DNA from: a virus
DNA: 46,203 nt
IMG/VR virus record: IMGVR_UViG_3300042558_002558
Span: 1 to 46,203 of that record
Reading direction: 5' to 3' (one strand)
This document shows positions 1-46,203 of the stretch, in pieces (position 1 is the first letter of the stretch; each line of letters opens with the position of its first letter). Below the pieces are notes generated by a model. It ran no database searches. It was given only the letters and a program-made list of their open reading frames with translations, and was not told the origin of the DNA. A program made the translations under genes and the position numbers.

Positions 1-1
1 T

Positions 2-1483
2 TCGGGTATAGATGGAACAAGCGGAAGTGCAGGAACTTCGGGAATTTCGGGAACTGCTGGAACAAGTGGAACTGCAGGAACTTCAGGTACAAGTGGAATA
101 AGTGGAACATCCGGAACGGCTGGAACAAGCGGAACTTCGGGAATCGATGGAAGTAGTGGAACATCGGGAATCGATGGAACTTTTGGAACTAGTGGAACTG
201 CTGGAACAAGTGGAACTGCTGGAACATCAGGAACTTCGGGAATTGATGGAACTTCAGGTATAGATGGAACGAGTGGAAGTGCAGGAACATCAGGAACTAC
301 TGGAACAAGCGGAACTGCAGGAACTTCTGGAACTGCTGGAACAAGCGGTATTAGTGGAACATCAGGTACAAGTGGTATAGATGGAACATCGGGAACTGCT
401 GGAACAAGCGGTAGTGCTGGAACATCTGGTACTAGTGGATTAGATGGAACATTCTTTGGTAGTAGTGGAACAAGCGGAACTTCGGGAACAACGGGTACGA
501 GTGGGACTGCAGGAACAAGCGGAACTGCAGGAACATCGGGAACAAGCGGTGTGGATGGGACAAGTGGAACTGCTGGAACATCTGGTACGAGTGGTATCAA
601 TGGAACAAGCGGAACTAGTGGAACATCGGGCACATCAGCAACTTCGGGAACAAGTGGTTTAGATGGAACTTTCTTTGGTTCATCAGGAACTTCAGGAACT
701 TCTGGAGAAAGTGGAACATCAGGTATTGATGGTTCACATGGAACATCAGGAACTTCGGGAACAAGCGGAAGAGATGGAACATTCTTTGGAAGTAGTGGAA
801 CTTCAGGTACAAGTGGTGTAAGTGGAACAAGCGGAACTACGGGTACAAGTGGTAGTAGTGGAACGAGTGGATTGGATGGAACATTCTTTGGAAGTAGTGG
901 AACATCGGGAAGCAGTGGAACATCAGGTATTAGTGGTTCTGCGGGAACTTCGGGAACTGCTGGAACGAGTGGAACAAGTGGTTTAGATGGAACATACTTT
1001 GGTTCATCGGGAACTTCGGGTATAACAGGAACTTCGGGAACAACTGGAACATCTGGTACAGCAGGAACTTCGGGAACAAGCGGTTTAGATGGAACATTCT
1101 TTGGAAGTAGTGGAACTTCAGGAACATCAGGAACTTCGGGAACTACAGGAACATCAGGTTCTTCGGGAACAAGCGGTTTGGATGGAACATACTTTGGTTC
1201 TTCGGGAACTTCGGGAACATCTGGTACATCTGGAAGTGATGGAACAAATGGAACATCAGGAACATCTGGTACTAGTGGATTAGATGGAACTTTCTTTGGT
1301 TCATCTGGTACAAGTGGAAGTAGTGGAACTTCTGGATTGGATGGCTCAAACGGAACTTCGGGAACATCAGGAACAAGCGGTTTGGATGGAACATACTTTG
1401 GTTCTTCGGGAACTTCGGGAACTTCAGGCTCATCAGGAACTTCAGCAACAAGTGGAACGAGTGGAACATCGGGTACATCCGGA
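2..1483 (+). repeat. Collagen-like Gly-X-Y repeat tract with periodic aromatic stutter
   Basis: The tract encodes about 165 Gly-X-Y triplets in a 9-nt rhythm (Gly-Thr-Ser-Gly...). An extra residue breaks the triplet register at each GT(F/Y)FG motif. The Asp codon of these motifs is at 443, 662, 773, 875, 986, 1088, 1181, 1283 and 1385, so after 662 the spacing is 93-111 nt (31-37 residues). Serine is coded by all six codons, so the DNA repeat is much less regular than the protein repeat. Confidence 0.9.
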
Positions 1484-1936
1484 CTTTTATTATTAACTGG
1501 AACAACTGATAATGGTGTAATAACTTATGTTAACGCAACCGGATTTGGACAAGTTGAAAGTAGTTTTAAATTTGATTCTAGCAAATTAGAAGTTACTGGT
1601 TCTGTAAACCCAACTATTTATAGTGAAACTCATGCTTCTTTAGGAACGGGTGGTAGTGTAACTTTAGATTTAGCAACGGCTAATAACTTTACAAGAACTG
1701 TAAATGCGAACACAACATTTACATTTGGTAGCCCACCACCTAATAGAGCATTTGGATTTACAATAGCATTGGTAAATGCAGGAGCATATGTTATAACTTG
1801 GCCAAACACTGTTAGATGGGCAGGAGCAACCGCACCAATATTAACATCAGCTGGAACTGATGTATTGACTTTCTATACTTTGGATGGTGGTAATAACTAC
1901 TATGGTTTCTTAATTGGATTAAACATGTCAACTTAA
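2..1936 (+). CDS. Collagen-like tail fibre protein, 5' end outside window
   Basis: The reading frame is already open at base 2, so the start lies upstream. About 494 residues of Gly-X-Y triplets (mostly GTS, with GTA, GIS, GID, GLD) form a stalk up to base 1483. The stalk is interrupted nine times by an aromatic motif GxDGT(F/Y)FGSSG. After it comes a module reading [11 protein letters not shown], shared with the large fibre at 4035-8939. The C-terminal ~90 residues ([14 protein letters not shown]...[31 protein letters not shown]) match a domain common at the tips of phage tail fibres. No S74 chaperone is visible. Probable role: distal receptor-binding fibre with a trimeric collagen-like shaft. 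The fibre call is from repeat type, tip domain and neighbours; the receptor is unknown. Confidence 0.85.
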
Positions 1937-1949
1937 AATATGAATAGTT

Positions 1950-2846
1950 ATGGGAATATTTAGAAGATTAGTGCCATTGGATGGTGGGGGAGAGCCCATT
2001 CCATTTAAAATTCAAGTAACAACTACTTCGAATGGGCAAATATTTACATTACCATTGGTAAGTTTTGGTTCGTTTGCAACGGATATTGAAGTAGCTTGGG
2101 GAGATGCTACTCCCACTTCCACAATAACATCTGTAGGCGATTCTGATAGAATACATACATATGCAACCGCTGGAGTTTATACTGTTGAAATAATTGGTCA
2201 GATGCCTGGATTTAAAGTTAATAATAATGCGGCAATACGTTCACTTATTACGGGCATTATAGATTTTGGTAGAGTTGGTTTAAGAACTTTAGATTTTAAC
2301 GGATGTACAAATATAACATCTATACCAGCTAGTGGCACAATGGAAGTTGGTTATAGAGGATTGAATAATATAATTTCTTTTGCGGGATTTATGAGAGGTA
2401 CAGGAATAACTTCCATACCTGCTGATATATTTGATTTTTCACCATCAGCAACAACATTTAGTGATATATTTTCATTTACATCGGTAACGGCTATACCAAC
2501 GGGATTGTTTGATAATTCTACAAATGCAAATAGTTTCGCATCGGCATTTAACTCATGTACATTATTGAATACATATTCTGCTAATCTATTTGCAAGTTCA
2601 ACAAATGCAATTAACTTTTCATCAACATTTAGAAATTGTTTAGCATTAACATTTGCACAACAATTTACAGCAAATACCTCCGTAACAATATTTGATAATG
2701 TGTATAATATGTCAACTACATCAAACGCTTTAGATGGTAATGCACCTACACTTTGGTCAAGAAGTCCAACACCATCTGGAACTGATGCATTCAACAATTG
2801 TACAGGTTTGGATAATTTTGCATCAATACCCCTAAATTTTAAATAA
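1950..2846 (+). CDS. PKD-like plus BspA/DUF285-type repeat surface protein, tail-associated
   Basis: 298 aa with no signal peptide. Residues ~15-90 look like a PKD/Ig-like domain: IEVAWGD, then HTYATAGVYTVEI, the usual WGDG...H.Y...G.Y.V.. pattern. Residues ~100-290 carry ~23-residue repeats of the BspA leucine-rich or DUF285 type (ITSIPADIF, VTAIPTGLFD, FASAFNSCTLLN, FSSTFRNC). Such proteins usually mediate surface binding in Bacteroidetes, Firmicutes and their phages. It starts 13 nt after the collagen-like fibre and precedes a tail chaperone-like gene, so I read it as a tail adhesin or accessory fibre. The domain types are well supported; attachment to the virion is inference. Confidence 0.7.
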   Translation: MGIFRRLVPLDGGGEPIPFKIQVTTTSNGQIFTLPLVSFGSFATDIEVAWGDATPTSTITSVGDSDRIHTYATAGVYTVEIIGQMPGFKVNNNAAIRSLITGIIDFGRVGLRTLDFNGCTNITSIPASGTMEVGYRGLNNIISFAGFMRGTGITSIPADIFDFSPSATTFSDIFSFTSVTAIPTGLFDNSTNANSFASAFNSCTLLNTYSANLFASSTNAINFSSTFRNCLALTFAQQFTANTSVTIFDNVYNMSTTSNALDGNAPTLWSRSPTPSGTDAFNNCTGLDNFASIPLNFK

Positions 2847-2847
2847 T

Positions 2848-3294
2848 ATGTATTTAAGAATTATAGAAGAAAATATAGAATACCCATATAGTGTAGAACA
2901 ACTTAGAAAAGATGCTTATAATGTAAGCTTTCCGGAAACTATATCCGATTCTACATTAGAAGAATTTGGATTATATAAAGTTGAATTAACTCCTAAACCA
3001 AACGATTACACAAAAAATATTATCGAAGGAACTCCCATTCTAACGGATGGTGTGTATTATCAAAATTGGATTCAAACTGATGCAAGTGAAACTGAAATAA
3101 GTGGAAGGATAATACAAAAATGGGCAGAGATTAGAGAACATAGAAGTGAATTACTTAAAGAGTGTGATTGGACAGTTTTATCCGATACACCACTAAGTAG
3201 TTCACTTGAAAATTGGAAAACATATAGACAAGAATTGAGAGATATTACATCACAAGAAAATCCTTTCAATATTATCTGGCCAAATCAACCATAA
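2848..3294 (+). CDS. Phage tail assembly chaperone-like protein
   Basis: 148 aa. The C-terminal third has the signature of the Phage_tail_APC type (PF16778-like) of tail-fibre assembly proteins: IREHRSELLKECDWTVLSD, then WKTYRQELRDI, ending NIIWPNQP. The first half (residues 1-80) is variable and matches nothing I recognise. Members usually follow the fibre gene they serve and are thought to help fibre assembly or attachment. Here it starts one base after the preceding stop, so it is cotranscribed with the BspA-like gene and probably with the fibre before that. Confidence 0.75.
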   Translation: MYLRIIEENIEYPYSVEQLRKDAYNVSFPETISDSTLEEFGLYKVELTPKPNDYTKNIIEGTPILTDGVYYQNWIQTDASETEISGRIIQKWAEIREHRSELLKECDWTVLSDTPLSSSLENWKTYRQELRDITSQENPFNIIWPNQP

Positions 3295-3316
3295 ACCATC
3301 AAAAGATAATTAAAAT

Positions 3317-3327
3317 TATATTTATAC
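3317..3327 (+). promoter_or_regulatory. Candidate phage late promoter motif (TATATTTATAC)
   Basis: TATATTTATAC lies 14 nt before the start codon at 3342, in a 47-nt gap. Related motifs sit at 23843, 26809, 44623 and 45093, each before a start codon with an A-rich leader. I see no TTG box about 20 nt upstream here, unlike the host-type sites at 9240, 10425 and 32632. The core also occurs by chance inside genes (for example near 42364) in this AT-rich DNA, so this is a candidate only. Confidence 0.4.
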
Positions 3328-3341
3328 ATAAATAAGGTAAA

Positions 3342-3674
3342 ATGAAAATACATAGTCCCAGTTTCTCCGGTTCAATAACGCAAGACTTAAATAATGCTTA
3401 TGCTAATTTAAGTGGTTCGTTTACCGGCTCTGTTACGGGTTCATTTACCGGAGATATTAATGTATCAGCAGCTACATTTAATGAACTGACAGTTACTCAG
3501 ACTATTGATATCGGTTCTACAACTGCTAATATACAACAAATAACAGGTTCGGTTTTTATAACAGGTTCAGTAACGGTAGATGGGAATGTAAACACAATAA
3601 ACGGAGGACAAGTGCAAGTGGATGGCGTGAATATATTAGATTCAGCTATCGCATTCGCAATTGCTTTAGGATAA
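3342..3674 (+). CDS. Small fibre-like structural protein
   Basis: 110 aa, low in charged residues and rich in Gly, Ser, Thr and Val. The text is repetitive (GSFTGSVTGSFTGDI, ITGSVFITGSVTVDG). This beta-rich style matches the N-terminal half of the large fibre at 4035-8939, which contains similar VTGS...TGS strands, so it may be a short homologous fibre or fibre-base segment. It has its own leader with the TATATTTATAC motif and ends 16 nt before the next structural gene. Precise function unknown. Confidence 0.6.
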   Translation: MKIHSPSFSGSITQDLNNAYANLSGSFTGSVTGSFTGDINVSAATFNELTVTQTIDIGSTTANIQQITGSVFITGSVTVDGNVNTINGGQVQVDGVNILDSAIAFAIALG

Positions 3675-3690
3675 AACATAAAATAAAAAA

Positions 3691-4023
3691 ATGGCAAACG
3701 TATTTAAAAATAGTGTAACTGGTTCGATAGGACTGACTAATACGAAAGTATATCAGGCACCTGCTGGTACTGTTACTACTGTAATTGGTTTAAGTGTTGC
3801 AAATGTGCTTACACAAAATATAAGTGTGAATGTAACTGTAACCGATTCATCCGCTACTAAAACAAATCATTTAGTAAAAAATGCTTTGATTACTGAAGGC
3901 GGGTCTATAGTAGTAATTGGTGGAGACCAAAAAGTAGTATTGGAGGCTAATGATTTTATATCAGTAGTTTCAACTCAAGCAACATCGGCTGATGTAATTG
4001 TTTCAGTTTTAGAAATATCGTAA
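3691..4023 (+). CDS. Small virion structural protein, unknown role
   Basis: 110 aa, predicted all-beta from alternating hydrophobic strands: NSVTGSIGLTNTKVYQAP, then VTTVIGLSVANV, ISVNVTVTDS, VVIGGDQKVVLEANDFISVVS. Proteins of this size and style occur among neck/tail structural genes of T4-like phages, but I cannot name a family. The start follows an A-rich leader without a Shine-Dalgarno sequence, typical of Bacteroidota. It lies between two fibre-type genes with short gaps, so a tail role is likely. Function not assigned. Confidence 0.55.
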   Translation: MANVFKNSVTGSIGLTNTKVYQAPAGTVTTVIGLSVANVLTQNISVNVTVTDSSATKTNHLVKNALITEGGSIVVIGGDQKVVLEANDFISVVSTQATSADVIVSVLEIS

Positions 4024-4034
4024 AGTTTTAATTA

Positions 4035-7000
4035 ATGGCGTATAACGGCAAAGCACCTAATGGATTCAATCAACTAAGCTCAAGCTTAGTAGCACTATTT
4101 GTGAGTGGAAGTAGATCTGCGGATTTTCAACCAACTGCATCACAATTTTTCGGCAGTGTATCCTCCTCTGCTTTTTTGGGTGATGGTTCGGGTTTAACAA
4201 ATTTATCAGTTGATTCATTAGGAGATATAACAACATTAAAATCCGGCTCAACTACGGCAGTTATTTCTCCAAATCAGGGATTACGAGTTAATACGGCATT
4301 AACGGTAAGAGATTTTTTAATTGTAACTGGTTCAACTACTATTGGTAGTAATTTAGTAGTAACGGGTTCAATAACAACTAATAATAATATCACTTATAAT
4401 GGTGGTAGTGATTTTACAATTTCAAATAGTGGAAATGGTAATCTTATAGTTGATACAAATGGAGCAGGAAAAATATTATTACAAAGTCCAACCGAAATCA
4501 CAGGCAATTCTTTAGTTACTGGAGATTTAAGAATAACTGGAACATTATCAGCTAGTTTAGTATCAACTACATTTATTACATCATCTCAGTTAAATGTATC
4601 TACTAATTTAATTACAATGAACACCGATTCTAATACAATTAGATATGGTGGTATTGCGGTAATAGATTCGGGTTCAGCACCATATAGAAGTGGTTCATTA
4701 TTATTTGATTCGGTGCAAGATAGATGGATATATGTTCATCAAGCAGCTTCTGGGAATACAATAACCTCATCTATTTTAATGATGGGGCCTGAAACATATA
4801 ATTCATTAGGAAGTGAAACTCAAATAACTAGAAACCGATTAACAAAAGGTTCGGCAGGACAAAGTGGTGAACATATTTCCGATTCTAATATAGAAGATAA
4901 TGGTTCAAAAGTAAGAGTAAATTCAAATACAGAAATTACAGGTTCATTAATTGTTACTGGTGATAAAATAACAGTAAACGCTATTGGTGGAGATGAGGGA
5001 GGTGAAATTTTATTAGGAAAAGCAATAACCAACACAACACTTGTAGGTGAAGGTGTAACAATAGATGTTTTTCAAAATAGATTAAGATTTTTTGAGCAAG
5101 GTGGAACTGCTAGAGGAGGGTATCTTGATATATCTACTTTAACTGCGGGAGTTGGAACAAATTTAGTAACTGCGGGAACGTCGGGAACATCTGGTACATC
5201 GGGTACAAGTGGAGTTAATGGTACTAGTGGAACTTCAGGTTCTTCAGGAACATCAGCTACAAGTGGAACATCGGGTGTAAGTGGAACTTCAGGTTCTTCG
5301 GGAACATCAGGAACTTCGGGAGTTAGTGGAAGTAGTGGAACAAGTGGAACGAGTGGAAGTAGTGGAACATCAGCAACATCGGGAACTTCGGGAAGTAGTG
5401 GAACTAGAGGAACAAGTGGAACATCAGGTACAAGTGCAACATCAGGTTCAAGCGGAAGTAGTGGAAGTAGTGGTTCTTCGGGGACAAGTGGTGTAAGTGG
5501 AGCCGGTGGAACTTCGGGTTCATCAGGTACAAGTGGAACATCGGGTAGTAGTGGAACATCAGCAACGGCGGGTTCATCAGGAACTTCGGGAACTAGAGGA
5601 ACATCAGGAACTTCGGGAACTTCAGCAACAAGCGGAACTAGTGGGACAAGTGGAACATCAGCAACCGCAGGTTCGAGTGGAAGTAGTGGTAGTAGTGGAA
5701 CTTCGGGAAGTAGTGGAACTTCTGCAACAAGCGGAAGTAGTGGAACTTCAGGAACATCAGGTACAAGTGGAACATCAGCAACTGCGGGTTCTTCGGGAAC
5801 AAGCGGTAGTAGTGGGACTAGTGGTATAAGTGGAGCAGGTGGTTCTTCGGGAACTACTGGTAGTAGTGGAACGAGTGGAACATCAGGAACATCTGCAACA
5901 AGCGGAACAAGTGGAACATCTGCGACAAGCGGAACATCGGCAACTTCGGGAAGTAGTGGTAGTTCTGGTATTACTGGAGCAGGTGGAGGAAGTGGTTCTT
6001 CGGGAAGTAGTGGAACAAGTGGAACATCTGCAACTGCAGGTAGTAGTGGAACGAGTGGAACTAGAGGGACAAGTGGAACTTCAGGAACAAGTGGTATAAG
6101 TGGAGCAGGTGGTTCTTCGGGTCTGACTGGTTCTTCGGGAACTTCGGGAACGAGTGGAACTTCAGGAACATCAGCAACTGCGGGTAGTAGTGGAACGAGT
6201 GGAACTAGAGGGACAAGTGGAACTTCAGGAACATCAGCAACTTCGGGAACGAGTGGAAGTAGTGGAAGTAGTGGTTCATCGGGAGCACAAGGAACTTCAG
6301 GCTCAGCAGGAACTTCGGGAACAAGTGGAACTTCGGGAACAAGCGGAACATCCGGCACCTCAGCAACAAGCGGAACATCGGGAACATCAGCAACAAGTGG
6401 AAGTGGTGGTAGTAGTGGAACGAGTGGAACTAGAGGAACATCGGGAACTTCGGGAACGAGTGGTGTGAGTGGAGCATCTGGCTCAAGCGGAAGTAGTGGA
6501 ACATCGGGAACAAGCGGAACATCAGCAACTTCGGGAACAAGCGGAACATCCGCAACTTCGGGAACGAGTGGTTCATCTGGTACAAGTGGAACTAGCGGAA
6601 CTTCAGCAACGAGTGGAACATCAGCAACTTCGGGAACAAGCGGAACATCAGCAACTTCGGGAAGTAGTGGTGTAAGTGGAACTTCAGGAACTTCGGGAAC
6701 GGGTGGTAGTAGTGGAACAAGTGGAACTAGAGGAACATCAGGAACTTCGGGAACTTCAGCAACATCAGGAACTTCAGCAACAAGCGGAACTTCCGGTTCA
6801 TCTGGTACAAGTGGGTTATCGGGAGCAACAGGTTCATCGGGAAGTAGTGGAACATCGGGAACTTCAGGAACATCTGCAACAAGTGGAACGGGTGGAAGTA
6901 GTGGAACTTCCGGAACATCAGGAACATCAGCAACAAGCGGAACTTCAGCAACGAGTGGAACGAGTGGAACTTCAGCAACTTCTGGAACAAGTGGAACTAG

Positions 7001-8939
7001 GGGGACAAGTGGAACTTCGGGAACATCCGGAACAAGTGGAACATCGGCAACATCAGGAACTTCGGGAACATCAGCAACATCAGGAACTTCGGGAGCTAGT
7101 GGAACAAATGGAGTATTATCATTAACAGGAGCAACTGATAATGGTTTAATAACATTAAATGGAACGGCACCAAATGCAACAGTTGAAACTAATTTAACAT
7201 TCGATGGAGCAACACTTACATTAACAGGTGACCAAATCGTAAGAGCAGCGGCAACACAAGATGGTGTAAGATTAGTTGGTAGAGCAGGTGGAACTGGAAA
7301 CTTCAGAGTAAGTATTACTCCTGAAACTTTATCGGCAGATAGAACCCTAACTCTTGCTAATGGTAATACTACCTTAGTAACGGGAACGATGGTTTCTACT
7401 ACGAGAACTATCACAATAAATGGAACTACAAACCAAGTAGTTTCATCAGCAGGTGGACAAGATTTATCATCAAATAGAACTTGGACATTATCCCTACCAC
7501 AAAATATTCATACAGCAGCAACTCCAACATTTGGTGGATTAACTCTTTCGGGAGCACAATCTATAACAGGTGGTGGATTAACTATAAGAACTGCGGCAAC
7601 GCAAGATGGTGTAATAATAGCAGGTAGAGCAGGTGGAACGGGTACTTTTGATGTAACAATTTCTCCAACAACTCTAACCGCTGATAGAACTTTAACTCTA
7701 GCCGATGGTAATACTATATTGGTTGGTGGGACAATGCTTACAACGGCTAGAAGTATATCTACAACTGGAGGTATTACGGGTGGAGGTGATTTATCAGCAG
7801 ATAGAACATTCACAATTGCAGATGGTGCATTAACAAACGCTAAATTAGCAAACTCATCTATAACCGTAACTGCGGGAACTGGTATGAGTGGAGGTGGTGC
7901 AGTATCATTGGGTGGAACTGTAACATTAACAAACGCGGGTGTAACTTCAAATGTAGCAGGAACAGGTATTAGTGTAAGTGGTGCTACGGGAGCAGTAACA
8001 ATTACGAATACGGGTGTAACATCTTTAACAGGAACATCGAATCAAATTTCAGTAAGTGCTGGAACGGGAGCTGTAACATTATCAACTCCTCAAAATATTC
8101 ATACGGCAGCAACACCCACATTTGCTAGACAAACTTTAAGTGGAACGCCAACCGTATGGAGTGCAACAACTCCTGGTACAGGAAATGGTGATTTACATTT
8201 AGGTTCTGCGAGTGGAACAGCTAACGCTGGTTTTGCAATAACTTTTGGAGCAAGAGATGCAAGTTCGGGTGGAAACGGTCAAGCGGGTATCTATATTAAC
8301 TCAGATGGTTCATACGGTACAAGAATGTATATCGCTACAACCGATTCATATGCTACTGGTGCGAGAACTGCAATCAGTATTAATGAAGGTGGTGCCGTTA
8401 GTATAATAAGAAGCGGATTAACATTATCAGCAGATTCAACATCAATATCATTCTCATCTGCAACTGGAGCTAAAACAATATCAACAGGTGGTTCAACCGA
8501 TTTATTTTTAAGTCCAGGCGGTAATGTAAGAATTGGAACTGCTGGAACATCTGTAGCAGCTAAATTGCAAGTTGGTGGTGATATTAGAGCAACGGGTGAA
8601 GTTGTAGCATACGCAGCATCTGATAAAAATCTAAAGGATAATATCCAAAAAATAGAATCTCCATTAGAAATTATTTCTAAAATAGGTGGTTATACATTTG
8701 ATTGGAATAAAAATCAACAAACATATACAGGCAAAGATTACGGAGTAATTGCACAAGAAATTGAGGAAGTAATGCCTGAATTAGTAATTACTCGTGAAAG
8801 TGGTTATAAGGCAGTTAATTACGAAAAAATTATACCTTTATTGATTGAATCCATAAAAGAGCAGCAGAACGCCATAGTAGCCCAACAAACTGAAATTAAA
8901 GAGTTAAGAGAAGTAATAAACAACATTTTAAATAAGTAA
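4035..8939 (+). CDS. Large collagen-like tail fibre with C-terminal peptidase S74 chaperone
   Basis: 1634 aa. Residues 1-380 form a beta-rich N-terminal region (LGDGSGLTNLS and repeated VTGS strands), probably the virion-attachment side. Residues 381-1026 are ~215 Gly-X-Y triplets (GTS, GSS, ATS, ISGAG). Residues ~1027-1520 are a tip region with duplicated 50-residue modules, two copies of PQNIHTAATPTF, and a head-like part (GARDASSGGNGQAGIYINSDG). The last ~106 residues are an S74 intramolecular chaperone: S1529-D-K-N-L-K1534 gives the expected Ser/Lys self-cleavage dyad, followed by YGVIAQEIEEVMPELV, YEKIIPLLIESIKEQQ and a short coiled coil. In this family the chaperone drives trimerisation and then cuts itself off. 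Confidence 0.92.
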   Translation: MAYNGKAPNGFNQLSSSLVALFVSGSRSADFQPTASQFFGSVSSSAFLGDGSGLTNLSVDSLGDITTLKSGSTTAVISPNQGLRVNTALTVRDFLIVTGSTTIGSNLVVTGSITTNNNITYNGGSDFTISNSGNGNLIVDTNGAGKILLQSPTEITGNSLVTGDLRITGTLSASLVSTTFITSSQLNVSTNLITMNTDSNTIRYGGIAVIDSGSAPYRSGSLLFDSVQDRWIYVHQAASGNTITSSILMMGPETYNSLGSETQITRNRLTKGSAGQSGEHISDSNIEDNGSKVRVNSNTEITGSLIVTGDKITVNAIGGDEGGEILLGKAITNTTLVGEGVTIDVFQNRLRFFEQGGTARGGYLDISTLTAGVGTNLVTAGTSGTSGTSGTSGVNGTSGTSGSSGTSATSGTSGVSGTSGSSGTSGTSGVSGSSGTSGTSGSSGTSATSGTSGSSGTRGTSGTSGTSATSGSSGSSGSSGSSGTSGVSGAGGTSGSSGTSGTSGSSGTSATAGSSGTSGTRGTSGTSGTSATSGTSGTSGTSATAGSSGSSGSSGTSGSSGTSATSGSSGTSGTSGTSGTSATAGSSGTSGSSGTSGISGAGGSSGTTGSSGTSGTSGTSATSGTSGTSATSGTSATSGSSGSSGITGAGGGSGSSGSSGTSGTSATAGSSGTSGTRGTSGTSGTSGISGAGGSSGLTGSSGTSGTSGTSGTSATAGSSGTSGTRGTSGTSGTSATSGTSGSSGSSGSSGAQGTSGSAGTSGTSGTSGTSGTSGTSATSGTSGTSATSGSGGSSGTSGTRGTSGTSGTSGVSGASGSSGSSGTSGTSGTSATSGTSGTSATSGTSGSSGTSGTSGTSATSGTSATSGTSGTSATSGSSGVSGTSGTSGTGGSSGTSGTRGTSGTSGTSATSGTSATSGTSGSSGTSGLSGATGSSGSSGTSGTSGTSATSGTGGSSGTSGTSGTSATSGTSATSGTSGTSATSGTSGTRGTSGTSGTSGTSGTSATSGTSGTSATSGTSGASGTNGVLSLTGATDNGLITLNGTAPNATVETNLTFDGATLTLTGDQIVRAAATQDGVRLVGRAGGTGNFRVSITPETLSADRTLTLANGNTTLVTGTMVSTTRTITINGTTNQVVSSAGGQDLSSNRTWTLSLPQNIHTAATPTFGGLTLSGAQSITGGGLTIRTAATQDGVIIAGRAGGTGTFDVTISPTTLTADRTLTLADGNTILVGGTMLTTARSISTTGGITGGGDLSADRTFTIADGALTNAKLANSSITVTAGTGMSGGGAVSLGGTVTLTNAGVTSNVAGTGISVSGATGAVTITNTGVTSLTGTSNQISVSAGTGAVTLSTPQNIHTAATPTFARQTLSGTPTVWSATTPGTGNGDLHLGSASGTANAGFAITFGARDASSGGNGQAGIYINSDGSYGTRMYIATTDSYATGARTAISINEGGAVSIIRSGLTLSADSTSISFSSATGAKTISTGGSTDLFLSPGGNVRIGTAGTSVAAKLQVGGDIRATGEVVAYAASDKNLKDNIQKIESPLEIISKIGGYTFDWNKNQQTYTGKDYGVIAQEIEEVMPELVITRESGYKAVNYEKIIPLLIESIKEQQNAIVAQQTEIKELREVINNILNK
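5175..7112 (+). repeat. Long collagen-like Gly-X-Y repeat tract in the S74 fibre
   Basis: The tract covers ~646 residues in uninterrupted Gly-X-Y register, dominated by GTS, GSS, ATS and GTR, with occasional ISGAG and VSGAG. Proline is absent. Unlike the stalk at 2-1483 it lacks the GT(F/Y)FG stutter. Serine codons alternate freely between TCN and AGY, which breaks long exact DNA repeats. Other frames on both strands lack stops over this stretch, which creates large spurious ORFs. Confidence 0.9.
7242..7736 (+). repeat. Duplicated 50-residue tip module in the large fibre
   Basis: Two 150-nt modules, 7242-7391 and 7587-7736, encode nearly the same 50 residues. Both share AATQDGV, GRAGGTG, LTADRTLTLA-type text (SADRTLTLANGNT and TADRTLTLADGNT) and a final GTM. 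Starts are 345 nt apart. The intervening motif PQNIHTAATPTF (about 7495-7530) recurs at about 8089-8124. This is internal duplication in the fibre tip. Confidence 0.8.
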
Positions 8940-8986
8940 TACTTATCTAAAGTGATGTTAATATTGAATAATAAAGTTTAAAAACA

Positions 8987-9235
8987 ATGGGTTTAATTCC
9001 TGCTACCGGTTCGGAAATTGCTATGGGAAAGGTATATAGGGCATTTGGTCTATCGGCTGGATATCCTCCTGCGGCTAATACGAACATTGGATTAAACAAT
9101 ACACCATCCGGCGGTGGAACATCTATTGGGCAGAATAGAAACTTAGGATTAGGTCAAACTAATTTAGTTATAGGTGCTGAATCTGAATTGAGTATTAAAT
9201 TCGGAGGTATTACAACACCACAAGATTATCCATAA
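8987..9235 (+). CDS. Small glycine-rich structural-type protein
   Basis: 82 aa: an N-terminal segment TGSEIAMGKVYRAFG, then a Gly/Asn/Ser/Thr-rich middle (NIGLNNTPSGGGTSIGQN), ending in PQDYP. Short proteins with this EI.MG..... opening followed by Gly/Asn-rich text occur beside fibre genes in T4-like phages of environmental samples, but I cannot name a family. It begins 47 nt after the S74 fibre and is the last gene before the accessory island, so a virion or fibre accessory role is inferred only from place and composition. Confidence 0.5.
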   Translation: MGLIPATGSEIAMGKVYRAFGLSAGYPPAANTNIGLNNTPSGGGTSIGQNRNLGLGQTNLVIGAESELSIKFGGITTPQDYP

Positions 9236-9239
9236 AATG

Positions 9240-9271
9240 TTTGGTAATATCAGATATTTTTCGTATATTTG
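9240..9271 (+). promoter_or_regulatory. Bacteroidota-type promoter (TTTG-N20-TATATTTG)
   Basis: TTTG (9240-9243), a 20-nt spacer, then TATATTTG (9264-9271). This fits the Bacteroides sigma-ABfr consensus TTTG/TAnnTTTG at about -33/-7. It lies in the 51-nt gap before 9287 and could drive the first genes of the accessory island with a very short leader. Similar sites at 10425 and 32632 support it. Confidence 0.6.
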
Positions 9272-9286
9272 TTAAAATGTTTTGTT

Positions 9287-9733
9287 ATGAAATTAAGTTA
9301 CAAAGAATCTATGTCCGAATATGAATTAAAAAACATAGTTTGGAATGGAATTGACTACGATAAAAGAAAACTTATTAGATTTGTTGAAAAATACGAATAT
9401 CTAAAAACTCTTGCTGAAACGGATGAAGTAAAAGAAGAAATCCAAATAATGGATGGAATACTTAAATCCCACAACTCTGATAATCTTCAGAAACTCTTAC
9501 AAAACGATTTAGAATATAGTAGATGGGCTACTATAGAAAGATTAGCAAGAAAAGTATCCACCGAAGTTCTTTTGGATGGAAAATACTCTAAACATACTTT
9601 TGAAACCATAAGTAATTTACCAATTGTAGATTATAAATTAATAATTAGACGTTCTAAGGAACTAATTAATATCATTAACGAAACAATTGCTGAAGCTGAA
9701 ATGGATACATCTAAAATACCTGGTGTAAAATGA
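9287..9733 (+). CDS. Hypothetical protein, first gene of the island
   Basis: 148 aa, mixed charge and mainly helical in appearance (NGIDYDKRKLIRFVEKYEYLKTL, VKEEIQIMDGIL). I recognise no domain. The ATG at 9287 is preferred over an upstream in-frame TTG at 9269, because the TTG lies inside the promoter's -7 box. Its last four bases overlap the start of the glycosyltransferase at 9730 (ATGA), so the two are probably translationally coupled. Confidence 0.6.
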   Translation: MKLSYKESMSEYELKNIVWNGIDYDKRKLIRFVEKYEYLKTLAETDEVKEEIQIMDGILKSHNSDNLQKLLQNDLEYSRWATIERLARKVSTEVLLDGKYSKHTFETISNLPIVDYKLIIRRSKELINIINETIAEAEMDTSKIPGVK

Positions 9734-10443
9734 GTATCTACAAAAACACTTTATGGCAAGGGTTACCAACATCGGTAGCTATATTAGTTCCGAGTAAAGA
9801 TACGGTATATTCTCACTTTGCTTATTCATTAAGTAATTTGGTTAAGACAACTACACAAATGGGAATTGAAACTCATTTGTTTTTTGATGCTTCAACTATT
9901 CTAATAAATCAAAGAGAAAGTTTAATCAAACAGGCAATAGAAGTTGGAGCAGAATGGGTTCTTTGGTTAGATAGTGATATGATGTTCCCACCAACCACCC
10001 TATTAAGGTTACTATCACACAATCAAAATATTGTGGGGTGTAACTATATGAAAAGAACATACCCCTTTAAATCGGTTGCATATACCGATACAAGCGATTG
10101 GGAAAGTTGGATACCCATACAATATTCAGATGAATTGGTAACTGCTGAGGCAATGGGAATGGGTTGTGTATTAATGAGGACTGAAATATTCCAAAAATTA
10201 CAAAAACCATACTTCGAATACACATATCAGCCAAAAACAGAAGATTGGGGAGGTGAAGATTTTACTCTATTTAAGAAATTAAATAAATTGGGTTATGAGT
10301 TAAAGATAGATATGAATTTAAGTAATGAAATAAACCATATTGGAACTTTTGCCTATGGTAGGACCGTATCTACTAATGAGGTTAAGAAAAAAGAGTGGAA
10401 ATCTAAAGAAAATAAGAAAAAAGATTTGGAAAATACTAAATAA
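9730..10443 (+). CDS. GT-A glycosyltransferase, family 2-like
   Basis: 237 aa. Shows the GT-A plan: VAILVPSKDTVYSHF at the N terminus (nucleotide-binding strand), RESLIKQAIEVGAEWVLWLDSDMMFP with a DSD metal-binding motif at about residues 80-82, then GCNYMKRTYPFKSVAY, a GMGCVLMRTEIF segment, and WGGEDFTLFKKLNKLGYEL, the usual acceptor-side E/D-D motif. The length is that of a stand-alone catalytic domain. It is cytoplasmic, with no membrane segment. Donor and acceptor cannot be read from the sequence. It is coupled to 9287 upstream; a second promoter lies at its 3' end. Confidence 0.75.
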   Translation: MSIYKNTLWQGLPTSVAILVPSKDTVYSHFAYSLSNLVKTTTQMGIETHLFFDASTILINQRESLIKQAIEVGAEWVLWLDSDMMFPPTTLLRLLSHNQNIVGCNYMKRTYPFKSVAYTDTSDWESWIPIQYSDELVTAEAMGMGCVLMRTEIFQKLQKPYFEYTYQPKTEDWGGEDFTLFKKLNKLGYELKIDMNLSNEINHIGTFAYGRTVSTNEVKKKEWKSKENKKKDLENTK

Positions 10444-10456
10444 TTTCGTATCTTTA
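10425..10456 (+). promoter_or_regulatory. Bacteroidota-type promoter (TTTG-N20-TATCTTTA)
   Basis: TTTG (10425-10428) inside the end of the preceding gene, a 20-nt spacer, then TATCTTTA (10449-10456), 10 nt before the ATG at 10467. Same spacing and same TCG just before the -7 box as at 9264. Only the last base differs from TAnnTTTG. The implied leader would be only a few bases. Confidence 0.5.
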
Positions 10457-10466
10457 CCAATATTTT

Positions 10467-11192
10467 ATGATAACTGACCAATTTTACATAGAAAACTTTA
10501 TAACAACCAATGAAGGTGTGGATATACCATTCAGATGGACACATGGAGCTACTATAAAGCACATGGGTGATGGATTATTGGTATATTCTATCATTCAACA
10601 TATGAGAGCAAAGGTTTGTGTGTGTATTGGGAGTGGTGGAGGGTTTATTCCACGCATTATGACTCAAGCGAGGATGGATTTGTGGGAACAACAAATATTT
10701 GAAGGAAGTAATGATAAGAATTGGGGAGATATTGGAACAACTTACGTTGTTGATGCTTGTAATGGAGTTGGTGGTAAATCTGATATAGAAGATGAGAGTT
10801 CTTTGTTTAGAAGTGCGTTTCATCCACGATTTATAAAAGAAACATCTGAAAAGGCATACTATGATTTCTTTGTTAAGCAAGATATTAAGATAGATGTTCT
10901 TTTTATAGATGGTGACCACTCATATGAAGGTGTTAAGTTGGATTTTGATTTATATTCAACGATACTTTCAGATAAAGGTATTATAATGATACATGATACT
11001 GATGAATCTTATGAAAATAATTTAATTGTATCTGAAGATTCTAAAAAACATTGGGATAAATTTGATGGACCTGCTAAATTGATAAAAGAATTGGCTGATA
11101 ATAAAGATTGGAATATAATTAACCTTTTCAATCATAAAATATTACCAAATAAACCTTCATCAACCGGTATAACTTTATTGAATAGAAAATGA
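10467..11192 (+). CDS. Class I SAM-dependent methyltransferase (Methyltransf_24-like)
   Basis: 241 aa. Residues ~47-60 read KVCVCIGSGGGFIPRIM, a SAM-binding GxGxG-type loop. Later comes IDVLFIDGDHSYEGVKLDFDLYS...LSDKGIIMIHDTDE, the hallmark of Methyltransf_24/cephalosporin-hydroxylase-like methyltransferases (IDGDHSYEGV...GG.I..HD). Members methylate sugars or small molecules, often in surface-polysaccharide loci. Its last four bases overlap the following glycosyltransferase start, suggesting methylation of a glycan made next door. Substrate unknown. The start follows a promoter-like element closely. Confidence 0.75.
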   Translation: MITDQFYIENFITTNEGVDIPFRWTHGATIKHMGDGLLVYSIIQHMRAKVCVCIGSGGGFIPRIMTQARMDLWEQQIFEGSNDKNWGDIGTTYVVDACNGVGGKSDIEDESSLFRSAFHPRFIKETSEKAYYDFFVKQDIKIDVLFIDGDHSYEGVKLDFDLYSTILSDKGIIMIHDTDESYENNLIVSEDSKKHWDKFDGPAKLIKELADNKDWNIINLFNHKILPNKPSSTGITLLNRK

Positions 11193-12040
11193 TAAGATTA
11201 GTTACTGTTATTGGACATGGTGTGGAATTATTACCACATTTTATTTCTCACTACACAAAATATGTAGATGAGATTTGTATTGTTACTTATAATTCAGAAT
11301 TACATCCAAATATAGATGATGAAGTTAGAGCAATAACCGATAATCTATTTAATGTTAAGATTGTGGGAACGACAAGACATAGAATATTTGATTGGGAGGA
11401 AGTTACCAAATTATATAATCAGGCTACTTCTAAATATGGGGATGATTGGTGGGTTATTGCAGATATTGATGAGTTTCATTTATATCCAAAGGATAATCTC
11501 AAAGAAATGGTTAGTGATTGTGATAGAAGAGGATGGGATGTAGTTAGAGGTGGCTTTATTGATAGAGTTGGTAAAGATGGAACATTTCCTCACATAACCG
11601 ATGAATTTATTTTTAAACAATTCCCAATGATGGGATTTTTTAGATATCCGATGAGTGGGGCTTGTCCAAATAAGATTTGTGTAAAGAAAGGATATGTTAA
11701 AATAACACCCGGTCAACATTACGCTGAATTTGATGGGCATACTACTTGGAGATGGCAAGGTTGGAATCATCCACTAATAGCACCAATAGATGAGTATTCA
11801 GTTCAAGTCCATCACTTTAAATGGGATGCTAGTTGTATAGAAAGAATACAAAAGGTAGCTGATATTGGACAAGAATATGCATACTCTGATGAGTATAAAA
11901 AGATGTATGAAGAATTACGAAAATCTAAATTTTTGATAGATATATATAAGAATGAATTTATGTTTGAGAATTCCTCAATAGCGGAATTTCGCAGATATAG
12001 AGCTTGGAACAAATTAATAAAAAAAATAGTATCGTTATGA
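11189..12040 (+). CDS. Glycosyltransferase, Glyco_tranf_2_4/GT92-like
   Basis: 283 aa. The sequence MIRLVTVIGHGVELLPHFISHYTKY, then a D-x-D-E motif in DDWWVIADIDEFHLYP, fits glycosyltransferases of the Glyco_tranf_2_4 (PF13704) group: a short nucleotide-binding strand, 'LPHFI.HY', and the ADIDEF metal motif. A His-rich stretch (QVHHFKWDASCIERI) follows, as in related proteins. No membrane segment. ATGA overlaps at both ends couple it to the methyltransferase and to the next small gene. Confidence 0.75.
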   Translation: MIRLVTVIGHGVELLPHFISHYTKYVDEICIVTYNSELHPNIDDEVRAITDNLFNVKIVGTTRHRIFDWEEVTKLYNQATSKYGDDWWVIADIDEFHLYPKDNLKEMVSDCDRRGWDVVRGGFIDRVGKDGTFPHITDEFIFKQFPMMGFFRYPMSGACPNKICVKKGYVKITPGQHYAEFDGHTTWRWQGWNHPLIAPIDEYSVQVHHFKWDASCIERIQKVADIGQEYAYSDEYKKMYEELRKSKFLIDIYKNEFMFENSSIAEFRRYRAWNKLIKKIVSL

Positions 12041-12213
12041 CAGAAGAAGAAATGTTATTAGAACAAAGGAAAGTTAAAGCATTAGAAAAAATTGCTAATT
12101 CCTTAGATGCACTTACCATCTGGTTTGAAGAAATTGATAAAGATGAGTGGAGTGAAAGAATGCAGTATTATCTATTTGAGTGGCACAAATCATTCAAAAA
12201 TACTGAAGAGTAA
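12037..12213 (+). CDS. Small acidic helical protein, unknown
   Basis: 58 aa from the ATG at 12037, which overlaps the preceding stop (ATGA). An in-frame TTG at 12004 lies inside the upstream gene and is less likely. The protein is mostly one or two amphipathic helices (EEMLLEQRKVKALEKIANSLDAL) with an acidic Trp-containing second half. No family recognised. Its position between two glycosyltransferases suggests an accessory or bridging role, but this is only context. Confidence 0.5.
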   Translation: MTEEEMLLEQRKVKALEKIANSLDALTIWFEEIDKDEWSERMQYYLFEWHKSFKNTEE

Positions 12214-12219
12214 TAAGTT

Positions 12220-13638
12220 ATGGCTAAATTAGGTGTAATAGTTCCCTATAGAGATAGGTATAAACATTTACTTAGTTTCAAAAAAAGTATTATAAAACAT
12301 TTAAACGCAGCTGGTATTGAGTTCGAACTAATTGTAGTGGAACAAGATGGTGGAACTGCATTTAATAGAGGTAAACTTCTAAACATCGGTTTCCTAACCG
12401 CTGAGAAACTAAATTGTGATTATGTTGTATTTCACGATATAGATATGTTGCCGGTGGAAGTTGATTACAGCTTCTCATCGGTGCCATTGCACCTAGCCAC
12501 AAACTTTGTATCTGAATCAAAAACTAAAAGAACACTATTCGATGAATATTTTGGAGGTGTTACTTTATTTCCTGTAGATTTGTTTAGACGTATAAACGGA
12601 TACTCAAATAACTATTGGGGTTGGGGATTTGAAGATGATGATTTACTCTACCGTTGTAAGTTGAATGGAATTCCGTTAGAAGAGAAAGAAATAAAAAACG
12701 TTGGTGGTAATACAGCTGCATTAAAGTTTAATGGTAACAATGCATATGTTAAAGGTAAGAATGTAATTAACGTTAGGAGACCTTTAACTATATTTGTTTC
12801 GTTTTCACCAAATGAAACTGTTTTAAATTACAAAAAAGATAAAGATATCTATGGTGTGGTTGGTATACCTGGTTATGATTTATTAATATCATATAGTTCG
12901 TATAAGAGATACAACTTTGAAATTTTTGATAATGAAAACGAAGTAATATACATAAGTACGGATATTAAACCTCATTATAAAACAAACGTAGCTATAACAA
13001 TAGACCCAACTAAGAAACATATAATTATGTATCAGGATGGTGAGTTTGTTAAACGATTGATGTATAAAACTCCTTTATACAATTACATCAGAGAACCATA
13101 TTTTTATTTAGGTTGTGCAGACCCATTAAGAACTGATGATGAAAAAATGTTCAATGGGTTAATCAATTCAGTAGCAATTTATGATGAGGCTTTAGAGCCT
13201 GATGAAATATTTGATATTAGTAATAACAAATACTTTGGGTTAACTCAAAATTTTAAAGATTATAAATCAGCACATAAATTAAAATTATATTATGATGCTA
13301 AATTCATTAAAGATTATAAATTGATTGATTTGAGTGGAAGGGGTAATGATGGTGAAATTGTAAATTGTGAAATGGTTGGATATGATATTGAAGATAGTAA
13401 ATTAATAGAAGTTCCTTTCAGAAGAGAATGTACTTTTAAGTTACTAGCGCATGCTGAGAATGGATATACCAATAATGAGTGGAGAGAAAAAACAACCAGA
13501 TATAATCAATTAAAATTTCAAAACGAAGTAAGTAAAGGACATATTGATACAAACGAAGAGGGTTTAAATAATTGCTATTTTACAGAGCATTCTAGAACAA
13601 AAGTTAATAATCAAACACATATTATAGTAGGCTTATGA
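12220..13638 (+). CDS. GT7 beta-1,4-galactosyltransferase-like enzyme with inserted LamG domain (copy 1)
   Basis: 472 aa. Residues 1-150 match animal-type beta-1,4-galactosyltransferases: VIVPYRDR, FNRGKLLNIGF, FHDIDMLP (metal-binding D73-x-D75), YFGGVTLF, then NGYSNNYWGWGFEDDD (W133-G-W135; E138 and the catalytic-type D139-D140). A LamG/concanavalin-like region follows (~185-395: NVAITIDPTKKHIIMYQDG, FNGLINSVAIYDEAL, IDLSGRGNDGEIVN). The GT7 fold then seems to resume, with FKLLAHAE (H411, cf. the Mn-binding His of bovine beta4Gal-T1) and EEGLNN. So a lectin-type domain appears inserted in the catalytic domain. A GlcNAc-type acceptor is not established. It overlaps the next gene by 4 nt. Confidence 0.85.
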   Translation: MAKLGVIVPYRDRYKHLLSFKKSIIKHLNAAGIEFELIVVEQDGGTAFNRGKLLNIGFLTAEKLNCDYVVFHDIDMLPVEVDYSFSSVPLHLATNFVSESKTKRTLFDEYFGGVTLFPVDLFRRINGYSNNYWGWGFEDDDLLYRCKLNGIPLEEKEIKNVGGNTAALKFNGNNAYVKGKNVINVRRPLTIFVSFSPNETVLNYKKDKDIYGVVGIPGYDLLISYSSYKRYNFEIFDNENEVIYISTDIKPHYKTNVAITIDPTKKHIIMYQDGEFVKRLMYKTPLYNYIREPYFYLGCADPLRTDDEKMFNGLINSVAIYDEALEPDEIFDISNNKYFGLTQNFKDYKSAHKLKLYYDAKFIKDYKLIDLSGRGNDGEIVNCEMVGYDIEDSKLIEVPFRRECTFKLLAHAENGYTNNEWREKTTRYNQLKFQNEVSKGHIDTNEEGLNNCYFTEHSRTKVNNQTHIIVGL

Positions 13639-15053
13639 GTCACAAGTTAGGTATATGTATTCCTTATAGAAACAGACAAAAACATTTGGATGAATTAATT
13701 CCTGCGTTAACGGAGCATCTAAATAAGAAAGGAATCGAACATGCTTTTTATATAGCACATCAAACGGATGATAAGTTATTTAATAGAGGTGCTATGAAGA
13801 ATATAGCAGCTAAGCACGCGTTTGAAGATGGGTGTGATTACATAGCTTGGCATGATGTTGATATGATTCCATCGGATGATTGTGATTATAGTTATCCCGA
13901 AGAGATACCGATTCATATAGCAACTAAACTTTCAAAGTATAATTATGGAATGTCTTACCCTGAATACTTTGGTGGTGTTATTCTTTTTACAAAAGAACAA
14001 GTAGAAAAAACCAATGGTTACTCAAATGACTATTGGGATTGGGGTATGGAAGATGATGATCTTTTTTGGAGATGTCAATTGGAAGGGTATGTAAATACTG
14101 AATATTTGGATGTTGAAATGGATGACCATAGATACATTAACTTCAATGGATTTAGTTCAGCAGTTGTGGTTCAGTATCATCAAAAATTAAGAAGTTTAAC
14201 AAGTAATACACATACTATATCAGTATTAGTTAGAGCAGAGCATGACCCAAACAAAGCATCGGTTTACCTAATTGGTGATAAACATAAACAATATGTAGAG
14301 TATCCAATATTCAGAATACCTGGATATGATTATGGATTATCATTTAATAATAGTAGAGCTCTTTCATTTCAATTTTGGACTAATAGAGATACTCACAATT
14401 ATATGTGGGCTAAACGATACGAAAATCAATGGACTTGGATTACTGCTACAATAGATGATGAAACCAAAACTGCGAGATTATTTTTAAATGGTGATGAAGT
14501 AGATGAGAGTGTTGGTAATGGTAGCAAATCTCCAATTAACTATGAAGGTAGATTGAGAAACTATGGTTCTAAGCATCTTTACATTGGAGCAACTCCAACA
14601 TCACCATACGATGATGTATCACTATTTTTTAAAGGTGATATAGCTAAAGTTTATGTTTGGGATAATATATTAACTGATGAGCAGATTAAAAATATACATA
14701 AGGAAATTCCAACGGAAGGTGCTAAAATTAAATTAGATTTTAACAAAGGAACTAATACGGATACATTTGTATTAGAAGCTCCCTATGTTAATGGTGATAT
14801 TAAAATACCAAAATATACTTTACCATTTAGACGAGATGGTAAGTTTGAATGTTTGGCACACAAAGATGAAGGATTGGTTAAAGGTAAGTGGGTTAAAGGT
14901 GAAACTACTGCCAGAAATGAACAAAGGTATATAACTGAAATGCAGCAAGGTAAAATAGATTACAAAGCTGATGGATTTAATTCATTAGTTTATGAACTTG
15001 TTAGTATAGAAAATATTGCGGATAACGCTAAATTAATAAATGTTACATTGTAA
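13635..15053 (+). CDS. GT7 beta-1,4-galactosyltransferase-like enzyme with inserted LamG domain (copy 2)
   Basis: 472 aa, a diverged tandem paralogue of the gene before it. GT7 motifs: GICIPYRNRQKHL, LFNRGAMKNIA, WHDVDMIP (D74-x-D76), YFGGVILF, NGYSNDYWDWGMEDDD (E139-D140-D141). The usual WGWG is WDWG here. A LamG-like insert (~190-385) has WTWITATIDDETKTARLFLNGDE and FFKGDIAKVYVWDNILTDEQI. The fold resumes with FECLAHKDEG (H409) and ADGFNSLVYELV, matching the DGLNSL..Y.. end of beta4Gal-T enzymes. Both copies keep the metal and acidic motifs, so both look active. The one-base overlap with the next gene (TAATG) suggests one operon. Confidence 0.85.
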   Translation: MSHKLGICIPYRNRQKHLDELIPALTEHLNKKGIEHAFYIAHQTDDKLFNRGAMKNIAAKHAFEDGCDYIAWHDVDMIPSDDCDYSYPEEIPIHIATKLSKYNYGMSYPEYFGGVILFTKEQVEKTNGYSNDYWDWGMEDDDLFWRCQLEGYVNTEYLDVEMDDHRYINFNGFSSAVVVQYHQKLRSLTSNTHTISVLVRAEHDPNKASVYLIGDKHKQYVEYPIFRIPGYDYGLSFNNSRALSFQFWTNRDTHNYMWAKRYENQWTWITATIDDETKTARLFLNGDEVDESVGNGSKSPINYEGRLRNYGSKHLYIGATPTSPYDDVSLFFKGDIAKVYVWDNILTDEQIKNIHKEIPTEGAKIKLDFNKGTNTDTFVLEAPYVNGDIKIPKYTLPFRRDGKFECLAHKDEGLVKGKWVKGETTARNEQRYITEMQQGKIDYKADGFNSLVYELVSIENIADNAKLINVTL

Positions 15054-16288
15054 TGAGTTGTAATAATGATACAATATGTATATTACCATTTATACATCTA
15101 TATACTCAGCCGGATGGTGAAGTAAAACCATGTTGTATTGCGGGCGGATTTGATACAAAACAATCCTTACGAACTTCAACTATTGAAGAAATATTCAATT
15201 CGGATGAATACAAACAATTACGTTCCGATATGTTGGAAGGTAAAAGAAATAAAGTTTGTGATGTTTGCTATAGTAAAGAAGATAGAGGTGAATCATCTCC
15301 ACGCCAAATGTTTAATTCCAATACTCTTTGGCAAATGCCGGATGTTGGTATAGATAATTCAGTTCCGCTTGAATTTCAGCATATAGATATTCGTTTTTCA
15401 AACCTATGTAATTTTAAATGTAGAATGTGTAATCATAGTTTTTCATCTAATTGGTATGAAGATGCTAAGAAGATAGAACATGGCGGTTGGTTTCCATTCC
15501 TATCTGGCGAAGATACTAAAGTATTAAAAGCTAGTAAAACTATCGTAGAAGATATTATTCCATATTTGGGTAAGATAAAAAGTTTTTACTTTGCAGGTGG
15601 TGAACCTTTAATTACACCGGAGCATTATAAATTATTAAAATGGTTATATGAGAATGTGGAAGAAGAGGAAACTGATAGAGGGACTCACAAAGCATTATCG
15701 ATACACTATAATACAAATCTATCTACCATAAAATACGATGAGGATGAATTAATTAATTATTGGAAAGCATTCAGAAAAGTTCAATTGGCTATTTCGTGTG
15801 ATGGTGTATTTGATGTGGGTGAGTATCAAAGAACGGGATTTAATCATTTTACTTTTGTAAAAAATATGGAAGAGATATTGAATCACGCAACTCCACTAAC
15901 ATCCACTTCATTTCCGGATGGGTTTAGTTATAGTTTTCAATATACTACAACTATTTTTAATATTGAACATATATTTGATTTTATCAATTTTATGATAGAT
16001 GAGGGATATATCCAAACAACAGAAACAATTGATTTCTTTTATGCTTGGTCTCCTGAATGGACATCAATAAATAATTTATCTCAAAAAGATAAAAATAGAA
16101 TAACTAAATTATTTAATAGGAAGTTAAAAAAAATAGAATCGGAGAAAACTAAATCTCAATTAACATCTATATTAAATTATATGAATACACCATCAAATTA
16201 TTCATTGACTGATATGAAAGATATGATTGAAAAATTGGATAAATTAAATAATACAAACTATAAAAATATTTGTAAAATACAGTTATAA
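15053..16288 (+). CDS. N-terminal-twitch radical SAM protein (1)
   Basis: 411 aa. An N-terminal twitch/SPASM-like half cluster comes first (CILPFIHLYTQPDGEVKPCC, then KVCDVCYSKE). The radical SAM core follows with C119-x3-C123-x2-C126 (NLCNFKCRMC), the FAGGEPLITPEH segment and SCDG. This order, iron-sulfur twitch before the SAM core, is typical of 'twitch domain-containing radical SAM' proteins found in many environmental phages. A peptide or sugar-linked substrate is possible; none can be read. It follows the GT7 pair and precedes a second rSAM gene by one base. Confidence 0.85.
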   Translation: MSCNNDTICILPFIHLYTQPDGEVKPCCIAGGFDTKQSLRTSTIEEIFNSDEYKQLRSDMLEGKRNKVCDVCYSKEDRGESSPRQMFNSNTLWQMPDVGIDNSVPLEFQHIDIRFSNLCNFKCRMCNHSFSSNWYEDAKKIEHGGWFPFLSGEDTKVLKASKTIVEDIIPYLGKIKSFYFAGGEPLITPEHYKLLKWLYENVEEEETDRGTHKALSIHYNTNLSTIKYDEDELINYWKAFRKVQLAISCDGVFDVGEYQRTGFNHFTFVKNMEEILNHATPLTSTSFPDGFSYSFQYTTTIFNIEHIFDFINFMIDEGYIQTTETIDFFYAWSPEWTSINNLSQKDKNRITKLFNRKLKKIESEKTKSQLTSILNYMNTPSNYSLTDMKDMIEKLDKLNNTNYKNICKIQL

Positions 16289-16289
16289 T

Positions 16290-17732
16290 ATGATAGAAGA
16301 AATAGAACATAAAAAAACACCTACCTATGATGATGGTATAGCTGAAAATCCAATTTTTTCAAAAATGAAAGAGGATTTAAATGCAGTTGGATGTGGGTTT
16401 TGTTTGGCAAAGTGGACACAAGTTACTATGCACTTACAAATAGGTCACACTCACTCATGCCATCACCCCGGCACACACAAAATACCATTGAGTGAATTAA
16501 GTAGAAACCCAACCGCACTTCATAATACGAGATACAAAAAATCCTTAAGAAAAGAAATGTTAGAGGGTAAGAAACCCAAAGAGTGTGGGTATTGTTGGAA
16601 TGTGGAAGATAACTCCGATAGATTTTCAGATAGAGTATTTAAATCATCGGAAAGTTGGTCATCGCCACATTTAGATGCTATTAAAACATTAGATTGGAGA
16701 CAGGATTATAATCCAAAATATGTTGAAGTATCATTCTCAAATGCTTGTAACTTTAAATGTTCATATTGCGCACCTCAATTCTCATCACGTTGGATGGAGG
16801 AGATTGATGAATTTGGTGCGTATCCAACATCTGATAGATTCAACGATAAATTACATATGTTGAATGAGGGCAAGATGCCAATTCCATTAAGGGAACATAA
16901 CCCATATGTAGAAGCATTTTGGACATGGTGGCCTGATTTATATAGAGATTTGCATACATTCAGAATTACGGGTGGAGAACCATTGATGCATAAAGATACT
17001 TGGGATGTGTTTGAATATATTTTAGCACAAGAAAATCCAAACAAAAATCTTAAGTTAGCTATTAACTCTAATTTAGGTGTGCCGGATAAATTGATTGATA
17101 AATTTATTGAGAAGATAAAACAAATTGAAGATGAAGATAGAGTGCATGAATTCATTATATTTACATCATGTGATAGTTGGGGAGAGCAAGCTGAATACAT
17201 TAGACATGGATTGGAGTTTAATAAATTTTGGGATAACATTAATAAGATACTTACTCAATGTAAGAGGGTTAATCTAACATTTATGACAACATACAACGCT
17301 TTATCAGTTCCCAACTTCGATAAGTTAATACATGGTGTTTATGATTTGAAAAGAGAATATGCATCGCCTGATAGATATTGGAACTCAGCTGTATTTTTAG
17401 ATTCATCTTATTTAAGATTCCCGCATCATCAGACTGTTCAGGTGTTACCAATGGAGTTTGCAAATAATGTATATAGAAACACTCAATTAGTTGAATACTA
17501 CGCAACTCCATCATTTGATAGAAGATTGATTGGTTATTCTGATATTGAGGTTCAAAAAATTAAAAGAATCTATGATTGGATGTTATCGGATAAAGATCCT
17601 GCTGTTGTTGAAAAACAAAGAAAGAATTTCTATAAGTTCTTTAGTGAGCATGATAGAAGAAGAGGAACTGATTTTAAAAAGGTATATCCTGAATTAGCAG
17701 ATTTTTATGAAAATTGTAAAGCATTATGTTAA
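16290..17732 (+). CDS. N-terminal-twitch radical SAM protein (2)
   Basis: 480 aa, same architecture as the upstream gene. The N-terminal part has GCGFCLAKW, a His/Cys stretch HTHSCHHPGTHK, and ECGYCWNVED. The SAM core follows with C153-x3-C157-x2-C160 (NACNFKCSYC), then RITGGEPLMHKD and TSCDSWGEQAEYIRHG. The pair diverges strongly outside these motifs, so different substrates or sequential steps are likely. Its stop overlaps the LamG-like gene that follows by 7 nt, which tightly links radical SAM chemistry to lectin-type domains here. Confidence 0.85.
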   Translation: MIEEIEHKKTPTYDDGIAENPIFSKMKEDLNAVGCGFCLAKWTQVTMHLQIGHTHSCHHPGTHKIPLSELSRNPTALHNTRYKKSLRKEMLEGKKPKECGYCWNVEDNSDRFSDRVFKSSESWSSPHLDAIKTLDWRQDYNPKYVEVSFSNACNFKCSYCAPQFSSRWMEEIDEFGAYPTSDRFNDKLHMLNEGKMPIPLREHNPYVEAFWTWWPDLYRDLHTFRITGGEPLMHKDTWDVFEYILAQENPNKNLKLAINSNLGVPDKLIDKFIEKIKQIEDEDRVHEFIIFTSCDSWGEQAEYIRHGLEFNKFWDNINKILTQCKRVNLTFMTTYNALSVPNFDKLIHGVYDLKREYASPDRYWNSAVFLDSSYLRFPHHQTVQVLPMEFANNVYRNTQLVEYYATPSFDRRLIGYSDIEVQKIKRIYDWMLSDKDPAVVEKQRKNFYKFFSEHDRRRGTDFKKVYPELADFYENCKALC

Positions 17733-18511
17733 AAGTTAAAGAAAAGGAGCCATATATTATTTTACCTAAGCAAAGATATGGTCTATCAACGTATGAACCA
17801 CATTCGGTAATGAATGGTGATTTTAGTTTGTTTATGGATTTCCAATTAGATTCCAAAGCCTATGATGCTGAGTATGCTATTTTAGCAAGACCAGGAATGC
17901 ATATGGGTATTATGGTGAAGAAAGTAAAGCCTGATTACTCCCTATTATGTTGGGATTATTGGACTGTTGGATTGGATGGGCAGTATAAGTGGAACTCAAT
18001 ACACATTGAGTTGTTTGCAAATCAAAACATCACACCAAACGATAGATACTTTATCTACATACAACATACAGTGGGTGAAAGATATTTTAAAGCTCATATT
18101 AATTCGGCTAAATTCAAAGAACCTATTGTATTAGAACAAAGATATGAAGGTAAGCTTGTAGACTACTCAGAAACTCCATATAATATAGGTTGTGGTAATT
18201 ATAGTAAAGTAGTTCCAAAGCGAGATAGATTATTTACGGCGTGCACAATTTATAAATTAGGTTTGATTGGAACAAATGATTATACATACGAACAAATTAT
18301 AAAGTTTTTAGATACCACTAAGGATGATGTTACGAATTTAAGTAAATCTCTTTTTGATATTGTATTTTATTTTAATTTTAACTTAACGAACATATATAAA
18401 GTATGGGATTTATCGGGGCATTGTAATTTTATGCAGAAAAATCTATATATTGAGGATGAGGAAACATATTTAACTGATAATGATTTCTACGAAGATTATG
18501 CAAATAAATAA
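17726..18511 (+). CDS. Stand-alone LamG/concanavalin-like protein
   Basis: 261 aa. Resembles the LamG-type inserts of the two GT7 proteins: FSLFMDFQLD, DRYFIYIQHTVGERYFKAHI, YNIGCGNYSKV, FTACTIYKLGLIG, and WDLSGHCNFMQKN, where copy 1 of GT7 has IDLSGRGNDG. No signal peptide or catalytic motif is seen, so a carbohydrate-binding partner for the neighbouring enzymes is the best guess. It overlaps both neighbours (7 nt upstream, 14 nt downstream). Confidence 0.6.
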   Translation: MLKVKEKEPYIILPKQRYGLSTYEPHSVMNGDFSLFMDFQLDSKAYDAEYAILARPGMHMGIMVKKVKPDYSLLCWDYWTVGLDGQYKWNSIHIELFANQNITPNDRYFIYIQHTVGERYFKAHINSAKFKEPIVLEQRYEGKLVDYSETPYNIGCGNYSKVVPKRDRLFTACTIYKLGLIGTNDYTYEQIIKFLDTTKDDVTNLSKSLFDIVFYFNFNLTNIYKVWDLSGHCNFMQKNLYIEDEETYLTDNDFYEDYANK

Positions 18512-19877
18512 AAAAATAAATTACATTTATGAATTCAAAACACCAAATGGTTATTTACCAATTGGAACTGAATATCGTGCATTACCAATCGTATTTGACC
18601 ACATAAATGAATTAGAATATCAGCATGGAACAATTGCACATAGATTGGGATATTCAGATGGTTTTAAAATTCTAAATGAGTGTGCTTCAACATACGATGT
18701 TTTAACATTAGGGCAGATGGATATACCAAGTAAAATGCTATATTCACTAACGGATGATGAAATCAATAACGATATAAACTTATATTGTATAGATACTAGT
18801 CACGATGAAACCATAATGAATTACATAATCAGAACCGATTTATCAACGGTATTATCGGATAAAAGTAAAAAGTTATTCAAAGAAAGGGAAAACTTTAAAC
18901 TTATGGTATTGGATAATAAAGAAGGTTCGTATCATTTTGATTCGCACTTTTTTGAAAGTTTTAAAAGGTTTCATAAATCATTAGAATTAAAATCGGATAA
19001 TCAAATAGTATTCGTAACAAATACTTGCAATGTGCAAGATATGTATGATTCGTTTTTAAAAGAAACTAATTCCAAATCATTTATGCGAGTAAAAGGAATT
19101 CAGTTTTTAATTTATGACCCTGGACAAACTATATCCGATTATTTCATGCAAACCAGCGGAACTTCAAATGTAATTGTAGATAAAGATATAGAATATTCTG
19201 TTCCAACCGAATCGGAAATAACAAATACTATCCGTAGTAAATACTACTTATTTTTAAATAGAAATAGTGGTAGATTACACAGACCAAAACTACTTTTACA
19301 ATTTATAAAAAATAATATATTTGATAAAGGTATAACTTCGTTACTACATTCAGATGAATTTGATAGATTTGCTGAGCAACCTGGCAACGAAGAGTATAGA
19401 GATTTAATAAAATTAAAATATCCTTTTGTAGCTGATTACGAAGATCCATATTTGGTATCTGATATGCATAATTTCTTTACTAAAAAGGAAATGTGGATGG
19501 ATACTTATTTTTCGGTAGTTAGTGAAACATCTGCTGATGATAGATGGTGTTTTATAACTGAAAAGACTGTAAGACCTATGATTTATTTTCATCCATTTAT
19601 TGTATGGGGTAACCCTGGAACTTTAAAAACATTAAAAGATTTGGGATTTGAAACATTTCCTGAATTCTTTGATGAAAGGTATGATAATATAAAAAATGCG
19701 GAAATACGAATGAAAATGATATCAAATGATGTCAAACGATTATGTGAAATGTCAATAGAGGAAATACATAGTTTATATCAAAGTGTTATTCCAAAATTAA
19801 TTCATAATAGAAACCTTTTAATCCAAATGGATGCTAGAAAAGAGGTTCATACTAAAGTATTAGAAACTTTATTTTAA
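18498..19877 (+). CDS. GT10/fucosyltransferase-like family protein (copy A)
   Basis: 459 aa from the ATG at 18498, chosen because INYIYEFKTPNGYLP lines up with INLIYDYLTPQGYLP at the start of the next gene; an in-frame ATG at 18480 is the alternative. The C-terminal half shows FLNRNSGRLHRPKLL and later SETSADDRWCFITEKTVRP, then HPFIVWGNPGTLKTLKDLGF. The E-x-x...TEK...P....G arrangement resembles the nucleotide-sugar signature of GT10 alpha-1,3-fucosyltransferases (GT-B fold). Three relatives lie in the window. Donor unknown; the family call is by motif only. Confidence 0.6.
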   Translation: MQINKKINYIYEFKTPNGYLPIGTEYRALPIVFDHINELEYQHGTIAHRLGYSDGFKILNECASTYDVLTLGQMDIPSKMLYSLTDDEINNDINLYCIDTSHDETIMNYIIRTDLSTVLSDKSKKLFKERENFKLMVLDNKEGSYHFDSHFFESFKRFHKSLELKSDNQIVFVTNTCNVQDMYDSFLKETNSKSFMRVKGIQFLIYDPGQTISDYFMQTSGTSNVIVDKDIEYSVPTESEITNTIRSKYYLFLNRNSGRLHRPKLLLQFIKNNIFDKGITSLLHSDEFDRFAEQPGNEEYRDLIKLKYPFVADYEDPYLVSDMHNFFTKKEMWMDTYFSVVSETSADDRWCFITEKTVRPMIYFHPFIVWGNPGTLKTLKDLGFETFPEFFDERYDNIKNAEIRMKMISNDVKRLCEMSIEEIHSLYQSVIPKLIHNRNLLIQMDARKEVHTKVLETLF

Positions 19878-19878
19878 A

Positions 19879-21318
19879 ATGATAGAAATAAACTTAATAT
19901 ACGATTACCTAACACCACAAGGATATCTTCCTAATGGATTAAATCCTCATTTTATTCAAACATTGATTGAGAATGATTTTAGATTTGACCATATTACATT
20001 AGAACAATATGAAAAAAAGTATGGAGCTATATCAGTTTGGCATGGTGAGCAAGTAATTGAACCAATTATAAAAAATATGTTTAGTGTATCGGATGTGTAT
20101 GATGCATTTGAAGATTGTAATGGTTATCAACCCAATCCGGAATCGTTTTACTTATATACAGTAACTCCATTTGGTGGTGCTAGTGCAACATATGGTTATG
20201 ATTTTACATATAATGAAAAGAAATCTTTTTTTCACTTTATATCATTAAATGCAAGAAATTTAATAAGAGAAATTCCTAATACCTATCTTTTTATAAATTA
20301 TTCAAATGAAGGAACAATTGATTTCAATTGGTGGAAGGTAATTCACGAAGATGCTAAGAAATTTAATATACCATTAAATAAAATAATATTTTGCAGTTCT
20401 GATTACTTTACTAATATGAATTATGAGATATTTAAAAAGTTAGAAAATATTCCAACCGAAGATAATATTAAATTATTGTATTTGGGTTGGTCTTTGCACG
20501 CAAAAGCAAAAGAAATGCTTCATATTTCAAATGGAGGGCATACTACATTTAATAGTTATTCAAATGAATGTTCAATTGTATCTCAATCTGATATCGATTT
20601 AAATAAAATAAGAGATAAAAAGTTTTTAATGTTGAATAGGAGATTAAGACCACATAGAATATATTCTACTTGTCTATTTAACAAATTAAATATATTAGAT
20701 CAATTCTTAATATCGTATGATGTAACATCAATGCAACTATTTGAAATGGATGGGGAAAATATTAGTATGCATATTGAAGATGAAGAATACGCAAAGATTT
20801 TATCCGATGAATTTGCAAGATTAAAAAGTGAAAGTCCCAAAAGAACAATAGATTTTGAAGATTTGGAAAATGTATGGGGATTTAACTTTGAAAACAAAGA
20901 ACCATATTTGGATTCTTACATACATATAACATCAGAAACTAACTTTTTTGAAATAGGTGGTTATTTTTCTGAAAAGACTTGGAAACCAATGGGGCATTTA
21001 CAACCATTTATTTTTATGGGACCTGCACATGCATTGATTGAATTGAAAAAATTAGGATTTAGAACATTTTCACCATTTATAGATGAATCGTATGATAATG
21101 AGTTAGACCCCGAACTTCGTTTCAAAATGATAATGGCTGAAATTGAAAGATTATCAAAATTGGATATTACCGAAATACACAATTGGTATAATTCTATTTA
21201 TAATAATATTATAGTTCATAATCAAAAAGTATTATTCAGTAATGCTGATTATTTAAAAACCGCTGGAAACGTTAAACAACAATTTAAAAATTTATTTTAT
21301 GATAATACCACACTCTAA
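19879..21318 (+). CDS. GT10/fucosyltransferase-like family protein (copy B)
   Basis: 479 aa, paralogue of the preceding gene. Carries MLNRRLRPHRIYSTCLFNKL, then ITSETNFFEIGGYFSEKTWK, and QPFIFMGPAHALIELKKLGF. The SET...SEK.WKP....PF...GP text is the closest of the four to the GT10 core (EN....D..TEK...AL....VPVV.G). N-terminal half (residues 1-220) is unlike known domains and may bind the acceptor. A 20-nt overlap with the amidinotransferase gene that follows suggests coupled translation. Confidence 0.6.
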   Translation: MIEINLIYDYLTPQGYLPNGLNPHFIQTLIENDFRFDHITLEQYEKKYGAISVWHGEQVIEPIIKNMFSVSDVYDAFEDCNGYQPNPESFYLYTVTPFGGASATYGYDFTYNEKKSFFHFISLNARNLIREIPNTYLFINYSNEGTIDFNWWKVIHEDAKKFNIPLNKIIFCSSDYFTNMNYEIFKKLENIPTEDNIKLLYLGWSLHAKAKEMLHISNGGHTTFNSYSNECSIVSQSDIDLNKIRDKKFLMLNRRLRPHRIYSTCLFNKLNILDQFLISYDVTSMQLFEMDGENISMHIEDEEYAKILSDEFARLKSESPKRTIDFEDLENVWGFNFENKEPYLDSYIHITSETNFFEIGGYFSEKTWKPMGHLQPFIFMGPAHALIELKKLGFRTFSPFIDESYDNELDPELRFKMIMAEIERLSKLDITEIHNWYNSIYNNIIVHNQKVLFSNADYLKTAGNVKQQFKNLFYDNTTL

Positions 21319-22327
21319 TAACGAATGGGGTGATTTAAAAGAAATCATCGTAGGTAGTGTAGAAGGAGCTCAAATACCAACTGTAAAGGATAAGGCTTTA
21401 CATTGTATAGATTATGCTCATTTAAGTGATGAACAATTTCAAAATATCCCAACAGGACCATATCCACAACAGGTTATGGAAGAAACATATGAAGATTTGG
21501 AAAACATATGTGATAAACTAAAAGAATTGGGTGTAAAAGTTCATAGACCCATAAAGCGTGATTTTACTGAAAAGAAAGGTAATGATTTATGGCAAGTTGA
21601 TGGATATTATAACTATTGTCCGCGTGATTCTATGTTGGTAGTTGGTAATAAAGTTATAGCAACACCCATGACATTAAGACATAGACAATTTGAATCAGAA
21701 ACCTGTAAACCATTAATACATCCCGACCATTGGGTTGATTTTCCTAAACCAATGTTGGGCGATGAGATGTATAGTAGAGAAGATTTAGGTAGACCTACAT
21801 TAATGGATGGGCCGGATGCTGTATTTGACGCAGCAAATGTTTTAAGAGCAAATAATGATATCATTTATTTAGTTTCTAACACAGGTAATTTGGCAGGAGC
21901 TGATTATTTGGAGAATTACTTAAAAGAAAACATATCACAAGATTATAACGTTCATAGAGTTCAAAATGTGTACGCTTATATTCATATTGATACTACATTT
22001 GTATTATTAAGAGAAGGATTGGTATTATTGAATCCATTGAGAGTTAATGATAGTAATATGCCCGAAATATTTAGAAATTGGGATAGAATTTGGTCACCCG
22101 AACCATTTGCAACACAAGTAATGGATGAATGGTGTCCTGCTTCTCCTTGGTTGGGTATGAATATACTTTCTATCAATGAAAAATTGGTAATGGTAGAAGA
22201 ACATCAAATCCTATTAATGAAGGAGTTAAAAAAATGGGGTGTTGATTCAATACCTGTTAGAATGAGACATAGTAGAACATTTAGTGGAGGCCCGCATTGT
22301 ATTACAACTGATATAGTAAGAGCATAA
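21299..22327 (+). CDS. Amidinotransferase (glycine/inosamine amidinotransferase family)
   Basis: 342 aa, the normal length for the AGAT/StrB1 family. Motifs: NEWGDLKEIIVGS at the N terminus; FDAANVLR (D177), compare FDAADFIR-type text; HIDTTFVLLREGLVLLNP with catalytic-type H229; and GGPHCITTDI with catalytic-type C334. These enzymes move an amidino group from arginine to an amine of glycine or of an aminocyclitol such as scyllo-inosamine. With the aminotransferase-like and carbamoyltransferase genes nearby, a guanidino sugar or cyclitol is plausible. It overlaps the preceding gene by 20 nt and the next by one base. Confidence 0.88.
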   Translation: MIIPHSNNEWGDLKEIIVGSVEGAQIPTVKDKALHCIDYAHLSDEQFQNIPTGPYPQQVMEETYEDLENICDKLKELGVKVHRPIKRDFTEKKGNDLWQVDGYYNYCPRDSMLVVGNKVIATPMTLRHRQFESETCKPLIHPDHWVDFPKPMLGDEMYSREDLGRPTLMDGPDAVFDAANVLRANNDIIYLVSNTGNLAGADYLENYLKENISQDYNVHRVQNVYAYIHIDTTFVLLREGLVLLNPLRVNDSNMPEIFRNWDRIWSPEPFATQVMDEWCPASPWLGMNILSINEKLVMVEEHQILLMKELKKWGVDSIPVRMRHSRTFSGGPHCITTDIVRA

Positions 22328-23055
22328 TGATAGTATTTTTAGGAGATAGCTTTACATGGGGACAAGGATTGCAATATATCCACCTAACCGAACATAAAGG
22401 TTGGACATGGGAAGAATGTTCTAAAATTATTCCACCAAATTTGAATTTAGAATGGTTGGAGTTTGATGAAGATGAGTTTAGAAAGCAAAACGCATTCCCC
22501 TATTTAGTAGCAAAGGAATTAAATCTACCATTTCAGGTTACACGATTTGAAAATGGTGGAGATAATGTTACTATATTACAATCTCTTCAAAATATCATGC
22601 CATTTTGCACACCAAATAATATATTTTGTTTTGTAGTTCAATTTAGCGATGCAAGTCGTAGTTTGGCACATGAATATAACCCATTAGATGGTAGTATTGA
22701 AAAACAAATAGAAAATCAAATAATTAGAATAGATAATCAATGTAAATTGTTAGATGTTCCGTGGATTGGTGTATCGTGGCAGCCTGAAATTGGAAATATC
22801 CTAAAAGAAAAGTATAGTAATAACTATATTCCAATTAATTACAATGGAACTGAATATACCAACTTTTCAACACGCCATATTGGACTTTCTGAATTGTTTT
22901 TAACACATAGTTATCCAATTAATGATGAACATTTTAATTTAAATGGGCATAAAGTAATAGCAAAATCAATATTAAACAAAATATCTTCTAGAAACGATTT
23001 AATAGATAAACATATTAGATATAAAGCGGAAGTGGAAAATGTAAGAAAGTTATGA
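22327..23055 (+). CDS. SGNH hydrolase-like protein (1)
   Basis: 242 aa. Opens with MIVFLGDSFTWGQG, the GDS block I with nucleophile-type S8, and ends with DEHFNLNGH (D200, H202), the catalytic Asp/His block V. Family members are esterases or acyltransferases acting on O-acyl groups of glycans. No signal peptide is present. A 4-nt overlap joins it to its closest paralogue downstream, and it starts one base into the stop of the amidinotransferase. Confidence 0.75.
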   Translation: MIVFLGDSFTWGQGLQYIHLTEHKGWTWEECSKIIPPNLNLEWLEFDEDEFRKQNAFPYLVAKELNLPFQVTRFENGGDNVTILQSLQNIMPFCTPNNIFCFVVQFSDASRSLAHEYNPLDGSIEKQIENQIIRIDNQCKLLDVPWIGVSWQPEIGNILKEKYSNNYIPINYNGTEYTNFSTRHIGLSELFLTHSYPINDEHFNLNGHKVIAKSILNKISSRNDLIDKHIRYKAEVENVRKL

Positions 23056-23834
23056 TAGTATTTTTGGGTGATAGTTTTACTTGGGGACAAGGATTGTTCT
23101 TTGAAAAGTGGGCATCTGAAGGGAAAGATGTTAAAAAGTGGTTTGATACCAATGGAGATGTGGATGAATACCCACATGAAAGTATTGATTACGAATCGGA
23201 TAAGTATAGAAAAGAAAATCACTTTCCTGCAATAGTTGCAAAGCATTTTAATAAGACATATACAACTAGATGGGGAAATGGTGGTAGTAATTGGGATATT
23301 GTTAACATATTAAATAATGTTCCATCATTAGCACCTCAGTATAGGAATACAATTGATTTATTTGTTATTCAATTTACGGATTTTACAAGAACTGACCATA
23401 GATTGATAAAGAATTCCGATTTAATAAACGAATTACCATTTGAAAGGAGTAAATTTCCATTAGAGTCAAACTATGATGATAACTCTATAATAGATGAATT
23501 GCTGCACAATGAGTTAAAGCTCCAAATAGAGATGGTTAATGATGTTATTGTTAATAAAATGAATAAAAAATGGATAGGTATATCTTGGTTAGATGATATG
23601 GGTAAGATATTAGAGAACGATTATCCAGAAAATCATATTACTGTTAACTATAATGGTAAAATACACAACTCATTTGAAAGAGTATATCAGGAAAAGAATA
23701 AAAATCTACTATTTTTAACCGAAAAATTTAATATTAGAGATGACCACTTTAATTTGGAAGGACATCAGTTTGTAGCTAAGAATATAATTCAAAAAATTGA
23801 TGAAAATCATCTATTAAAAAGAAACTTAATTTAA
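23052..23834 (+). CDS. SGNH hydrolase-like protein (2)
   Basis: 260 aa. Shares the first 15 residues exactly with the upstream gene (MIVFLGDSFTWGQGL), and ends with DDHFNLEGHQFVAKNI. The middle is diverged but retains the NGGSNWDIVNILN block. The DNA of the shared opening differs at synonymous sites, so the duplication is old or under amino-acid selection. It is followed by a 38-nt gap with a late-type motif, so it probably ends this subcluster. Confidence 0.75.
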   Translation: MIVFLGDSFTWGQGLFFEKWASEGKDVKKWFDTNGDVDEYPHESIDYESDKYRKENHFPAIVAKHFNKTYTTRWGNGGSNWDIVNILNNVPSLAPQYRNTIDLFVIQFTDFTRTDHRLIKNSDLINELPFERSKFPLESNYDDNSIIDELLHNELKLQIEMVNDVIVNKMNKKWIGISWLDDMGKILENDYPENHITVNYNGKIHNSFERVYQEKNKNLLFLTEKFNIRDDHFNLEGHQFVAKNIIQKIDENHLLKRNLI

Positions 23835-23842
23835 TAAATCTA

Positions 23843-23853
23843 TATATTTATAT
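23843..23853 (+). promoter_or_regulatory. Candidate phage late promoter motif (TATATTTATAT)
   Basis: TATATTTATAT lies 20 nt before the ATG at 23873, with an A-rich leader behind it. The 38-nt gap is one of the few in the island. No TTG box is seen 20 nt upstream. See the matching sites at 3317, 26809, 44623 and 45093. Confidence 0.4.
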
Positions 23854-23872
23854 ATATAAAACAACAAAAGTT

Positions 23873-24652
23873 ATGATACCAAAATTTAAACACCTTACCA
23901 ACGAAGAAATCCAACAAATTACATTTGATTGGAGATATAAAGGTTGGACAGTTTTAGAATTACTTACTGAAACTGAAGTTGATGAAATCAACGAAGAATT
24001 AGATAGATTACGCTTAGAACGTAACGCAGCTGAGCCAGAAAAGTGGCAAGAGTATGAACCAATTATGTATCCACATAAATCATCTGAAAAAATAGAAAAA
24101 CTATTTGCTCATCCTAAAATGATTGAAGCTATGGAATTTCTTATGGAAGGTGAGGTTGTGGGAATGCAAACTTGGGGTTATTATAAACCAAAGGGTGAGT
24201 TAGGAAGAGACCAACATCAAAACGCATTCTATACTGGGTGTGGGCACAATGAAATCATCAACACTGCATTAGCATTAGATAATCACGACCCTGAAAATGG
24301 TGCAGTATGGAACTATGAAGGTTCTCATAGATTGCCTGTTTTACCAATGGAAGATAATGAAGAAAGAAAAGCAACAAATACTAAAAATTGGAGAAGTGAA
24401 AGGGGTATTAGTTGTGTAATGCCGGAAGGACATGATTTCAGAAAAGTGGAGGGTTATTTGAAAAAAGGACAAGTAGCACTTTTACACTCTCATGTTGTGC
24501 ATGGTTCAGATCCAAATAAAGATACTACTAGAATGAGAAGAAACTTCTTAGGTGGGTATTTAAAGAAAGGTGCTTATTTCAGACCGGGTAACCAAATGAA
24601 AAGAGAACCAATTGATATCTATGAATTACGTTCTAAACATTGGGGAGAATAA
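23873..24652 (+). CDS. Phytanoyl-CoA dioxygenase (PhyH)-like Fe(II)/2OG oxygenase
   Basis: 259 aa. Helical N terminus with FDWRYKGWTVLELLTETEVD, then the double-stranded beta-helix: GMQTWGYYKPKGELGRDQHQNAFY, LALDNHDPENGAVWNYEGSH, and LLHSHVVHGSDPN...TRMRRN. The expected HxD metal motif reads H115-Q116-N117, while the distal H210 (HGS) and the Arg that would bind 2-oxoglutarate look kept. Family members hydroxylate or otherwise oxidise small molecules and sugars. The N at the Asp position raises doubt about normal hydroxylation. It shares one base with the next gene (TAATG). Confidence 0.8.
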   Translation: MIPKFKHLTNEEIQQITFDWRYKGWTVLELLTETEVDEINEELDRLRLERNAAEPEKWQEYEPIMYPHKSSEKIEKLFAHPKMIEAMEFLMEGEVVGMQTWGYYKPKGELGRDQHQNAFYTGCGHNEIINTALALDNHDPENGAVWNYEGSHRLPVLPMEDNEERKATNTKNWRSERGISCVMPEGHDFRKVEGYLKKGQVALLHSHVVHGSDPNKDTTRMRRNFLGGYLKKGAYFRPGNQMKREPIDIYELRSKHWGE

Positions 24653-25623
24653 TGAAAGTATTAATCACAGGTGGTGCTGGTTATTTGGGGTCTGTAATAA
24701 CTGAAACATTATTAGATAATGGATACTATGTTACTTGCTTAGATAAATTAATATTTAGCCAATTATCGTTACTACCATATACATCAAATACAAATTTTAA
24801 ATTTGTTTATGGTGATGTTCGTAATGAGGAATTATTAGAAAGGCTTTGTAATGAGGCCGATGTAATAATTCCTCTTGCGGCAATTGTGGGATTCCCTGCG
24901 TGTGATGCAGAACCACAATTAGCAAATGAAGTTAACTTTAAGCAAATATTTAATATTGTAAAGTTTACTAAGGGCAAGAATAAAAAGATTTTATATCCAA
25001 ATACAAATAGTGGATATGGCATTGGAGTTGGACAAACTGAATGCACGGAAGAATCACCCCTAAACCCTATTTCAATATATGGTAACACCAAATGTGGAGC
25101 AGAAAACTTTCTAAGATCAAATACCGATGCTATTGTTTTCAGATTAGCAACTGTATTTGGTGTATCTCCTCGTATGAGAACCGATTTATTAGTAAATGAT
25201 TTTACTTACAAAGCAATTACCGATAAATACATTGTTGTATTTGAGAAAACTTTTAAACGTAATTTTATTCACATTAAAGATGTGGCAAGTGCTTTTCTTT
25301 TTATGATAAACAATTATGACAAATATAAATACGAAGTATTCAATGTTGGGTTAAGTAATGCAAATTTAAGTAAGCAAGAATTATTGGAAAAGATACAATC
25401 GCATGTAAAGGATTTTGCGGTATCATACAACGATTATTACGAAGATCCTGATAAGAGGGATTACATTGTATCAAATGCAAAAATAGAAGCAACTGGGTGG
25501 ATGCCTGAATGGAATTTAGATATGGGTATTACCGAACTAATAATGGCATATCAGATGATAGTTCCAAAAATGGGTTCTGAATTTAGAAATGGTTTCCCAT
25601 TAGGATATGCAAATCAAACATAA
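24652..25623 (+). CDS. NAD-dependent nucleotide-sugar epimerase/dehydratase (extended SDR, 1)
   Basis: 323 aa from the ATG at 24652; an in-frame TTG at 24640 lies in the preceding gene and is unlikely. Rossmann GGAGYLGS at residues 7-14; PNTNSGYG, then the YGNTK catalytic Y-x3-K; FRLATVFG and NFIHIKDVASAF follow as in UDP-glucose 4-epimerase and dTDP-glucose dehydratase relatives. Length is normal. It probably epimerises or dehydrates a nucleotide sugar. The next gene is an RmlC-like epimerase, so they may act in sequence. Confidence 0.85.
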   Translation: MKVLITGGAGYLGSVITETLLDNGYYVTCLDKLIFSQLSLLPYTSNTNFKFVYGDVRNEELLERLCNEADVIIPLAAIVGFPACDAEPQLANEVNFKQIFNIVKFTKGKNKKILYPNTNSGYGIGVGQTECTEESPLNPISIYGNTKCGAENFLRSNTDAIVFRLATVFGVSPRMRTDLLVNDFTYKAITDKYIVVFEKTFKRNFIHIKDVASAFLFMINNYDKYKYEVFNVGLSNANLSKQELLEKIQSHVKDFAVSYNDYYEDPDKRDYIVSNAKIEATGWMPEWNLDMGITELIMAYQMIVPKMGSEFRNGFPLGYANQT

Positions 25624-25624
25624 T

Positions 25625-26170
25625 ATGAGTAATAAATGGGATGAGTTTATAGAAACTCCATCAAAGGTATTCGGATATCAAGTTCCAACTTTTACTCCAT
25701 CAATTTATAGAGAGTATAGAGGTGAAATATTTACTACATTTCATAGTGAAGAACATCCTGTTATGAGGCACATTCATTATGATAAAAGTGAAATTAGTAT
25801 TCACGGAAGATTTTCAAAATCATATAAGGGTGTATTGAGGGGATTGCATTGGGATAATAAAACCTGGAAATTAGTTCAAGCAGCTGTAGGTGATATATAT
25901 TTGGTTGTTTTAGATATGAGAACAACATCAGATACATTTGGAGATTGGGAATCATTTATGATAACTGAAAAAGATAGGAATCAAGTATTAGTTCCACCGG
26001 GATTTGCAAATGGACATTATGCATTAACCGATTGTATGTTTCACTATAACTTATTTTATAAAGATGGTTATGTAGATGCTGATCAGCAAGGTGTAATCAA
26101 ATGGAATGATGCGGAATATCAAATGGAATGGCCAACGAATAATCCAATTTTACAAAAAAGAGATAGATAG
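25625..26170 (+). CDS. dTDP-4-dehydrorhamnose 3,5-epimerase-like (RmlC-like cupin)
   Basis: 181 aa from the ATG at 25625; an upstream ATG at 25607 overlaps the previous gene and adds only MQIKHN. The RmlC plan is clear: SYKGVLRGLHWDNKTWKLVQ (catalytic-type His in RGLHW), GDIYLVVLDMRTTSDTFGDW, VPPGFANGHYAL, and IKWNDAEYQMEW. RmlC inverts C3/C5 of a 4-keto-6-deoxy sugar nucleotide. Strict rhamnose synthesis would also need RmlD and a 4,6-dehydratase; candidates are the neighbouring SDR genes. Confidence 0.85.
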   Translation: MSNKWDEFIETPSKVFGYQVPTFTPSIYREYRGEIFTTFHSEEHPVMRHIHYDKSEISIHGRFSKSYKGVLRGLHWDNKTWKLVQAAVGDIYLVVLDMRTTSDTFGDWESFMITEKDRNQVLVPPGFANGHYALTDCMFHYNLFYKDGYVDADQQGVIKWNDAEYQMEWPTNNPILQKRDR

Positions 26171-26171
26171 T

Positions 26172-26801
26172 ATGATACAAAATTTAGAACAATATCCCAT
26201 AGTAAGGGATATAGATTGGACTGAAGAAAAACTTATTGCATTTGAACAACAAATTGTTGATATATGGGAAGCTGGTAAGATAACAGGCCCTGTCCATCTT
26301 TCAAATGGTAACGAATCTCAATTAATTGAAATCTTTAAGAGGATACGGGAATCCGATTGGGTGTTCTCAACCTGGCGTTCTCACTATCATTGGGTTTTGA
26401 AGGGATTATCTGCTGATTATGGAACTGAATTAATTAAACAAGGAAAATCTATCACTCTATGTGATACGGATGGTAAGTTTTATTCCTCAGCAATTGTAGG
26501 TGGGACATTACCTATTGCATTGGGGGTAGCATCTGCACTAAAGAAGGATGGTAGTGATGAAAAGGTATGGGTGTTTGTGGGAGATATGTCATTTGAAAGT
26601 GGTATATTTTATGAAGTTCATAAATATGCTAGAAACTTTGATTTACCTCTTTATTTTGTTGTAGAAGATAATGGAGTATCAACATATACCCCAACTGAAG
26701 CAACTTGGAATACTAAAAGGGATATCCCATCGGATGTTATACATTATAACTATGAATCTAAGTTTCCACATTATGGGACTGGAAAATGGATAGCATTTTA
26801 A
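26172..26801 (+). CDS. TPP-dependent E1 alpha-like subunit, short form
   Basis: 209 aa from the ATG at 26172 (an earlier in-frame ATG at 26106 overlaps the RmlC-like gene). Contains VHLSNGNESQ, STWRSHYHWVLKG (cf. YR.HG...L..G of E1 alpha), VGGTLPIALGVASALK, and the TPP motif VGDMSFESG...FVVEDN (GDG...N type). Normal E1 alpha is ~330-360 aa, so this is a trimmed TPP/Mg-binding half. The pyrimidine-binding partner is the E1 beta-like gene at 29046, 2.2 kb downstream. It may make or transfer a two-carbon unit onto a sugar. Confidence 0.8.
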   Translation: MIQNLEQYPIVRDIDWTEEKLIAFEQQIVDIWEAGKITGPVHLSNGNESQLIEIFKRIRESDWVFSTWRSHYHWVLKGLSADYGTELIKQGKSITLCDTDGKFYSSAIVGGTLPIALGVASALKKDGSDEKVWVFVGDMSFESGIFYEVHKYARNFDLPLYFVVEDNGVSTYTPTEATWNTKRDIPSDVIHYNYESKFPHYGTGKWIAF

Positions 26802-26808
26802 AAAAAAT

Positions 26809-26819
26809 TATATTTATAC
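26809..26819 (+). promoter_or_regulatory. Candidate phage late promoter motif (TATATTTATAC)
   Basis: TATATTTATAC starts 8 nt after the E1 alpha-like stop and 49 nt before the ATG at 26858. An inverted repeat GTTATA-ATA-TATAAC (26824-26838) lies between it and the start. An A-rich stretch immediately precedes the ATG. No TTG box is seen upstream. Confidence 0.4.
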
Positions 26820-26857
26820 AAAAGTTATAATATATAACAACTAAAAAATAAGAAAAA

Positions 26858-27112
26858 ATGGAATGGAAAGTTTTAACAATCGATAAAACAATAGAATCTA
26901 CATTTGTATCAGATGCTGAACCTCAAGAACTTATTGCTGAATTATCAGCATCAACTTCGCCTGATACAGAACCAATTGGGTATTTTTATTACAGTACCGG
27001 ATTATTTGAGCAATTAATCGTATCATCATCTACTACAGATAATATAAGAGTATTGGCAAATGAACAACACTATGATATGTTTTTAGCAGATGAATCGGCA
27101 TCTATGGCTTAA
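26858..27112 (+). CDS. Small unknown protein with its own leader
   Basis: 84 aa, acidic and Ser/Thr-rich: MEWKVLTIDKTIESTFVSDAEPQE, GYFYYSTGLFEQLIVSSSTTDNI. No family recognised. Unlike most island genes it has a 56-nt upstream gap with a late-type motif and a strong A-rich start. It sits between the E1 alpha-like gene and a sugar epimerase and breaks their otherwise tight packing. A regulatory, carrier or structural role is possible; I cannot choose. Confidence 0.5.
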   Translation: MEWKVLTIDKTIESTFVSDAEPQELIAELSASTSPDTEPIGYFYYSTGLFEQLIVSSSTTDNIRVLANEQHYDMFLADESASMA

Positions 27113-27132
27113 TTGCACAACAAAAATGTTAT

Positions 27133-28065
27133 ATGAAGAAAATATTGGTTACAGGAAGTAGCGGCTTAGTTGGCACACATCTAATTGAAAAGTTATTAGA
27201 AAAAGGTTATAATGTAATTGGGGTTGATTTTAAACCACCTGTTAAAGTCATTGATAATCAAAACTTTAAGTTTATTTCTTTTGATTTAAGAAATCAAACT
27301 GATGTTAGTTTATTGTTTAATGACTTTAAATTTGATGGGGTTATAAATTCATTTGGTATAAAAGGCTCCCCAATAAAAGCAAAAGAAAATCCACTAGATT
27401 TTTTAGAACCTTCTATTAAAGTTAATACTAACATTATAGACAATTGTTTTAAACACAATAGTTGGTTAGTATTCATGTCCTCAGTTGGCGTATATGAGCC
27501 AGCAGAAGAGTTTGTAGAAGATAGTGTATGGAAAACTCTACCATCTAAAAATGATTGGTTTCCATCTTGGTCAAAACGAATACCCGAACTTTACTTAGAA
27601 GCATATAAAGTCCAATATAAATGGCAAGATTGGTCTATAGTAAGGCCTGCCAATATATTTGGTGAATACGATAACTTTGGGGATGGTTCTACTGTAATAG
27701 CATCTACTATACGAAAAGTATATGAATCTGATGGTGAAATTGAAGCATGGGGTGATGGGACTCCTACCAGAGATTTTATTTATGCGGGAGATGTTGCAGA
27801 TGCTTGTATTAAATGCTTAGAAGATAAATTGCACATTACAACCAATTTGGGTAGTGGTGAAGATATTTCTATAAAAAGGATGATAGAAACTGTTTCTGAA
27901 GTTAGTGGTAAGGATATTCAAATAAATTGGGATACTACCAAACCAAATGGTGATATGAAACGAAAAATGAATACAAAATTGCAAGAACAATATGGATTAT
28001 TACCAAAATTGGGTTTTAAAGAAGGATTAAAAGTTACATACGAATATTATGAAAAAAACAGATAA
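27133..28065 (+). CDS. NAD-dependent nucleotide-sugar epimerase/dehydratase (extended SDR, 2)
   Basis: 310 aa. Rossmann GSSGLVGT at residues 8-15; FMSSVGVYEP; RPANIFGEYDNFGDGS; WGDGTPTRDFIYAGDVADA; KPNGDMKRKMNT. These last elements recall GDP-L-fucose synthase and related 3,5-epimerase/4-reductases. The expected catalytic YxxxK is not obvious: the aligned stretch reads FPSWSKR, with Pro where Tyr should be. It may be altered in activity, or my alignment may be off. It overlaps the next SDR by 17 nt. Confidence 0.8.
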   Translation: MKKILVTGSSGLVGTHLIEKLLEKGYNVIGVDFKPPVKVIDNQNFKFISFDLRNQTDVSLLFNDFKFDGVINSFGIKGSPIKAKENPLDFLEPSIKVNTNIIDNCFKHNSWLVFMSSVGVYEPAEEFVEDSVWKTLPSKNDWFPSWSKRIPELYLEAYKVQYKWQDWSIVRPANIFGEYDNFGDGSTVIASTIRKVYESDGEIEAWGDGTPTRDFIYAGDVADACIKCLEDKLHITTNLGSGEDISIKRMIETVSEVSGKDIQINWDTTKPNGDMKRKMNTKLQEQYGLLPKLGFKEGLKVTYEYYEKNR

Positions 28066-29041
28066 AATATTAGTTACAGGCGCTGCTGGATTTATTGGTT
28101 CTCGATTACTAAAAATGTTATGGGAAAGTGGTTACACTAATTTACGTGCAACATCTCATAGTAGAAATTTAAGAAACGATTTTGATGGTAGTAGTTCAAT
28201 TCCGTTTTACAAAGGAAGTTTGCAAGATGCAAAATTTTGCAATGAAGTTTCAGAAGGAGTTGATGTTGTATTTCATTGTGCAGCAAACACAACAAATGCA
28301 TTAGATACTAAAGTAAATCCATTATTGCATGTTACCCCAAATGTTGAAATGAATGTAAACTTAATGGAGCAAAGTTGGAAAAATGGTGTAAGAAAATTTG
28401 TGTTTCCATCATCTAATACAACATATCCTGATATGGGGTCAACTCCATGCACAGAAGATATAGAAGTTCAAACGCCAAACATATACCCTGTGTATAAAGC
28501 AGTAGGTTGGATGAAACGATATACCGAAACATTATGTGATTTCTTTTCAAATCAGATTCACAATCCAATGCAATGTATTGTATTAAGACCTTCAAATGCA
28601 TACGGTCCAAATGATAAATATGATTTTGAAAAGTGTCACGTTACGCCAGCATCAATCAGAAAGGTAGCTGATGGGTTAGATCCAATACCCGTTTGGGGAG
28701 ATGGAACGGAAGTTAGAGATATCATTCATGTTGATGATATGGTTAGTGGTTTTATTACAATAGCAGAGAAAGTTGATACCTATGATATCTATAATGTTTG
28801 CTATGGAGAAGGATACACTGTTAAAGATGTATTGGATACTATTAAAGAGATTGATGGTAATACCAATCCAATTGAATATGTAAACAACAAAGCTCCAATG
28901 ATACCGGTTAGATTGCTTTCTAATGCGAAGCTTCGTAAGTTGGGATGGAAACCTAAATATGATTTAAAGAGTGGATTGAAAGATGCACTAAAATGGTATA
29001 AAGAACACAAAAAAGAATTTAATCCAAATTCAAAACCTTAA
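28049..29041 (+). CDS. NAD-dependent nucleotide-sugar epimerase/dehydratase (extended SDR, 3)
   Basis: 330 aa. GAAGFIGS Rossmann loop at residues 11-18, FHCAANTTNA, FPSSNTTYPD, intact YPVYK (Y-x3-K), LRPSNAYGPNDKYDF, and VWGDGTEVRDIIHVDDMVSG. Together with the upstream gene this resembles GDP-fucose synthase/4-reductase and UDP-sugar epimerase families. The intact active site contrasts with its upstream neighbour, so the two could form a heterodimer or act on different sugars. It is directly followed by the E1 beta-like gene. Confidence 0.85.
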   Translation: MKKTDKILVTGAAGFIGSRLLKMLWESGYTNLRATSHSRNLRNDFDGSSSIPFYKGSLQDAKFCNEVSEGVDVVFHCAANTTNALDTKVNPLLHVTPNVEMNVNLMEQSWKNGVRKFVFPSSNTTYPDMGSTPCTEDIEVQTPNIYPVYKAVGWMKRYTETLCDFFSNQIHNPMQCIVLRPSNAYGPNDKYDFEKCHVTPASIRKVADGLDPIPVWGDGTEVRDIIHVDDMVSGFITIAEKVDTYDIYNVCYGEGYTVKDVLDTIKEIDGNTNPIEYVNNKAPMIPVRLLSNAKLRKLGWKPKYDLKSGLKDALKWYKEHKKEFNPNSKP

Positions 29042-29045
29042 TTAA

Positions 29046-29579
29046 ATGATAAGTTACACTAATTACAAAGACCAGTTATCCGAAGCAATGAAAATGTGTA
29101 ATGATGTAGAAAATTCTATATTCATTGGACAACAAATATTGTGGAAAGGTAATCCAATGTCAACTACATTAGATTTTGTAGATAAATCAAAGATGATTGA
29201 GGTGCCGGTAATGGAAGAAACGCAAATGGGAATGAGTTTGGGATTGGCAATGACTGATAAATTTGTAGTTACATTTTATCCACGTTGGGATTTTCTAATA
29301 TCAGCAACAAATCAGTTAGTAAATCATATTGATAAGTATTCACTAATGACTGGGATAACTCCACATATTATAATAAGAGTTGGCAAGGGTTCTGATAAAC
29401 CATTAGACCCGGGTCATCAACATAAGGGTAATTATATTGAAGAATTTAAGAGTATGTTAAAGACGGTTGAGATATTAGATTGCCAAACGGTAGTTGATAT
29501 ACAATTGAACTACGAATATGCTATAAAAAATAAAGGAATTTACTTAATAACCGAATATCCTGAGAAATACTATAATTAA
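29046..29579 (+). CDS. TPP-dependent E1 beta/transketolase pyrimidine domain-like subunit, short form
   Basis: 177 aa. Matches the pyrimidine-binding half of E1 beta: VENSIFIGQQI, IEVPVMEETQMGMSLGLAMTDK with the Glu expected to activate TPP, FVVTFYPRWDFLISATNQLVNH, then PHIIIRVGKG...HQHKGNYIEEF. It ends where the transketolase C-terminal domain would begin, so it is about half the usual length of E1 beta. It is the evident partner of the E1 alpha-like protein at 26172. Such minimal two-part TPP enzymes (compare sulfopyruvate decarboxylase ComDE) can be functional. Confidence 0.75.
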   Translation: MISYTNYKDQLSEAMKMCNDVENSIFIGQQILWKGNPMSTTLDFVDKSKMIEVPVMEETQMGMSLGLAMTDKFVVTFYPRWDFLISATNQLVNHIDKYSLMTGITPHIIIRVGKGSDKPLDPGHQHKGNYIEEFKSMLKTVEILDCQTVVDIQLNYEYAIKNKGIYLITEYPEKYYN

Positions 29580-29587
29580 AATGTTGT

Positions 29588-30727
29588 ATGAACAAAAGAA
29601 TATTAGATTATGGGTATGTATCCATTAGAATATTACAACCATTCTATTCATTGCCGGATACTCGTGACAATGCAAATGGAATCTATGATATAATTGTATG
29701 TGAACGAGATTCATTCCAAGATAATTTGGATGATATGTTACAATATGCACACAAAGATACTAAAATCTTAATAGATATCATTTCAGAATCCGGAAATTTA
29801 GACAATTTTATTGATATTTTTTTAGAATTAACCAATAAACACAAAGATGTTCAATTTTATCTATTAGTAGATAGTGTGTTTGATGTTAATGTAGGTAGCA
29901 ATGTTAAAATGCTACAATCTTATAAGCTTTCATTCTTACCTTTTTTTGAAAACTATTGTGTAGAACAACACGATTCTCAATTTGTATTAAATGATACATC
30001 AATTTATAATAAAAGAGATGGATTTTTATCATTAAATGGTTCGATGCGAACTCAAAGAATATTATTACTTATTGAATTGATTAAAAATGGGTATGTAAAT
30101 TTAGATGGGACAATTTCAAATATAAATAATAATATATCTTTTTTATTTTATGGTAATAACAAATTTGATATTGAAAGTTACAATATATTCATAGATAATA
30201 TGCTATTAAATGGAGAAATTACAAATGAAGAATTTGTTTTACTTAATTCCATATCAAATAGTTTACCAATAATAGTTAATGGTGAAATGGGTGAAAGACC
30301 TGATTTGCTTTTAAGAGAATACTACGCTAATATTTTAAATTTAGTTACCGATAATGCTACTGGGTTTGATGATTCTGATAATTTTAAGTATGGAACAATA
30401 ACTCTTACTGAAAAAGCTTGGAAACCATTCAAAACACATCAACTTCCTTTATATATAGGATTGCCTGGTTATGTAGATGTGATTAGAAATTTAGGATTTG
30501 ATGTATTTGATGATTTTATAAATCACAATTATGATAAAGAACAAAATCATGTAGAAAGAATTAAAATAGTTGTAGAAGAACTAAATAAATTAACTCAATT
30601 AGATATGTTAGAGTTCTATAATCAAAATCGTAAGAGATTTGTAAAAAATTGTGCTAATATTTATAAATTAAAAGCAGAGGCATATTTAGAACTTAATAAT
30701 TTTATAATAGAAAACGATTTAATATAA
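29588..30727 (+). CDS. GT10/fucosyltransferase-like family protein (copy C)
   Basis: 379 aa. The shared motifs are LNGSMRTQRILLLIELIK, then GTITLTEKAWKPFKTHQLPLYIGLPG and IRNLGFDVFDDF. The TEK.WKP signature and the following PL..G...(V)..(L)GF line up with copies A, B and D. The N-terminal third differs from the others. It is followed with a one-base overlap by the SAM synthetase-like gene. Donor and acceptor are unknown; assignment is by motif. Confidence 0.55.
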   Translation: MNKRILDYGYVSIRILQPFYSLPDTRDNANGIYDIIVCERDSFQDNLDDMLQYAHKDTKILIDIISESGNLDNFIDIFLELTNKHKDVQFYLLVDSVFDVNVGSNVKMLQSYKLSFLPFFENYCVEQHDSQFVLNDTSIYNKRDGFLSLNGSMRTQRILLLIELIKNGYVNLDGTISNINNNISFLFYGNNKFDIESYNIFIDNMLLNGEITNEEFVLLNSISNSLPIIVNGEMGERPDLLLREYYANILNLVTDNATGFDDSDNFKYGTITLTEKAWKPFKTHQLPLYIGLPGYVDVIRNLGFDVFDDFINHNYDKEQNHVERIKIVVEELNKLTQLDMLEFYNQNRKRFVKNCANIYKLKAEAYLELNNFIIENDLI

Positions 30728-31686
30728 TGAGGTCATCGTATTTCATAAGTCCAAAACATTATGGTAAGGTATGTGATATTGCAGCAGAATCGGTAGTTCA
30801 ACTATACACAGATTCAAATGAATTATATTATTCGGATGTATTTTCATATGTTATGAATAATACATTATATATAAATGGTTGGGTTAGTTCTGATAATCAT
30901 TTTTCATATGAAACCATCAAACAATTCATATCAAATTGTATAGAAATTGATATAAATATGGTTTTATCTATTAAGCAAATACCATTATCAAACGATATTT
31001 TTGAAATCAATGCTGGAACATTTTTGGGATATGCTTCAAATGAAAACGCAGAAGGTATTCCATTTGAACATTTATTAGTTACAAAACTAACAAAAACTAT
31101 ATACAATAAAATAAATGAAGCTATAAAAATTGGATTAGTAATAAATGGTAAACAAATTGATATTTTTGCAGAAACAAATTATGAAAATAATAGTTATATA
31201 ATTGATTTAATAAATGAATATCTAATTGATGAAAATTATATTAGTATTAACATTAAGGTGAGTCCAATAATCAATCAGTTGTTATATAAATCAAATGAAA
31301 ATTTTATCATAAACGCATATGGGCCACGCTCACCATATGGTAATACAAATTTTATTGGATTGGATATCTATAGAAATTCTAAATATTCTCATTTAGTTTC
31401 AAAAGAAATTGCAGGTAAAATGGGTTTGATTGAAAATTTAAACTATTCATTAGTAGAGTTAACATATTCACATAATAACCCAACCCCAATACAATTTGGT
31501 ATTAAGGGCAATATTGGTGGTATTCATTTAGAAAATGGGACATTTTTTGAAAATTGTAATAAGTTTGATGAATTGATTGACATAAAAAATAATATTATAG
31601 AAAAAATAAAATCAACTCCCAATTCCTTAATTGAATTGGCAAAATGGGGTTACTTTAATCTAAATACAAAATATGAAAAACTATAA
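30727..31686 (+). CDS. Degenerate S-adenosylmethionine synthetase (MetK) homologue
   Basis: 319 aa versus ~384 for MetK. Alignable segments run along the full length: ISPKHYGKVCDIAAESVVQ (MetK SESVSEGHPDKIADQISDA); NAGTFLGYASNENAEGIPF (GAGDQGLMFGYATNET..MP); SHLVSKEIAGKMGLI, then VELTYSHNNPTPIQFGIKG (RYVAKNIVAAGL...QVSYAIGVAEPTSI); and ELAKWGYFNL (ETAAYGHFGR). Key MetK residues are changed: GHPDK is KHYGK, and GDQG is missing. It may use another substrate or have lost activity. Nearby radical SAM and methyltransferase genes use SAM. Confidence 0.65.
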   Translation: MRSSYFISPKHYGKVCDIAAESVVQLYTDSNELYYSDVFSYVMNNTLYINGWVSSDNHFSYETIKQFISNCIEIDINMVLSIKQIPLSNDIFEINAGTFLGYASNENAEGIPFEHLLVTKLTKTIYNKINEAIKIGLVINGKQIDIFAETNYENNSYIIDLINEYLIDENYISINIKVSPIINQLLYKSNENFIINAYGPRSPYGNTNFIGLDIYRNSKYSHLVSKEIAGKMGLIENLNYSLVELTYSHNNPTPIQFGIKGNIGGIHLENGTFFENCNKFDELIDIKNNIIEKIKSTPNSLIELAKWGYFNLNTKYEKL

Positions 31687-32641
31687 ATACTTGGTGGTAA
31701 ATGGATGTTCTCAAACCTCCGGCCAAATGTGCCCGGTTGGTGAAACTTGGGCAGTAAAATTAGCAAAACGATTGGGTCTTGAATTAATAAATTTAGCATC
31801 GGCTGGAACTGGTTGGTATAAAGTGGAAACATCAACAATGTCTTTTATAAACGGAAATAGAGATATATTGGATGAGTGCTTCTTTATCTTACAAAAATCT
31901 GAATTAGCCCGTAGAGTTAATTATGAGGAATTGGCAACAAATAGAACGGATATGTGGGAAAAATGGAATATAAAATATATGTCCCATACCGATTTACAAT
32001 TTCAAGGTTATATTGATTTTGAAAAACATGGATTTGATACACCAATTAACCATAGATTAGATGACATTAATCAAGAGTTTCAATTATATGATGAATTGGG
32101 TGATTTTTTGGAAACAAGCAAATTGGGATTTTTTCCTGAACATAAACATTATCCAAATAGTAGACATTTTTGGAAATTGGGTAATAATAACGATATAGAC
32201 CCACCATATATACACGAACAATTTGAAGAATTGATGTTGCATTGGGGTTTAAGAATTTCTTCATTACATTTGTTACTTAAAACTATGGGAATTGGGCATT
32301 TAATAGTAGATGGATATTCACCATTCTTATCATATAAGTTAAATTTCAGAAATTACTATGAATCTGAATCTGAATTTGAGTGGGTAAACCGATTTTGGTC
32401 AACTGAAACCGATGATCCAACTGATGAAATGGTATATGACTTTAAAAACATCAAATGTGGGTGGATTTTCGATATGATTGAACCCAAATATAAGATAGAT
32501 GATGTGGTTTTATGGAGTTTATATCAATTTAAACCACATGATACTTCTTATAATGTAGATGGGGGCCATGCCGGTCCAAAAGGTATGGATATTATTGAGG
32601 GAGTTATTTATAAAAATTTATTAGAAAAAAATTGGTTTTAA
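31673..32641 (+). CDS. SGNH-like protein (3), GCS variant
   Basis: 322 aa. The N-terminal block reads VNGCSQTSG, with Cys in place of Asp of GDS and the following Ser kept. An INLASAGTG block follows, and GGHAGPKGMD near the C terminus supplies the late His. This is the longest of the SGNH-like group after the one at 34113. Substrate unknown; acyl esterase or acyltransferase is the usual family activity. It overlaps the MetK-like gene by 14 nt. Confidence 0.6.
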   Translation: MKNYKYLVVNGCSQTSGQMCPVGETWAVKLAKRLGLELINLASAGTGWYKVETSTMSFINGNRDILDECFFILQKSELARRVNYEELATNRTDMWEKWNIKYMSHTDLQFQGYIDFEKHGFDTPINHRLDDINQEFQLYDELGDFLETSKLGFFPEHKHYPNSRHFWKLGNNNDIDPPYIHEQFEELMLHWGLRISSLHLLLKTMGIGHLIVDGYSPFLSYKLNFRNYYESESEFEWVNRFWSTETDDPTDEMVYDFKNIKCGWIFDMIEPKYKIDDVVLWSLYQFKPHDTSYNVDGGHAGPKGMDIIEGVIYKNLLEKNWF

Positions 32642-32662
32642 GGAAAAAAAATCGTATCTTTA
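32632..32662 (+). promoter_or_regulatory. Bacteroidota-type promoter (TTG-N20-TATCTTTA)
   Basis: TTG (32632-32634) at the end of the preceding gene, a 20-nt spacer, then TATCTTTA (32655-32662). Same -7 sequence and spacing as the site at 10425. It could give a second entry point for transcription of the right half of the island. The -7 box reaches the ATG of the small ORF at 32662, so transcripts from it would start inside that ORF. Confidence 0.5.
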
Positions 32663-32790
32663 TGGTTAATTACATTAAAAAATTGTGGAAAAAATTCCAA
32701 GACAAGCGTAAAAGGAAGAAGTTAGAAAAACTTTACAAAGAAAGATTGGCCGAACTCAAAAAAAGAGACCCGTTTGTCTATAAACACTAA
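32662..32790 (+). CDS. Possible 42-aa highly basic peptide
   Basis: 42 codons from the ATG at 32662 to TAA at 32790. The peptide is very basic and helical: MVNYIKKLWKKFQDKRKRKK, then LEKLYKERLAEL. It fills an otherwise empty 153-nt gap and its composition is not random-looking. Against it, the -7 box at 32655 overlaps its start, so it would be expressed only by read-through from upstream. Function unknown. Confidence 0.4.
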   Translation: MVNYIKKLWKKFQDKRKRKKLEKLYKERLAELKKRDPFVYKH

Positions 32791-32794
32791 CAAT

Positions 32795-33199
32795 ATGGCA
32801 GAAAGAAAGTATTTACCAACATTGGCTGAATTAATTGATAGATTATCAATATCCCAATTAAAAGAAGTGTTTATTTCAAAACACAAAGAAGAGTATGCGC
32901 AAGAAATTAAAGATATTGTGCATGATATTCAATTATATTTGAATGAAAGTAAAGAACCAATTACAGCGGAAACAATTAGAGCAATAGTAGTCCTTTCTCA
33001 GATGAATTTACATATTTGGCACAATGAATCAAATGTGAGAAATGGAACTGAAGGACCAAATGCATTAGCACTAACGCATGGTTTAAATGGCATTCGTAAT
33101 ACTGCAAAAAATAAAATACAAGAAGTAGTTGGTGGTAGAAAAGATTACAAAATAGACTGCTTAGCAGCAGATTTTAAAGACTGGGAAATTAGTTGGTAA
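32795..33199 (+). CDS. Conserved-looking small phage protein, unknown
   Basis: 134 aa from the ATG at 32795; an in-frame TTG at 32774 lies in the preceding small ORF and is unlikely. Starts MAERKYLPTLAELIDRLSIS, a style seen in small phage proteins that begin with a 'PT..ELIDRLSI..LK' helix. Two more helices follow, then a segment RNGTEGPNALALTHGLNGIR. No catalytic motif. It shares one base with the next gene (TAATG), so the promoter at 32632 probably serves both. Confidence 0.55.
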   Translation: MAERKYLPTLAELIDRLSISQLKEVFISKHKEEYAQEIKDIVHDIQLYLNESKEPITAETIRAIVVLSQMNLHIWHNESNVRNGTEGPNALALTHGLNGIRNTAKNKIQEVVGGRKDYKIDCLAADFKDWEISW

Positions 33200-34116
33200 T
33201 GAAAAAATATATCATAATAGGTGGATGTAGTTATGCATACAAAGATCCTGGAAAATATTTATTACCATTAAGAATATCTGAAAATGGGCATGAACTTGAT
33301 TACGATGATGTAGAATTCCTAATGTTAGGAGCTAGTTCCGCCAGTAATGAATTTATAACAGAGGCAATAATAATAGCAGTTAGTTCTTTATTGGAAAATG
33401 GTGTATTACCAAAAGATATATTGGTTATTAATAATTTTACTCAAATAGGAAGAACTTCTGTAAAATTACCAATTGAGTATTATGAAATTGCTAATGATAT
33501 TTTAAAATTTGATAATTATGATATTAGAGAATATACTTATTCTCCTATACAATTTACACAATCTTTGGTAAAGGTTAAGAATCAAATTTATTCTTTTTTA
33601 ATATCTGATAGAAATTTAAAAGGAAGTATTAAAGATTGGTATGATTATCAAAGTAGTATTATATACACCAAAAAAACTATACAAGAGCACTTTGAATCAT
33701 ATTTGAGTAGTATTGTTACTTTACAATCTTTTGTAAAAAAGAATAATATTAAAACAATATCATTTTTAATGAATAATGTTTTTGATGGTTGGGATTCCGA
33801 TTATAACCACATATACAACAATCATAAAGAATTTAATTTACCAAGCACCAAAGGAACTAAGCACATTTCGGAAATAAGCGATTATACTAAAGCTTTGTGG
33901 GATTGTATAGATTTAGATATGTTTGTATTCCATACTACCAATGAAAATAAGTATGGTGGAATTGATGAATATTTGTTAGATAAATTTCCGGATAAAAAGT
34001 ATTTTTTAGACCCATCTATTAAAAATTTTTATTTTGGTAATCACCCAACCGGAAAAATTTATTATGAGTTTGCAAAAGAATATATGATTAATCAAATAAA
34101 TGATTGGTTTAAATGA
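33199..34116 (+). CDS. SGNH-like protein (4), GCS variant
   Basis: 305 aa from the ATG at 33199 (a TTG at 33193 is less likely). Opens IIIGGCSYAYKD, then FLMLGASSASNEFI, and ends with FGNHPTGKIYYEFAKEY, which supplies the late His. The middle and its next neighbour share text such as FLMNNVFDGWD and FLMNNTFEGYY, and both have KYGGIDEYLLDKF/NFGGIDEYAMERF, so they are paralogues. Catalytic competence is uncertain because the late Asp is replaced by Asn. Confidence 0.55.
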   Translation: MKKYIIIGGCSYAYKDPGKYLLPLRISENGHELDYDDVEFLMLGASSASNEFITEAIIIAVSSLLENGVLPKDILVINNFTQIGRTSVKLPIEYYEIANDILKFDNYDIREYTYSPIQFTQSLVKVKNQIYSFLISDRNLKGSIKDWYDYQSSIIYTKKTIQEHFESYLSSIVTLQSFVKKNNIKTISFLMNNVFDGWDSDYNHIYNNHKEFNLPSTKGTKHISEISDYTKALWDCIDLDMFVFHTTNENKYGGIDEYLLDKFPDKKYFLDPSIKNFYFGNHPTGKIYYEFAKEYMINQINDWFK

Positions 34117-35135
34117 AATATATAGTTAATACTGGATGTAGTTATGGTGTGATGTTTCGTTCAATGAAAGAATTCACTAAAGGTAATGATAATCAATTTA
34201 AGGTTATTGATTTACATTGTGATTCGCATGGGGCTGAGTATCAAAAAAGAAGTATTATTTATACTATATCTAAACTTTTAAAAAAAGGTGTAAACCCATC
34301 TGATATATTTGTAGTAACCGAATGGTCACAACCGAATAGATTATTTATTGAATTACCCAAAGAAAACTCAAATCATATATTAAATAATGTTAAAAATTCA
34401 GAGGGAACTTTTGTATTGGATAATAACTTTAATAGAACGGATGATTCGTATGATTATATAGCAAAATACAAATCATTGAATGTTATAATTGGTGATAGAG
34501 TTTATCTAAACCCTGATGTTGATAGCTTTGATGAATTAGAAGATTCTAACTTAATAACTTATTTAGAGTTATTTAAAGAAAATTTGCATATATCGCATAA
34601 ACCAATAGATAGATTAGAGCAATATCTAACTAATATATTAGATTTACAAAATTACTTAAATGCAAATAAAATACAATATAAGTTCTTTTTGATGAATAAT
34701 ACATTTGAGGGGTATTATAAAAACTTCTCACACGAATATGGTAATGATTCTATTTTTAATAAAGAATTAATAGAACTACCAAATCTAAAAAAATTAACAC
34801 ATATAAAAGAATTCTCAGATTATTTAAATCAAATTTGGGATAGTATTGATTTAACTAAATTCGCATTTTACGAAACGAAAAATTTCAATTTTGGTGGTAT
34901 TGATGAATATGCAATGGAAAGATTTGGACATATAGCATACACATCGGGTGCAAACGAATGGGATATTCCCAATGAGGGTTATGTTACTTCATTTGGGGCA
35001 CATCCACATGATTCAGTTTATATTGATTTCTTTAAGGAATACATTTATAACGATTTGATTCCATTTATAGGTGAATTCACTTTTGATTTTACTGATAGAT
35101 GGAGTAGAACTAAACACAATGCAATACGATTATGA
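34113..35135 (+). CDS. SGNH-like protein (5), GCS variant
   Basis: 340 aa, paralogue of the gene before it (4-nt overlap). VNTGCSYGVMF at the start, SDIFVVTEWSQPNRLFIELP in the middle, FFLMNNTFEGYYKNF, NFGGIDEYAMERF, and FGAHPHDSVYIDFFKEY with the late His. Block II is weak. It may be an acyltransferase or esterase of unusual specificity. The next gene, an oxygenase, overlaps by 4 nt. Confidence 0.55.
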   Translation: MKYIVNTGCSYGVMFRSMKEFTKGNDNQFKVIDLHCDSHGAEYQKRSIIYTISKLLKKGVNPSDIFVVTEWSQPNRLFIELPKENSNHILNNVKNSEGTFVLDNNFNRTDDSYDYIAKYKSLNVIIGDRVYLNPDVDSFDELEDSNLITYLELFKENLHISHKPIDRLEQYLTNILDLQNYLNANKIQYKFFLMNNTFEGYYKNFSHEYGNDSIFNKELIELPNLKKLTHIKEFSDYLNQIWDSIDLTKFAFYETKNFNFGGIDEYAMERFGHIAYTSGANEWDIPNEGYVTSFGAHPHDSVYIDFFKEYIYNDLIPFIGEFTFDFTDRWSRTKHNAIRL

Positions 35136-35917
35136 TACAAAAAAAGAAAGAGTGGGAAAAAACCAAAGCAGAGGGATTTGCTAGAGCCACAATAGATAAT
35201 TTTTTGGATGAAGAGACTTGTATGAAGTTGTATGAGGAATGTATGAATGCACCAAAAGGTGGATGGACTGTATTTACACGAGCTGGTTCTCGTATGGAAG
35301 AGTTTAATGATTTAATTTCTCTACCAACCGCACATAAAGTTACATATGATATAATGCATTCAGGTGAGTTTCTTTATGAGTTGGAACAAATGACAGGTAT
35401 AAGTGGATTATTACCAGACCCGCATTTAGTTGGAGCTGGGTATTCTATTTTAAGAAACGGAACTGTATTATCACCTCATTATGATTTTAATTGGAATGAT
35501 AGATTAAGATTACATAGAAAGTTAACTTCATTACTTTATATAACACCAAATTGGAAAGAAGAGTGGGGAGGGCATAATGTAACTTGGACAGCTAATCCTG
35601 AATTAGATCCAAACGCAAAAATAGTAGAATCGGTAGCACCTTTATTTAATAGATTTATAATATCAGAAAATGTCCCAAAAGGACCCGTACATAGTGTAAG
35701 TAAAGTAGAATGCTCCGATGATGTATATGGTAGATGTGCAATTCGTTTCTTCTATTATATTTCAACATCAGAACCAGATAAATTCAACCCACCTCACAGA
35801 AGCGCTTATAAAACAAATGAATATTCTCATCACAAATTGCACGAAGAAGCAGAATGGAATGGTCACTTTGTTGGTAAGGGTGGTGAAGATTATGGATATA
35901 ACCCAAAAAACAAATGA
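35132..35917 (+). CDS. Prolyl-4-hydroxylase-like Fe(II)/2OG oxygenase
   Basis: 261 aa. N-terminal ARATIDNFLDEETCMKLYEEC, the usual opening of P4H-type oxygenases; then GYSILRNGTVLSPHYDFNWNDR with H116-x-D118; SLLYITPNW and GGHNVTW; distal H187 in GPVHSVS; and R205 in CAIRFFYY to bind 2-oxoglutarate. All metal and cosubstrate residues are present. P4H enzymes act on collagen-type proline, but the collagen-like stalks here contain no proline, so a sugar or another residue is more likely. It overlaps both neighbours. Confidence 0.82.
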   Translation: MIQKKKEWEKTKAEGFARATIDNFLDEETCMKLYEECMNAPKGGWTVFTRAGSRMEEFNDLISLPTAHKVTYDIMHSGEFLYELEQMTGISGLLPDPHLVGAGYSILRNGTVLSPHYDFNWNDRLRLHRKLTSLLYITPNWKEEWGGHNVTWTANPELDPNAKIVESVAPLFNRFIISENVPKGPVHSVSKVECSDDVYGRCAIRFFYYISTSEPDKFNPPHRSAYKTNEYSHHKLHEEAEWNGHFVGKGGEDYGYNPKNK

Positions 35918-37128
35918 TACATATATTAGAATATAAAAATTGCTATTTTGATAGAAACCCAAAGATATTATTACAATATGTTAATATGCCAATAATATTT
36001 GAAAGGTTATTATCAAAAACAAATGCAATAAAAAGAATTTTAAAAAAAAATAATTATGTTCATATTGAAATCCAACGAGGTGATGTTTTGTTTAACAAAG
36101 AAACCATATCAAATTATATAGATTCCAATCCGGATATTTCAATATTATTTTTTAACATAGATATTTTTGAAAATTGTACATTACCAAATAATAATTATAT
36201 TGATTTTTTATCTAAAAAATATCCAAATATAAAATTTATAGTATTGACAGATGAAACTTTTTTAGAATATACAAGAGAATCTTTCGAAAATACAAATGTA
36301 TTCCATATAATAAATAATTTAAAAGACCCGTATTCTATTATACCTACTATATCTGCTATGGATAAAGTTGCAAACTACTATATAATGAATGCATATTTAC
36401 AATGGAATTACAATACATTTATAGATGGGTTATTTTCACAAACTAATACATTAGTTAGGGAAAAAAAATATAATTTTTTTAATGGAATACATAAACCGCA
36501 TCGTTTAAAGTGTTATGAACTTATTAAAAATAATAACATGCTAAATGATGGGTATTTTTCTTATGTAGATTTTGCATATTTTAAGAATGATGAAGAGCAA
36601 TATCAAAGTTTTGTTGATTTTTTAGAATTTAAATCTACAAACGAATATTTAAAATATTTAGATGAATTTGAGATACCATATTTGTGTGATACTACTGATG
36701 TAAATCCAAATGTATTTGTTGCGTTTGCAATTCCTCCTCAATACTCGTTACAAAGTTATGTTTCTATTACAACAGAAACATATTTCTTTCAAAATGAATT
36801 ATCAAAAAATGCAGTATTTTCGGAAAAATCTTTAAAAGCATTTTATGGATTTAACATTCCATTAATACTTGGACAACCTGCATCAATTAGGTATTTGAAA
36901 GATTTGGGATTTGATATGTTTGAGGATTTATTTGATTTAACTCCTAAATTTAAAAAAAATGAAATATTTGAACAATTTGAAAAAAACTTAAAAGTTATCA
37001 ATAGTATGACTAAAGATGAACTGCACAAATATTATGTAAATAATTTAAACAGAGTTCATAGTAATTTTCAAATATTAACAAATAGAATGGAGGAATATGA
37101 TTTATATAATTTAAATAATTTTTTATAA
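35914..37128 (+). CDS. GT10/fucosyltransferase-like family protein (copy D)
   Basis: 404 aa. FNGIHKPHRLKCYELIKNNN, then a TTETYFFQNELSKN segment, FSEKSLKAFYGFNIPLILGQPASIRYLKDLGF. The SEK...A......PL.LG.P pattern fits the four-member family, with the SEK at about base 36823. The N-terminal half differs from the other three. It is followed by an SGNH gene, as are copies B (via the amidinotransferase) and C (via the MetK-like gene), a recurring arrangement. Function inferred by motif only. Confidence 0.55.
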   Translation: MIHILEYKNCYFDRNPKILLQYVNMPIIFERLLSKTNAIKRILKKNNYVHIEIQRGDVLFNKETISNYIDSNPDISILFFNIDIFENCTLPNNNYIDFLSKKYPNIKFIVLTDETFLEYTRESFENTNVFHIINNLKDPYSIIPTISAMDKVANYYIMNAYLQWNYNTFIDGLFSQTNTLVREKKYNFFNGIHKPHRLKCYELIKNNNMLNDGYFSYVDFAYFKNDEEQYQSFVDFLEFKSTNEYLKYLDEFEIPYLCDTTDVNPNVFVAFAIPPQYSLQSYVSITTETYFFQNELSKNAVFSEKSLKAFYGFNIPLILGQPASIRYLKDLGFDMFEDLFDLTPKFKKNEIFEQFEKNLKVINSMTKDELHKYYVNNLNRVHSNFQILTNRMEEYDLYNLNNFL

Positions 37129-37134
37129 CAAACT

Positions 37135-37929
37135 ATGCAAAATATAAAAAACCTTATAGTATGTGGTGATTCGTTTACAGAAGGACATGATATGGGTGAA
37201 ACAGCATCATGGGCATATTGGACAGCTGATACTCTTAATTTAAAATTAAAAAACTTAGCATCTGGTGGAATGAGTAATGAATGGATATCGTTACAAACTA
37301 TAACATTTTTACAAAAAAATCCAGAATTATGGGATAGTTCAGTTGTTATAATAGCTTGGACCGAAATGATGAGACAGATGATTCATTTTGATGATATGGG
37401 TGGTAAAATTGGTAAATGGATATGGAGTGCACAACCAAACGATTTTATATCAGATGATTGTGGAGATGATACGCCAGGTTATTGGATATATAAACATAGA
37501 GATGCATTATATCCATTTTTTTCTGATTTAAATTGGGCATTGATGAAAACATATCAATCGATGTTAATGGTTAAAACTTTTTGTGATTCAAAAGGTATTC
37601 CATATATGTTTTTTGATGCTGTAAATGATAATAAACTATATTTTGAAAACAATAAGGTTTACATCCGAGACTATAAATTTGAAAAAGAAGAATTTAATTT
37701 AGATAATTCATTGAATTTTGTAAAGAGTATTGTTGATAAAAATATGGTGGATTTATTATTTGATGAAAAATATGTTGATGTGGATGGTACTCCTATTTTA
37801 CAATTTATACACAAATGGGGAGATGAAAGATATTGTGAGGGAAATTCGGGTCATACCAATATTATTGGGGCAAAGGAAGTTTCAAAATATATAATTAAGC
37901 ATTATGAGAGATTATACAATAAACGATAG
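37135..37929 (+). CDS. SGNH hydrolase-like protein (6)
   Basis: 264 aa. LIVCGDSFTEGHDMG with a regular GDS block, KNLASGGMSNEWISLQ as block II, WTEMMRQ, and GHTNIIGAKEVSKY near the C terminus with the late His. It is one of the more canonical members in this window. Its end overlaps the aminotransferase-like gene by 26 nt, an unusually long overlap that may mark coupling. Confidence 0.7.
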   Translation: MQNIKNLIVCGDSFTEGHDMGETASWAYWTADTLNLKLKNLASGGMSNEWISLQTITFLQKNPELWDSSVVIIAWTEMMRQMIHFDDMGGKIGKWIWSAQPNDFISDDCGDDTPGYWIYKHRDALYPFFSDLNWALMKTYQSMLMVKTFCDSKGIPYMFFDAVNDNKLYFENNKVYIRDYKFEKEEFNLDNSLNFVKSIVDKNMVDLLFDEKYVDVDGTPILQFIHKWGDERYCEGNSGHTNIIGAKEVSKYIIKHYERLYNKR

Positions 37930-38545
37930 TTGGGATTGGGTTACTCATTTTGAAAAAGAGATAGCAGAATATTGTGGTTCAAAATATGCAATAGCATGTG
38001 ATTCTAATACAAACGCAATTCGTTTAGTATTACATTATTTAGGAATAGTTGGACAAGAAATAGGAATACCAACAAGAACATATGTTTCGGTACCTAACCA
38101 AATCATCTTATCAGGCAATAAGCCGGTATTTCAAGATACTCAATGGGATGGTATGTATCAATTGGGTTATACTGGAATATATGATGCAGCAACTGCGTTC
38201 TATGAAGGAATGTATTATGATACATTGGATGAATCCTATATGATACTTTCTTTTCATTTTAAAAAAATCCTAAATATTGGAACGGGTGGGATAATCCTTA
38301 CAAATGATGATACTTTTAATCAATGGGCAAGACCTATGATATACGATGGTAGAGATAAAACTAAATTATATAAAGATGATGAGTTTGATTGTATTGGTTG
38401 GCATATGTATATGACTCCTGAGCAAGCAAAGAGAGGATTGGAAATATTTCATTCAGACAAAATAAAATCATTTAATCCACATTGTGGTGGTAGTTGGATG
38501 TATAAAGATTTAACGGAGCAAACAATATATAAAGATTACATTTAA
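37904..38545 (+). CDS. Short DegT/DnrJ/EryC1/StrS-type aminotransferase
   Basis: 213 aa against ~370 for the family. HFEKEIAEYCGSKYAIACDSNTNAIRL, GIPTRTYVSVPN, ILSGNKPVFQD, then SFHFKKILNIGTGGIILTND, which contains the PLP-lysine region (SF..K.L..G.GG). The C-terminal small domain is missing or very short, so it is either a minimal aminotransferase or a PLP-binding relative with another role. Family members aminate keto-sugars; StrS acts in aminocyclitol synthesis. It overlaps the SGNH gene before it by 26 nt. Confidence 0.75.
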   Translation: MRDYTINDSWDWVTHFEKEIAEYCGSKYAIACDSNTNAIRLVLHYLGIVGQEIGIPTRTYVSVPNQIILSGNKPVFQDTQWDGMYQLGYTGIYDAATAFYEGMYYDTLDESYMILSFHFKKILNIGTGGIILTNDDTFNQWARPMIYDGRDKTKLYKDDEFDCIGWHMYMTPEQAKRGLEIFHSDKIKSFNPHCGGSWMYKDLTEQTIYKDYI

Positions 38546-38549
38546 AGTT

Positions 38550-40475
38550 TTGAATAATAAGTTACAAATATCATTCGTTCAACCAAATTTCAGACAAGGG
38601 CCTGGTGGAATAGCTGCATATTTACCATATAGTTGTGGTTTATTATGGGCACATGCTCAAACAAATGAATTGGTGAAGGTTGGTATTAAACTTCATAGAA
38701 TAATATACAATAGAGAACCAATAAATCGGTTAGCTATTGAATTATCTAAAATGGATATAGTTGCATTTTCAACTTATGTGTGGAATCGTAATTATAACTT
38801 TACATTGGCTAAGAAAATAAAAGAAATCAATCCAAATGTATTGGTAATATTCGGAGGACCAGAACCACCAATTAGTGATTCTCAAATTTTTAGTAAATGG
38901 ATGCCATTTGCTGATTTGGTTGTTAAAAGCGAAGGTGAATTTATATTCACAAAGGTTTTGGAGAGTAGAGTATTGGGTAGGTGGTATGATTTAATACCTG
39001 GATTACTTATTAATGTAAATGGTGAGGTTTTAAACACTGGTAGTGCTATCCGAATTGAAACACTAGATGATGTTCCATCTCCATATCTAACGGGTGTATT
39101 TGATGATATAATGCCGCTAGAAAACGAATGGAACGGAACATTAGAAACTAATAGAGGGTGTCCTTATAAGTGCACATTTTGTGATTGGGGTTCTTTAACT
39201 TATAGTAAGGTAAAACAATTTGGTTTGACTAGAGTATTTCACGAATTAGAGTGGATGGCTGATAATAAGATAGGCTATTTGGATGTAGCAGATGCCAACT
39301 TTGGTATATTCGTTGAAAGAGATAATATGATTGTGGATAAACTAATAGAAGTTCAGAAAAGAACAGGATATCCGTATAGAACAGGATGGAGTTGGGCTAA
39401 AAATCAGAAATCTGAGGTAGTTGCTATAGCTAAAAAGCTAATTAATAGCGGACACTTCAATAATGGGTTAACAATTAGCTTACAATCGTTGGATGAGAAC
39501 ACATTAAAGACAATTAAAAGGAATAACTTGGGTATTAATAAGATATCGGATATATTTGAGGAGTGTAGAATGATGGGAGTTCCCCTAAACACCGAATTAA
39601 TCATTGGATTACCTGGTGAAACATTAGAAAGTTGGACAGATACGATGTTTGGTGTATTGGAAGTGGGGCAGCATGATAGTATTGAAGCATGGCAGGCTCA
39701 AATATTAGAAAACGCTGAGATGAATCTTTCTCAAAGAGAATCCCATACGATTAGAGGACAATATGTTTACGATTACTTCCCAAATGCTTCAGATGATGAG
39801 GCACCTGAACATAGTGAGATAGTTGTATCAACATCAACTATGAATATTAACGAAATGATAGAAGCTTATAAGTTATCTTGGTTTTTAATAACGTGGCATA
39901 CGGGTGGATTCTCTCAAATTGCTGCCAGATTCATTAGAAAACATAAAGGAGATACATATAAAGAGTTTTATACTAAATTTAGGGAGTTTTTACAATCTGA
40001 TCCGTTTTGGAAAGAAGAGGAAGATACTCTTAGTGATATTATGATGAATTGGTTTGATAAAGGTGAAAGAATAGATACCACAATAGGACCGGTTCGTATA
40101 AACGCATCTACAAATCAATATAGAACCCTATTTAGAGTTCATTCAGATGAGAAATATGAACATATGTATGAGTTATTGAGTAGATTCATCGATACATATC
40201 AGTTACCAATTGAGATTACACAAGATTTAATGATGTTAAACAAATGTGTGGTAGCTGAACAAAGAAATTTGATAGATTATAGTTTTAATATGAATTATAA
40301 TTTATTGGAATATATTATAGATATGGATTCTGAATTGAAAGGTGAGGAAACTACTATAAAAATAACATATCCACATGACCCAATTCGTAGCAAGGATTTG
40401 GCATGGTTTATGGAAAGCTTATTCTTTGCAAGAAGAAGAAGTTTTGGTAAAAACTTTTTGGAAACAATAAAATAG
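38550..40475 (+). CDS. B12-binding-type radical SAM protein
   Basis: 641 aa from a TTG start at 38550; no ATG lies near, and the sequence following (LQISFVQPNFRQGPGGIAAY) is a natural N terminus. Residues ~1-140 look like a B12-binding domain, VAFSTYVWNRNY then VIFGGPEPPIS. The radical SAM core has C204-x3-C208-x2-C211 (GCPYKCTFC), LDVADANFGIF, LTISLQSLDENTLKTIKRNN and ELIIGLPGETLESW. Such enzymes do methyl transfer, ring changes or C-C bond steps on sugars and antibiotics. It is the second radical SAM type in the island. Confidence 0.85.
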   Translation: MNNKLQISFVQPNFRQGPGGIAAYLPYSCGLLWAHAQTNELVKVGIKLHRIIYNREPINRLAIELSKMDIVAFSTYVWNRNYNFTLAKKIKEINPNVLVIFGGPEPPISDSQIFSKWMPFADLVVKSEGEFIFTKVLESRVLGRWYDLIPGLLINVNGEVLNTGSAIRIETLDDVPSPYLTGVFDDIMPLENEWNGTLETNRGCPYKCTFCDWGSLTYSKVKQFGLTRVFHELEWMADNKIGYLDVADANFGIFVERDNMIVDKLIEVQKRTGYPYRTGWSWAKNQKSEVVAIAKKLINSGHFNNGLTISLQSLDENTLKTIKRNNLGINKISDIFEECRMMGVPLNTELIIGLPGETLESWTDTMFGVLEVGQHDSIEAWQAQILENAEMNLSQRESHTIRGQYVYDYFPNASDDEAPEHSEIVVSTSTMNINEMIEAYKLSWFLITWHTGGFSQIAARFIRKHKGDTYKEFYTKFREFLQSDPFWKEEEDTLSDIMMNWFDKGERIDTTIGPVRINASTNQYRTLFRVHSDEKYEHMYELLSRFIDTYQLPIEITQDLMMLNKCVVAEQRNLIDYSFNMNYNLLEYIIDMDSELKGEETTIKITYPHDPIRSKDLAWFMESLFFARRRSFGKNFLETIK

Positions 40476-40480
40476 GAATT

Positions 40481-41386
40481 ATGAAACATATATTATGCAC
40501 GGGTTGTTCATTTACAAAAAATGTTAGGTTTAATCCCGATGCACCATTCAATCAAGGACCAGAGGATAGATATTCTTGGCCATATTACTTACAAAAGGAA
40601 TTAGGTAATGATGTATTGGTATATAATTTGGGTGGGGCTACTAATGATAATGTTTCTATGTGTAGGATTATCTTTTATTGGATACAAAAACTAATTAAAG
40701 AGGGAGTTGATGTAAAAAATATACATACAATCATTCAATGGTCAGACCCAACAAGACAATCCATATATATTACAAATGATAATCCTATAAAAATTATTCA
40801 ACAACCTCATACACTTATGTATTGGAATAATTGGAAGAATGAAAATGGTTTATTCTTTTTAACGGGTGGATACGCACCGCCTGATGATGCTTTAGATGGG
40901 TTGGGTATTGATAATGCAGTAAAATATTGGGAATTGGAAGTGAATTGGAACAATATTCTAAATCAAACAATTAGTTGGTTGGAAGCTTGGTCTCATTTAG
41001 TTTTATTTTGTGATAAAAATGAAATACAACATAATTATATGAGTATGAGGAATCCATATTCATATGAAGCCAGAGAAGTTTTATTTGGGGCACCTGAAAA
41101 CAATTCGGATATACCAACAAAAACAATATGGTTTGATAAGCATGAGATTCTTAAACCATATATCAACGAATTACCAATTGATAGTAAATTACATTGGCAT
41201 TATAAAAACTATAATGGTTTATTGGAATGGACAATTGATAATCATAATGGAGAATCTCCATTTCAGGAATCCAATGGTAATACATACGAAGAATATTTAA
41301 AAATACAACATAATGGTTGGGGACATCCATCTCCTAAAATGATGGAAAGATTTGTTAAAGAAGAATTATTAAATTTAATTAAGTGA
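40481..41386 (+). CDS. SGNH-like protein (7), GCS variant
   Basis: 301 aa. Starts MKHILCTGCSFTKN with the GCS variant, then YNLGGATNDNVSMCRI as block II, TIIQWSDPTRQSIYI, and ends with GWGHPSPKMMERF (late His in HPS). It is the first of three consecutive SGNH-like genes, separated from the next by one base. Specificity unknown. Confidence 0.6.
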   Translation: MKHILCTGCSFTKNVRFNPDAPFNQGPEDRYSWPYYLQKELGNDVLVYNLGGATNDNVSMCRIIFYWIQKLIKEGVDVKNIHTIIQWSDPTRQSIYITNDNPIKIIQQPHTLMYWNNWKNENGLFFLTGGYAPPDDALDGLGIDNAVKYWELEVNWNNILNQTISWLEAWSHLVLFCDKNEIQHNYMSMRNPYSYEAREVLFGAPENNSDIPTKTIWFDKHEILKPYINELPIDSKLHWHYKNYNGLLEWTIDNHNGESPFQESNGNTYEEYLKIQHNGWGHPSPKMMERFVKEELLNLIK

Positions 41387-41387
41387 T

Positions 41388-42236
41388 ATGAAAATACATT
41401 GTTTTGGTGATAGTTGGACACAGGGTGTTGGAGTTGAGTGGGAACCCGGAAGAGGGCAAATTCCAATGAGTGATAGATATGATTTAAACTGGGATAACGA
41501 AAGAAAATTATATGCATGGCCAGGTCAGTTAAATACACTTTTAAAAAACAAATATAAAGTAAATAATTTTGGAGCAGCTGGATATTCTAATTTTGAAATT
41601 TATAGAGAAGTAATGCATAGATTACATGAGGGTCATCTTAAAAAAGGAGATTTGGTAATTGTATGTTTTTCATCTATAATAAGAGAACCATTAAATTTTT
41701 TAGATACTGCTAATTATGAGGCAAACGGATTTATTAATTATTCAAACGAATGCCATATTCGACCATCGGCAGTTTTAAATTTAAATTGGATAGACCAAAT
41801 AGAAAATGATGAAATGAGAGATGGTGTAGTTAAGTTATATAAAGATTTTATAGTTAATAGATTTAGTTATGAATTTTTACATGAAATTGCTATGAACTAT
41901 GTTTGCAATTTACAAATATTATTAGAATCATTGGATATTGATTATCTATTTTTAAATGCATTTGAAAATATTCTTTGTAAAAAAGTTTCATTTTATGAAC
42001 AAGTAAAATTAGAAAATTGGATACTACCAAATTACACATTATCAGAATATCTATTAGATAGAAAAGATGAAATAGATCCATCGTTACCATATGCACTTTG
42101 GGAAGATGACCACAAAGTTGTAAGAGAATGTTCTGATGGACCACATCCAAACAGAATTGGATATGGCTTTATAGCTGAATTAATTCATTCGGAAATTGTT
42201 AAAAGAAAATTATTAAAAGATGTTAGCGTTATATAG
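41388..42236 (+). CDS. SGNH hydrolase-like protein (8)
   Basis: 282 aa. MKIHCFGDSWTQGVGVEW with canonical GDS, NNFGAAGYSNFEIYREV (block II), VIVCFSSIIREP, then DGPHPNRIGYGFIAELI giving D-x-x-H at the C terminus. One of the most complete SGNH sequences here. It overlaps the next SGNH gene by 17 nt. Confidence 0.72.
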   Translation: MKIHCFGDSWTQGVGVEWEPGRGQIPMSDRYDLNWDNERKLYAWPGQLNTLLKNKYKVNNFGAAGYSNFEIYREVMHRLHEGHLKKGDLVIVCFSSIIREPLNFLDTANYEANGFINYSNECHIRPSAVLNLNWIDQIENDEMRDGVVKLYKDFIVNRFSYEFLHEIAMNYVCNLQILLESLDIDYLFLNAFENILCKKVSFYEQVKLENWILPNYTLSEYLLDRKDEIDPSLPYALWEDDHKVVRECSDGPHPNRIGYGFIAELIHSEIVKRKLLKDVSVI

Positions 42237-42948
42237 TCACGGAGATTCGGTAGTATGGGGAGCTGAGTTAGAAGATAAAAAAACGGAAAGATTCTCACAC
42301 CATGTTGCTAATAATTTAAATGCAATGGATTGTAATAATGCATCGGCTGGTGTTTCTAATGATTATATTTATAGACAAACAATGAGAGATGTTTCCCATT
42401 GGTTAAGTAATAGAGTTGTTTGGAGTGAAGATAATGGTTGGATTAATGCATCAAATCTTATAGTAGTAATAGGTTGGACTGCACCTACTCGATTTGAATG
42501 GTGGGATGGTAATAAATACCAACAGGAAAGATTGTGGGTGGGATATGATAAATGGGGTGAGCCGGATACAAATAGGACAACTGAAGATCAATTTGTTTTA
42601 AACCAAACTTCGGATATACCATCGTATATCAGAACATTTAATCATATTATTTCGTTATCTGCATTTTTGGAAAAACATAATATATCATATTATTTCTTTA
42701 ATAGTTTTTACGAATATAAACTTCCAAAAGAACCAACGGATTTAATAGATAATTATGGTAAACCACATTTTCAATTAGATTTAAATTCATTATGGTCACA
42801 ATTGCCCGATGAATTTACATTTGGAACAATGTATGAACACATAAAATTTATGGGTGAGGGATTTTTACCACGCAATCATCCATCAAAAGAGGCACATAAA
42901 GAATGGGGCCACTTTTTAATAAAAGAATTAGAAAATGAAAAACGATAA
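42220..42948 (+). CDS. SGNH hydrolase-like protein (9)
   Basis: 242 aa. LALYSHGDSVVWGAELEDKK with GDS, NNASAGVSNDYIYRQTMRD as block II, VVIGWTAPTRFEWW, and PRNHPSKEAHKEWGHFLI with the late His. The last of the three-gene SGNH run. Its end overlaps the carbamoyltransferase by 14 nt, so esterase/acyltransferase and carbamoyl transfer are probably coexpressed. Confidence 0.68.
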   Translation: MLALYSHGDSVVWGAELEDKKTERFSHHVANNLNAMDCNNASAGVSNDYIYRQTMRDVSHWLSNRVVWSEDNGWINASNLIVVIGWTAPTRFEWWDGNKYQQERLWVGYDKWGEPDTNRTTEDQFVLNQTSDIPSYIRTFNHIISLSAFLEKHNISYYFFNSFYEYKLPKEPTDLIDNYGKPHFQLDLNSLWSQLPDEFTFGTMYEHIKFMGEGFLPRNHPSKEAHKEWGHFLIKELENEKR

Positions 42949-44617
42949 ATACATAATAGGTATATCGGCATTTTACCACGATTCATCAGCATGTCTATTC
43001 AAAAATAGAAAGTTGATGTTTGCGTGTGAAGAAGAAAGATTTACAGGAATAAAACATGATAGTTCATTTCCGCAAAATACAATAGATTACATTTTTAAGA
43101 AATATAAAATTGGTAAAGAGGATATAAGTGCGGTTTGTTATTACGAAGAACCAAAATTAAAATTTAAAAGAGTTTGGGATAATTTTAAAACAAATTTCTT
43201 TAAAGCACCAATTCATGTAACTAAATCTTTAGTTGAAATAACTTCAAATAGAATTAAAATACATAAGTTACTGAAATCAATATCCGATACTATATTTTAT
43301 TCAGAGCATCATAAATCGCATCTTTATTATTCAGCATTTACTTCTGATTTTTTAGAATCTGATGTGGTATCTGTAGATGGAGTTGGTGAAATTGATACAA
43401 TATCATATGGTTCTCATAAAGAAAAATCAATAAAATATAAAAGTGTAGCTCAATATCCACATTCATTGGGGTTGTTTTATTCAGCTATGACATCTTACTT
43501 AGGATTTAAACCAAATGAGGGAGAATATAAGGTTATGGGGTTAGCATCGTATGGTTCTAAGAGTAAATATACTAAATTAGTAGGACAACTTATTAAATTT
43601 GGAGCTGGAAGATTAAATTGTGATATGGAGAAGTTTTGTTGGGATAGAGATGATAAATTAATGTTTAATCACAAATTGGTTGAATGTTTAGGAATCTTAC
43701 CAAGAGATTCAAAAGAACCAATTACAGCGGAACATGAAGATTTGGCATTTGCAGTTCAGCAAGTATATGAAGATGTTTTATTTGCAATTCTAAATAGTAT
43801 AAATACGAATGGTAACCCTAATTTATGTTTGAGTGGTGGATGTGCATATAATGGAACTGCTAATGGTAAGGTATTCCGTAATACAAAGTATAAAAAACTA
43901 TGGATACCATCCGCACCATCCGATGCCGGTTCTGCTATTGGTGCTTGTGTTCATTATAGTGTGTTAAATGATACCGAATTTAAAGGTAGAATTACAAGAA
44001 ACCCATTTTTGGGGCCGGAATATGGATATGGTAGGGTTGTGGAAACGATAGATCCATCTAAAATTGTAAAATATAGCAACGATGAGGAGTTATTAACCAA
44101 AGTTGCTGAAGAATTACATAATGAAAAGGTAATTGGTTGGTTTTATGGAAGTATTGAGTTTGGAGCTAGGGCTTTGGGTAATCGTTCAATCCTTGCATCA
44201 CCTTTAAAGGCTGAAATGAAAGATAAGATTAATAAGGTAATCAAAAAAAGAGAAGGATTTAGACCATTTGCACCTATGGTATTGCAAGATGTGCAAGATA
44301 AGTATTTTGAAACGGATGGAGATGTTCCATATATGAATCAGGTGGTTAAAGTCAGAACTGAATATCAGGAAAAGTTAGGAGCAGTAACTCATGTGGATGG
44401 AACTGCTCGAATTCAAACTATATTTACCACTTCAAACAACCGAATATACAGGTTATTGAGGAAATATGAGAAATTGAGTGGATATCCAATTTTATTAAAC
44501 ACATCATTCAATGTAAAGGATAAAACTATGGTTTTAACGCCGGAAGATGCCTTACAAACCTTCTATGATACGGAAATGGATGTGTTGGTATTGGGTAATT
44601 ATATTGTTTACAAATAA
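42935..44617 (+). CDS. NodU/CmcH/TobZ-type O-carbamoyltransferase
   Basis: 560 aa, the normal length. Motifs: GISAFYHDSSACLF, CEEERFTGIKHDSSFP, SEHHKSHLYYSAF, VDGVGEID, YKVMGLASYG, LSGGCAYNGTANGK, APSDAGSAIGAC, then GWFYGSIEFGARALGNRSILA and REGFRPFAPMV. In this family the N-terminal Kae1/TsaD-like part and a YrdC-like part together move a carbamoyl group from carbamoyl phosphate via an adenylate to a sugar hydroxyl, as in Nod factor, tobramycin or cephamycin. It is the last gene of the island. Confidence 0.92.
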   Translation: MKNDKYIIGISAFYHDSSACLFKNRKLMFACEEERFTGIKHDSSFPQNTIDYIFKKYKIGKEDISAVCYYEEPKLKFKRVWDNFKTNFFKAPIHVTKSLVEITSNRIKIHKLLKSISDTIFYSEHHKSHLYYSAFTSDFLESDVVSVDGVGEIDTISYGSHKEKSIKYKSVAQYPHSLGLFYSAMTSYLGFKPNEGEYKVMGLASYGSKSKYTKLVGQLIKFGAGRLNCDMEKFCWDRDDKLMFNHKLVECLGILPRDSKEPITAEHEDLAFAVQQVYEDVLFAILNSINTNGNPNLCLSGGCAYNGTANGKVFRNTKYKKLWIPSAPSDAGSAIGACVHYSVLNDTEFKGRITRNPFLGPEYGYGRVVETIDPSKIVKYSNDEELLTKVAEELHNEKVIGWFYGSIEFGARALGNRSILASPLKAEMKDKINKVIKKREGFRPFAPMVLQDVQDKYFETDGDVPYMNQVVKVRTEYQEKLGAVTHVDGTARIQTIFTTSNNRIYRLLRKYEKLSGYPILLNTSFNVKDKTMVLTPEDALQTFYDTEMDVLVLGNYIVYK

Positions 44618-44622
44618 ATTAA

Positions 44623-44632
44623 ATATTTATAC
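44623..44632 (+). promoter_or_regulatory. Candidate phage late promoter motif (ATATTTATAC)
   Basis: ATATTTATAC lies 5 nt after the carbamoyltransferase stop and 16 nt before the ATG at 44649. The flank ...ATACATACAAATAAG closely matches the flank of the 3317 site (ATACATAAATAAGG). A TTG lies 17 nt upstream at 44604. This is where the genome returns to structural genes. Confidence 0.4.
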
Positions 44633-44648
44633 ATACAAATAAGATATT

Positions 44649-45014
44649 ATGGCTCAAACAAATTGGACAATCAGACAATTGGAAAGACACATTGTAAACG
44701 GTATCGTTACAAAAGTGTATTGGAAGTGTGAGGTTGTGGATGGTATGTTTACCGCCGCAGCTCAAGATGTTGTAACTATTTGTGATGATTTAAGCACAGT
44801 TGATACCAATGCGCCTGAGTTTACACAATTTTCAAACCTAACTGCACCTCAATTGGTTGAGTGGGTTAAGAATAAATTAGGAAATGAAGAAGTAACAAGC
44901 ATAGTTACTGGATTAACTTATAACATAGATATTCAAAAGGATTACGCTACTAACTTTGTATATGGATTACCTTGGGAAGAGACTGTAACTGAAGAAGAAA
45001 CAACCGAATCTTAA
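44649..45014 (+). CDS. Small phage protein, probably virion-associated
   Basis: 121 aa: NWTIRQLERHIVNGIVTKVYWKCEVVDGMF, then a middle with FSNLTAPQLVEWVKNKLG and an acidic Glu/Thr tail. Short proteins with the opening WTI..LER....G.V....W......G and a later L.E..V..W....L recur in T4-like phages; their role is not known to me. It has a late-type motif upstream and the tail sheath downstream, which fits a structural or assembly role. Confidence 0.55.
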   Translation: MAQTNWTIRQLERHIVNGIVTKVYWKCEVVDGMFTAAAQDVVTICDDLSTVDTNAPEFTQFSNLTAPQLVEWVKNKLGNEEVTSIVTGLTYNIDIQKDYATNFVYGLPWEETVTEEETTES

Positions 45015-45092
45015 GAATATGATACACTAAATAATACTAATAGATTCCTAATACGATATTTTGAAAAAAAATTGTGTTTTGGGGATTTCCCT

Positions 45093-45103
45093 TATATTTA
45101 TAT
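45093..45103 (+). promoter_or_regulatory. Candidate promoter of the tail sheath (TATATTTATAT)
   Basis: TATATTTATAT sits in the 147-nt gap (45015-45161), the longest gene-free stretch in the window. A TTG lies 18 nt upstream (45072-45074), so the site could also read as a host-type promoter with short spacing. The ~58-nt leader is A-rich up to the ATG at 45162, as expected for a highly expressed Bacteroidota-type start. Nothing else was seen in the gap. Confidence 0.45.
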
Positions 45104-45161
45104 GTGTATTTTGTTTGGAAGTACACGGAATTAAAATATAATAACAAATATATAAATAACA

Positions 45162-46203
45162 ATGGCAGAAAGAATCGTATCACCTGGTGTTTTTACAAGA
45201 GAAAATGACCTATCCTTCTTAGCGCAAGGAGTTGGTGAAATTGGAGCAGCATTTATTGGACCTTTTAAGCAAGGACCGGCATTTATTCCAACAATCGTAA
45301 GAACCCAATCAGAATTCGAAGATATCTTCGGAACACCCGATGGAACATATTACACAGAATATGCAGTTCAAAACTATTTAAGAGAAGCTGGAACGGCTAC
45401 CATCGTAAGAGTTGGTGGTATCGGTGGTTATCAACAACCACAACCTTTCGCTTTAAGAATTACAGGTTCTGCTGATGGTGATAACTCCGATGGTAGAATA
45501 TTCGCAGTATTATTCGCTACAGGTTCTAACAATCAACCTACAGGATTCACAGGATCTATTTCAGCAAGTCAATTATCTGATAGTTCATCTTTTGTAATAA
45601 ACAATGCGGGTATAATGGGAAGCTCTTATACACTAAATTTATTACCTTCATCAACTAATGATGTTAGTGATGTATTTGGTGAATCACCATTTGGAACTAA
45701 AGCACCATATACTTATGTATATTTTGAAAATTATGCAGCAACATTAAGTGGTGCTGATTATGGTATCCAAAGAGTTACTATCCCAACACAAGATTTCAGA
45801 CAAGATATTACATACGCTTCAACTCCTTGGGTTCAATCTCAAACGGGAAGCGCACAAGACCCATCAAGCGATTTATTCCGTTTCCACACAATTGGTGATG
45901 GGACAATCTATAACACAAAATACAAAATTGGTATTTCTGGAGTTAAAGCAGCTGGTGAAGATGGTTCAACTGATTATTCTGTATTTAGTGTAACTGTAAG
46001 AGCATTTTCTGACACTGATAGAAGAAAAGTAGTATTAGAAACATTTAACAATGTAAACTTAGACCCCGCTTCTCCTAACTTTATAGCTAGAGTAATTGGT
46101 GATAGAAATGTAACTATTGATTCTGATGGTAAAATTACTGAAAATGGTGATTACTCAAACAAATCAAAATATATTAGAGTTGAAGTAAAAGAGCAAGGTA
46201 CAT
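45162..46203 (+). CDS. Contractile tail sheath protein, T4 gp18-like, 3' end outside window
   Basis: The open frame runs without a stop from the ATG at 45162 to the window end, 347 codons. N terminus MAERIVSPGVFTRENDLSF is the typical sheath opening (SPGV...E.D); then GEIGAAFIGPFKQGPAF, VRTQSEFEDIFGTP, YYTEYAVQNYLREAG, and TIVRVGG, the T4 gp18 domain order. The product polymerises around the tail tube and contracts at infection. It marks the phage as a myovirus. Codons look biased toward ATC, TTC and TAC compared with the island, which fits high expression. Confidence 0.9.
   Translation, partial: MAERIVSPGVFTRENDLSFLAQGVGEIGAAFIGPFKQGPAFIPTIVRTQSEFEDIFGTPDGTYYTEYAVQNYLREAGTATIVRVGGIGGYQQPQPFALRITGSADGDNSDGRIFAVLFATGSNNQPTGFTGSISASQLSDSSSFVINNAGIMGSSYTLNLLPSSTNDVSDVFGESPFGTKAPYTYVYFENYAATLSGADYGIQRVTIPTQDFRQDITYASTPWVQSQTGSAQDPSSDLFRFHTIGDGTIYNTKYKIGISGVKAAGEDGSTDYSVFSVTVRAFSDTDRRKVVLETFNNVNLDPASPNFIARVIGDRNVTIDSDGKITENGDYSNKSKYIRVEVKEQGT

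Follow-up and report, generated by a model that had tools for sequence, protein, structure and literature searches.

Gene content of the locus

The window analysed here is the whole of the viral record IMGVR_UViG_3300042558_002558 (46,203 nt, one strand). A preliminary description of this DNA, made from the letters alone, had reported a 209-aa E1 alpha-like and a 177-aa E1 beta-like protein; both open reading frames are present with those lengths and positions (hereafter the PP and PYR halves) and, in the window as in relatives, are situated among nucleotide-sugar genes (Table 1). The genes between them, described earlier as a small unknown gene and two sugar epimerases, are an 84-aa open reading frame and two extended SDRs, and the label of epimerase proved insecure for both SDR2 and SDR3 because they lack the catalytic Tyr of YxxxK. 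Specifically, W146 and K148 are conserved in SDR2 (W-x-K) with no Tyr at K-4, and K156 and E160 are conserved in SDR3 with V152 at the Tyr position; Y143 and K147 are conserved in SDR1. Relatives of the 84-aa open reading frame were found only on one near-identical contig (L004) besides the window's own locus (L084).

Table 1 Features at the locus, with coordinates in the window
Feature	Coordinates	Strand	Evidence
SDR1, extended SDR, normal Y143/K147	24652..25623	+	PF01370 2.8e-33
RmlC-like cupin, immediately upstream of PP	25607..26170	+	PF00908 2.8e-30
PP half, E1-alpha-type, pyrophosphate/Mg-binding, 209 aa	26172..26801	+	Pfam E1_dh, phrog_34187, GD(X28)N, RxH
84-aa ORF, specific to this phage	26858..27112	+	without family match (Pfam, PHROG profiles)
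SDR2, extended SDR (GDP-fucose synthase/GalE-like), catalytic Tyr replaced	27133..28065	+	PF01370 1.8e-40
SDR3, extended SDR, catalytic Tyr replaced	28049..29041	+	PF01370 3.2e-45
PYR half, E1-beta-type, aminopyrimidine-binding, 177 aa, without transketolase C-terminal domain	29046..29579	+	phrog_34187, AF2/Foldseek, E57 + H126
379-aa protein, immediately downstream of PYR	29588..30727	+	related ORFs around pair in 54/81 phage loci

Two short halves with E1-type motifs

The PP half matches Pfam E1_dh at 2.9e-13, which exceeds the curated cut-off, with TPP_enzyme_C trailing as a weak match (5.4e-05), and the PP-family profile finds human PDH E1-alpha at 2e-20. Its GD(X28)N segment (G137-D138...N167) fits the GDX25-30N motif of ThDP enzymes; across 29 aligned PP sequences G137 is invariant and D138 and N167 are conserved in at least 90%, RxH being likewise conserved. 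A longer alternative start at 26106 is absent from relatives, whose N-terminus (MIxNLExYxIVR) is the same as that of the 26172 start. The chain stops at the end of the core domain, and the C-terminal half of E1-alpha is missing.

On PYR alone, Transket_pyr scored 0.0024, under the Pfam cut-off, and the same search gave no TPP_enzyme_N or TPP_enzyme_C match; the PYR-family profile matches human PDH E1-beta at 2.7e-16. An AlphaFold (AF2) model of PYR (pLDDT 94) has E1-beta chains (PDH E1-beta) as its top PDB matches in Foldseek (TM 0.85); two rows from GenBank phage records were left out of the structure-prediction alignment. Two residues, E57 and H126, do not vary among the 34 relatives aligned and correspond by profile to the catalytic Glu of E1-beta and the His of its AQHSQ segment, respectively, and the profile alignment to E1-beta ends at residue 176 of 329, with PYR stopping at the PYR/TKC boundary. 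The phrog_34187 profile recognizes both halves, matching PP at 9.9e-52 (profile positions 2–200) and PYR at 1.6e-15 (positions 237–402).

Three earlier statements were thereby borne out, namely that the proteins together carry the cofactor motifs (GD...N and an activating Glu), that the transketolase C-terminal (TKC) domain is missing, and that each is about half the normal length. With full-length relatives of ~320–345 aa (alpha) and 324–367 aa (beta), the halves reach 50–65% of that length.

Pairing, fusion and phylogeny

Close relatives of PP are encoded on at least 160 viral contigs, and the pair recurs in other phages, both halves being present in 72/72 phage records with enough downstream DNA. 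The two genes overlap in some records and lie over 10 kb apart in others, and three phage loci have them in inverted order; the split is not peculiar to IMGVR_UViG_3300042558_002558. Pairwise distances of PP, PYR and the RmlC-like protein intercorrelate (r 0.52–0.60, vs 0.08–0.14 against SDR1). Since dN/dS is ~0.08 for PP and ~0.2 for PYR (purifying selection in both), and length is kept across about 80 phage loci, pseudogenes or decayed, truncated fragments were ruled out.

A natural PP-PYR fusion of about 400 aa occurs in cyanophages, and fusions are also found in cells, where relatives (SAR11, gammaproteobacteria, Chloroflexota, candidate-phyla bacteria and DPANN archaea) are either fusions or overlapping gene pairs. 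The tree separates the family from full-length E1 with support of 100/100. Within the split clade the cellular relatives exist as pairs of overlapping genes, and fused forms fall in its sister clade, which ruled out that a single normal gene had been split in one lineage. With the predicted monomer of a fused relative as stand-in for the split pair, the model aligns to transketolase residues 15–477, corresponding to PP and PYR only (354 residues, Z 20.0, rmsd 3.8), and the TKC domain is absent from split and fused forms alike. A DXS-like single-chain arrangement was rejected upon poor Foldseek superposition of this one predicted monomer on DXS chains (TM 0.35, rmsd 18).

Collectively, the conserved pairing, the natural fusion and the predicted transketolase-like fold of that fusion, minus the C-terminal domain, support the earlier proposal of split halves of one minimal TPP enzyme; we regard this identity as very probable. 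The PP/PYR family, common to many aquatic phages and bacteria, is apparently undescribed: the literature searched, in which subscription journals were scarcely covered, held nothing relevant on a phage-encoded branched-sugar TPP enzyme or a phage ‘transketolase central region’.

Sugar-gene context of the family

The most constant partner is the RmlC-like cupin, which is found in 73/81 phage loci, lies upstream of PP in 71/75 and ends within 50 bp of it in 50/75. SDR2 and SDR3 occur in 64–66 of the 81 loci and relatives of SDR1 in 64; several cellular loci also have an SDR2 relative following PP-PYR. In seven loci, PYR forms the N-terminal portion of a 577–591 aa protein. SAR11 loci hold HddA-like kinase, GmhB-HddC-like and Gmd-like genes (GDP-heptose-type), and viral loci with the fused form hold a Zn-ADH and a carbohydrate kinase (58/59), together with GmhA-like (37) and HldE-like (40) genes. 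Furthermore, the closest full-length E1 pairs are flanked in several loci by a 4,6-dehydratase-like SDR gene and a DegT aminotransferase gene.

Proposed function and alternatives

We give roughly even odds (a probability of about 0.5) to the reading that PP and PYR constitute a minimal heteromeric E1-type carboligase adding a C2 unit, probably from pyruvate, to a keto-sugar. The halves would assemble, probably as alpha2beta2, with TPP-Mg at the PP/PYR interface, and the enzyme, operating without a lipoyl E2, would most likely decarboxylate pyruvate or a similar 2-oxoacid. The resulting C2 unit would then pass to the keto group of an NDP-keto-sugar that the surrounding RmlC-like and SDR enzymes have prepared, giving a branched-chain sugar (acetyl or hydroxyethyl) for a phage-encoded glycan. 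Precedents are the E1-like pairs AviB1/B2 and Plm8/9 and those of aldgamycin, kosinostatin and KbDH, which place C2 branches from pyruvate onto keto-sugars (PMC12247030, PMC4802897, PMC4753412). The sugar-directed two-carbon transfer suggested in the preliminary description finds good support in these pairs and in the gene context (RmlC-like by PP, SDRs, SAR11 GDP-heptose-type genes), while the reaction itself is what we infer. Two observations weigh against C2 branching: the window shows no evident classical NDP-sugar 4,6-dehydratase, which means that a 4-keto acceptor would need a source in the host or elsewhere in the phage genome, and the catalytic Tyr normally expected is missing from SDR2 and SDR3, leaving the side-chain reductase step without an assigned enzyme.

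That relatives are associated with heptose genes is also compatible with a minimal transketolase-like enzyme moving ketol (glycolaldehyde) units from one sugar to another, as in building or trimming heptoses or longer sugars. Transketolases give the best superpositions of the fused relative, and the Zn-ADH, carbohydrate kinase, GmhA-like and HldE-like genes of the fused viral loci, like HddA and GmhB-HddC in SAR11, would suit such a role. However, the common PP/PYR core cannot separate transketolase from E1 chemistry, and the profiles fit transketolase far less well than they fit E1-alpha and E1-beta, the latter down to its catalytic His (H126). Hosts also possess a transketolase of their own; we therefore consider ketol transfer rather unlikely. 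Similarly improbable is a non-oxidative 2-oxoacid decarboxylase that frees an aldehyde: a two-subunit minimal architecture does suffice for decarboxylation, as shown by ComDE and RhiEF, minimal TPP enzymes encoded by two genes and divided between PP and PYR in the same way (PMC12141560), but the present halves match E1 families (E1_dh ahead of TPP_enzyme_C for PP; E1-beta for PYR) and no obvious aldehyde-using gene was seen in the window.

Although PDH E1 subunits are the closest PDB sequence matches, a role as E1 in an oxidative 2-oxoacid dehydrogenase complex with a host E2 is very unlikely, given that E1-alpha is missing its C-terminal half and E1-beta its C-terminal domain and that the surroundings are sugar genes. 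The lipoyl E2 motif E-[TSAV]-D-K was absent from ORFs >300 aa in the window and from the neighborhoods of the closest full-length relatives, and around family members the sole matches, in two viral loci, look like chance; an ordinary PDH E1 acting with E2 was ruled out by this absence together with the truncated halves. The short length of both halves, their distance in this phage lineage and the inverted order in three loci could hint that they are non-catalytic or do not cooperate, but invariant catalytic residues, low dN/dS, complete co-occurrence and cellular pairs that overlap or are fused make this highly improbable.

Building on the carboligase reading, we tentatively envisage that in SAR11-like bacteria and DPANN/CPR lineages this undescribed minimal E1-type family (PP and PYR only) serves to make nucleotide sugars with branched chains, and that T4-like phages may have acquired it to make branched sugars for glycans of their own or of the host surface, the phage operon having been opened to hold exchangeable sugar cassettes between the halves. 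The family adds a compact E1-type group, split and naturally fused, to the thiamine enzymes; two-subunit minimal TPP enzymes have so far been described for decarboxylases (ComDE, RhiEF), as far as the literature searched shows. It further suggests dedicated C-C bond-forming sugar chemistry in T4-like phages and makes branched-chain sugars something to look for directly in the surface glycans of phages or SAR11. Small C-C bond-making subunits are potentially useful biocatalysts, and the split and fused forms offer a handle on why such subunits stay separate or join.

Comparison with known systems

The E1 alpha/beta subunits of 2-oxoacid dehydrogenases (PDH, BCKDH; TEED superfamily alphaKADH2/K2) likewise carry PP on alpha and PYR on beta, share GDX25-30N, the catalytic Glu and the E1-beta His, and give the best PDB sequence and fold matches; unlike them, the phage alpha ends after the PP core and the beta after the PYR core without TKC, lipoyl E2 is lacking, and the family forms its own clade. 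AviB1/AviB2, Plm8/Plm9 (Pau11/12), KbDH and aldgamycin-type pairs, compared by description, are also E1-type heteromers in deoxysugar gene sets and likely share the reaction type, but belong to actinobacterial antibiotic clusters, whereas the present family, minimal in form, occurs in phages, SAR11 and DPANN. The sulfopyruvate (ComDE) and phosphonopyruvate (RhiEF) decarboxylases resemble it in having two small separate subunits, PYR and PP, with no third domain, and bind TPP at the subunit interface (PMC12141560); their sequences are decarboxylase-type and those of the phage family E1-type. The split-gene transketolase of Carboxydothermus hydrogenoformans (PMC7661550; 6yak, 6yaj) also places PP and PYR on separate polypeptides, although with 309 aa (N-component) and about 311 aa (C-component) in the PDB entries its chains are longer than the phage halves (209 and 177 aa), which are without the C-terminal domain. 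Finally, phrog_34187 (‘transketolase central region-containing protein’ of S-SM2 and P-TIM68), annotated without function, is matched by both phage halves in order, but is a single chain of about 400 aa with Zn-ADH and carbohydrate kinase as partners.

Core-domain halves of a putative thiamine enzyme

The preliminary description had proposed a minimal split enzyme dependent on the thiamine cofactor (TPP), and its two open reading frames were found with the places and lengths it gave, their matches confined to core domains. The E1-alpha-type pyrophosphate half (PP) matched human PDH E1-alpha at 7e-9 as a single sequence and at 2e-20 as a family profile. The E1-beta-type pyrimidine half (PYR) scored weakly as a single sequence (Transket_pyr 0.0024, E1-beta chains 0.07); its family profile aligned with residues 6–176 of the 329 in human PDH E1-beta, and its AlphaFold2 model (pLDDT 94, pTM 0.91, 34-row alignment) had its best PDB matches in PDH E1-beta chains (TM 0.85, 16% identity). 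Because of these family, profile and model matches, PP and PYR are each a core domain alone; by profile and structure matches, both the E1-alpha C-terminal part and, as described earlier, the transketolase C-terminal domain are absent.

Features of the window, with matches and side observations
Feature	Position	Strand	Length (aa)	Observation
Antisense open frame	5072–7414	−	780	Antisense to a gene for a collagen-like tail fibre; repeat composition is its probable origin
Tandem paralogues	12220–13638, 13635–15053		472 each	GT7-type galactosyltransferase and LamG/concanavalin-like domains
Radical SAM proteins	15053–17732, 38550–40475			In glycan island; two radical SAM (one with SPASM), one B12-binding radical SAM
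Tandem paralogues	22327–23055, 23052–23834			SGNH-hydrolase type, both start MIVFLGDSFTWGQGL; weak GDSL match for the first; more SGNH-like ORFs downstream
SDR1	24652–25623			Extended SDR
RmlC-like cupin	25607–26170
PP	26172–26801	+	209	Pfam E1_dh 2.9e-13
SDR2	27133–28065			Extended SDR; YxxxK motif without Tyr
SDR3	28049–29041			Extended SDR; YxxxK motif without Tyr
PYR	29046–29579	+	177	Transket_pyr 0.0024; family profile vs human PDH E1-beta 2.7e-16
Gene 3′ of PYR	29588–30727			Possibly a glycosyltransferase
DegT/DnrJ/EryC1-type aminotransferase	37904–38542		213	Normal length about 360–400; flanked by intact genes; possibly another minimal sugar enzyme
Carbamoyltransferase	42935–44617			NodU/Nol-like (phrog_1601, 6e-112)

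Both halves occur in one 381–402-aa protein, annotated "transketolase central region-containing protein", in Synechococcus phage S-SM2 and Prochlorococcus phage P-TIM68, and fusions of this type are encoded in 57 viral loci. PP and PYR of the window both match its family, PHROG 34187, in order; PHROGs assigns that family no function. The nearest substitute for a PP/PYR co-fold was an AlphaFold2 model of the S-SM2 fusion, modelled without TPP and from a sister clade to the window's (pLDDT 88.9, pTM 0.91), which superposed at full length on residues 15–477 of human transketolase (354 residues, Z 20.0, rmsd 3.8). As modelled, the fusion corresponds to the transketolase PP and PYR domains, with nothing of the C-terminal domain.

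The expected cofactor motifs (GD...N; activating Glu) are present and conserved. Across phage and cellular relatives PP keeps, with few exceptions, GD(X28)N (G137, D138, N167), R69, H71, Y72 and H73, with GDM replacing GDG in the window's clade, while PYR shows no variation at catalytic Glu E57 and H126 in 34 sequences. These two residues line up with the E1-beta Glu and AQHSQ His in the profile alignment to human PDH E1-beta and in a profile-profile comparison with full-length E1-beta relatives. Synonymous change far exceeds nonsynonymous (dN/dS about 0.08 for PP, about 0.2 for PYR). Together, PP and PYR are very probably one TPP enzyme.

Distribution of the pair in phages and cells

Searching IMG/VR with PP gave 160 relatives, 80 of which were fetched as loci. 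Both halves are held by 72 of the 80 (PYR inside the fetched DNA in 67, just past 10 kb in the full record in 5 more), and in the other 8 the contig ends shortly after PP. The halves are adjacent in 10 loci (one with a 28-bp overlap), about 2 kb apart in 6, including the window phage's twin contig, 3.6–9.3 kb apart in 48 and farther apart in others; PYR lies upstream of PP in three, and a varying set of sugar genes fills the interval. The preliminary interpretation was a good one, though a split per se is ordinary within the minimal family. The carrier phages are T4-like, with Gp23 major capsid protein in 8 of 10 large records tested.

An RmlC-like gene lies upstream of PP in 71 of 75 loci and ends within 50 bp of it in 50. 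In distance matrices RmlC-like, PP and PYR covary (r 0.52–0.60), with lower values for SDR2/SDR3 (0.30–0.41) and almost none for SDR1 (0.08–0.14), shared phage descent feeding into all of these.

GTDB genomes, scanned for the minimal pair, hold it as overlapping or adjacent genes (about 195–210 and 173–190 aa) in SAR11, gammaproteobacteria, Chloroflexota, candidate-phyla bacteria and DPANN archaea, with fusions in Prochlorococcus and others; some of these records are MAG contigs that may be phage or misplaced (L142–L144, L177, L188). In the PP tree the minimal family stands apart from full-length E1-alpha (100/100; long branch, outgroup picked by similarity) and contains a fused-type clade (96/91), with some split pairs within, and a split-type clade (99/96), in which phage split sequences form a single branch among cellular ones. 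One gammaproteobacterial genome has a second, larger split pair two genes past the minimal one (L145:9885–11673), whose 278-aa and 332-aa proteins resemble the N and C parts of transketolase. On one archaeal contig, two PYR-type genes that belong to different subclades lie about 10 kb from each other (L153:132–656 and 10611–11168).

Gene context and candidate reactions

The context of the pair says sugar genes, not central metabolism. The window is a glycan island adjoining tail-fibre genes. SAR11 loci with the pair carry an HddA-like heptose kinase, a GmhB-HddC-like fusion, a Gmd-like dehydratase, RmlC and Fcl-like SDRs; of 59 fused viral loci, 58 have a Zn-dependent alcohol dehydrogenase together with a carbohydrate kinase, 37 have GmhA-like genes and 40 HldE-like genes. 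Among the closest full-length E1 pairs, several are flanked by a 4,6-dehydratase-like SDR and a DegT aminotransferase gene. A lipoyl-domain motif was not found in large ORFs near the minimal family or these full-length pairs; the sole exception, in two viral loci, looks like a chance match. SDR2 and SDR3 share a W-x-K signature with phage and cellular relatives and are perhaps not typical epimerases or reductases. Seven loci (L062, L071, L075, L078, L079, L081, L082) encode a 577–591-aa protein that has PYR at its N-terminal end and a C-terminal part resembling the window gene 3′ of PYR.

E1-type alpha/beta pairs outside dehydrogenase complexes reportedly transfer C2 from pyruvate to keto-sugars, as in avilamycin AviB1/B2, paulomycin Plm8/9, kosinostatin, aldgamycin and kibdelomycin KbDH; the AviB1/B2-type group is described as dedicated to C2 branches, which are then reduced, methylated, oxidised or transaminated (PMC12247030, PMC4802897, PMC4753412). 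The best reading of the observed folds, motifs, pairing and context is that the halves would associate and perform this reaction in minimal form, with a presumed C2 donor, keto-sugar acceptor and product; we put C2 transfer to a sugar at a probability of about 0.5. A transketolase-like transfer by the two halves is less probable, and simple decarboxylation, which had also been suggested earlier, a shade less probable again.

Comparison with known systems

ComDE and RhiEF are likewise minimal two-subunit TPP enzymes, but decarboxylases (PMC12141560), and the known split transketolases have subunits longer than PP and PYR (PMC7661550). In the Pfam and NCBIfam libraries used, no family is devoted to E1-type enzymes that lack the C-terminal domain.
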